Source: Acidocella aquatica (GTDB lineage: Bacteria; Pseudomonadota; Alphaproteobacteria; Acetobacterales; Acetobacteraceae). Taken from it: a DNA stretch of 35,440 bases. The stretch spans positions 1 to 35,440 of the forward strand of contig NZ_BSOS01000017.1 of NCBI RefSeq assembly GCF_030160635.1, given 5' to 3'. The position numbers and the translations under genes were made by a program. The notes under the pieces were generated by a model. The model worked only from the letters and a program-made list of their open reading frames with translations. It was not told where the DNA came from and searched no databases. Shown here one piece after another: positions 1 to 35,440 of this stretch. Position 1 is the stretch's first letter. Each line of letters opens with the position of its first letter.

Positions 1-58
1 AGGCCACACCGAATCATATAAAATCGCGTCGGATCAATAGGATGGGTACTTCAACAAA

Positions 59-316
59 TTACCCTGCCAGCACATAGGCATCGGCCTCAATATCGGCGAA
101 CATCCGCCGGATCACATGGCCTTTGCCCTGCAACCCCTCGCGCCGCACCACAGCCCCGGCAGCGGCGGCGGCCAGCGCCGTGCCATCGCTGGAATTATTA
201 TCACAAACATAAACCTCCGCCCCCGGCAGGCACGCGCGGAAATCAGCCACCACCTTGCCGATCGCGATCGCCTCGTTGAAGCATGGAATCAGCACGGCAA
301 TACGAGCATTTGTCAT
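59..316 (-). pseudogene. Truncated family-2 glycosyltransferase (N-terminal fragment)
   Basis: The 85-residue product begins MTNARIAVLIPCFNE, the typical first beta strand of a GT-A fold family-2 glycosyltransferase. It continues with the nucleotide-binding CDNNSSDGT motif and the GKGHVIRRMF segment. Intact relatives continue from YVLVDGD into the metal-binding DxD region and on to 230-350 residues. Here the frame stops two codons after YVL (LAG then TAA), and neither other minus-strand frame restores the family sequence before the window edge. The 60 bases beyond the break are clearly richer in A+T. I read this as a gene cut by a rearrangement or element insertion. The start at 316 is chosen because homology begins there; the open frame extends upstream without resemblance. 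It is divergent from the YfhO-like pair, a common partnership in lipid-linked sugar metabolism. Confidence 0.7.
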
Positions 317-424
317 GGTTTCACCGCTAAAGCAGGTCATAACGCCGCACAAGTTTTCTCCATGCACGCCAACCCGCCCGCACGCATTGACTGACCATGG
401 ACGATCGGCAACTACCTTGAAGCC

Positions 425-3037
425 ATGGATGCAGCAACGAACACCCCCTCCTTCGCGCAACGGCACAAAACCCCGCTGCTGCTGCTCACCCTGCTGCCGG
501 TCCTGGCCAACGCCATCGCCCTGTCCGGGCTGTTCAACAACGACCCCACGCTCCAGTTCATCGGCCTTGGCCAACATATGCGCCCTGGGCTGATCTCCGG
601 CCCGATGAGCTGGGTTGACCCCTCGGTCGCCTTCATCACCCAGCCGGTTGGCCATCTCGCGGCATCAGACTGGCTGCACGGCATCATCCCCTGGTGGAAC
701 CCCTATGCGGGCGTGGGCATGCCGATGGCCGCCGAAACACAAACCTCCGCTTTTTTTCTGCCGTTTATCCTGCTCCTGCATTTTAACACTGGCTGGCTGC
801 TGCTGCGCATCCTCCTGCAGATCGGCAGCGGGGTCTTCAGCTACATATTATTCGCCGAACTCGGTCTTACCCGCACCGCCGCATTCCTGGGCGGCGCACT
901 TTTCGCGCTGAGTCCTGAATTTTTTCTTTGCCCGAGCGCCCCCATCGCGCCGCTGCCCTTCCTCCCTCTGCTGCTGCTCGGAATCGAGTATTCCGCGCGC
1001 GCGGCAAACCAGAGCAAGCCAATGGGCTGGTCGCTTATCCCCATCGCCTGCGCCTATTCCTTCTATGCGGGCAACCCGGAGGTGGCCTATTTTGACGGGC
1101 TGCTCGCCGGCTTCTGGTCACTCTGGCGGTTTTTCGTATTACCCCCGAACGCAAGGCTCCCTTTCGCCGGCAAACTCAGCCTTGGTATAGGCATTTCGCT
1201 CGGTCTTTGCGCGCCGCTGCTGCTCCCGTCCATCGGGTATCTGGCAATAGCCTATATCGGGCCGCATACCGGTTATTTCCAAAAAATCTGGCTCGAACCA
1301 ACAGGCGTACCGTTACAGATTTTCCCCTATCTCTACGGCAAACTCGGCAACCCTCCCCCAGCGGCGCTCTTTACCGCCTATGACCGCGGGTTTATCCGCG
1401 TGCCCGGATGGGCGGGGCCTGCCATCCTTGTCCTTATCTTCGCCGCGCTGTTGCGGCCTCGCGTGCAGCTCAAAAGCCTGCGGCTTGTTCTGCTGTTTTG
1501 GATTGTGCTGTGGGAAGCACGTTACCTCGGTGTAGCGCCGGTCATGTGGCTGATGAACCACATCCCCGGCATCGCCACGACCGACAGCACACGCTACAGT
1601 GGCCCCGCCGTGAATTTTGCCATTTTCGTTCTTTCTGCCTTCGCTTTTTCTGATTACCAGCGCCTTCCCGCACTCAGCCGCACACGGCTGAGTGCCATTT
1701 TACTCACTCTTGGCGCGATCATTCTGGCAGCGGTCCTGCCTGTCACCGGCTTCATTCTCACCTGGTACAGGCTCAGACCGCATGACCTTCTGGCCGCATC
1801 CGTAATGGGCGCGTTCGGCTCTGTTGCGCTCATAATCGTCTACCTTGAACTAAGCCAGCCGAAGCACCGAAACCTCCTGCTCACCGCCCTCCTCGCCGGA
1901 CCGCTGGTCACCTTCATACTTCCACAATTTGCCGGATTCCGCAGCGAAAAAATCGATATGAGCCCGATTCAGTATCTCCAGAGCCATGCCGGCGCGAGCC
2001 GCATGGTCAGCCTGGGGCCGCTCGATTTCAACTTCCCCGCCCGTTACAATATCGCCTCGATCAATTATAGCGCCCTGCCCGCGCCCTTGCTGTGGACGGA
2101 TCATCTCGCAAACCATCTATTTCCCCAAACCGATCTGAGCACCTACAGCGGCAGCCAGCCCGGCCAGCGCGATGCCCTGCGCGAGCGCCTGCCCGCTTAT
2201 GAAGCCATCGGCGTGCGCTACGTCGTCACCACGCCGGGCGATAATTTCTTCTGGGCCAACCAGTTTCAACCCGTTTACACAGCGCCACGCAATTCCACCC
2301 AGAACCTCTTCCCCGGCGGCCCCAGCCTTGCCGGACTCGTAACAACCACCTTCCCGTTCTCCGCCATCGGCGCCATGTCCGTCGTGGCCGGCACCTATTT
2401 CGGCACCGCGCGCGGCCCCGTGGTGGCCACACTCTGCGCCGCCGGCAACTGCGTCACCGCCACCGCCGATGCCGGCACCGCGGCTGACAACGCGCCGCTC
2501 ATCTTCACCTTTCCCACGCCGCTCAATATTCCGCCGCGCGCCAAAATCACCTATCGCTTCAGCCACCCCTCGGGGACGCCTCTGGCCATCTGGTACGCCC
2601 CCGCCCCCATCCACCGTGTGAAACCCGTCATCAGCCTGATCGAAGCATCCAACGGCCCGGCGCCCGTGCTTGTCTTCCGGGATGCCACAGCCGCTATTTT
2701 CGAACTCCCCCAGGCCGCGCCCTATGCGCAAACCGCCGATGCAAACTGCGCGGTAACCATCATCTCCCGGCAAAACATCCAAACCTCCTGCCCAACGGCA
2801 AGCGTGCTCACCCGCCGTGAATTATTCTACCCAGGCTGGACCGCCACGGCCAACAATACGCCCATCGCGCTCTCCCAGGCGGGATTATTTCAATCCGTCG
2901 CCGTTCCAGCGGGCAATGCCAGCATAAAATTCAGCTACGCGCCGCCGCATATCCGCCTGGCCTGCGCCCTGGCGCTGCTGGCCGGGTTTCTCTGGGCGGT
3001 TTGCGGCTATGCCGGATTACGGCGAAAAGCCGCATGA
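425..3037 (+). CDS. YfhO-like polytopic membrane protein (copy 1)
   Basis: An 870-residue inner-membrane protein with about a dozen hydrophobic segments. The first extracytoplasmic loop carries HGIIPWWNPYAGVGMPMAAE near residues 86-105, matching the W-N-P-x-x-x-x-G-M-P signature of the YfhO family (GT-C-like enzymes linked to glycosylation of surface polymers). The C-terminal part has the family's FYPGW...VPAG...F.Y.PP pattern followed by a final membrane helix. Compared with the paralogue directly downstream, this copy has about 130 extra residues, near 615-755, which look like a beta-rich extracytoplasmic insertion. The ATG at 425 has only a weak ribosome site. The stop codon overlaps the next start (ATGA), so the two are probably co-translated. 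The substrate cannot be told from sequence. Confidence 0.75.
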   Translation: MDAATNTPSFAQRHKTPLLLLTLLPVLANAIALSGLFNNDPTLQFIGLGQHMRPGLISGPMSWVDPSVAFITQPVGHLAASDWLHGIIPWWNPYAGVGMPMAAETQTSAFFLPFILLLHFNTGWLLLRILLQIGSGVFSYILFAELGLTRTAAFLGGALFALSPEFFLCPSAPIAPLPFLPLLLLGIEYSARAANQSKPMGWSLIPIACAYSFYAGNPEVAYFDGLLAGFWSLWRFFVLPPNARLPFAGKLSLGIGISLGLCAPLLLPSIGYLAIAYIGPHTGYFQKIWLEPTGVPLQIFPYLYGKLGNPPPAALFTAYDRGFIRVPGWAGPAILVLIFAALLRPRVQLKSLRLVLLFWIVLWEARYLGVAPVMWLMNHIPGIATTDSTRYSGPAVNFAIFVLSAFAFSDYQRLPALSRTRLSAILLTLGAIILAAVLPVTGFILTWYRLRPHDLLAASVMGAFGSVALIIVYLELSQPKHRNLLLTALLAGPLVTFILPQFAGFRSEKIDMSPIQYLQSHAGASRMVSLGPLDFNFPARYNIASINYSALPAPLLWTDHLANHLFPQTDLSTYSGSQPGQRDALRERLPAYEAIGVRYVVTTPGDNFFWANQFQPVYTAPRNSTQNLFPGGPSLAGLVTTTFPFSAIGAMSVVAGTYFGTARGPVVATLCAAGNCVTATADAGTAADNAPLIFTFPTPLNIPPRAKITYRFSHPSGTPLAIWYAPAPIHRVKPVISLIEASNGPAPVLVFRDATAAIFELPQAAPYAQTADANCAVTIISRQNIQTSCPTASVLTRRELFYPGWTATANNTPIALSQAGLFQSVAVPAGNASIKFSYAPPHIRLACALALLAGFLWAVCGYAGLRRKAA

Positions 3038-5253
3038 TCCGAAACCACTGGCGCGCCATCCTCGCCCTCACCCTCATCGTGCTGCTGGCCAACGCCGGCA
3101 TCCTCAGCGGCGCCTTCATCTGCGATCCCGAAACACTAGGCTCCAGCCTCGCCACCAGCGGCACGCCCGGCATCGTCCCCGGCATCGCCTGCTATGTTGA
3201 CCCCGCAGTCGTCCTGCTTACCCAGCCGCTGGGCTATCTCAGCGCGCAGGACTGGCTGCACGGCATCATCCCCTGGTGGAATCCCTATGGCGGCGTTGGC
3301 ATGCCGCTCGCCGCTGAAATGCAGAACGAATCCTTCTTCCTGCCCTTCGTGCTGCTGCTGCATTTCCATAACGGCTGGTTCCTCCAGCGTATGCTCTTCC
3401 AGCTCCTCAGCGGCATTTTCACCTACGCCTTCCTCATGGAGCTGCGCCTGAGCACCGCCGCGGCGCTGCTCGGCGGCGCGCTGTTCTCCCTCAACGGCAC
3501 CTTCATCCTCACCGCGGGCACCGTCACCGCGCCCATCTTCTGCCTGCCCCTGCTGCTGCTCGGCATTGAGCATACCTGGCACGCCGCCGCCGCCAACCGG
3601 CGCATGGGCTGGCCGCTGGTGCCACTGGCCCTGGCCGGCTCCATCTACGCAGGCTTCCCCGAAACCGCGTATCTGAACAGCCTGCTCGCCGGCTGCTGGA
3701 CCCTGCTGCGCCTCGCCCAGAGCCCCGGCCCGGCCCGGGCGCGCTTCCTCGGCAAAATGTTACTCGCAGCCAGCATCGGCCTCGCCCTCACCCTGCCGCT
3801 GGTGCTGCCATTTCTGACCTATCTGCAAACCGGCGATGCCGGGGTGCATGATTTCGCTTTCCTGGCGCGCGGCACCCTGCCGGTGCCCGCCGCCCCCCTG
3901 CAGATGCTCCCGCTCTTCTACGGCGCCATCGCGCAATTTGCCCCGCCGGGCACCACGCACCTGTTCAAGGATTTCATGTGGGTGCGCATCGGCGGCTGGT
4001 TCGGCTGCGCCCCGGTCCTGCTTGCCTGCTACGCCCTGGCGCCCAAGGCCGCGCCCGGCTGGCGCCTGCCCGCCCGCGCGCTGCTGGCCACCTGGGTCAT
4101 CCTCTGGGAAGCCCGCGACTTCGGCGCCCCCGGTTTCATTGCCGCCTTCAACCTCATTCCCGGCATGGCCCGTGTTGACCTCATCCGCTACTCCGGGCTT
4201 TCCCTCGAATTCGCGGTCTTCGTTCTGGCCGCCCACGGGTTTGACGATCTCTCCAAACGCCTGCCCTGCCGCCGCGCGCATTTGCTATGGGCCCTCACAG
4301 GCTTCCTTGCCTGCCTCGCCCTCTCGGTCATCCCAGCCCTCCACCTCGTCCCGCTATGGTTCCACATTTTCCCGCGCCTGCGCTTTTTCACCGCCGCCAG
4401 CATCACCGGCACCGTACTCACCCTTCTCATCCTGCTGTACGCCATGGTACGCGGCCGCGGCCTGCGCACGGCACAAGCAAGCATCATCGCAGGCGGCATC
4501 ATCATCTTCCTGCTGCCCCAGCTCGCCGGGCCGCGCTCCGCCACGGTTGACCGCCAGGGCATCGCCTTCCTGCAACAAAACGCCGGCCTGTCGCGCTTCT
4601 ACACCACCGGCCCCTTCGGCCCGAACTTCCCCGCCATGTACGGCATTGCCGCGTTGAACTTCGTGCAGATCCCCGCACCGAAAATCTTCACTCTCTACGC
4701 ACAGAGGCGGCTCTTCCCCGGCGGCGACATCCTCATCTTCCTCGGCAACCAGCCCGGGCAGATCGCCGCCCTGCAAAAAAACCTCGCCGCCTATGAAGTC
4801 ACCGGCATCAAATATGTTGGCGCCGCGCCCGGCACGAATCCCTTCCCGCCAACCGGCGCCACCCCCGCGCCAACCCTGGCCTTCCAGAGTCCGGCGATGG
4901 ACATATACGAGCTTCCTAACCCCGCCCCCTACGCGCAAACCATCAAGGGCGCCTGCACACTGGCCATCCTCTCCCGCCAGAAGATGCAAACCACCTGCGC
5001 GCAACCCGCCACGCTGATCCGGCGTGAAATGATTGACCCCGGCTGGCAGGCTACCGTCAACGGCGCATCAACCCCCGTCCGCCCGATCCTGAAAATATTT
5101 CAGCAGGTGGCGCTGCCCGCGGGCACCGCCGTGATCCGCTTTTCATACATTCCGCCTTATACGCATCTGGCCTGCGCCATCGCGCTTCTGGCGCTCCTGC
5201 TCTGGCTGGCCTGCGCCCGCGCCGCCCGGCGCCAAAACGCAAACCAGGCATAA
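3034..5253 (+). CDS. YfhO-like polytopic membrane protein (copy 2)
   Basis: A 739-residue membrane protein that is a clear tandem paralogue of the upstream gene. The loop motif HGIIPWWNPYGGVGMPLAAE is nearly identical, followed by matching FFLPF.LLLHF and closely similar helices. The C-terminus again has RREMIDPGW...LPAG...FSYIPPY and a last hydrophobic segment. It lacks the insertion found in copy 1 and ends close to the core architecture. An open frame reaches back to a TTG at 3001, but the ATG at 3034 forms an ATGA overlap with the upstream stop and is the natural coupled start. The two proteins may work together, or on different sugar acceptors, in surface polysaccharide modification; this is inferred from family and from the adjacent glycosyltransferase fragment. 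Confidence 0.75.
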   Translation: MIRNHWRAILALTLIVLLANAGILSGAFICDPETLGSSLATSGTPGIVPGIACYVDPAVVLLTQPLGYLSAQDWLHGIIPWWNPYGGVGMPLAAEMQNESFFLPFVLLLHFHNGWFLQRMLFQLLSGIFTYAFLMELRLSTAAALLGGALFSLNGTFILTAGTVTAPIFCLPLLLLGIEHTWHAAAANRRMGWPLVPLALAGSIYAGFPETAYLNSLLAGCWTLLRLAQSPGPARARFLGKMLLAASIGLALTLPLVLPFLTYLQTGDAGVHDFAFLARGTLPVPAAPLQMLPLFYGAIAQFAPPGTTHLFKDFMWVRIGGWFGCAPVLLACYALAPKAAPGWRLPARALLATWVILWEARDFGAPGFIAAFNLIPGMARVDLIRYSGLSLEFAVFVLAAHGFDDLSKRLPCRRAHLLWALTGFLACLALSVIPALHLVPLWFHIFPRLRFFTAASITGTVLTLLILLYAMVRGRGLRTAQASIIAGGIIIFLLPQLAGPRSATVDRQGIAFLQQNAGLSRFYTTGPFGPNFPAMYGIAALNFVQIPAPKIFTLYAQRRLFPGGDILIFLGNQPGQIAALQKNLAAYEVTGIKYVGAAPGTNPFPPTGATPAPTLAFQSPAMDIYELPNPAPYAQTIKGACTLAILSRQKMQTTCAQPATLIRREMIDPGWQATVNGASTPVRPILKIFQQVALPAGTAVIRFSYIPPYTHLACAIALLALLLWLACARAARRQNANQA

Positions 5254-5255
5254 AA

Positions 5256-5283
5256 AAGGCCGGAGGATCACGCCCCCGGCCTT
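5256..5283 (-). terminator. Rho-independent terminator of the serC-serA operon
   Basis: The inverted repeat AAGGCCGG / CCGGCCTT (5256-5263 and 5276-5283) lies between two convergent genes. Read on the minus strand the stem is followed by a run of six T, the classical intrinsic terminator layout after serA. On the plus strand only a weak T-rich tail follows, so it may also partly stop the YfhO-like transcript. Confidence 0.75.
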
Positions 5284-5306
5284 CCATTTCGCCTGCCTGC
5301 GCCTGC

Positions 5307-6893
5307 TCAGAACGTCAGCGTCGTCGCCTGCATCACCAGCGGCAGCGCGCGCACCTGCGCCAGCACGGCATCGGGCGTCGTGCCATCGGTGGAGACCAGG
5401 CAGATCGCATCCTCGCCTTCCGCCGCGCGGCCCAGATGGAAGGTCGCGATATTCACCCCCGCATCCGCCAGCAGCATGCCAAACCGGCCGATGAAGCCCG
5501 GCTTATCCTTGTTGGTCACATAGAGCATATGCGGCGCGAAATCGGCTTCCACCTTGATCCCCTTAATCTCCACCAGCCGGGGCTTGCCGTTGCCGATCAG
5601 CGTGCCCGTCACCGCGCGCGTATCCGCACCCGACGTCACTGAAATACGCACCAGGCTCTGATAATCGCCCACGCGCTCGTTCGAACCCTCGGCAACCTCA
5701 ATCCCATGGTCGCGCGCGAACACCGGGGCGGAGACCATGTTCACGCCCTCCATCACCGGGCCAAGCAACCCGGCCAGTGCAGCAGCCGTCAACGGCCGAT
5801 GGTTCAACGCCGCCGCCGCGCCTTCATACTCAATCAGCACTCGTTTGATCACACCGTCCTTGGCCTGCGTCAGCTGCCCGGCAAAGGCCCCCAGCAGGCG
5901 GCACAACTCCATATACGGGCGCAGCCGCGGCGCTTCCTCAGCGCTGACACTCGGCATGTTCAGCGCATTGCTCACCGAGCCGGTCAGCAAAAAATCGCTG
6001 ATCTGCTCAGCCACCTGCAAGGCCACATTCTCCTGCGCCTCGGTCGTCGCCGCGCCCAGATGCGGCGTCGCGATCACGTTTTCCAGAGCGAACAACGGGC
6101 TGTCAGTGGCTGGTTCCACCTCAAACACATCCAGCGCCGCCCCCGCCACATGCCCGCTCACCAGCGCGTCATACAACGCCACCTCGTCAAGCAGCCCGCC
6201 GCGCGCGCAGTTCACAATCCGCACGCCCTTCTTCGTCTTCGCGATCGCCTCGCGCGACAAAATATTGCGCGTCGCATCGGTCAGCGGCGTATGGATCGTA
6301 ATGAAATCCGCCTTCGCCAACACAGTATCCAGCTCGGCCTTCTCCACACCCAGCTGCACCGCGCGCGCCTCGGTCAGATACGGATCATACGCCAGCACCT
6401 TCATCTTCAGCCCCACCGCGCGGTCAGCCACGATCGAGCCGATATTCCCGCACCCGATCAGCCCCAGCGTCTTCGCGGTCAGCTCCACGCCCATGAAGCG
6501 GTTCTTCTCCCACTTGCCGGCCTTGGTCGAGGCCGATGCCTCCGGCAACTGCCGCGCCAGCGCGAACATCAGCGCAATCGCATGTTCCGCCGTCGTAATC
6601 GCATTGCCGAACGGCGTATTCATCACCACCACGCCGCGCGAGGTGGCGGATTTCACATCCACATTATCCACGCCGATCCCGGCCCGGCCAATCACCTTGA
6701 GGTTGGTGGCAACATCCAAAACCTCTTTCGTCACCTTGGTCGCCGAGCGGATCGCCAAGCCATCATAGCCGCCGATAATCGCCCGCAGTTCGGCTGGCGT
6801 CAGCCCCGTCTTCACATCAACCTCAACGCCACGCTCTTTAAAAATCGCAATCGCGGCCGGCGACAATTTGTCGCTGATCAAAACCTTAACCAT
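5307..6893 (-). CDS. serA: D-3-phosphoglycerate dehydrogenase
   Basis: A 528-residue enzyme that oxidises 3-phosphoglycerate to 3-phosphohydroxypyruvate with NAD+, the first step of serine synthesis. The nucleotide-binding GLIGCGNIG lies at residues 144-152. The D-isomer 2-hydroxyacid dehydrogenase catalytic set is present: Arg231 in NCARGG, Glu260 in DVFEVEP and His278 in ATPHLG. The length, the intervening domain after residue 310 and the C-terminal ACT domain (from about 455, starting MLYVTNKDKPGFIGR) are those of the long form found in alphaproteobacteria, mycobacteria and animals. The ACT domain normally binds serine for feedback control. The ATG at 6893 has an AAGAGG ribosome site 8 bases upstream. 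The gene follows serC by 12 bases, so the two form an operon. Confidence 0.97.
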   Translation of the reverse strand: MVKVLISDKLSPAAIAIFKERGVEVDVKTGLTPAELRAIIGGYDGLAIRSATKVTKEVLDVATNLKVIGRAGIGVDNVDVKSATSRGVVVMNTPFGNAITTAEHAIALMFALARQLPEASASTKAGKWEKNRFMGVELTAKTLGLIGCGNIGSIVADRAVGLKMKVLAYDPYLTEARAVQLGVEKAELDTVLAKADFITIHTPLTDATRNILSREAIAKTKKGVRIVNCARGGLLDEVALYDALVSGHVAGAALDVFEVEPATDSPLFALENVIATPHLGAATTEAQENVALQVAEQISDFLLTGSVSNALNMPSVSAEEAPRLRPYMELCRLLGAFAGQLTQAKDGVIKRVLIEYEGAAAALNHRPLTAAALAGLLGPVMEGVNMVSAPVFARDHGIEVAEGSNERVGDYQSLVRISVTSGADTRAVTGTLIGNGKPRLVEIKGIKVEADFAPHMLYVTNKDKPGFIGRFGMLLADAGVNIATFHLGRAAEGEDAICLVSTDGTTPDAVLAQVRALPLVMQATTLTF

Positions 6894-6905
6894 TGTGCAA
6901 ACCTC

Positions 6906-8078
6906 TTAAAATTCGGTGGAAACAGCGTCGATCGCGTAATCGATCCAAGGCAACAGGAGCCGAATGTCCGATGTCTCCACCGTCGCCCCGCCCCAAATCC
7001 GCAAGCCCGGCGGCGCATCGCGATACGCCCCCGCATCCAGCGCCACTTTCTCTTTCTCCAGCAGCGCGGCAACAGCCTTCGCCGCCTTGGCCTGCGCCTC
7101 GGCATCCAGCTTCACAAACCAGGGCGCCGCAATCACCAGGCAGATCGAGGTGCAGGAGCGCGTCTCAGGCCGCTGCGCCAAAAACTTCACCCGCTCATTG
7201 CCATCAACCCAACCGGCAATCGCCGCCAGATTGCCTTCCGAGCGCGCAATCAGCCCCGGCAGCCCGCCCGCGCCCTGCGCCCAGCGCAGCCCGTCCAGCG
7301 CATCCTCCACACAGAGCATGGACGGCGTGTTGATCGTCTCGCCCACAAAAATCCCTTCCGAGAGCTTGCCCCCGGAGGTCAGCCGGAAAATCTTCGGCAA
7401 CGGCCAGGCGGGTTTATAGGTGAGCAAGCGCTCCACCGCGCGCGGGCTGAGGGCGAGCATCCCGTGTCCGCCTTCCCCGCCCAGCACCTTCTGCCAGCTC
7501 CACGTCACCACATCGAGCTTGCCCCACGGCAGCTCCATCGCGAAGGCGGCGGAGGTGCTATCGGCAATCACCAGCCCTTCGCGGTCATCGGGAATGAAAT
7601 CGCCGTTGGGGAAGCGCACACCAGAGGTCGTGCCGTTCCAGGCCAGCACCACGTCATGCGAAAAATCAATCGCCGCCACATCCGGCAGCTGGCCGTAATC
7701 AGCCTTTATCACCCGCGCATCGGCGAGCTTCAGCTGCTTGACCACATCGGTCGCCCAGGCTTCGGAGAAGCTCTCATGCGCCAGCACATCCACCGGCCGC
7801 GCCCCTAGCATGGACCACAGCGCCATCTCCACCGCCCCGGTGTCCGAGCCCGGCACAATGCCTAAGCGCCAGCCTTCCGGCATGCCTAATATCTGTTTGG
7901 AGAGGGTAATCACCTCGGCCAGCTTCGCCTTCGGCCCCTTGGCCCGATGGCTGCGGCCCAGCGCAGCGCCGCTCAACGCGTCGAGCGTAAAGCCCGGCCG
8001 CTTGGCGCAAGGCCCCGATGAAAAATTAGGATTCTGTGGACGTGCCGCCGGCATTGCGGCAACAGAAAAATCTGCCAT
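6906..8078 (-). CDS. serC: Phosphoserine aminotransferase
   Basis: A 390-residue PLP enzyme that converts phosphohydroxypyruvate to O-phosphoserine with glutamate as amino donor; it also serves PLP synthesis in many bacteria. The PLP-binding lysine is Lys197 in the segment [15 protein letters not shown]. The N-terminus [15 protein letters not shown] and the overall length match the alphaproteobacterial and archaeal-type SerC rather than the roughly 360-residue E. coli form. The ATG at 8078 has an AGGGAG ribosome site. It is the first gene of the serC-serA operon and is divergent from an Lrp-family regulator, which could plausibly control it. Confidence 0.96.
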
Positions 8079-8096
8079 AATAACTCTCCCTTACAG

Positions 8097-8122
8097 AAGA
8101 AAAGCGCCCCATTGGGGGGGCG
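8097..8122 (-). promoter_or_regulatory. Attenuator-like hairpin in the serC leader
   Basis: In the serC leader the minus strand can form CGCCCC-(CCCAAT)-GGGGCG (bases 8105-8122), directly followed by CTTTTCTT. This stem plus pyrimidine tract, about 20 bases before the start codon, looks like a terminator or attenuator. A structured serC leader motif is described for alphaproteobacteria. Whether this is a member cannot be decided without a covariance-model search. Confidence 0.45.
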
Positions 8123-8199
8123 TGACCCAGCCAGCCCTCTAGCCTGTTTCCCAACCCGCCGCAATAGTCCAAGCCACAACCCCAGGCAGCACCACCCCC

Positions 8200-8655
8200 A
8201 TGACCGAGCTTGACAACATAGACCGCGCCATCCTCCGCCTCATCGCAGCTGACGCCTCGCTTTCCCTCAACGACATCGCGGATAAAGTCGGCCTCACCGC
8301 CACTCCTTGCTGGAAGCGCATCAAGCGCATGGAGGAATCGGGCATCATCCGCGCCCGCATCGCGGTGCTCGACGCCGACAAGCTCGGCCTGCCCGTCTCT
8401 GTCTTCGTCTCCGTGGAAACCGCCGACCACTCGGCCGAATGGCTTGGGAATTTCGCCCGCACCATCGCCACCACGCCCGAGATCGTCGGCGCCTGGCGCA
8501 TGTCCGGCGATGTGGACTACCTGCTCCACGTCATCGTGCCCGACATCGCCGCCTATGACGCCTTCTACCGCAAACTCATCGCCGCCGTGCCCCTGCGCAA
8601 CGTTTCCTCGCGCTTCGCCATGGAACGCATGAAGGAAGGCCCTTTGCCGATTTAA
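8200..8655 (+). CDS. Lrp/AsnC-family transcriptional regulator
   Basis: A 151-residue regulator with the standard Lrp plan. An N-terminal helix-turn-helix covers roughly residues 8-55 (LDNIDRAILRLIAADASLS, then NDIADKVGLTATPCWKRIKRM). A C-terminal RAM/ligand-binding domain runs from about 65 onward, with the family-typical GAWRMSGDVDYLLHV segment. Such proteins form octamers that sense amino acids and bend DNA. It is divergent from serC with about 120 bases between the start codons, so autoregulation and control of serine synthesis are reasonable but unproven. No strong ribosome site is visible before the ATG. The effector amino acid is unknown. Confidence 0.92.
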   Translation: MTELDNIDRAILRLIAADASLSLNDIADKVGLTATPCWKRIKRMEESGIIRARIAVLDADKLGLPVSVFVSVETADHSAEWLGNFARTIATTPEIVGAWRMSGDVDYLLHVIVPDIAAYDAFYRKLIAAVPLRNVSSRFAMERMKEGPLPI

Positions 8656-8690
8656 TTCCCCACATCCCTCCCCCGGGGCAGGCTCCCAGA

Positions 8691-10049
8691 TCACCCCCTG
8701 GCGGGGAGCCACACCGTAAATGTCGTCCCCCGGCCTTCCACGGAGTCGATCATCAGCCGGCCGCGATGCCGGTTGATGACATGTTTCACAATCGCCAGAC
8801 CAAGTCCGGTGCCGCCCACGGCGCGCGAACGGCCCTTGTCAACGCGGTAGAAACGTTCCGTCAGGCGGGGTATATGTTCGCGGGGTATGCCCGCGCCGTC
8901 ATCGGCGACACTCACCAGCACGCCATTGGCCGCGAAACGCGCATCCGTGCCGGCGCGCGCCGCCACCAGTTTTATGCAGCCGCCGCGCTTGCCGTATTTG
9001 ATCGCATTGTCGAGCAAATTGGTGAATACCTGGGCCAGCTGGTCGGCATCGGCGGGGACAACAGGCAGATCAGGCGGAATCGCCACTTCGAGACGGGTCT
9101 CGTTGCCCTGCAGCATCGGCTCCATGCCGGCGATGATGCGCTCCAGCAACGGCCGGACGTCGAGCAGGTCCTCCGGCGGCTGATGCTCCGAAATCTCGAT
9201 GCGCGAGAGGCTGAGCAGGTCGGCGATCACCCGCTGCATACGCGCCGCCTGCTCGGCCATGATGCCGAGGAAACGCTTCTGCGCTTCCGGGTCATCGGCT
9301 GCCGGGCCGCGCAGGGTCTCGATGAAACCGATCAGGCTGGCGAGCGGCGTGCGCAGCTCATGGCTGGAATTGGCGACGAAGTCGGCGCGCATCTTCTCCA
9401 GGGCGCGTTCGTGCGTGCGGTCGGTCACCAGCACATACACCGGCCCGTTCAGCGGAATCACGGTCACATCCAGATCGCGCGGCACCGGCACGGCCAGGGT
9501 CACCTGGCCGCGCACCGGCGCGCTGGCTTTAACGGCGTCGCCCAGCGCGGCGCGCAACATGGGGTGGCGCAGCAGGGCGGCTGTTTCGGTGCCAAAGGCG
9601 GCCACGGCGCTGTCGTTGCGCCAGACCAGATTGCCTGCGCTGTCCAGCTTCAGCAGCGGGTCTGGCAGACGCTCCACCAGCGCGCGGTCCTCGGCGGCGC
9701 TGGCAAGCAGGCGGGCGCGCGAGAGCCGCTCGGCATGGATCAGGCGGATCGCCTCCTGGCCGAGCGAGCGCATGCCCGGCACCAGCAAGGCCGTATCACG
9801 CGGCATATCCTCCGGGCGGATCTGCAAGGCGCGGACCAGCCCGGTCATCACCACGATGTCGCGCCCCAGCACGATGCCAAAGCCAACCGCCACCAGGGAA
9901 CAAACCGCCCAGGCCAGAAACGCCGGCAGCGGGTGCAGTTCATGCAAGACAACCAGCAGGCCGAACACAACGCTCGGCAATGCCGCCAGCGCCAGAAAAA
10001 ACGCGAGCGCGGCCGGCCAGGCCCTGTCCAGCAGCAAGGGGCGGGCCAT
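8691..10049 (-). CDS. PhoR-like membrane sensor histidine kinase
   Basis: A 452-residue two-component sensor. Two N-terminal membrane helices (about 12-35 and 41-62) are followed by a linker and a PAS-like segment around 120-210. The HisKA domain has the phospho-acceptor His230 in NSSHELRTPLASLIGF. The ATPase domain shows the N box NLLDNAIKYG, the G1 box DDGAGI and the G2 box GGTGLGLAIVKHV. Domain order and the SHELRTPL context resemble PhoR, the phosphate-limitation sensor. However, no phoB or pst-phoU genes flank it, so the ligand is uncertain. Its ATG overlaps the stop of the upstream lipoprotein gene (TAATG), which implies coupled translation. It converges on the lrp gene. Confidence 0.88.
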   Translation of the reverse strand: MARPLLLDRAWPAALAFFLALAALPSVVFGLLVVLHELHPLPAFLAWAVCSLVAVGFGIVLGRDIVVMTGLVRALQIRPEDMPRDTALLVPGMRSLGQEAIRLIHAERLSRARLLASAAEDRALVERLPDPLLKLDSAGNLVWRNDSAVAAFGTETAALLRHPMLRAALGDAVKASAPVRGQVTLAVPVPRDLDVTVIPLNGPVYVLVTDRTHERALEKMRADFVANSSHELRTPLASLIGFIETLRGPAADDPEAQKRFLGIMAEQAARMQRVIADLLSLSRIEISEHQPPEDLLDVRPLLERIIAGMEPMLQGNETRLEVAIPPDLPVVPADADQLAQVFTNLLDNAIKYGKRGGCIKLVAARAGTDARFAANGVLVSVADDGAGIPREHIPRLTERFYRVDKGRSRAVGGTGLGLAIVKHVINRHRGRLMIDSVEGRGTTFTVWLPARG

Positions 10050-11374
10050 TAGTTACCCGGCTGGCTGAGCTGGGTGGGGGCGGCCGAGGTGATGACCGGC
10101 GCGCCGGGGGCGATCTGGAACACCGCCAGACCGCGCAGCACCTGGCCGCTGGGTTGCAGCACGAGCACGCCATCAGTGCCGGTAAAGCCGCCGGGCGCGG
10201 TCAAAACCGTGCTGGTGTAGCCGCCCGAGGCCGCCGCCATTTTGGCCAGCGCCGCCGCATCAAAGGCAACATCGGCGATGGCGGGCGGCGCGCTGCCGTA
10301 GGCCGCCTGGTATTTGGCATCGAACACCGCCGCCGCCGCCGGGTCCGGCGCGGCATATAACGCGCCACGGAACACCGATTGATGCGCCATCTGCGGCGCG
10401 ATGGTGGACCAGATTCCCGGCCCCAGATATTGCACCTGCGGCGGGCTCACATCGTAATACGGCAGGAAATTCGCCAGCTCGGCGAGGGTGTTGCCATCCG
10501 TGGCGCCAATGAAGAGCGCGTTGAAGCTGGGGGGCGGTATCTGCTGGTGCTGCAGCTGGTGCGCTTTTTCCCGGCCGGCCGGTGTGCCAAGGTCTTGCGC
10601 GGCCTTGATCTGGTCTTCCAACCCCTGGCCGCGATCGGCGAAGTCAGACATCTGGTTCACCGCCTGGTTCAGACCATTGAAGTCAGGCGGGTAGAAGGTG
10701 ATCTGCGGCGCTGGTTCGCTGAGCGCATTGGTCCCGGCGGTTAGGGCGCCAGCCAGGCTGTGGCCGAAATCGGTATCGGGCAGCAGCGCTGCCAGCTGGG
10801 TGCGTCCGGCATCGGCCGCGGCCTGCAGCACGCGCTGCACCTGCTGGGCGGGCGTAATGCCCAGCGGCCAGACGCCCGGCTGCGCCAGTGTCGCGTCGTT
10901 GCTGAAGGTGAGCATGTTGACCCCGGCATTTTGCGCCAGCGGCGCGACCACGCGGGCTTCCACCGCAGTCAACGGCCCCAGGATAATGCCGTCGCCCGCC
11001 GCGATGCCGGCCTGTGCCGCGGCCATGGCGCCCTCGGGCGTGCCGGCGGTGTCGCGGATATCCAGGCCCGGCGAGGCGCCCGCGGGTAGGGCCAGCTTGG
11101 CGGCGTTTTCCATTACCTGCCCCACGGGGGCGAGCGGGCCGCTGAGGGGCAGCAGCAGCAGCACATTGCCGCTGGTCTTGCCGATACCCGGTCCGGCCGC
11201 GCTCAGCGGCGCGGGCGCCGGGCCGGCGCCCAGAAATGAGGGGGTATAGCCATATGGCGAATTCGGTGCTTGACCGGCGCAACCTAGGAGCGCCAGCGTG
11301 GCCAGGAGGGCCCCAGATGACAGAAGATGCGAACGGCGAACCAAAGACCTGCGAAACAAAGACTTGCGAACCAA
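10049..11374 (-). CDS. LpoA-like outer-membrane lipoprotein (penicillin-binding protein activator)
   Basis: A 441-residue predicted lipoprotein. The basic n-region, hydrophobic core and lipobox LALLGC (Cys32) fit a signal peptidase II site. The mature part is a type-I periplasmic-binding fold starting VLLLLPLSGPLAPVGQVMENAAKL, as in the C-terminal domain of LpoA, which activates the peptidoglycan synthase PBP1a. Position supports this: in E. coli lpoA is also divergent from rsmI. It is shorter than E. coli LpoA and lacks the N-terminal helical repeat domain, as is usual in alphaproteobacteria. The start is a TTG at 11374 with a GAGAGAGG ribosome site 8 bases upstream. This places the first 58 bases inside the rsmI reading frame on the other strand. 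A branched-chain amino-acid binding protein is a less likely alternative. Confidence 0.8.
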   Translation of the reverse strand: MVRKSLFRRSLVRRSHLLSSGALLATLALLGCAGQAPNSPYGYTPSFLGAGPAPAPLSAAGPGIGKTSGNVLLLLPLSGPLAPVGQVMENAAKLALPAGASPGLDIRDTAGTPEGAMAAAQAGIAAGDGIILGPLTAVEARVVAPLAQNAGVNMLTFSNDATLAQPGVWPLGITPAQQVQRVLQAAADAGRTQLAALLPDTDFGHSLAGALTAGTNALSEPAPQITFYPPDFNGLNQAVNQMSDFADRGQGLEDQIKAAQDLGTPAGREKAHQLQHQQIPPPSFNALFIGATDGNTLAELANFLPYYDVSPPQVQYLGPGIWSTIAPQMAHQSVFRGALYAAPDPAAAAVFDAKYQAAYGSAPPAIADVAFDAAALAKMAAASGGYTSTVLTAPGGFTGTDGVLVLQPSGQVLRGLAVFQIAPGAPVITSAAPTQLSQPGN

Positions 11375-12249
11375 GGACGGAACCTCTCTCTGCGGCTCCG
11401 CAACACGCGTCAGCCGCCGCTCTTGTGCTGGTTTCCACCCCGATCGGCAACCTTAAAGATTTTTCACCGCGCGCGCGCGATACCCTGGCCGGAGTCGATG
11501 CGATTTTATGCGAGGATACCAGGACAAGCGCCGTGCTGCTGCGTGCCTGGGACATAAAAACCAAGCTGATCGCGCTGCATGAGCATAATGAGGAGTCGCG
11601 GGTGCCGGGGCTCATCGCCGCCATGCAAAATGGCGCGCGTTATGCCCTGATCTCGGATGCCGGGACACCGCTGGTCTCCGACCCCGGCTACCGGCTGGTG
11701 CGCGCGGCAATCGAGGCGGGGCTGATCGTCGGCGGGATTCCAGGGCCGAACGCGGCGGTGCTGGCGCTCACCCTCTCGGGCCTGCCGCCGCATCCGTTTT
11801 TATTCTCCGGGTTTCTGCCCGTGAAGTCCGGCGCGCGCACGGCGGCGCTGACCCGGCTGCGCAACGCCGAAGCCTCCGGGTTGAGCGCCACGCTGATCTT
11901 CTACGAGGCCCCGCACCGGCTGGCGGAGTTTCTGGCCGATGCCGCGCTTGTATTCGGCGCCCGCCCGGCGGCGGTGTGCCGCGAACTTTCCAAGCATTAC
12001 GAGGAAGTGCGGCGCGGCTCCCTGCCCGATCTGGCGGCGCATTACCAAACCCATGCGGCGCGCGGGGAGATCACCGTGGTGATCGGCCCGGCGCCCGATG
12101 AGCCAACCTCCGCCGAGACGCTGGATGGCGCCCTGGCGGCGGCCCTGGCGCAGATGAGCCTGAAGGATGCGGTAAACGCCGTGGCCGCCGCGACCGGGCT
12201 GGCGAAGAAGCAGGTTTATGCCCGGGCGCTGGAGGTGAAGCGCGAATAG
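11317..12249 (+). CDS. rsmI: 16S rRNA (cytidine1402-2'-O)-methyltransferase
   Basis: A 310-residue enzyme that uses SAM to methylate the ribose of C1402 in 16S rRNA. The tetrapyrrole-methylase-like fold begins at residue 36 (LVLVSTPIGNLKDFSPRA). It carries the family signatures CEDTRTS, ISDAGTPLVSDPG and GIPGPNAAVLALTLSGLP, and a later FYEAPHRL. The ATG at 11317 is chosen because AGGAGG lies 7 bases upstream; the frame is open further back to 11236. The first 30 or so residues before the fold are unusual and include a CExKT repeat made by a 15-bp tandem repeat. The gene is divergent from and overlaps the LpoA-like gene. Confidence 0.94.
   Translation: MTEDANGEPKTCETKTCEPRTEPLSAAPQHASAAALVLVSTPIGNLKDFSPRARDTLAGVDAILCEDTRTSAVLLRAWDIKTKLIALHEHNEESRVPGLIAAMQNGARYALISDAGTPLVSDPGYRLVRAAIEAGLIVGGIPGPNAAVLALTLSGLPPHPFLFSGFLPVKSGARTAALTRLRNAEASGLSATLIFYEAPHRLAEFLADAALVFGARPAAVCRELSKHYEEVRRGSLPDLAAHYQTHAARGEITVVIGPAPDEPTSAETLDGALAAALAQMSLKDAVNAVAAATGLAKKQVYARALEVKRE
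11336..11380. repeat. Three-unit 15-bp tandem repeat in overlapping 5' ends
   Basis: Three consecutive 15-base units (GCGAACCAAAGACCT and two near copies) cover 11336-11380. On the plus strand they encode the repeated C-E-x-K-T peptide of RsmI. On the minus strand they encode basic R-x-S-L repeats around the TTG start of the LpoA-like lipoprotein. Units differ at one to four positions. Confidence 0.85.
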
Positions 12250-12253
12250 CCCC

Positions 12254-12832
12254 TTATGGGTAGAGCAGCCCGGTTTCCCAGGCATCGCCCTTGCGGGTGA
12301 ACACCTGACGGTCATGCAGGCGGAATTCGCGGTCCTCCCAGAACTCAACATAGTCGGGCGTCAGCCGCCAGCCGGACCAGTTTTCAGGCCGGGGGACATC
12401 CTCGCCAGGAAAACGTGCTTCCACCTCGGCCAGCCTGGCCTCGAACACCTCGCGCGAGGGCAAGGGGCGCGACTGCGCGGAGGCCCAGGCGCCCAGCTTC
12501 GAGACCCGGGGGCGCGAGGCGAAATATTCATCGGCCTCCGCCACGCTCACCGGGCTGACCTTACCTTCGATGCGGATCTGGCGGCGCAGGCTCTTCCAGT
12601 GGAACAACAGCGAGACCTGGGCGTTCTCGCGCATTTCATCGGCCTTGCGCGACTCCAGGTTGGAATAGAACACGAAACCCCGCTCGTCCCAGCCCTTCAG
12701 CAACACGATGCGCGCCGCCGGACGGCCGGAGGCCGAGGTTGTGGCGAGTGTCATCGCATTCGGATCATTCGGTTCGCTGGCCTCGGCCTCGGCCATCCAG
12801 ACGCCAAATTTGGTAAACGGGTCGTTGTTCAT
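12254..12832 (-). CDS. pdxH: Pyridoxamine 5'-phosphate oxidase
   Basis: A 192-residue FMN enzyme that oxidises pyridoxine or pyridoxamine 5'-phosphate to PLP. Family motifs are visible in order: ATTSASGRPAARIVLLKGWDERGF, then YSNLESRKADEM, LLFHWKSLRRQIRIEG, SRPRVSKLGAWASAQS, and the C-terminal WRLTPDYVEFWEDREFRLHDR with an ending typical of PdxH (LLYP). The frame is open 64 codons further upstream, but that part has no family resemblance. The ATG at 12832 has a TGGAG ribosome site and gives the normal length. It is divergent from fabI and ends 4 bases from rsmI. Confidence 0.96.
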   Translation of the reverse strand: MNNDPFTKFGVWMAEAEASEPNDPNAMTLATTSASGRPAARIVLLKGWDERGFVFYSNLESRKADEMRENAQVSLLFHWKSLRRQIRIEGKVSPVSVAEADEYFASRPRVSKLGAWASAQSRPLPSREVFEARLAEVEARFPGEDVPRPENWSGWRLTPDYVEFWEDREFRLHDRQVFTRKGDAWETGLLYP

Positions 12833-13062
12833 CAAGAATCTCCAGAAATTCGCGCATGTTGAGCGCCGGATAGTGTAAGAGCCTGACCGTTCGCAGTCGA
12901 ATCGTGATTGCGATACAATCGCAAACGGAAATCTTCCGATTTTCAAATAGTTAGAGAACGATTTACGATTGAGGTTGACGCCGGGGTGCGTCAACCTAAA
13001 ACGGTCACATTGTAATGCCACCAACCGGCACCGATACGAATGCCCAGACGGAGATAGCGCCC
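12833..13062. promoter_or_regulatory. pdxH/fabI divergent control region with three inverted repeats
   Basis: This 230-base gap is A+T-richer than its surroundings and contains three perfect inverted repeats: TTGCGA-N5-TCGCAA (12908-12924), CGGAA-ATC-TTCCG (12926-12938) and GGTTGACG-N8-CGTCAACC (12973-12996). The third overlaps a possible fabI promoter, with TTGACG at 12975 and TAAAAC at 12997, 16 bases apart. It could be an operator, or a palindromic repeat unit, because its right arm resembles the dispersed repeat found after three other genes. Confidence 0.45.
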
Positions 13063-13911
13063 ATGCCCGATACCGAGTCCCAGATTTCGCCGCCGAAAGG
13101 CACGCTCATGCAGGGCAAGCGCGGGTTGATCATGGGGGTGGCCAATAACCGTTCCATCGCCTGGGCCATCGCGCAGGCCGTGGCGGCCCAAGGGGGCGAG
13201 GTTGCCTTCACCTACCAGGGCGAGGCGCTGGAAAAACGGGTGCGCCCGCTGGCCAACTCCATCGGCGCGGATTTTCTGCTGCCCTGCGATGTGAGCGATG
13301 ACGGCGCAATGGACGCCGCCTTCGACGCTCTGGGCGAAAAATGGGGCAAAATCGACTTTCTGGTGCATGCCATCGGCTTCGCTGACAAAAACTTTCTGCG
13401 CGGGCGCTATATCGATACCCCCCGCGCCGTGTTCCAGCAGGCGATGGACATCTCCTGCTACTCCTTCGCCGCCGCCGGCCAGCGCGCCGCGGCTTTGATG
13501 AAGGATGGCGGCTCGCTGCTGACCCTCTCCTATTTGGGTGCCGAGCGCGTGGTGCCGCATTATAACGTGATGGGCGTCGCCAAGGCGGCGCTGGAAGCCT
13601 CGGTGCGCTACATGGCGGTTGACCTGGGAGCGCGGCAGATCCGCGTGAACGCGATCTCGGCCGGGCCGATCAAGACGCTGGCGGCCTCGGGGATTGGCGA
13701 TTTCAGCTATATCATGAAGTGGAACAAGTATAACTCGCCGCTGGAGCGTAATATCGAGCTGGAGGAAGTCGGCGGCGCCGGGCTCTACATGCTCTCCGAC
13801 CTCTCAAAGGGGGTTACCGGCGAGGTGCATCATGTTGACTGCGGCTACCATATCGTGGGCATGAAAAACCCCGCCGCGCCGGATCTGACCATCGCCAGCG
13901 ACTTCGGCTGA
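13063..13911 (+). CDS. fabI: Enoyl-[acyl-carrier-protein] reductase (NADH)
   Basis: A 282-residue member of the short-chain dehydrogenase superfamily that performs the last reduction of each fatty-acid elongation cycle. The FabI cofactor motif is GLIMGVANNRSIAWAIA. The segment SYLGAERVVPHYNVMGVAKAALE provides the tyrosine and lysine of the Y-x6-K active site, and SAGPIKTLAASGI is the family's substrate-loop region. The ATG at 13063 has a GGAG ribosome site and leaves about 15 residues before the fold. An ATG at 13015 is possible but unsupported. It is followed by aroC after three bases. This FabI type is the target of triclosan in other bacteria. Confidence 0.95.
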   Translation: MPDTESQISPPKGTLMQGKRGLIMGVANNRSIAWAIAQAVAAQGGEVAFTYQGEALEKRVRPLANSIGADFLLPCDVSDDGAMDAAFDALGEKWGKIDFLVHAIGFADKNFLRGRYIDTPRAVFQQAMDISCYSFAAAGQRAAALMKDGGSLLTLSYLGAERVVPHYNVMGVAKAALEASVRYMAVDLGARQIRVNAISAGPIKTLAASGIGDFSYIMKWNKYNSPLERNIELEEVGGAGLYMLSDLSKGVTGEVHHVDCGYHIVGMKNPAAPDLTIASDFG

Positions 13912-13914
13912 AGC

Positions 13915-15006
13915 GTGTCATACAATACGTTCGGGCAGCTTTTCCGGGTCACCACCTGGGGCGAGAGCCACGGGCCGGCGATTGGCTGCGTGGTGGACGG
14001 CTGCCCGCCGGGCATTGAGCTGACCGAGGCTGATATTCAGCCGTTTCTGGACAGGCGGCGGCCGGGGCAGTCGCGGTTCACGACCCAGCGCCAGGAGCCG
14101 GATCAGGTGAAAATCCTCTCGGGCGTATATGAAGGGCGCACCACCGGCACCCCTATTTCGCTGCTCATCGAGAATACCGACCAGCGCTCGAAAGACTACG
14201 CCAACATCGCGGCACAATACCGGCCAGGCCATGCGGATGTGGCCTATGACATGAAATACGGCCACCGCGACCCACGCGGCGGCGGGCGGTCATCGGCGCG
14301 CGAAACCGCGATGCGAGTCGCCGCCGGGGCGGTTGCACGCAAAATCCTCGGACCCGGCGTGGTGATCCGGGGCGCCATGGTCGCGATGGGCGCCCATGCC
14401 GTGGACCGTGAACGCTGGGACTGGGCCGCGGTGGAGCAAAATCCGTTCTTCTGCCCGGACCCGCGGGCGGCCACTGAATGGGAAGGCATTCTGGATGGCA
14501 TCCGCAAGGCCGGTTCCTCCATCGGCGCGGTGCTGGAGGTGGTGGCGCAGGGCGTGCCGCCGGGGCTGGGCGCGCCGATTTACGGCAAGCTGGACGCCGA
14601 TATCGCAGCCGCGCTGATGAGCATCAACGCTGTCAAAGGTGTGGAAATCGGCGATGGTTTTGCCGCCGCCACGTTGCGCGGCGAGGAAAATGCCGATGAG
14701 ATGCGCATGGAGGGCGATAAGATAACCTTCCTCGCCAACCACGCCGGCGGCATTTTAGGCGGCATCGCCACCGGGCAGGACATTGTGGCGCGGTTCGCGG
14801 TGAAGCCCACCAGTTCCATCCTCACCCCCATGCGCAGCGTCACCGCCGCGGGGGAAAACGCCGAGGTCTTCACCAAGGGGCGCCACGACCCCTGTGTTGG
14901 CATCCGCGCCGTGCCGGTGGGGGAAGCGATGGTGGCCTGCGTGCTGGCGGACCATTTGCTGCGCCACCGAGGACAGACAGGCGAGCGCCGCGGGCTGGGC
15001 CAATAG
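13915..15006 (+). CDS. aroC: Chorismate synthase
   Basis: A 363-residue enzyme that makes chorismate from EPSP with reduced FMN, the final step of the shikimate pathway. The N-terminal signature [20 protein letters not shown], the FMN-site segment [21 protein letters not shown], and the C-terminal [18 protein letters not shown] are intact. It starts with GTG ([17 protein letters not shown] matches family N-termini), only three bases after the fabI stop, so it is translated from the fabI transcript. The pairing of fabI and aroC recurs in alphaproteobacteria as far as I recall. Confidence 0.97.
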
Positions 15007-15036
15007 ACCCAAGCTGCCGCGTCGTGACCCCCCGCT

Positions 15037-15165
15037 TCAGTGAACCAGGGTGAGAACCAGCACCAGGCTAAGCGTGACAACGACGATAAACCCAACGCCC
15101 ACGCCGATGCAGGCCCAGCCTGATGCGGGTTTTTCCTCATGCCGCGAATGTCCGGCGATAACCAT
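15037..15165 (-). CDS. 42-residue single-pass membrane protein (hypothetical)
   Basis: A short frame encodes a 42-residue peptide: a charged start (MVIAGHSRHEEKPASGW) followed by an uninterrupted hydrophobic helix made mostly of V, L, I, G and T that runs almost to the C-terminus (LTLVH). An AAGGAAG ribosome site lies 8 bases before the ATG. It fits between aroC and the aldo/keto reductase without overlapping either. The shape resembles small single-helix subunits or accessory peptides of membrane complexes, but I recognise no family. Nothing else accounts for this gap. Confidence 0.55.
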   Translation of the reverse strand: MVIAGHSRHEEKPASGWACIGVGVGFIVVVTLSLVLVLTLVH

Positions 15166-15221
15166 GGCGTATCTTCCTTAATCGTTCCTCTGGCCTTTGT
15201 GCGTTGACCGCTTGTTTCCAT

Positions 15222-15234
15222 GCGTATCATACGC
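15222..15234. promoter_or_regulatory. Perfect 13-bp palindrome upstream of the small membrane ORF
   Basis: GCGTAT-C-ATACGC lies about 57 bases before the small ORF start. Read on the minus strand it contains TATGAT, a reasonable -10 element, so a regulator binding here would block that promoter. No good -35 is visible. Confidence 0.35.
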
Positions 15235-15283
15235 CAGGTGAACAAAGAAAATAAAGAATTTTTATCGCCGGATTTTCTGGCTC

Positions 15284-16330
15284 TCAGGGGCAAGGGTTGG
15301 GGGATTGCGTATGGATGGCCTCGATGCCGGCCAGCAGATCCTCGCTCAGGCGCAGATCAAAGGCGGCGATGTCGGTTTTCAACTGTTCCATCGTGGTGGC
15401 GCCGATAATGGTCGAGGTTACGAAATCCCGTGAGGCACAGAAGGCGAGCGCCATTTGCGCCGGGTCCCAGCCGTGGGCGCGCGCCAACGCCACATAGGCA
15501 TCAATCGCCCGCACCCCTTGCGGTGACCCATAACGGGTGAAGCGGGTGAACAGCGTCATCCGCGCGCCGGGGGGCTTGGCGCCGCCGGCATATTTCCCCG
15601 AAAGCGTGCCCCCGCCCAGCGGCGAATAGGGCAGCAGGCCAACATCCTCGCGCAAGGCGATCTCGCTCAGGCCCTGCTCGAAGGTCCGGTTGACGAGGCT
15701 ATAGGCGTTTTGGATGGAGGCGGCGCGAGGCAGGCCGTGCGCCTCCGCCAGTTGCACAAAGCGCATGGTGCCCCAGGCCGATTCGTTGGAGAGGCCGATG
15801 GCCCGGATTTTACCCTCCTTCACCAGCCTGGCCAGCGATGCCAATGTTTCCTCAATCGGCACCTCATACTCCGCCGGGGCATGCACATATTGCGTCTGCC
15901 CGAAAACCGGCGCGCGGCGGTCGGGCCAATGCAACTGATAAAGGTCAACGTAATCAGTGCGCAGGCGGCGCAGGCTGCCCTCAAGTGCGGCGCGGATATT
16001 GCGCTCATCCAGCCGCACCGGGGCGGGCCGGATATACTCGATGCCGTTGCGCTCAGCCGGCCCCGCGACTTTGGTGGCGATGACCAGATCATCGCGCCGG
16101 CCGCGCGCCGCCAGCCATGAGCCGATATACGCCTCCGTGCGCCCCTGGGTCTCCGCCCGCGGCGGCACCGGATACATTTCCGCGGTGTCGATGAAATTGA
16201 TCCCTTGCGTCAGCGCATAGCCAAGCTGCTCATGCGCCTGCGCCTCGGTATTCTGCTGCCCCCAGGTCATGCTGCCCAGGCAGACCTCGCTCACGCTGAT
16301 ACCGGTCCGCCCAAGGATTTTATACTTCAT
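15284..16330 (-). CDS. tas: Aldo/keto reductase, Tas type
   Basis: A 348-residue NADPH-dependent aldo/keto reductase. The N-terminal region closely follows E. coli Tas: SMTWGQQNTEAQAHEQLGYA, GINFIDTAEMYPVPPRAETQ and GRTEAYIGSWL. The catalytic tetrad is in place: Asp and Tyr in IDTAEMY, Lys in ATKVAG and His in QLHWPDR. C-terminal cofactor residues lie in STIIGATTMEQLKTDI. The frame opens 15 codons further up, but MKYKILGRTG at 16330 is the family start and gives the normal length. E. coli Tas was found as a suppressor of tyrosine auxotrophy; its natural substrate is unclear. A perfect TATAAT lies 51 bases upstream. Confidence 0.9.
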   Translation of the reverse strand: MKYKILGRTGISVSEVCLGSMTWGQQNTEAQAHEQLGYALTQGINFIDTAEMYPVPPRAETQGRTEAYIGSWLAARGRRDDLVIATKVAGPAERNGIEYIRPAPVRLDERNIRAALEGSLRRLRTDYVDLYQLHWPDRRAPVFGQTQYVHAPAEYEVPIEETLASLARLVKEGKIRAIGLSNESAWGTMRFVQLAEAHGLPRAASIQNAYSLVNRTFEQGLSEIALREDVGLLPYSPLGGGTLSGKYAGGAKPPGARMTLFTRFTRYGSPQGVRAIDAYVALARAHGWDPAQMALAFCASRDFVTSTIIGATTMEQLKTDIAAFDLRLSEDLLAGIEAIHTQSPNPCP

Positions 16331-16380
16331 ACCATTTGCCCATGAAATAACCGGTGCGCAGAACGCGCGCCGCATTTGGC

Positions 16381-16386
16381 ATTATA
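16381..16386 (-). promoter_or_regulatory. -10 element for the Tas-type gene
   Basis: The minus strand reads TATAAT here, 50 bases before the start codon. The -35 region is poor (GCAATG at 17 bases), so an activator may be needed, or the match is chance. The same A+T-rich patch could serve norE on the plus strand. Confidence 0.4.
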
Positions 16387-16468
16387 TTTGTCGGCACGGG
16401 CGCCATTGCGCAAGTGGCCCCGGGCCGTTTCCCTTGACGGCGAAACGATCCGTCTGCACCTATGGCGC

Positions 16469-17047
16469 ATGCAGATAAAAGCCGTTCGCAGCACGCCGCA
16501 TCTACCGGGAGAGGAAGGACTTTGGGTCCTCATACTCGGCGACATGATGGTTTTTTCGCTGTTTTTCCTCACCTTCACCTATTACCGCGGGCAGGAGGTG
16601 GCGCTGTTCGCGCAATCGCAAAAAGCGCTCAGCCAATATTGCGGCATAATCAACACGGTGCTGCTGCTCACCAGCTCGTGGTTCGTTGCCAATGCGTTAA
16701 ACGCGGCCCGCGCAGGCGCTGGCCGGCGCGCCCAGCGGCTCTTCTCGCTGGCCGGGCTGTGCGGCCTGGGTTTCGTGGTGGTGAAGGTGATCGAGTATTC
16801 CGGGAAAATCGATGCCGGCATTACGCTGACCACCAATGATTTTTTTATGTTCTATTTCATGTTCACCGGCATCCATCTGGTGCATGTGCTAATCGGCCTT
16901 GCCGTGCTCTCCTATGCGTATCATCGCGCCGGGCGGGAGGTTTTGCGGCCAGGGGATTTGAGCGCCCTGGAATGCTGTGCCATTTTCTGGCATTTGGTCG
17001 ATTTTCTCTGGATCGTTCTCTTCGCTATTTTTTATCTGATGAAGTAG
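16469..17047 (+). CDS. norE: NorE-like heme-copper oxidase subunit III family protein
   Basis: A 192-residue membrane protein with five hydrophobic segments and cytochrome-oxidase subunit III features: the opening HLPGEEGLWVLILGDMMVFSLFF, then NTVLLLTSSWFV, the segment FYFMFTGIHLVHVLIGL and the ending CCAIFWHLVDFLWIVLFAIFYL. This short form, lacking the first two helices, is the NorE/NorQ-associated type that assists nitric oxide reductase. The frame is open back to 16376, but the ATG at 16469 gives the family N-terminus. It is followed by norF after four bases. No norC/norB catalytic genes are present in the window, so the partner enzyme must be elsewhere or be another heme-copper oxidase. 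Confidence 0.8.
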   Translation: MQIKAVRSTPHLPGEEGLWVLILGDMMVFSLFFLTFTYYRGQEVALFAQSQKALSQYCGIINTVLLLTSSWFVANALNAARAGAGRRAQRLFSLAGLCGLGFVVVKVIEYSGKIDAGITLTTNDFFMFYFMFTGIHLVHVLIGLAVLSYAYHRAGREVLRPGDLSALECCAIFWHLVDFLWIVLFAIFYLMK

Positions 17048-17051
17048 CGCC

Positions 17052-17333
17052 ATGTATTCAGTGTTATTCACCCGCGTCACCGCGGTATGGTTATTTCTGC
17101 TGTTCCTCACGGCATTTTCAGTGGCCATCGCCCACGGCGACCTGCTGGGGCTCACACAACGCATCGTAACGATCATTGTGGTCATCATCGCTTTTTTGAA
17201 AGTTCGTTTTGTCGGGTTGGAATTCATGGAACTGCGCGCCGCGCCATTGGCGTTGCGGGCGGTATTCGAGGCGTGGGTTGCGCTGGTCTGCTTGGGTATC
17301 CTGTTGCTGTATCTCTTTCCTGGCGTTTTTTAG
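17052..17333 (+). CDS. norF: NorF-like cytochrome oxidase subunit IV family protein
   Basis: A 93-residue protein with three hydrophobic segments that matches the small prokaryotic subunit IV/NorF family in length, topology and the central segment FLKVRFVGLEFMELRAAPLALR (the K-x-x-x-V-x-x-x-F-M-E-L-R pattern). It is co-transcribed with norE. Its TAG stop overlaps the TAA stop of the convergent kinase gene by two bases, so the two mRNAs are complementary at their 3' ends. Confidence 0.78.
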   Translation: MYSVLFTRVTAVWLFLLFLTAFSVAIAHGDLLGLTQRIVTIIVVIIAFLKVRFVGLEFMELRAAPLALRAVFEAWVALVCLGILLLYLFPGVF

Positions 17334-18766
17334 AGTGCGATGATTTCAGGTTGAGCACCATGGCCGCGCACGCACGCCACCGCGCTTGCGAATTTCATGT
17401 GGATGGCGGTGAAATCGTCCGCTTGCGGCGTAACCACCTGCCAGTCCTGCCCGGCGTGGCGCGATGTGCTTTCCAGTGATTCGCAAAACTGCAACATGCC
17501 CAGGGCGGTGAGGTCGGCGCTGGCGGCAACGCTGACCGGGTGGCCGAGGGCGTTGGCGAGAAACTGAGTGAAATAGGTGCTGCGGCTCAGCCCCCCGTCA
17601 ATCGAGACGCGGGCGAGCGGAGAGGTTTTGGCGAAGGCTGCGGCGAGCTCAGCGGCGCGCAGGGCGATGCCCTCCACCACGGCGCGGATGAGGGCGGCGC
17701 GCGGGGTCTCCAGGCTGAGGCCGAGCCAGGCGCCACGGGCGGTGCGGTCCCAATAGGGGCAGCCAAGCCCAGCCAGCGCGGGAACGAAGAACACGCCCTG
17801 CGCGGCGGCGGATGGGCCGCTCAGCGCGTCGATTTCGGCGAAATCAGCCAGCAGGCCAATGCCGCGCAGCCACTCCAGCGCGGAACCGGCGGTGAGGATG
17901 CCGCCCTCCAACGCGAATTGGGGGGCGGCAGCGCCGATCTGCCAGGCGGCGGTGGGGAGCAGGCCGGTTGTGCCGCCCATCACCGGCGCGGCGCCGGTGA
18001 GCCCCAATGCGAATGCGCCCGTGCCGAAGGTGATTTTAATGTCGCCGGGCTGCTGGCAGCCGTGGCCGAACAGCGCCGCCTGCTGGTCCACCGCGCTGGC
18101 GGTGAGCGTGGCGCCGCCGGGGAGCTGCCCGAAATCACCGGCGGTGGGGCGGATTTCGGGCAGGCATTCCAGCGGCACGCCGAAGAGCGCGCACAGGGTT
18201 TCATCCCATTGCAGGGTGCGCAGGTTGAGCAGGCTGGTGCGCGAGGCGGTGGAGACGTCGGTGGCGAAGGTGCCTGTCAGGCAGTCGATAAAAAACGCGT
18301 CGCTGGTGCCAAGGCGCAGGCGGCCCTGGCGGTGCAGGGCGCGGGCGTCCTGGGTGTTGTCGAGCAGCCAGCGCAATTTTGTGGCGGAGAAATAGGGGTC
18401 GAGTGGCAGGCCGGCACGGGCCAGGGTTTCGGCTTCCAGCCCGGCGGCCTTCAGGCGCTCTGTCTCGGGGCTTGTGCGGTTGTCCTGCCAGACGATGGCG
18501 TTGTGGAGGGGGCGTTTTGTTTGCGCGTCCCACGCCACTACGGTCTCGCCCTGGTTGGCGAGGCCGAGGCGGGCGAAGGGAGCTGCGGCGGCGAGCAGGG
18601 CACGGATGTTTTCCAGCAGCTCCAGCGGGTCGTGCTCGACCCATCCGGGGTGGGGGTGGAGCTGGCTGTGGCCGCGGCTGCCGGCCAGGCGGGTGGTGCC
18701 GTCAGCCATCCGCAGATAGGCTTTGGTGGAGGTGGTGCCTTGGTCAATGGCGAGGATGGGGTACAT
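17330..18766 (-). CDS. glpK: Glycerol-kinase-like FGGY carbohydrate kinase
   Basis: A 478-residue FGGY kinase, last gene of the long minus-strand operon. The ATP-phosphate motif is AIDQGTTSTKA at the N-terminus. Glycerol-kinase landmarks are GWVEHDP, AIVWQDNRT (Trp93), GLPLDPYFSATKLRWLLD (Tyr125) and DQQAALFGHG (Asp227 and Gln228), with the C-terminal VSIDGGLSRSTYFTQ. It would phosphorylate glycerol to sn-glycerol-3-phosphate. One key residue differs: glycerol kinases have NQRET, whose Arg contacts glycerol, while here the sequence is NQGET (Gly73). A related polyol is therefore possible. It is slightly shorter than the usual 495-505 residues. It starts one base after the upstream FAD oxidoreductase stop. 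The neighbours (GlpA-like dehydrogenase, FAD oxidoreductase) favour glycerol or a close analogue. Confidence 0.8.
   Translation of the reverse strand: MYPILAIDQGTTSTKAYLRMADGTTRLAGSRGHSQLHPHPGWVEHDPLELLENIRALLAAAAPFARLGLANQGETVVAWDAQTKRPLHNAIVWQDNRTSPETERLKAAGLEAETLARAGLPLDPYFSATKLRWLLDNTQDARALHRQGRLRLGTSDAFFIDCLTGTFATDVSTASRTSLLNLRTLQWDETLCALFGVPLECLPEIRPTAGDFGQLPGGATLTASAVDQQAALFGHGCQQPGDIKITFGTGAFALGLTGAAPVMGGTTGLLPTAAWQIGAAAPQFALEGGILTAGSALEWLRGIGLLADFAEIDALSGPSAAAQGVFFVPALAGLGCPYWDRTARGAWLGLSLETPRAALIRAVVEGIALRAAELAAAFAKTSPLARVSIDGGLSRSTYFTQFLANALGHPVSVAASADLTALGMLQFCESLESTSRHAGQDWQVVTPQADDFTAIHMKFASAVACVRGHGAQPEIIAL
17333..17355 (+). repeat. Dispersed 3'-end repeat, copy 1
   Basis: GAGTGCGATGATTTCAGG and five further bases begin at the last base of the norF stop codon and also encode the C-terminus of the convergent kinase. 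About 18 of 23 positions match copy 2 (32199) and 17 of 20 match copy 3 (35293). Confidence 0.6.
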
Positions 18767-18767
18767 G

Positions 18768-19961
18768 CTAATCCAGTATCACGGCCAGGGATTTGCGCCC
18801 GGCGAGGGCGGAGCTGGGCAGGGTGAGGCTGATGCGGCGCTCGGGCAGGATGCTGATGAGGCGCTCAAAGACCAGCCTGTCATCGGCCATGGCACGCAGG
18901 CGGCCTTTGTGGGCATGGCTGGCACGCCCGTAAAGCTGGATTTGCGCGCCGCCGGGGATGATGCGCTGCGGGTAGATGTAGCGCAGCGCGCCGCCGGGGG
19001 TGACCGGGATGGCGGCGTCCGGGGGTGGCAGCTCACCGCGCAGGGCGCGCAAAATCTGCGCGGCGGCGCGCGCGCCCTCCAGCGCCGCGAAGCCTGAGTG
19101 CTCCACCGGGCGGAGCAGATTGCCGGTGGCGAAATAGGCGGGGTCGGAGCAGCGGAAGAAATTATCGATGGCGGGGCCGTTGGTCGCGGGATCAATTTGC
19201 AGCCCGGCGCTACGCGGAAGCCATGCTTCGGGGGTGAACTGCCCGGTAAAGATCACGCCGTCGCAGGCGAGCTCCTCGCGCTGGCCGTTGCGCTCAAGCA
19301 GCACGGATTCCACGCGGTCGATGCCACGGATTTCCAGTAATTGCGTGTTGGTGCGCACCGGGACGCCAAAAATCGCGCGGGCGAAAAAACCGCCCGGGCG
19401 GCGGGCGAGGATGCGCGGACCGGGTTCGAGCATGGCCACGGGTTTGATGCCGGCATGGCGGGCGGTGAGGAGGGCTGAGAAGGCGACGAGTTCGGAGCCG
19501 ATGATGACCGGGCGGCGGAAGGGGATCTGCCCGGCCTGGGCCATTTCCTGGAAGGCGCCGGTGGTGGTGACACCCCAGGGCCGGGTGCCCGAGACCAGCC
19601 GCGCGCCGCGCGGTTTTTCGCGGATGCCGGTGGCAAGCAAAACAATGCGGCTTTGCAGATATTCGGGGCCGCCTGGCGTGCTGATGTGGAGATGCCCATT
19701 GGGCTCCATGGCAGTGACGGTGGTGTTGATGAGAATATCCGCCCCCGCCGCGCGGCGGATGAGTTCGGCTGCATAGCGCGGGCCGTTGTAGAGACGGTGC
19801 ATGTCCCAAACGCCCCAGCCTGGGTGATCGCAAAACCGGGGCAGGCCGCCCGGGTGCGGGTTGCGCTCCAGAACCTGCACGTCGCGGATACCGGCCTGGG
19901 CGAGGACGCGGGCGGCCGTGAGCCCGGCGGGGCCGGCGCCGATGATGGTGACATTATGCAT
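18768..19961 (-). CDS. NAD(P)/FAD-dependent oxidoreductase of a glycerol-type operon
   Basis: A 397-residue flavoprotein. The N-terminal dinucleotide motif is TIIGAGPAGLTAARVLAQAG, followed by NPHPGGLPRFCDHPGWG. A central segment LATGIREKPRGARLVSGTRPWGV and a second binding region PVIIGSELVAFSALLTARHAG follow. There is no redox-active CxxC. The last ~80 residues are divergent. In many bacteria a protein of this kind sits beside a GlpA-like dehydrogenase and glycerol kinase, acting like the GlpB electron-transfer subunit. The usual small third partner (DUF1667) is absent here. Its start lies within the end of the upstream dehydrogenase gene (8-base overlap). The electron acceptor is unknown. 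Confidence 0.78.
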   Translation of the reverse strand: MHNVTIIGAGPAGLTAARVLAQAGIRDVQVLERNPHPGGLPRFCDHPGWGVWDMHRLYNGPRYAAELIRRAAGADILINTTVTAMEPNGHLHISTPGGPEYLQSRIVLLATGIREKPRGARLVSGTRPWGVTTTGAFQEMAQAGQIPFRRPVIIGSELVAFSALLTARHAGIKPVAMLEPGPRILARRPGGFFARAIFGVPVRTNTQLLEIRGIDRVESVLLERNGQREELACDGVIFTGQFTPEAWLPRSAGLQIDPATNGPAIDNFFRCSDPAYFATGNLLRPVEHSGFAALEGARAAAQILRALRGELPPPDAAIPVTPGGALRYIYPQRIIPGGAQIQLYGRASHAHKGRLRAMADDRLVFERLISILPERRISLTLPSSALAGRKSLAVILD

Positions 19962-21327
19962 CGGCGAGACCAGGGATGTGGGGGGCGGCGAGCTCCAGAA
20001 CCCGGCGGCTGCAATAAAACCCCTGGCAGCGGCCCATCATGCAGCGGGTGCGCCGGCGCAGGCCCCCGATGGACCCGGCGGGGAGCGGGCCAGCGAGCGC
20101 GGCGGCAATTTCATCGCGCGTGACCAGTTCGCAATGGCAGATGATCTCCGAGCGGCCAGGTTGCGCGTATGGGCGCGGCAGGGCCTCGGTGAGGTTGGGG
20201 ACACGGGGCCAAAGCGGGCTGGGCAGTGGTTTGAGCGTGCCGAAATGCTCCTCGTAGAGGCCGCTCATGTGCCGCGCGATGCCGAGCGCGCCGGTCAGCC
20301 CCGTGGAGCGGATGCCCCCGGCGGTGATCCAATTTCGCGCGGGCAGCGCCTCGATCTGATAGTCCTTGAACTGGGTGGCGGGGCGCAGACCCGCGTAGGC
20401 GGTGGTGATCTCCATGCCCGAGAGCGCGGGCAGCATGCGGCATCCGGCTGCATGCAGGGCGTTGAGGGTGGCGGTCTCGGTGGTGGCGAGGCGGCGCTCG
20501 GGCTGGTCCTCGGCGGTGGGGCCGACCAGCAGGTTGCCAAACGCGGTGCGGGTGATGACGATGCCCTTGGTGCGCGCGGTGGGCACCGGCAGGATGATGG
20601 ATTGCACAAGATCGTGGGCTGGTTTGTCATACACCACGAACTGGCCCTTGCGCGGGGTGATGGTGAAGGGGCTGGGGCGGGCGATGGCCTCCACCAGATC
20701 GCCGAAATTACCGGCGCAGTTGATTACGATGCGCGCCTGAATGGGGGCGTCGTTTTTGATGTTCAGGGTCCAGGCGCCGCCGGTGAAACTGCCGGAGATG
20801 ACCTCGGCGTTGAGGCGCAGCGTGCCGCCGTTGGCAAGCGCCTGCCGGGCGTAGGCCAAGGGGGCGGACCAGGGGTCGATCAGGGCTTCGCCGGGAATCC
20901 AGACGCCGCCTTTAACATCATCGGCCAGGCCGGGTTCGCGGGCGCGCACCTGCGCGGCGGTCATCTGGGTAACGTCCATGACGCCGTTCTGGTGCGCCTG
21001 CGTGACGATGCCGGGGAGCTTTTCCAGCTCCTCCGCGCTCCAGGCGGCGACCATGGCGCCCGTTTCCAGCAGCGGCAGGCCCAGGCGCTCGTGGATTTCG
21101 CGGTACAGCCGGTAGCCCTCGCGCATGCAGGCAACCTCAAGGCTGCCGGGCGTGGCATCAAACCCCGTGTGCAGGATGGCGCTGTTGCCCTTGCTGGCGC
21201 CGGAGATGATGTCCGCCTCGCGCTCGATGAGGACGCAGCTGAGCCCGGCGAGGGTGAACGCGCGCCACGCGGCGCAGCCGACCACCCCGGCGCCGATGAT
21301 GGCGATATCGAAGCTTGGGGCGGTCAT
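19954..21327 (-). CDS. GlpA-like FAD-dependent glycerol-3-phosphate dehydrogenase with BFD [2Fe-2S] domain
   Basis: A 457-residue enzyme of the DAO/GlpA flavoprotein superfamily. The Rossmann motif is IAIIGAGVVGCAAWRAFTLAG and the GlpA-type segment SGASKGNSAILHTGFDATPG follows. The FAD domain ends near residue 370. A C-terminal BFD-like iron-sulfur domain begins ICHCELVTRDEI and ends RCMMGRCQGFYC, supplying the C-x-C and the two later cysteines. This combination is that of anaerobic-type GlpA and of related Firmicutes/Thermotoga enzymes, not aerobic GlpD. It should oxidise sn-glycerol-3-phosphate to dihydroxyacetone phosphate. L-2-hydroxyglutarate dehydrogenase-like activity is an alternative for the superfamily. 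Its start forms an ATGA overlap with the gene upstream. Confidence 0.82.
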   Translation of the reverse strand: MTAPSFDIAIIGAGVVGCAAWRAFTLAGLSCVLIEREADIISGASKGNSAILHTGFDATPGSLEVACMREGYRLYREIHERLGLPLLETGAMVAAWSAEELEKLPGIVTQAHQNGVMDVTQMTAAQVRAREPGLADDVKGGVWIPGEALIDPWSAPLAYARQALANGGTLRLNAEVISGSFTGGAWTLNIKNDAPIQARIVINCAGNFGDLVEAIARPSPFTITPRKGQFVVYDKPAHDLVQSIILPVPTARTKGIVITRTAFGNLLVGPTAEDQPERRLATTETATLNALHAAGCRMLPALSGMEITTAYAGLRPATQFKDYQIEALPARNWITAGGIRSTGLTGALGIARHMSGLYEEHFGTLKPLPSPLWPRVPNLTEALPRPYAQPGRSEIICHCELVTRDEIAAALAGPLPAGSIGGLRRRTRCMMGRCQGFYCSRRVLELAAPHIPGLADA

Positions 21328-22049
21328 GCCGGTTCCGTGTCGACCACCAGGACCGGGGTTTTTTTACGCGCGGCGATGAGCGCCAGCGTGGCGTTGCTGA
21401 AGGTGCCGCGCCTGGCGACGATGAGGCGGGCATCAGGCACTTGCGCGGCGGTGCCCGCCTGAGCATCCAGGCGAAGCAGCCGCTCTCCGGCAGCGCTGGC
21501 CAGGGCGGCGGCGATGCCCGCCGCGGGGTCGTTCGGGCCGGTGATGACGGCGAGGATGGGGCCGGATTTTGGCGCGGCACCGCCGGGCAGGATCAACACG
21601 CTGGCGGCGGTCTGAAACGCGCTTTCCAGTGTCCGGTCAAACGATTCGCTGGCATAGCCGCTCTGATGGATCACGGCGATGCTCTCGCCCCGGCCGTCTA
21701 TCGGCTGCTCCAGAACATCCTGGTCGTGGATAATCTGAAAACGGCGGGGGATGGCGGCGGCAGCGGACATTTGCGTGAACAGGCGCTCCGCCGCGGCGAT
21801 GGCGAGCGAGAGCTCAAGAGATACATTGTCCCCTTCCAGCGGCGCCCAGGCGCGTTCCCCAACACGGAATTCACGCGCAAAAGGCAGGGCGGCAAGACGA
21901 GCGGGGGCGGGATCAGCGAAAAACCGGCCAAACAGCTCCAGTTGCAACATCTGCGCGAATTCGGCGGCCTGCTGCACGATCAGCCGGTCGCAGCCACTGC
22001 AATGCAGGTCAACGACGATGCGTTTGAACGGCGGGCCGGCGCTGCTCAT
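21324..22049 (-). CDS. Unrecognised 241-residue protein, possibly UspA-like
   Basis: I do not recognise this protein with certainty. It is soluble, without signal peptide or membrane helix, and opens with a beta strand and helix, KRIVVDLHCSGCDRLIVQQAAEFAQMLQ, then ELFGRFFADPAPARLAALPFAREF. This resembles the first half of universal-stress-type alpha/beta folds. A second half (VLILPGG...GPILAVITGPND...ARLIVARRG...TPVLVVD) has the alternating strands of such a fold but no clear ATP-binding G-x2-G-x9-GS. A CxxC-like pair (Cys17, Cys20) is present. It is joined by ATGA overlaps to the Lon-like protease upstream and the GlpA-like gene downstream, so it is co-translated with both. It could be a substrate adaptor or sensor for the protease, which is speculation. 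Confidence 0.6.
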   Translation of the reverse strand: MSSAGPPFKRIVVDLHCSGCDRLIVQQAAEFAQMLQLELFGRFFADPAPARLAALPFAREFRVGERAWAPLEGDNVSLELSLAIAAAERLFTQMSAAAAIPRRFQIIHDQDVLEQPIDGRGESIAVIHQSGYASESFDRTLESAFQTAASVLILPGGAAPKSGPILAVITGPNDPAAGIAAALASAAGERLLRLDAQAGTAAQVPDARLIVARRGTFSNATLALIAARKKTPVLVVDTEPA

Positions 22050-24523
22050 GGCGCCACCGGCGGCGGAGCGGGTGGCGCAGCGGGCACGGGTTCGGGCGCG
22101 GCCGCGGGCGGTTTGGAATCGCCAAAATGCTGGCGGATGCTGGCGAAGGCGCGCAGCCGGTCTTCCACTTTTGCATTGACGCTGCCGGAGGTAAACCTGC
22201 CATCCGCCCCGCGCTCACCCGCAGCTATGCCGGTGAGCAGCGCGATACCCTCATCCGCCGTGCCGATCGCGTAGATGGTGAAGCGGCCCTGCTCGCAGGC
22301 TTCCACCACATCCTGGCGCAGCATGAGGTGCTGCACGTTCGATTTGGGGATCGCCACGCCCTGCGTGCCGGTGAGGCCGCGCTTGGCGCAGATATCGAAA
22401 AAACCTTCGATTTTCTCGTTGGCGCCGCCGATGGCCTGGATCTCGCCCTGCTGGTTGATCGAGCCGGTCACCGCGATATCCTGCCGCAGGGGCACATCCG
22501 CCAGAGCGGAGAGCAGCGTATAAAGTTCGGCGGAGGAGGCGCTGTCGCCTTCCACGCCGCCGTAGGATTGTTCCATCACCAGGCTGGCGTAGAGGGACAT
22601 CGACGTATCCAGCGCGAAGCGCCCGGCGAGGAAGCCGGAGAGGATCAGCACGCCCTTGGAATGGATCGGGCCGCCGAGTTTTGTCTCCCGCTCGATATCC
22701 AGCACATTGCCGCTGCCGGGGCGCACGCGGCAGGTGATGCGCGAGGGCCGCCCAAAGGCGAAGCCGCCAAGTTGCAGCACGCTGAGGCCGTTGATCTGCC
22801 CGGTGCGCGCGCCCTGCGTGTCGATAAGGGCGATTTCCCGCAGGATGGATTCCTGCGAGCGGTCGCGCAGGCGCGCGGCGCGGCGGATCTGTTCATCAAG
22901 CGCCTTTTGCACATCGGCGCGCGTGGTGACCGTGCGCCCCGCCTCGCCGGCGCGGAAGTCGGCTTCAATAATCAGGTCGCGCAATTCGCCGGTGAGCAGG
23001 GAGAGCTTTCCGGAATTCTCGGCCATCCGGGCGGCCTGTTCGATAATCAGGCCAACGGCCTCGCATTCCAGCGGGCGCAGCTTATCCTCGTAGGCGAGAT
23101 TGGCGATGATATGCGCCATCGCCATCTCATTGGCCTCCGAACGGTCGAAATCATCCTCGAAATCGGCCAGGACCTTGAAATGCTCGGTGAGTTCAGGGTC
23201 GTACATCGCGAGCATATAGTAGAGCATGCGGTCGCCGAAGAGTACGATTTTCAGGTCCAGCGGGATCGGGTCCGGCTCCAGCGTGACGGTGCTGGTGAGG
23301 CCGAGGAAGTGGTTGACATCCTCGATGACGATCTCGCCCTGCTTGAGCAGGCGTTTCAGCGCCGTCCAGCTGAACGGCTCGGTGAGCAGGCTGCGCACGT
23401 CGAGCAGCAGGTAGCCGCCGTTGGCGCGGTGCATGGCGCCGGGTTTGATGAGGCGGAAATTGGTGAGCAGCGCCCCCTGCTGCGACATATATTCGATGCG
23501 CCCGGTGAGATGGCCCAGCGTGGGGTGCATCTCCTGCACAATGGGCGCGCCGGTTGCCGTGGCGTCATGGCTGACCATGACATTGACCTCGTAACGGTCA
23601 AACGGGCCGCCCGGCCCCATGGCGGCGCTCTGCGCTTCCTCGCCTTCGGGTTTGACAATGAACATGCCGATGTTCTCGATCAGGTCGGCGCGCACCGCCT
23701 CAAGATGCGCGCTCACCTGCGGCATGTCGGCGAACTTGGTCTTGGCGTCCTCGATCAGCGGGGCGATCGTGAGGCTCGCGGTGTCACGGTTGAGTTTGCG
23801 CACCTCCTCGCGCCGGACTTTTTCCCAGGCGGGGAACTGGTGCATGATATGCTCCAGCTCAGGCTCAAGGGCCTCGATGGTTTTTTGCACCTCCCGCTGC
23901 TTGGCCTCGTCCCAGGTGCGGAATTCATCCGGGGAGATGACCGTGCCATTTTTGGCCGGGGCAAAGGCGAAGCCAAGCGGGGTGCGCAGCAGCACGAGCT
24001 GGGCGGCCTCCGCCTTGTCGCGCAGCGCGGTGAAGGCGTCGGCCTGTTTTTTCTGGAAAACTTCGTCCACGGCGCTGCGGCGTTTCTGGTAGTCCTCGCT
24101 CTCGAAGGCCATCGGCAGGGCAGACTTTAAATCCTCGATCAGCTCGTGCATCGCCTTCTGGAACAACGGCGCCCGCCCGGCCGGCAGGCCGATGGCGGTG
24201 GGGCGGTGAGGCGCCGCGAAATTATGCACATAGACCCAGTCCGAGGGGGCGGGGCGGTCTGCGCGGGCGGAGGCGAGCATGGTTTCGACCGATTGCTGCA
24301 TGCGCGCGCCGGGGGCACCGATGGCAAACAGATTGAAACCCGGCTTACTGACGCGGCTGCCAAAACGCACGGCGTCCAGCGCGCGTTTCTGGCCGGTGAA
24401 GCCATCCATCGGCGGACATTCGGCAGTGGTTTTGAAAGTAAGCGCGGCAAGATTGGCGGGGCGGCGCAGCAGCGCGGGCGCAACGGCCAGGGAGGGAAGA
24501 ACGGCGCGTGTCTCTGTGGGCAT
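22046..24523 (-). CDS. Lon-family protease with degenerate AAA domain (AAA_32/LonH-like)
   Basis: An 825-residue protein of the Lon-related family typified by E. coli YcbZ. The C-terminal Lon protease domain is intact: Ser661 in GVEGDSASSAELY and Lys704 in GGANEKIEGFFD, 43 residues apart exactly as in Lon. The domain just before has the typical INGLSVLQLGGFAFGRPSRI. The N-terminal AAA_32 region starts near residue 40 (DGFTGQKRALDAVRFG), but the P-loop reads GAPGARMQQS instead of GxxGxGKT, so ATP binding may be lost or altered. A coiled-coil insert spans about 130-260. An ANGGYLLLDVRSLL segment marks the Walker B-like part. The C-terminus has a Pro/Ala-rich tail. A GAGG ribosome site precedes the ATG. 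It follows the nitroreductase gene after 65 bases. Confidence 0.88.
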   Translation of the reverse strand: MPTETRAVLPSLAVAPALLRRPANLAALTFKTTAECPPMDGFTGQKRALDAVRFGSRVSKPGFNLFAIGAPGARMQQSVETMLASARADRPAPSDWVYVHNFAAPHRPTAIGLPAGRAPLFQKAMHELIEDLKSALPMAFESEDYQKRRSAVDEVFQKKQADAFTALRDKAEAAQLVLLRTPLGFAFAPAKNGTVISPDEFRTWDEAKQREVQKTIEALEPELEHIMHQFPAWEKVRREEVRKLNRDTASLTIAPLIEDAKTKFADMPQVSAHLEAVRADLIENIGMFIVKPEGEEAQSAAMGPGGPFDRYEVNVMVSHDATATGAPIVQEMHPTLGHLTGRIEYMSQQGALLTNFRLIKPGAMHRANGGYLLLDVRSLLTEPFSWTALKRLLKQGEIVIEDVNHFLGLTSTVTLEPDPIPLDLKIVLFGDRMLYYMLAMYDPELTEHFKVLADFEDDFDRSEANEMAMAHIIANLAYEDKLRPLECEAVGLIIEQAARMAENSGKLSLLTGELRDLIIEADFRAGEAGRTVTTRADVQKALDEQIRRAARLRDRSQESILREIALIDTQGARTGQINGLSVLQLGGFAFGRPSRITCRVRPGSGNVLDIERETKLGGPIHSKGVLILSGFLAGRFALDTSMSLYASLVMEQSYGGVEGDSASSAELYTLLSALADVPLRQDIAVTGSINQQGEIQAIGGANEKIEGFFDICAKRGLTGTQGVAIPKSNVQHLMLRQDVVEACEQGRFTIYAIGTADEGIALLTGIAAGERGADGRFTSGSVNAKVEDRLRAFASIRQHFGDSKPPAAAPEPVPAAPPAPPPVAP

Positions 24524-24551
24524 TTATTTCCTCACTTCGTTTTTAAGCTCC

Positions 24552-24566
24552 GGGGCTTGGCGCCCC
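24552..24566 (-). other. Hairpin in the gap before the Lon-like gene
   Basis: GGGGC-N5-GCCCC lies within the 65-base gap between the nitroreductase and protease genes. There is no clear T-run after it on the minus strand, so it is more likely an mRNA processing or stability element, or a weak attenuator, than a full terminator. Confidence 0.35.
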
Positions 24567-24588
24567 TGTTTGAATTTGTGATTTGGAT

Positions 24589-25167
24589 TTATGCGGCGTA
24601 GCCGACGGTCTGCGCGAAGGTGACAAACTGCTCCTTGGGCAATTTTAGGGTCTGGGCGAGTTTTTCCCGCTCAATGGCGCCACGGAAGACGGTGGCAAGC
24701 CCCTCCGCCGCGCAGAAGAGGTAGACATTTTGCCCGATACAGCCGGCATCCACCGAGGCATAGAGGCGGCGTTCCACCTCCGGCACTTCCATGCGCTCGC
24801 CATGGGCGACATAGATGAGGTCGAGCGGCGCATCGCCCGTGAAATCCTGCAGGCCCGTTGCGTCGCGGATGTCAGCCGGCAGATGCGGCAGCAGGCGGTG
24901 GGTGGCCGGGTCATAGAGCCAGGTGCCGTCCGCCATGGCCACATAGATATCCATGACCATGACATGGCGCCAGTAGGGCGCGGTGCGGTCGCCGTTTTCG
25001 CGGTTGATGCCGCAGGCGGCCCATAAAAGATCGGAGAGGAGTTGCTCGGGGATGGGCTTGGATGAGTAGCTGCGCGTGGAATGGCGCAGGTTGAGGGCAT
25101 TGCGCAATGGCATCCCGCCTTCGCGGTTGGGCGGGGGGAGATCGTGCGGCTTCAAATGGCGCGTCAT
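24589..25167 (-). CDS. Nitroreductase-fold FMN oxidoreductase
   Basis: A 192-residue member of the nitroreductase/SagB-like superfamily. The FMN phosphate-binding segment is RHSTRSYSSKPIPEQLLSDL, followed by LLWAACGINRENGDRTAPYW, the family's A-x-G-I-N-R...R-T-A-P pattern. A C-terminal GCIGQNVYLFCAAEGLATVFRGAI is the second conserved block that builds the dimeric flavin site. Such enzymes transfer hydride from NAD(P)H to quinones, nitro groups or ring substrates; the physiological substrate here is unknown. The usual S-A-x-N after RTAP is replaced by YWRH, so the active site may differ. An AGGAG ribosome site precedes the ATG. It lies 50 bases after the second permease and before the Lon-like gene. 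Confidence 0.85.
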   Translation of the reverse strand: MTRHLKPHDLPPPNREGGMPLRNALNLRHSTRSYSSKPIPEQLLSDLLWAACGINRENGDRTAPYWRHVMVMDIYVAMADGTWLYDPATHRLLPHLPADIRDATGLQDFTGDAPLDLIYVAHGERMEVPEVERRLYASVDAGCIGQNVYLFCAAEGLATVFRGAIEREKLAQTLKLPKEQFVTFAQTVGYAA

Positions 25168-25217
25168 GCTGGCACTCCTGATTTACGAGGCGGATCGCTT
25201 TTACGGTGGTTTTCCAT

Positions 25218-26345
25218 TTAATCCAAGGATTTACGGAAGCGAAGAATACTGATGGCAAGCATGCCCGCCGCCAGCGCGGCCAGCGCGGCAAGGTCTGGCC
25301 AGAGCGCGCCCAGCCCCACGCCTTTAAGGAAGATGGCGCGGACAACAACAAGAAAATAGCGCAGCGGGTTGATCAAGGTGAACCATTGCAGCACCCGCGG
25401 CATGGCGGCGATGGGAAAGGCGAAGCCGGATAATGTGAACAAAGGATTGATGAAGAAAAAGTTCAACGCGAAAGCCTGTTGCTGCGTGCGCGAGAAGGTG
25501 GAGAGCAGCAGGCCGAGACCGACCGCGGCGAGCAGGAAGAGCGTGGCGCCGAGCAGCAGGACCAGCGGATTGCCGGCGAAGGGGATGTCGAACCACAGCG
25601 TACCGAAAATGGTGACCAGGGCGACATCCCCCAGGCCGATCAAAAAAAACGGCACGGTCTTGCCCAGGATAAACTCAAACGGCCGGATCGGGCTGACCAT
25701 GATCTGTTCCAGCGTGCCCAGCTCACGCTCGCGCACCACGGCGAAAGCGGTGAGGCTGACGACCTGCATCAGCGTGAGCGTGCCGATGACGCCGGGGATG
25801 AAGAACCAGACATCGTTCAGCCCCTCGTTGAACCAGGGGCGCTGTTCCAGCGAGACCGTGATGCCGCCCGGCGGCGTGGCGGGTTGCGGCCAGGCACTGG
25901 CCATGGCGCCGGCCTGGAAGCGGGCGGTGATCTGGCTGACATAGCCAAGCGCGATGAGCGCGGTGTTGGAGTTGCTGCCATCGACGATGACCTGCAGGGG
26001 CGCGCCCTGGCCGTTGAGCAGTTGGCGGGCGAAGCCAGCGTGGATGATGATGGCGACGGTCGCCGTGCCGGTGTCGATATCGCGCGTGACCTGCGCCTGG
26101 CTGGCGGCCATGTCCACGATATTGAAGCGGCCGGTGGCGTAAAACCGCGAGAGCAGGGCGCGGCTGGCGCTGCTGTGGTCGAGGTCCAGCACGGTGGTGG
26201 CGACATGGCTGATGGTGAAGGTGGCGGCGTAGCCGTAGATGACCACCTGCAGGATGAGCGGCACGACGAGGCGGAAAATCGCCCAGCGGTCGCGCTTGAG
26301 TTCCAGGAACTCCTTCATGAACATGACGTAGAGACGGTCCAGCAC
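25218..26345 (-). CDS. ABC-2 type transporter permease (second, YbhR-like)
   Basis: A 375-residue permease. An N-terminal helix (FRLVVPLILQVVIYGYAATF) is followed by a large extracytoplasmic region of about 150 residues, then five further helices. The coupling segment is ERELGTLEQIMVSPIRPFEFILGK, the E-R-E-x-G-T-x-E-x-x-x-x-x-P motif of ABC-2 exporters such as YbhS, YbhR and YhhJ. The start is uncertain: a GTG at 26345 begins MLDRLYVMFMKEFLELKRDRW, the usual N-terminus, four bases after the upstream stop. An ATG at 26324 is the alternative. The frame extends to 26471, but that part overlaps the other permease and is not family-like. Confidence 0.85.
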   Translation of the reverse strand: MLDRLYVMFMKEFLELKRDRWAIFRLVVPLILQVVIYGYAATFTISHVATTVLDLDHSSASRALLSRFYATGRFNIVDMAASQAQVTRDIDTGTATVAIIIHAGFARQLLNGQGAPLQVIVDGSNSNTALIALGYVSQITARFQAGAMASAWPQPATPPGGITVSLEQRPWFNEGLNDVWFFIPGVIGTLTLMQVVSLTAFAVVRERELGTLEQIMVSPIRPFEFILGKTVPFFLIGLGDVALVTIFGTLWFDIPFAGNPLVLLLGATLFLLAAVGLGLLLSTFSRTQQQAFALNFFFINPLFTLSGFAFPIAAMPRVLQWFTLINPLRYFLVVVRAIFLKGVGLGALWPDLAALAALAAGMLAISILRFRKSLD

Positions 26346-26349
26346 GGCG

Positions 26350-27486
26350 CTAATCCAGCCGCTTGCGGAAGGCGCGGGCGGCCAGCCAGAGCACCGCCAC
26401 CGCGTAGAGCAGCAGCGCGGCGACCGAGCTTGCCATCTCGGTGAGCGAGCTGCCCTTGAGGAATTCATCACGCAAAATGGTGACGTAGTAGCGCGCGTAA
26501 ACCAGCAGGCTGATGGCGCGGATGGAGGCGGGCATCTGGTCGAGGGGGAAGGTGTAGCCCGAGAGCATGGCGATGGGCAGCATCGTGACCATCAGCGCGA
26601 TCTGGCTGGCGCCGAGCTGGTTGTGGATTCGCACCGAGAGCAGATAGCCGATGCCCATGACGACGACGCCGAACAGCGCGGTGGTGAGGATGAGCGTGAA
26701 CACACTGCCGCGGAAGGGCACCTCGAACCAGAAGGCGGCGGCGAGCAGACAGAACGCGGCATCGAGCAGGCCGATGACAAAATACGGGCTAAGCTTGCCG
26801 ATCATCAGCTCGGTGGAGGTTACCGGGGTGGAGATGAGCTGCTCCATGGTCCCGCGCTCCCACTCACGCGCGACGGTGAGCGAGGTGAGCTGCGCGCCAA
26901 CCAGGGCGAGAATGATCGCGACCACGCCGGGGATGATGAAATTGCGGCTGTCCAGCGTCTCGTTGAACCAGACGCGCGATTGCAGGCCGATGCTGCCGGC
27001 CGTGGGCGGGCGGACGCCGTGCTGGGCGTCCCACCGGCTGGCGAAGGTGGCGGCGGTCTGGGCGATGACGCCCTGGGCGTAGCCGGAGGCGATGTTGGTG
27101 GTGTTGGCGTCCGTGCCGTCAAATATCGCCTGCACCTCGGCCTGGCCCGTCTGCGCCAGCACGCGTGAGAAGCTCACCGGAATCACCAAAGCGCCGATGC
27201 AGGTGCCGTCATCCATCGCGGCGCGCACGCCGTGGTCGCTGTTAAGGATGGCGGTGGTTCTGAACCAGCCGGAGGCGGTGAAATCCTGCACCATTTCGCG
27301 GCTGGTCTGGCTGTTCTCCTGATCGTAAATGCACAAGGGCACATGTTTGATATCCAGGCTGATGCCGTAGCCGAGCAGGACCATCTGCATCAGCGGCATG
27401 AGCAGCGCGATGGCGAGGCTGCGCGGGTCGCGCCAGACCTGCAAGGTCTCCTTGTAGGCGATGGCCAGGATGCGGCGCAGGTTCAT
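26350..27486 (-). CDS. ABC-2 type transporter permease (first, YbhS-like)
   Basis: A 378-residue permease beginning MNLRRILAIAYKETLQVWRDPR, the typical cytoplasmic start of YbhS/RbbA-type permeases. One helix (LAIALLMPLMQMVLLGYGIS) precedes a long periplasmic loop. The motif EWERGTMEQLISTPVTSTELMIGK then introduces five C-terminal helices. It pairs with the next permease to form a heterodimeric channel. The ATG at 27486 gives a 4-base ATGA overlap with the ATPase gene upstream; a longer open frame to 27717 is a shadow of that ATPase gene. The likely role is export of a drug, lipid or other hydrophobic compound. Confidence 0.88.
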   Translation of the reverse strand: MNLRRILAIAYKETLQVWRDPRSLAIALLMPLMQMVLLGYGISLDIKHVPLCIYDQENSQTSREMVQDFTASGWFRTTAILNSDHGVRAAMDDGTCIGALVIPVSFSRVLAQTGQAEVQAIFDGTDANTTNIASGYAQGVIAQTAATFASRWDAQHGVRPPTAGSIGLQSRVWFNETLDSRNFIIPGVVAIILALVGAQLTSLTVAREWERGTMEQLISTPVTSTELMIGKLSPYFVIGLLDAAFCLLAAAFWFEVPFRGSVFTLILTTALFGVVVMGIGYLLSVRIHNQLGASQIALMVTMLPIAMLSGYTFPLDQMPASIRAISLLVYARYYVTILRDEFLKGSSLTEMASSVAALLLYAVAVLWLAARAFRKRLD

Positions 27487-28424
27487 GGGCTGGCCTCCTG
27501 CCGCCGGGAGACGAGCTGCACGAACACATCCTCCAGGCTGGGCACGATGGCGCGGATGGGGCCGGCTTCCATGCCCTGGGCGGCGAGGTAGGCGAGCAGC
27601 GCCTCGCCGCTGGTGCCCGCGCGCAGCAGCACATGCAGCTTGTCCGCGAAAATAGCGGCCTCGATGACGCCTGGCGCCTGGCGCGTGGCGGCCAGGGTGG
27701 CGCCCAGCGTGGGGCACTCCAGCTCGAAGAGCTGCCCGCCAAGGTCATGGCGGCGCAACTCGCCGGGGCTGCCGATGGCAATGAGCTTCCCCGCGTCGAT
27801 CAGCGCGATGCGGTTACAATATTCGGCCTCGTCCATGTAATGGGTGGAGACCAGAACGGTCACGCCATCAGCCGCCAGGGTGTGGATGAGGTCCCAGAAG
27901 CGGCGCCGCGCCTCGGGCTCCACGCCGGAGGTTGGCTCGTCGAGGAACAGCACCGGAGGGCGGTGCAATATGGCGCAGCCCAGCGCCAGGCGCTGCTTCC
28001 ATCCCCCGGCCAGCGTGCGCACCAGCGCGCCCTCGCGCCCCTCAAGCCCCGCCATGGACACGGCAAAGGCGATGCGCTCCGGGATTTGCTTGCGCGGCAC
28101 CTGATAGATACCGGCGAAGAAGCGCAGGTTCTCATGCACCGTGAGGTCGCCGTAGAGGGAGAATTTCTGCGACATGTAGCCGATGTGCAGGCGCACGATG
28201 TCCGGCTGGCGGACGATATCATATCCCGCGACGCTGGCGCTGCCCGAGGTGGGGCGCAGCAGGCCGCAAAGCAGGCGGATGGTGGTGGATTTTCCCGCGC
28301 CATTGGGGCCGATGAAACCGGCGACTTCTCCTTTCGCAATCGAGAGGTCCAGATGGTCCACCGCCGTGAAGGCGCCGAATTTTTTCGTCAGCCCCTGGGC
28401 GATGACGGCGGGGGCGGCGTTCAT
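27483..28424 (-). CDS. ABC transporter ATPase (second subunit)
   Basis: A 313-residue nucleotide-binding protein. Walker A is GPNGAGKSTTIRLL, the Q-loop region is IGYMSQKFSLYGDLTV, and Walker B is PPVLFLDEPTSGVEPEA with the switch histidine in VLVSTHYMDEAEYC. The signature reads LAGGWKQRLALG rather than LSGGQ, a variant seen in the ATPase halves of YbhF/RbbA. The C-terminal ~80 residues form the small domain typical of drug-exporter ATPases. It matches one half of E. coli YbhF, where both ATPase domains are fused; here they are separate genes. ATGA overlaps join it to both neighbours. Confidence 0.93.
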   Translation of the reverse strand: MNAAPAVIAQGLTKKFGAFTAVDHLDLSIAKGEVAGFIGPNGAGKSTTIRLLCGLLRPTSGSASVAGYDIVRQPDIVRLHIGYMSQKFSLYGDLTVHENLRFFAGIYQVPRKQIPERIAFAVSMAGLEGREGALVRTLAGGWKQRLALGCAILHRPPVLFLDEPTSGVEPEARRRFWDLIHTLAADGVTVLVSTHYMDEAEYCNRIALIDAGKLIAIGSPGELRRHDLGGQLFELECPTLGATLAATRQAPGVIEAAIFADKLHVLLRAGTSGEALLAYLAAQGMEAGPIRAIVPSLEDVFVQLVSRRQEASP

Positions 28425-29356
28425 GCCGGGGCTCCGCCGCCAACCAGGGCCACGAACACATCCTCGATGGCGGGTTCGATGCGGCTGATGCCGGTGACGG
28501 CGATGTTTTGGGCATCCAGCCTGGCCCGCAGCTCCGGCGCGCGGCGGGCCGCATCGTCAACGCGCACATTAACCCGGTCGCCCATCAACAGCAGGCCGAG
28601 CACGCCGGGGGCATCGGCGAGGGCCGCGCGGACGGCGCGGGGATCTGCCGCGGTGATCGCGAGCAGCATCCCCGGCATCGCTTGTTTCAGCCTGGCCGGC
28701 GTGTCGCAATAATGGATTTTGCCAGCATCCATCAGTGCCAGGCGCGAGCAGCGCTCGGCTTCGTCCATATAGGCGGTGGAGAGCACGATGGTGACGCCGC
28801 TTTCGCGCAGATTGTAGAGAATGGCCCAGAAATCGCGCCGCGAGACAGGGTCGACCCCGGTGGTGGGCTCGTCCAGCAGCAATACGCTGGGGGTGTGGAT
28901 GAGTGCGCAGACCAGGCCGAGCTTCTGCTTCATGCCGCCCGAGAGCTGCCCGGCAAGGCGTTTTTGAAAAGGGCTCAGCCCCGCCGCTTCCAGCAGCTCC
29001 CGCGCGCGGGCGAGGCGGATTTTGCGCGGCACGGAGAACAGCTCGGCATAGAAGAAGATGTTCTCGGCAACGGTCAGGTCCTCATAGAGGCCGAAGCGCT
29101 GCGGCATGTAGCTGAGCAGGGATTTTATCCCCTCTGGGTTGGCGATGACGTCAATGCCCTCCACGGCGATGCCGCCGGAATCAGGCCGGAGTACGCCTGC
29201 CAGCATCCGCATGACCGTGGTTTTCCCCGCGCCGTCCGGCCCGGCGAAGCCGAAAATTTCGCCACGCTGAATGCTGAAGCTGACATCACTCACCGCCGCC
29301 GTGGCGCCGAAGCTGCGCACCAGGTTCTGCGCGATGACGGCGGCCCCGTTATTCAT
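28421..29356 (-). CDS. ABC transporter ATPase (first subunit)
   Basis: A 311-residue nucleotide-binding protein. Walker A is GPDGAGKTTVMRMLAGVL, the signature LSGGMKQKLGLVCALIH, and Walker B PSVLLLDEPTTGVDPVSRRD. The switch position reads LSTAYMDEAERC, with Ala-Tyr instead of the usual Thr-His, so the catalytic histidine is missing here although it is present in the partner. The GPDGAGKTT variant of Walker A is typical of the N-terminal half of YbhF and RbbA. The ATG overlaps the stop of the HlyD-type gene. With the second ATPase it should make a heterodimer with one consensus and one degenerate ATP site. Confidence 0.93.
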   Translation of the reverse strand: MNNGAAVIAQNLVRSFGATAAVSDVSFSIQRGEIFGFAGPDGAGKTTVMRMLAGVLRPDSGGIAVEGIDVIANPEGIKSLLSYMPQRFGLYEDLTVAENIFFYAELFSVPRKIRLARARELLEAAGLSPFQKRLAGQLSGGMKQKLGLVCALIHTPSVLLLDEPTTGVDPVSRRDFWAILYNLRESGVTIVLSTAYMDEAERCSRLALMDAGKIHYCDTPARLKQAMPGMLLAITAADPRAVRAALADAPGVLGLLLMGDRVNVRVDDAARRAPELRARLDAQNIAVTGISRIEPAIEDVFVALVGGGAPA

Positions 29357-30339
29357 TGCCCGGCGGGCAGCAACGCGATTTTGGCGTCGGCGGGCATGCC
29401 GGGGAGCAACTCATGGGTTGGGTTGGCGATGTCGATCCGCACCCGGTAGACGAGCGTGATCCGCTCGGCATAGGTTTCCACTGTTTTGGGGGTGAATTCA
29501 GCCACCGGCGAGATGAAGCTGATGCGCCCGGCGTAGGTTTTGCCGGGGTAGGTGTCGGTGGTGACGTCCACGGCCTCGCCAAGGCGGATTTTGCCAAGGT
29601 CCGGCTCATTGACATAAGCGCGCAGCCAGACATGGCCAAGATCATCGAGCGTGACGATGGCGACGCCGGGGGCGGCGAGCTGGCCCAGCTCCGCCTCGCG
29701 CACGGCGATGACGCCGCTGAAAGGCGCGCGCAGCGTGGTGTAGGAGAGGGTGATGTCATCCAGCCCCAGCCTCGCCTGGGCGGCGGCCTCGTTGGCCTTG
29801 GCGAGGCCGATATTGGCTTGCGCCACCTGCACCAATGCGCTGTCATGTGCCACGGTGGCGGTGGCCTGCTGGGCGGCGGTGCGGGCGAGGTCGCGTGCCT
29901 GCACCGAGATCGTGCGGGTGTTCACCAGCGCCTGGGCGCGCTGATAGTCCTGCTGCTTCTGAATCTGGTCAAACTGGTCGCTGGCCAGCGTGCTTTGCGC
30001 GGCAATGAGGTTGCTCTGGCTCACGGCAACCTGGGCGGTGGCGGTCTCTAAATTGGCGGTGTCTATGGCCACCTGCTGGCGGTAGAGGCGGTCATCCACC
30101 TGGGCCAGCACGGTGCCCGCCTGTATGGCCGCACCTTCATCAAAAGGCAGCGCCACGATCGGCGCCTGCACGCCGTTAAAACTAAGGACGCTCTCATGCG
30201 CCTCGATATTACCAGAGACGATGATCTGCCCCGCATTCGGCGCGGGGCCGAACAAACCCGGCGCATACCAAAAAGCCAGGCCGCCCGCGATAACAACAAC
30301 GGCGCCACCATACAGCAGCAGGTTTTTCCAGCCAGTCAT
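29353..30339 (-). CDS. HlyD-family membrane-fusion (adaptor) protein
   Basis: A 328-residue periplasmic adaptor, first gene of the long operon. An uncleaved signal anchor (LLLYGGAVVVIAGGLAFWYA) is followed by the lipoyl half IIVSGNIEAHESVLSF and a long alpha-helical hairpin rich in Ala/Gln (about 90-200). The second lipoyl half then contains LSYTTLRAPFSGVIAVREAELGQLAAPG, the family signature. A beta-barrel domain with GKTYAGRISFISPVAEFTPKTV closes the protein, as in YbhG and YhiI. It would connect the ABC permeases to an outer-membrane factor; no TolC-like gene is in the window. The ribosome site is weak. An FNR-type box lies 106 bases upstream. Confidence 0.93.
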   Translation of the reverse strand: MTGWKNLLLYGGAVVVIAGGLAFWYAPGLFGPAPNAGQIIVSGNIEAHESVLSFNGVQAPIVALPFDEGAAIQAGTVLAQVDDRLYRQQVAIDTANLETATAQVAVSQSNLIAAQSTLASDQFDQIQKQQDYQRAQALVNTRTISVQARDLARTAAQQATATVAHDSALVQVAQANIGLAKANEAAAQARLGLDDITLSYTTLRAPFSGVIAVREAELGQLAAPGVAIVTLDDLGHVWLRAYVNEPDLGKIRLGEAVDVTTDTYPGKTYAGRISFISPVAEFTPKTVETYAERITLVYRVRIDIANPTHELLPGMPADAKIALLPAGQ

Positions 30340-30416
30340 GTGTTGTCAGCGCATGCTGCCAGGATGTGAAACACGGAATGATCTGCCAGCATTTTCGGGC
30401 AACTCCTTGTTCTTTT

Positions 30417-30458
30417 TATATAGCCCAGCCAAGCGGCGCAGACCTTGACCTGGATCAA
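30417..30458 (-). promoter_or_regulatory. FNR/Dnr/FixK-type promoter of the 11-gene operon
   Basis: TTGACCTGGATCAA (30445-30458) matches the FNR/Anr/Dnr/FixK consensus TTGAT-N4-ATCAA at nine of ten defined positions. On the minus strand a TATATA element occupies 30422-30417. If this is the -10, transcription starts near 30410 and the box is centred at about -41.5, the standard class II activator position. The leader to the HlyD-type start is about 70 bases. The box is symmetric and could also influence the divergent CYTH-CHAD gene, but spacing on that side is less convincing. Confidence 0.65.
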
Positions 30459-30678
30459 CCGGGGCGATGCCATATGATTATGCCGGGAATTGCGCCGAGA
30501 ACAACCATGTTGGCGTTGGGAGGTTTTGGACAAGGGGCCGCATCCGTTCTAAGCTCTCCCCGATTGATTTTAGCACGGCCGGGTTACTCCTCCAGCTGAC
30601 GGACCCAATATTTTGACCGCACCAGAGACCATCGGCGCTTTGCCAGGCACCCCGGAAATTCCGCCGGTGAGCGCCGCA

Positions 30679-32199
30679 ATGCGCGAGACGGAGCTGAAAT
30701 TCGCGCTCACCGCCCCGGCCTTCAATGCGGCGCAGCAATGGGAAAAATTCGACCCGGCCGTGAGGCGGCCGCGCGCCAGGCGGCTGATGGCGGTGTATTT
30801 TGATACGGCGGCGGGCGATCTGGCGCGCCACAAGGCAAGCCTGCGCGTGCGCACGGTGAACCGGCGCCATGTGATCACGTTTAAATGGACTGGCAGTTTT
30901 GCCGGAGGCTGGTTCGAGCGCGGCGAGGTTGAGGCCGCAAGCCCCACACCGGAGCTCGATATCGCCCTTCTGCCGCCCGAGATCGCGCAGGCGATTATCC
31001 GGCTGACCGCAGGGCGCAAGCTGGAGGCGGTCTATAGCAGCGATATCAAGCGGGTGGTCCGGCTGCTGCATGATGGCACCGGCACGATCGAGATGGCGTT
31101 TGATTCCGGTGTGATCAGCGCGGGGGATAAAACCTGCCCGGTGCGCGAAGTGGAGATGGAGTTCAAATCCGGCGACGCCGGGGCATTGTATCGCCTGGGG
31201 TTGGATTTCGTGGCGGCATTTCCAGCACGTCTGGAGAGCCTGAGCAAGGCCGAGCGGGGGGCGGCGCTGGCCTCGGGCAAGGCGCCGGAGGCGGTGCGCG
31301 CGGTCGCGGGGCTGCAGGGTGAGCCGGTGCTCGATGGCGCGATCGGTGCCTTGATCAATGCATGTCTGGGGCAATTCATCGCCAACTGGCCGGCGTTTGA
31401 GTCCGGCGATGCGGTGAAGGCGGTCCACCAGATGCGGGTGGCGATGCGCCGGCTGCGCTCGGTGCTGGGATTGTTCCAGCGCGCGTTTCCATCTGCCGGT
31501 TTTACCGTTTTTCGTGAACAAGCCAGGAATATCGCCAACGCCATGGGCGAGGCGCGCAACTGGGATGTGTTTGCCGAGTTGCTAAAAACCGGCCCCGCCG
31601 CGGCGTTTCCCGGTGAGGCCGGTTTCGAGACATTGCTGGCCGGAGTCGCGCAATATCGCATAGCGGGGCATGACGCGGTGCGTAGCTTGCTGGGTGCTGC
31701 CGAAACGCTGCGTTTTGTGCTCAGCCTACAGGGGTTCGCCGCCACGCATGGCTGGCGCAACGCGCTGGCGGGCGAGGCGCTTCCAGAACTTAGCGTTCCA
31801 GCAAGGGATTTCGCGGACACCAGCCTGGCGCGGCTGCATCGCAGGCTGTTGCGCGATGGCAAGAACATCACGCATCTTTCGGCGGAGCAGCGCCATGAGT
31901 TACGGAAAGATCTAAAAAAACTGCGCTACACGGTGGATTTATTCGGCGGCTTGTTCGATGCGCGCAAACAGATAGCGGCCTATGGCAAGTCATTATCAAA
32001 ACTGCAGGACCGGCTTGGGGTTTTTAACGATCTGGCGGTGGCGCGCGAATTGGCCTTGCGGCTGGACGCGGGCGATGATGTTGCGGCCAGCCGCGCGGCG
32101 GGAATTGTGATCGGCTGGTGCGCGCGTGGGGCGGTGGAAGATGACGAGGGGCTGCGCCGGATGTGGAAGAAAGTTCGCAGGCTGAAGCCGTTTGAATAG
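30679..32199 (+). CDS. CYTH-CHAD domain protein (YgiF-like, triphosphatase/polyphosphate-associated)
   Basis: A 506-residue protein combining two domains. The N-terminal CYTH domain (about 1-190) opens with ETELKFAL, the E-x-E-x-K signature, and shows the tunnel-forming basic and acidic strands VYFDTAAGDLARHKASLRVR and VREVEMEFKSG. The C-terminal CHAD domain (about 215-500) is helical with basic pairs: VHQMRVAMRRLRSVLGLFQRAF, ARNWDVFAELL and RHELRKDLKKLRYTVDLFGG. CYTH enzymes hydrolyse inorganic triphosphate; CHAD binds polyphosphate. E. coli YgiF has the same order. The start is uncertain: the ATG at 30679 sits just before the CYTH signature with a modest GGTGAG site, while the frame is open back to a TTG at 30613 (22 more residues). 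It is divergent from the exporter operon. Confidence 0.88.
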   Translation: MRETELKFALTAPAFNAAQQWEKFDPAVRRPRARRLMAVYFDTAAGDLARHKASLRVRTVNRRHVITFKWTGSFAGGWFERGEVEAASPTPELDIALLPPEIAQAIIRLTAGRKLEAVYSSDIKRVVRLLHDGTGTIEMAFDSGVISAGDKTCPVREVEMEFKSGDAGALYRLGLDFVAAFPARLESLSKAERGAALASGKAPEAVRAVAGLQGEPVLDGAIGALINACLGQFIANWPAFESGDAVKAVHQMRVAMRRLRSVLGLFQRAFPSAGFTVFREQARNIANAMGEARNWDVFAELLKTGPAAAFPGEAGFETLLAGVAQYRIAGHDAVRSLLGAAETLRFVLSLQGFAATHGWRNALAGEALPELSVPARDFADTSLARLHRRLLRDGKNITHLSAEQRHELRKDLKKLRYTVDLFGGLFDARKQIAAYGKSLSKLQDRLGVFNDLAVARELALRLDAGDDVAASRAAGIVIGWCARGAVEDDEGLRRMWKKVRRLKPFE

Positions 32200-32221
32200 A
32201 GCGTGATGATTTAAGGGCGAG
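32199..32221 (+). repeat. Dispersed 3'-end repeat, copy 2
   Basis: GAGCGTGATGATTTAAGG and five further bases begin at the last base of the CYTH-CHAD stop codon, in the same relation to the stop as copy 1 at norF. Confidence 0.55.
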
Positions 32222-32279
32222 AATGCGCTGTCAGCCGGGATTCAGTTTTTTATGCAAATCAAATAAGGTGTATTTTCAT

Positions 32280-32504
32280 ATGAGTGGTGCCATTGTCCTT
32301 GAGTCCACCATCACATGCCCGCAGTGCGGCGTATCCAAGACCGAAACCATGCCGGTCAACGCCTGTCAGTATTTTTATGAATGCACTGGCTGTGGCGCAT
32401 TGTTGCGCCCCAAGCCGGGCGACTGCTGCGTGTTTTGCTCATATGGCACCGTGGCGTGCCCGCCGGTTCAAATGGCGGGCGGTAGAGATGGCTGCTGCGC
32501 GTAA
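32280..32504 (+). CDS. GDCCVxC-family small cysteine-rich protein
   Basis: A 74-residue soluble protein rich in cysteine: CPQC at 13-16, Cys29, CTGC at 35-38, then GDCCVFCSYG (47-56), Cys60 and a terminal Cys-Cys-Ala. The two CxxC pairs suggest a zinc or metal knuckle; the GDCCVFCSYGTVACPP block is the signature of the GDCCVxC (seleno)protein family. Some relatives carry selenocysteine, but no in-frame TGA occurs here, so this is a cysteine form. The ATG at 32280 has an AAGGTG ribosome site; the frame opens 19 codons earlier without resemblance. Function is unknown; metal or thiol stress is a guess. It follows the CYTH-CHAD gene by 80 bases. Confidence 0.82.
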   Translation: MSGAIVLESTITCPQCGVSKTETMPVNACQYFYECTGCGALLRPKPGDCCVFCSYGTVACPPVQMAGGRDGCCA

Positions 32505-32522
32505 ATAATCACGAACAGCCCC

Positions 32523-33056
32523 CTACCCCAGCGCGTATTCCGCCTCCGGCGTATAAGTCGGCTGGTCCTTGCCTAAAAACGAGCTGAACAGCGTCACGTT
32601 ATCGGCGCGTATCGGCGCGGAACGGTACAGATTATGCGCCTGCACAAAGCTGGTGACGGCCGGGGTTACGGGCGTGTCCATCCGCGCGAGGGTGACATGC
32701 GGGGTAAATCGCCGCCGGTCGGGCGGGATGCCGACGCGGTGCAGCGCGGTTTCCACCTTCGCCTGCAATCGGGCCAGGTCGGCGTTGCGCTCCACCCCGG
32801 CCCAGAGCATCGAGACCCGGCCGTATTTCTCAAACCAGCCGAGTCCGGAGAGGCAAAAGGAAAAGCTGCGGCCGCGCAGGGTTGCCAGCGCGAGATCAAT
32901 TTCCTCGGCCTGCAGGCGGTTGGCCTCGCCGATGAAACGCAGGGTGAGGTGGAAATTCTCGGTCGGCACCCAACGTGCGCCGGGAATATTGCAGGAAAAA
33001 TCTGCAAGTTCTTCTTTAACCTCCCAGGGGAGGTCGAGGGCAACGAACAAGCGCAT
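32523..33056 (-). CDS. thpR: RNA 2',3'-cyclic phosphodiesterase (2'-5' RNA ligase family)
   Basis: A 177-residue two-histidine (2H) phosphoesterase. It starts MRLFVALDLPWEVKEEL, the usual N-terminus. The catalytic repeats are HLT at 36-38 (in NFHLTLRFIGEA) and HVT at 120-122 (in FTPHVTLARM). Such enzymes hydrolyse 2',3'-cyclic phosphates on RNA and can catalyse 2'-5' ligation in vitro. The ATG has an AAGGTGG ribosome site. It lies 80 bases downstream of the aminopeptidase gene on the same strand. Confidence 0.94.
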   Translation of the reverse strand: MRLFVALDLPWEVKEELADFSCNIPGARWVPTENFHLTLRFIGEANRLQAEEIDLALATLRGRSFSFCLSGLGWFEKYGRVSMLWAGVERNADLARLQAKVETALHRVGIPPDRRRFTPHVTLARMDTPVTPAVTSFVQAHNLYRSAPIRADNVTLFSSFLGKDQPTYTPEAEYALG

Positions 33057-33084
33057 GGTTCGGCCACCTTTGGCTTGGGGTCGG

Positions 33085-33097
33085 ACGCGAATCGCGT
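33085..33097. other. 13-bp palindrome between the aminopeptidase and thpR
   Basis: ACGCGA-A-TCGCGT is a perfect palindrome inside the 80-base gap, followed on the plus strand by TTTTAGAATTTT. It may be a small mRNA hairpin in the thpR leader or part of a dispersed repeat. Confidence 0.35.
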
Positions 33098-33136
33098 TTT
33101 AGAATTTTGCAATATCGGCGTTTGCCCGGTCAATGA

Positions 33137-34903
33137 TTATATTTTGGCGGTGGCCGCGGCCAGCCAGTCCCGGGCGCCGGCGGGCAGGCTGGGGGAGAGC
33201 TCGGCGTAGACCCTGGCATGGTAGGCGTTGAGCCACTCCAGCGCCGGGGCGGTGAGCAGCGCCGGGTTAATCAACGCGCGGTCAAACGGAGCAAGGGTAA
33301 GAGTCTCAAAGCATAAAAACTTGCGCGTTTGTGGCGGAAAATCAGCCGGCTGCACCAGCACGAGGTTCTCCAGGCGGATGCCGTAGGCGCCGGGGAGATA
33401 GAAGCCAGGTTCATTGGAGAGGATCATCCCCGCCTGCAGCGCCACGGGTTTCGCCGCGCGTGAAATGCTGGCCGGGCCCTCATGCACCGAGAGATACGAG
33501 CCGACGCCGTGGCCGGTGCCATGGTCGTAATCCAGCCCCGCCTGCCAGAGGGCCGCGCGGGCAAAGGCGTCAATATGCGCGCCGGCCACGCCTTCGGGGA
33601 AAAGCATCTGCGCCAGCGCGATATGCCCGGCGAGGACGCGGGTGACATGTTCGCGCACCAAATCAGGCGCGGGGCCGGGGCCGGTCCAGATCGTGCGGGT
33701 GATATCGGTGGTCCCATCGAGATACTGGCCACCGCTATCGATGAGGTAGACTTCGTTGGGCCTTATCGGGCGGTTGCTCTCCGGGGTGACCCGGTAGTGG
33801 ATGATGGCGCCGTGCTCGCCTGCGCCTGATATGGCGGGGAAGCTCTCGCCCTTAAAATTATGCTCGCCCGCGCGCTCGCCCAGCAGGGCTTCAGCCGCGG
33901 AAATTTCGCTTTGCGCACCCATCGGGGCAGCCTTCGCCAGCCACGCCAGAAATCGGACCATGGCGGCACCATCGCGCCGGTGGGCAGCGCGCGCGCCGGC
34001 CTGCTCCACCGGGTTTTTCAGCGCGCGCGGCAACGCCACCGGGTCCGGGCCCTCGGCGATTTTGGCGCCTGCGGCCTCCAGCGTGGTTTTAAACCACACT
34101 GGCATGGCGGCGGGGTCGTAGCGCACGGTTCTGCCCGCCAGGGAAGCCAGGGCGGCTGGCAGAGCGGCGCGCTCGGCCAGGGCGACATCAGGGCCGAGAT
34201 GCGCGCGGGTCCCGGGCGGGAGTTTTTCGCCGGACATAAACAAGGTTGCGGTGGAATCCGCGAACAACAGGGCGAAGCCCAAGGCGATTGGCGTGAACTC
34301 AACATCCGCGCCGCGAATGTTGAACAGCCAGGCAAGAGAGGCAGGGTCGGAGAGGATGGCGGCATCCTGGCCGGCTTCGCGCAACGCGTTGCCCAGCCGG
34401 GCGCGCTTGGCGCTGGAACTCTCCCCGGTGAAAATTTCAGGGTGCGGCACGGCGGGGGCGCTTGGCTGGGCCGGGCGCCCGGCCCAGATCTCGTCCACCG
34501 GATTGGTTTTGGTGGCCACCATCTTGGTGGCGGCAAAGCGGGCGAGGCTGTCGGCGCTGAGCATCCAGGGGTCGTAGCCGATGGCGAGGCCCTTGGCATG
34601 CTGGGCCAGCCACGCCTCCGGCTTGGTTTCGCTCATGTGCAGGCGCTCCCACAAAGCGGGGTCGGTCTGTTGTTCAAGCTGCAAGGTGTAACGGCCGTCA
34701 GAAAAAACCGCCGCGATGGCGGGCAGCACAATCGCCAGCCCGGCGCTGCCGCTGAAACCGGTGATGAACTCCAGCCGTTCCGCCGATTTTGGCACGTATT
34801 CACCCAGATGCTCATCGGCGCGGGGGATTAAAAACCCATCCAGCCCTCGGGATTTGAGAGCGGCGCGCAAGGCGGTTAACCGCGTATTATGTTCTGATGT
34901 CAT
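33137..34903 (-). CDS. Xaa-Pro aminopeptidase (M24B, three-domain type)
   Basis: A 588-residue metallopeptidase that removes N-terminal residues preceding proline. Two creatinase-like N-terminal domains (about 1-300) precede a pita-bread catalytic domain. Metal ligands are visible: Asp in LIDSGGQYLDG, Asp in TTDITRT, His in HGTGHGVGSYL, Glu in SNEPGFYLPG and Glu in GIRLENL. The HYRVT segment supplies the substrate-binding histidine. The length matches eukaryotic XPNPEP1-like and alphaproteobacterial enzymes rather than the ~440-residue E. coli PepP, so I leave the symbol empty. The ATG at 34903 has an AAGGAT ribosome site and family-like N-terminal sequence. It is cytoplasmic. Confidence 0.94.
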   Translation of the reverse strand: MTSEHNTRLTALRAALKSRGLDGFLIPRADEHLGEYVPKSAERLEFITGFSGSAGLAIVLPAIAAVFSDGRYTLQLEQQTDPALWERLHMSETKPEAWLAQHAKGLAIGYDPWMLSADSLARFAATKMVATKTNPVDEIWAGRPAQPSAPAVPHPEIFTGESSSAKRARLGNALREAGQDAAILSDPASLAWLFNIRGADVEFTPIALGFALLFADSTATLFMSGEKLPPGTRAHLGPDVALAERAALPAALASLAGRTVRYDPAAMPVWFKTTLEAAGAKIAEGPDPVALPRALKNPVEQAGARAAHRRDGAAMVRFLAWLAKAAPMGAQSEISAAEALLGERAGEHNFKGESFPAISGAGEHGAIIHYRVTPESNRPIRPNEVYLIDSGGQYLDGTTDITRTIWTGPGPAPDLVREHVTRVLAGHIALAQMLFPEGVAGAHIDAFARAALWQAGLDYDHGTGHGVGSYLSVHEGPASISRAAKPVALQAGMILSNEPGFYLPGAYGIRLENLVLVQPADFPPQTRKFLCFETLTLAPFDRALINPALLTAPALEWLNAYHARVYAELSPSLPAGARDWLAAATAKI

Positions 34904-34953
34904 GGGTTATCCTTGGTTATGCATTCGTCGCATAGCTGCGCTGGTACCAAAAC

Positions 34954-34983
34954 TTGCCTGAAAACACACGGGCCGTGTTATGT
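34954..34983 (+). promoter_or_regulatory. Possible promoter of the DUF1127 gene with spacer palindrome
   Basis: TTGCCT (34954-34959) and TTATGT (34978-34983) are 18 bases apart. The spacer contains ACACG-GGC-CGTGT (34966-34978), an inverted repeat well placed for a repressor. The match to sigma-70 hexamers is moderate. Confidence 0.35.
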
Positions 34984-35052
34984 GCAGTGCAGCATAAACG
35001 CTGCTGGATCACGTTGAACCGGCCGTTATGCAGGAAAAAACAGGTGACCATC

Positions 35053-35283
35053 ATGACGACCACTATCAAGAACCATTACTCTTTCGGCAAGTTCGGTGAG
35101 CTTTTGTTCGCGCGCCAGCGCCCATATGTGGCGGCCAATCGGCACAAGAGCCTGCTGGATGGTTACAAGGCCTGGCGCAAGCGCCGGGAAGCGGAAGCGG
35201 AGCTGGAAAGCCTCTCCGACCGCGAACTCTCAGATATCGGCCTGAGCCGCGCTACCATCCATGAGGCCGTTAAAGGCTTCTAA
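35053..35283 (+). CDS. DUF1127 small protein
   Basis: A 76-residue protein. The C-terminal ~45 residues are the DUF1127 domain: YKAWRKRREAEAELESLSDR then ELSDIGLSRATIHEAVKG, with the hallmark L-x-x-L-x-D-x-x-L-x-D-I-G-[LI]-x-R. DUF1127 proteins in alphaproteobacteria are small Arg/Lys-rich proteins tied to small-RNA turnover and phosphate or stress adaptation; which applies here is unknown. The ATG at 35053 has an AGGTGA site 6 bases upstream. The frame opens to 34954, but the domain and ribosome site favour this start. A strong terminator follows. Confidence 0.88.
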   Translation: MTTTIKNHYSFGKFGELLFARQRPYVAANRHKSLLDGYKAWRKRREAEAELESLSDRELSDIGLSRATIHEAVKGF

Positions 35284-35292
35284 ACCTGACTT

Positions 35293-35312
35293 GAGTGCGA
35301 TCGTTTGAGGTT
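35293..35312 (+). repeat. Dispersed 3'-end repeat, copy 3
   Basis: GAGTGCGATCGTTTGAGGTT lies 9 bases after the DUF1127 stop codon, between it and the terminator. Confidence 0.5.
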
Positions 35313-35353
35313 CGCCCGGTTAAGCAAGCCAAAAACATGCATCGCCTTCAGAA

Positions 35354-35386
35354 AAAAACAGGGAGAGCAATGCTCCCCCTGTTTTT
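35354..35386. terminator. Bidirectional rho-independent terminator
   Basis: A ten-base stem AAAAACAGGG / CCCTGTTTTT encloses one A-C mismatch and a further GAGC-AAT-GCTC stem. A-runs on the left and T-runs on the right make it effective in both directions: for the DUF1127 gene on the plus strand and for whatever gene enters from the right on the minus strand. Confidence 0.85.
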
Positions 35387-35406
35387 CGTGGCGCGGATTT
35401 TGTATT

Positions 35407-35439
35407 TCAGCAGTCCAGTGTCGCGTGGCGTTCCCATTG
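35407..35439 (-). CDS. Possible C-terminal end of a gene entering from the right
   Basis: One minus-strand frame reads QWERHATLDC and then TGA, about 20 bases before the bidirectional terminator, where a gene end would be expected. Ten residues are too few to identify anything, and chance is possible. Confidence 0.2.
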   Translation of the reverse strand, partial: QWERHATLDC

Positions 35440-35440
35440 G

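Follow-up and report, generated by a model that had tools for sequence, protein, structure and literature searches.

The window, by which we mean the whole 35,440-nt stretch of DNA that was analysed, carries 11 consecutive ORFs on the minus strand, reading from 30339 to 17330 (Table 1). With the likely starts, the ten junctions are, in order, overlaps of 4, 4 and 4 bases, gaps of 4, 50 and 65 bp, overlaps of 4, 4 and 8 bases, and a gap of 1 bp. The ORF and junction coordinates bear out the first-pass annotation, which had described eleven minus-strand genes with at least six overlaps of 4-8 bases (6 of the 10 junctions). The 50-bp (25168-25217) and 65-bp (24524-24588) gaps flank the nitroreductase gene. 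The stop of a candidate leader ORF overlaps the HlyD start (ATGA); this ORF also has 18 codons in genome G032, whereas in G010 the same ATG continues in frame into HlyD.

Table 1 Features of the eleven-gene run and its upstream region, in order of reading.
Feature	Coordinates	Strand	Basis
FNR/Dnr-type box TTGATCCAGGTCAA	30445..30458	-	exact TTGAY-N4-RTCAA palindrome
Predicted -10 element TATATA	30417..30422	-	22 bp after the box
Candidate 18-codon leader ORF with ribosome-binding site	30336..30392	-	by eye
HlyD-type membrane-fusion protein (YbhG-like)	29353..30339	-	profile matches
ABC ATPase 1, DrrA-type	28421..29356	-	profile match
ABC ATPase 2, DrrA-type	27483..28424	-	profile matches
ABC-2 permease 1	26350..27486	-	profile matches
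ABC-2 permease 2	25218..26345	-	profile match; start likely GTG
Nitroreductase-fold SagB-like flavoprotein	24589..25167	-	profile matches
LonC-like protease	22046..24523	-	Ser and Lys dyad motifs present, P-loop lysine lost
USPL, partner of the Lon gene	21324..22049	-	neighbourhood and homologue alignment
FAD-dependent glycerophosphate-oxidoreductase-like protein ('GlpA'), C-terminal BFD [2Fe-2S] domain	19954..21327	-	
Pyridine-nucleotide-disulphide-type FAD/NAD(P) oxidoreductase	18768..19961	-	Pyr_redox_2 match
FGGY kinase, GlpK-like, Gly at signature Arg83	17330..18766	-	

The description of the exporter as YbhGFSR-like held for the component types only. The adaptor scored 203.7 bits against PRK03598 (NF002939), which we take to be YbhG, below the cut-off of 393. 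The operon also has two separate ATPase genes, unlike E. coli YbhGFSR, whose ATPase is presumably a single fused protein; in an Azoarcus relative the ATPase is one 581-residue gene. Common to both systems, on the part of PMC7190983 available to us, are an HlyD-type adaptor, DrrA-type ATPase parts and two ABC-2 permeases. The nitroreductase had only weak matches in 199 other genomes drawn from the order, a set that does not include the clade members. Its plasmid-borne relatives lie near an ATP synthase cluster, near a PHA depolymerase with a CBS protein, or otherwise among mobile elements and unrelated genes, and no exporter of the operon's kind was annotated on the three plasmid stretches.

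The protease, labelled Lon-like at first pass, does keep the Lon-type Ser and Lys dyad motifs, but its Walker motif is degenerate and it is closer to LonC, with MtaLonC as its best solved relative. Dyad motifs and a degenerate AAA module are likewise found in MtaLonC, which differs in keeping the P-loop lysine (GPPSLGKHE), according to the portion of PMC3391209 used here. The USPL partner and the FNR linkage further distinguish the window protease, which is probably ATP-independent. The window USPL protein has no Usp domain match, and its profile found no USP chain and no convincing match in the PDB. One of 15 aligned USPL homologues matched the Usp domain (1.3e-16), and a distant relationship to universal stress proteins is suggested but unproven.

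Neither Glp label proposed for the last three genes was upheld. The kinase scored 412.8 bits against TIGR01311 (GlpK), below the cut-off of 590.35, and the 'GlpA' protein 121.2 bits against a GlpA cut-off of 552.8. Four of the five GlpK signature residues (Arg83, Glu84, Tyr135, Asp245 and Phe270, as given in the part of PMC3245297 consulted) are kept in an alignment with positions assigned by eye, and Arg83 is replaced by Gly, the residue at this position in all 23 module kinases examined. For the oxidoreductase, no GlpB was among the matches listed (25 of 46 NCBIfam families), and no GlpB- or GlpC-like protein was found among the scanned operon proteins. A canonical GlpABC/GlpK reading is ruled out by the cut-offs and the loss of Arg83. 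The module shares with E. coli GlpK/GlpABC the FGGY fold, a dehydrogenase with a BFD domain and a plausible anaerobic role; it differs in lacking the signature Arg83 and in a dehydrogenase far below the GlpA cut-off. The dehydrogenase is nearer the glycerophosphate-oxidase/GlpTk-NOX pair than GlpABC. Its neighbour in the window is a Pyr_redox_2 protein, and a homologue lies next to the dehydrogenase in 13 of 13 other modules. DUF1667, which we take to be the MOX subunit, had 0 matches in the genome, while the control matched in Thermotoga maritima. In GlpTk-NOX-MOX, as covered by the available portion of PMC11962113, a glycerophosphate-type flavoenzyme gene is also followed by an NADH-oxidase-like gene; the present module departs from it in the absence of DUF1667 from the genome, the BFD domain and the attached FGGY kinase. 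The kinase/flavoenzyme module also occurs elsewhere in the order and is carried on plasmids from several Alphaproteobacteria and from a Streptomyces.

Upstream of the run, the 22-bp spacing from box to TATATA places the box centre at -41.5 relative to the start predicted at 30410, and a box centred at -41.5 occupies the position of a class II activator. The first-pass claim of an FNR-type box was confirmed for TTGATCCAGGTCAA, which is an exact match, at a position of -41.5 predicted from the -10 element. The box and its spacing recur in 3/3 available operon heads (the window and two relatives, whose -10 counterparts are TATACA and CATGTA). Column identity across these heads is 12/14 for the box, 7/22 for the spacer and 4/20 for the stretch immediately upstream. 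The window holds one box match against 0.07 expected from dinucleotide shuffles (7 of 100 shuffles contained one), and the genome 42 sites against 3 for a reversed control pattern. Fifteen of the 41 other genomic sites fall within ORFs of a mechanical list. In the accessible parts of PMC5398030 and PMC2908626, class II promoters of FNR/Anr/Dnr/FixK proteins have the same TTGAT-N4-ATCAA type box, and the FnrL regulons of Alphaproteobacteria include oxidase, heme-pathway and universal-stress genes; those parts name no operon of exporter, LonC-like protease and FGGY kinase.

A gene-neighbourhood search, proposed at first pass as a check, excluded G018, in which the Lon gene is split across contig ends; of 591 confirmed stretches in one search, the best 80 were used. 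The whole order is intact in one relative (L070), with protein identities of 73-89%. L068 extends from permease 1 to the kinase, and L066, L067 and L069 are partial; within contig reach the order in L066-L069 agrees, except that L067 is without the last three genes. Two of the six clade genomes, G002 and G015 (93% and 92% complete), yielded no dehydrogenase. Compared with G032, all eleven genes gave dN/dS of 0.11-0.23 at dS of 0.5-0.8, and the gene order is kept under purifying selection.

Outside the clade, the components live apart. In 5/5 fetched same-genus loci, LON-USPL is separate from the other nine genes and has an exact box before LON. Stand-alone exporter genes have an exact box before HlyD at both loci with 70-71% permease identity, and the distant copies L282 and L283 (39% permease identity) have none directly before HlyD. 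A TATA-like hexamer 22 bp past the box is present in stand-alone loci L071-L073 and absent in L074, L075, L280 and L281. The last three genes form a module that stands alone without an exact box before it at 13/13 loci, often near a DeoR/GlpR gene. The upstream search (-300 to +60) excluded 4 of 97 loci with less than 200 bp upstream; in this interval around LON, five clade loci have no exact or one-mismatch box, nor does one occur in the window in the 800 bp ahead of LON. An ancient eleven-gene system is ruled out by modules living apart in relatives. The set is instead a lineage-specific fusion of such units and therefore provides no evidence for a single co-evolved pathway. The earlier proposal of one unit coupling eleven genes is partly supported, by box, order and selection, with the set recast as a composite of separate modules and two labels changed. 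What is new is the combination, joined in a small group of bacteria; the parts are mostly known, and our literature search for the eleven-gene set, or for its parts together, found no such set.

These results make it probable that the locus is a composite low-oxygen operon in which one FNR-type promoter near 30410 drives eleven genes from three modules. The box might instead serve only the divergent CYTH-CHAD gene upstream of HlyD, which retains its position in L069 and L070, its place before the exporter being incidental. We regard this as highly improbable, since the exporter-side spacing to a -10-like hexamer is conserved in all three heads and a box also precedes HlyD in the two close stand-alone exporters; the box could additionally serve the divergent gene. 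A division into two or more units, with the FNR promoter driving the exporter and nitroreductase, and internal promoters driving LON-USPL, the last three genes or both, is a more substantial alternative, though still a rather unlikely one. In relatives, both LON-USPL and the polyol module occur as units of their own, and the gaps on either side of the nitroreductase could hide a promoter. The 65-bp gap also holds a weak stem-loop of five pairs, kept at four of five positions in 5/6 clade sequences, with one pair changed on both sides and folding z-scores of -3.84 to +1.33 (five sequences folded). No T run follows it, which rules out an intrinsic terminator there. Moreover, a consensus scan limited to sigma-70-like sites found 0 in 16300-31000 against 2.1 expected, the LON box of the other same-genus loci is absent in the clade, and the LON/USPL/dehydrogenase/oxidoreductase junctions all overlap. 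Within the oxidoreductase gene (19408-19390) there is a stem resembling a terminator, T run included; the scan as a whole gave 16, close to the average of 10.8 ± 3.6 for shuffled sequence.

Under the composite operon that we favour, the eleven genes are most likely governed by a single switch that responds to oxygen or nitric oxide. FNR-type control, as first proposed, is consistent with the class II spacing, the box-rich genome and the candidate regulators. Among nine HTH_Crp_2 matches in the genome, three exceed the cut-off, and one of these carries CxxC...C plus one more Cys, a four-cysteine pattern that we take to mark oxygen-sensing FNR. A Crp-family, Dnr-like protein without the N-terminal cysteine set adjoins hcp and has one box in common with it. 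Were this NO-type protein the controller in place of FNR, the operon would be a nitrosative-stress unit, which the exporter and nitroreductase would suit; moreover, Dnr sites cannot be told apart from Anr boxes, according to part of PMC5398030. We consider this unlikely. The gene for the four-cysteine FNR is itself preceded by a box, as are targets of the oxygen type. Genes with such a site in front include cydA, hemB, hcp and fnr. Ten box-side proteins were chosen by eye, and seven of them match or hint at an FNR regulon (Cyt_bd_oxida_I, ALAD (HemB), Prismane (Hcp), a Crp-type regulator, CBS, an ATP synthase family protein and FNR). A PF00115 search of the genome yielded two COX1 proteins, oxidase types by eye, and no evident heme-copper NO reductase catalytic subunit. 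As for the last three genes, an anaerobic glycerol route, with an additional glycerol kinase and a glycerol-3-phosphate dehydrogenase pair, is a serious possibility that we place somewhat below even. The best solved relatives are glycerol kinases for the kinase and glycerophosphate oxidase for the dehydrogenase, which keeps the NS..HTG and arginine motifs that we assume to be functional residues of that oxidase. The described GlpTk gene beside an NADH-oxidase gene (PMC11962113, in part) points the same way. Against it stand the invariant Gly83 and the sub-cut-off kinase score in a genome that has a GlpK at 720.6 bits elsewhere and a GlpD over its cut-off (contig C67), as well as the surroundings of seven plasmid-borne modules, which lie near TRAP transporters (3), ABC transporters (3), amino-acid permeases (2) and ethanolamine ammonia-lyase (1).

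The composite operon may have been assembled as follows, in a scheme whose single transcript, regulator, enzyme activities, substrate and order of joining events are all inferred, while the box with its spacing, the gene order, the purifying selection and the separateness of the modules are seen in the sequences themselves. The SagB-like nitroreductase would have been joined with three modules: an ABC-2 exporter of a kind that carries an FNR box in its close relatives, the LonC-like protease and USPL pair, which at other loci of the genus has a box to itself, and a polyol-phosphate set found on its own elsewhere, with no exact box ahead of it. In the clade the protease lacks such a box, so the upstream promoter would serve it, and the polyol module would have come under low-oxygen control there. 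The trigger is probably a fall in O2, sensed by the four-cysteine FNR, or a rise in NO, sensed by the Dnr-like protein. The exporter, the non-ATP-driven protease and USPL would probably then act against protein and energy stress, while a glycerol-like alcohol is probably phosphorylated and its electrons passed through FAD, [2Fe-2S] and FAD to NAD(P). A more specific version is doubtful at present: a low-oxygen super-operon formed by promoter hand-over, in which the Gly83 FGGY kinase and flavoenzyme pair would use a non-glycerol alcohol as a hypoxic electron source or sink, coupled to an energy-sparing protease not driven by ATP.

Read in this way, the locus would be a clear case in which FNR-controlled units, once separate, and a metabolic module under local regulation merged into a single operon inside one genus. 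Part of it is a module that is readily annotated as glycerol metabolism even though the GlpK signature is not fully kept in its kinase.

Reading of the window sequence confirmed the eleven consecutive open frames described in the first-pass annotation, all on the minus strand and in the claimed order: an exporter (HlyD, two ATPases and two permeases), a nitroreductase, a LonC-like protease (LON), its partner USPL, and a polyol-type module of FAD dehydrogenase, FAD/NAD(P) oxidoreductase and FGGY kinase. Overlaps of 4–8 bases occur at six of the ten junctions, and at the remaining four the genes are separated by 4, 50, 65 and 1 base.

Coordinates of the probable operon, its upstream elements and other features of the window
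Feature	Position	Strand	Remark
Tandem large membrane proteins	425-5253	+	two, alike by eye; second matches YfhO
COX3 and COX4_pro pair	16376-17333	+	NorE/NorF-like by eye; convergent with operon
Probable eleven-gene operon	17330-30339	-	
Terminator-like stem with T run	19390-19408	-	inside oxidoreductase gene
USPL	21324-22049	-	
Weak intercistronic stem-loop	24524-24588	-	between nitroreductase and Lon genes; lacks T run
Candidate leader ORF	30336-30392	-	18 codons, also 18 in G032; stop overlaps HlyD start; in G010 in frame with HlyD
Predicted transcription start	30410	-	
-10-like TATATA	30417-30422	-	
FNR/Dnr-type box	30445-30458	-	
Small cysteine-rich protein	32223-32504	+	GDCCVFCSYG stretch; no Pfam match

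The operon is preceded by TTGATCCAGGTCAA, then 22 bp, then TATATA. The FNR-type box was found as claimed; the class II position, with the box centred at -41.5, rests on a predicted start. The window holds one match to the box pattern against 0.07 expected from shuffles, and the genome 42 sites against 3 for the reversed control pattern. Not every site is a promoter, since 15 of the 41 beyond the window fall within ORFs of a mechanical ORF list. Ten box-adjoining proteins, chosen by eye, were scanned with Pfam. Seven matched Cyt_bd oxidase I, ALAD (HemB), Prismane (Hcp), a cNMP-binding Crp-type regulator, the ATP synthase alpha/beta family, CBS, and an FNR with HTH_Crp_2; the remaining three (T2SSE, ring hydroxylase and BcsQ) are atypical targets. 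HTH_Crp_2 has nine matches in the genome, three above the cut-off. One such protein, whose own gene is preceded by a box, carries CDDCGARHSGLC and a further cysteine, an arrangement typical of oxygen-sensing FNR proteins. Another Crp-type protein, encoded next to hcp, is without the N-terminal set of cysteines. Fnr- and Dnr-type sites are indistinguishable by sequence, according to PMC5398030.

We searched for the Lon-type gene in 61 genomes, 37 of them from the window's genus; 12 of these 37 gave a strong match (E < 1e-100) and 25, some incomplete, gave none. Neighbourhoods were compared across 97 loci, namely 17 fetched and the best 80 of at least 591 stretches from other genomes. In the proposed search for the same order elsewhere, the order proved complete in L070 (genome G032) and partial in four further same-genus loci, covering permease 1 to kinase (L068), HlyD to LON (L069), and ATPase 2 to USPL (L066 and L067). 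Where genes are absent at an end, the contig stops there, except downstream of USPL in L067, where other genes stand. In the window, in L068 and in L070 the dehydrogenase occupies its operon position. In G010 it shows 93% identity at a contig edge, compared without its two partner genes, and in G002 and G015 (93% and 92% complete) its best match is below 30 bits. Compared with their G032 counterparts, the eleven window genes all have dN/dS of 0.11–0.23 and protein identities of 73–89%.

The components also occur separately. Five same-genus genomes (L071–L075) carry LON-USPL without the other nine genes, and all five have an exact box 72–91 bp before the estimated LON start, followed 22 bp later by a TATA-like hexamer in L071–L073 but not in L074–L075. 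Of the 93 loci where 200 bp or more of upstream sequence was available, an exact box lies near LON in 13 (simple shuffles predict 0.00) and is lacking in 80, so FNR control of this protease is by no means general. Of the 199 other genomes drawn from the order, just G034 and G016 have a permease of at least 70% identity, and in both the five exporter genes form a separate unit preceded by an exact box. In more distant exporter copies (L282 and L283), no box was found directly before HlyD. L282, on contig 92 of the window's own genome, is another exporter of this type with all five genes (34–52% identity); by eye, a thiolase-like gene on that contig is preceded by an FNR box.

A dehydrogenase search of 200 genomes of the order, the window's own included, found relatives of at least 56% identity in 13 others, all 13 with the three module genes in identical order. 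Exact boxes only were sought upstream of the module in the stretches fetched for these loci, and the sole one, in L243, is 6 kb distant and belongs to the surroundings of an hcp-like gene. A DeoR/GlpR gene is near the module in two of five order loci listed by eye (L233 and L237) and near five of seven plasmid modules (L291, L292, L294, L295 and L296), with none listed for L293 and L297. TRAP transporters are found near three of the plasmid modules, ABC transporters near three, amino-acid permeases near two and an ethanolamine ammonia-lyase near one. The nitroreductase, which clade members carry at 87–91% identity, is matched weakly at best in the 199 other order genomes drawn (top match 37% over 78 residues); relatives of about 50% identity lie on plasmids of Variovorax, Methylosinus, Cupriavidus and Methylocystis.

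The label GlpK could not be kept for the terminal kinase, which scored 412.8 bits against a GlpK cut-off of 590.35; a GlpK scoring 720.6 bits lies elsewhere in the genome. According to PMC3245297, Arg83, Glu84, Tyr135, Asp245 and Phe270 form a signature identical among GlpK clusters. The 720-bit GlpK has Arg at position 83, whereas the window's kinase has Gly; counting it, Gly stands there in all 23 kinases of such modules that were examined (16 + 5 + 2). On contig 67 of the same genome, a GlpK-like kinase (L285) beside a GlpD above its cut-off has Thr (NQTET instead of NQRET). Because the dehydrogenase retains motifs of Mycoplasma glycerophosphate oxidase, the compound formed by phosphorylation may still be similar to glycerol 3-phosphate.

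The Lon-like label was refined, the best solved relative of the protease being MtaLonC. The window protease has the dyad motifs, but its P-loop region reads GAPGARMQQ, without the lysine that MtaLonC keeps (PMC3391209). By pattern search, both dyad motifs occur in 61 of 98 LON relatives, the window's included, and a P-loop region could be recognised in 75, of which 16 retain a GK-type motif; other lineages have therefore lost the lysine too. Among the matches listed (best 80 of at least 591), the nearest named relatives come from Neoroseomonas, Caldovatus and an Acetobacteraceae assembly, so the genome probably belongs within or close to Acetobacteraceae. A USPL match adjoins LON in 15 of the 97 loci, 80 of which are the best of at least 591; nine of the 15 belong to the genus, five to Rhodospirillales-type or unplaced proteobacterial genomes, and one to a gammaproteobacterial assembly. 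Kinship of USPL to universal stress proteins is weak, with Pfam Usp matched by one of 15 aligned homologues.

Beside the operon, the COX3/COX4_pro pair may represent orphan subunits, since a genome search with PF00115 gave just two COX1 proteins, each encoded on a different contig from the window.

The literature searched, which was limited in coverage, yielded no description of the eleven-gene set. The observations of the first-pass annotation (genes, overlaps and box) stand, and its interpretation is retained in part, with labels changed and the unit seen as a composite of parts that live apart elsewhere. The simplest history would be stacking, in an order of events that we infer: an FNR-controlled exporter would have been placed ahead of nitroreductase and LON-USPL, LON of this clade would have lost its own box, and the polyol-type module would have been acquired downstream, or acquired at an earlier stage with later loss from two members. 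Judged from sequence, the eleven genes are most likely a lineage-specific FNR-type composite operon.
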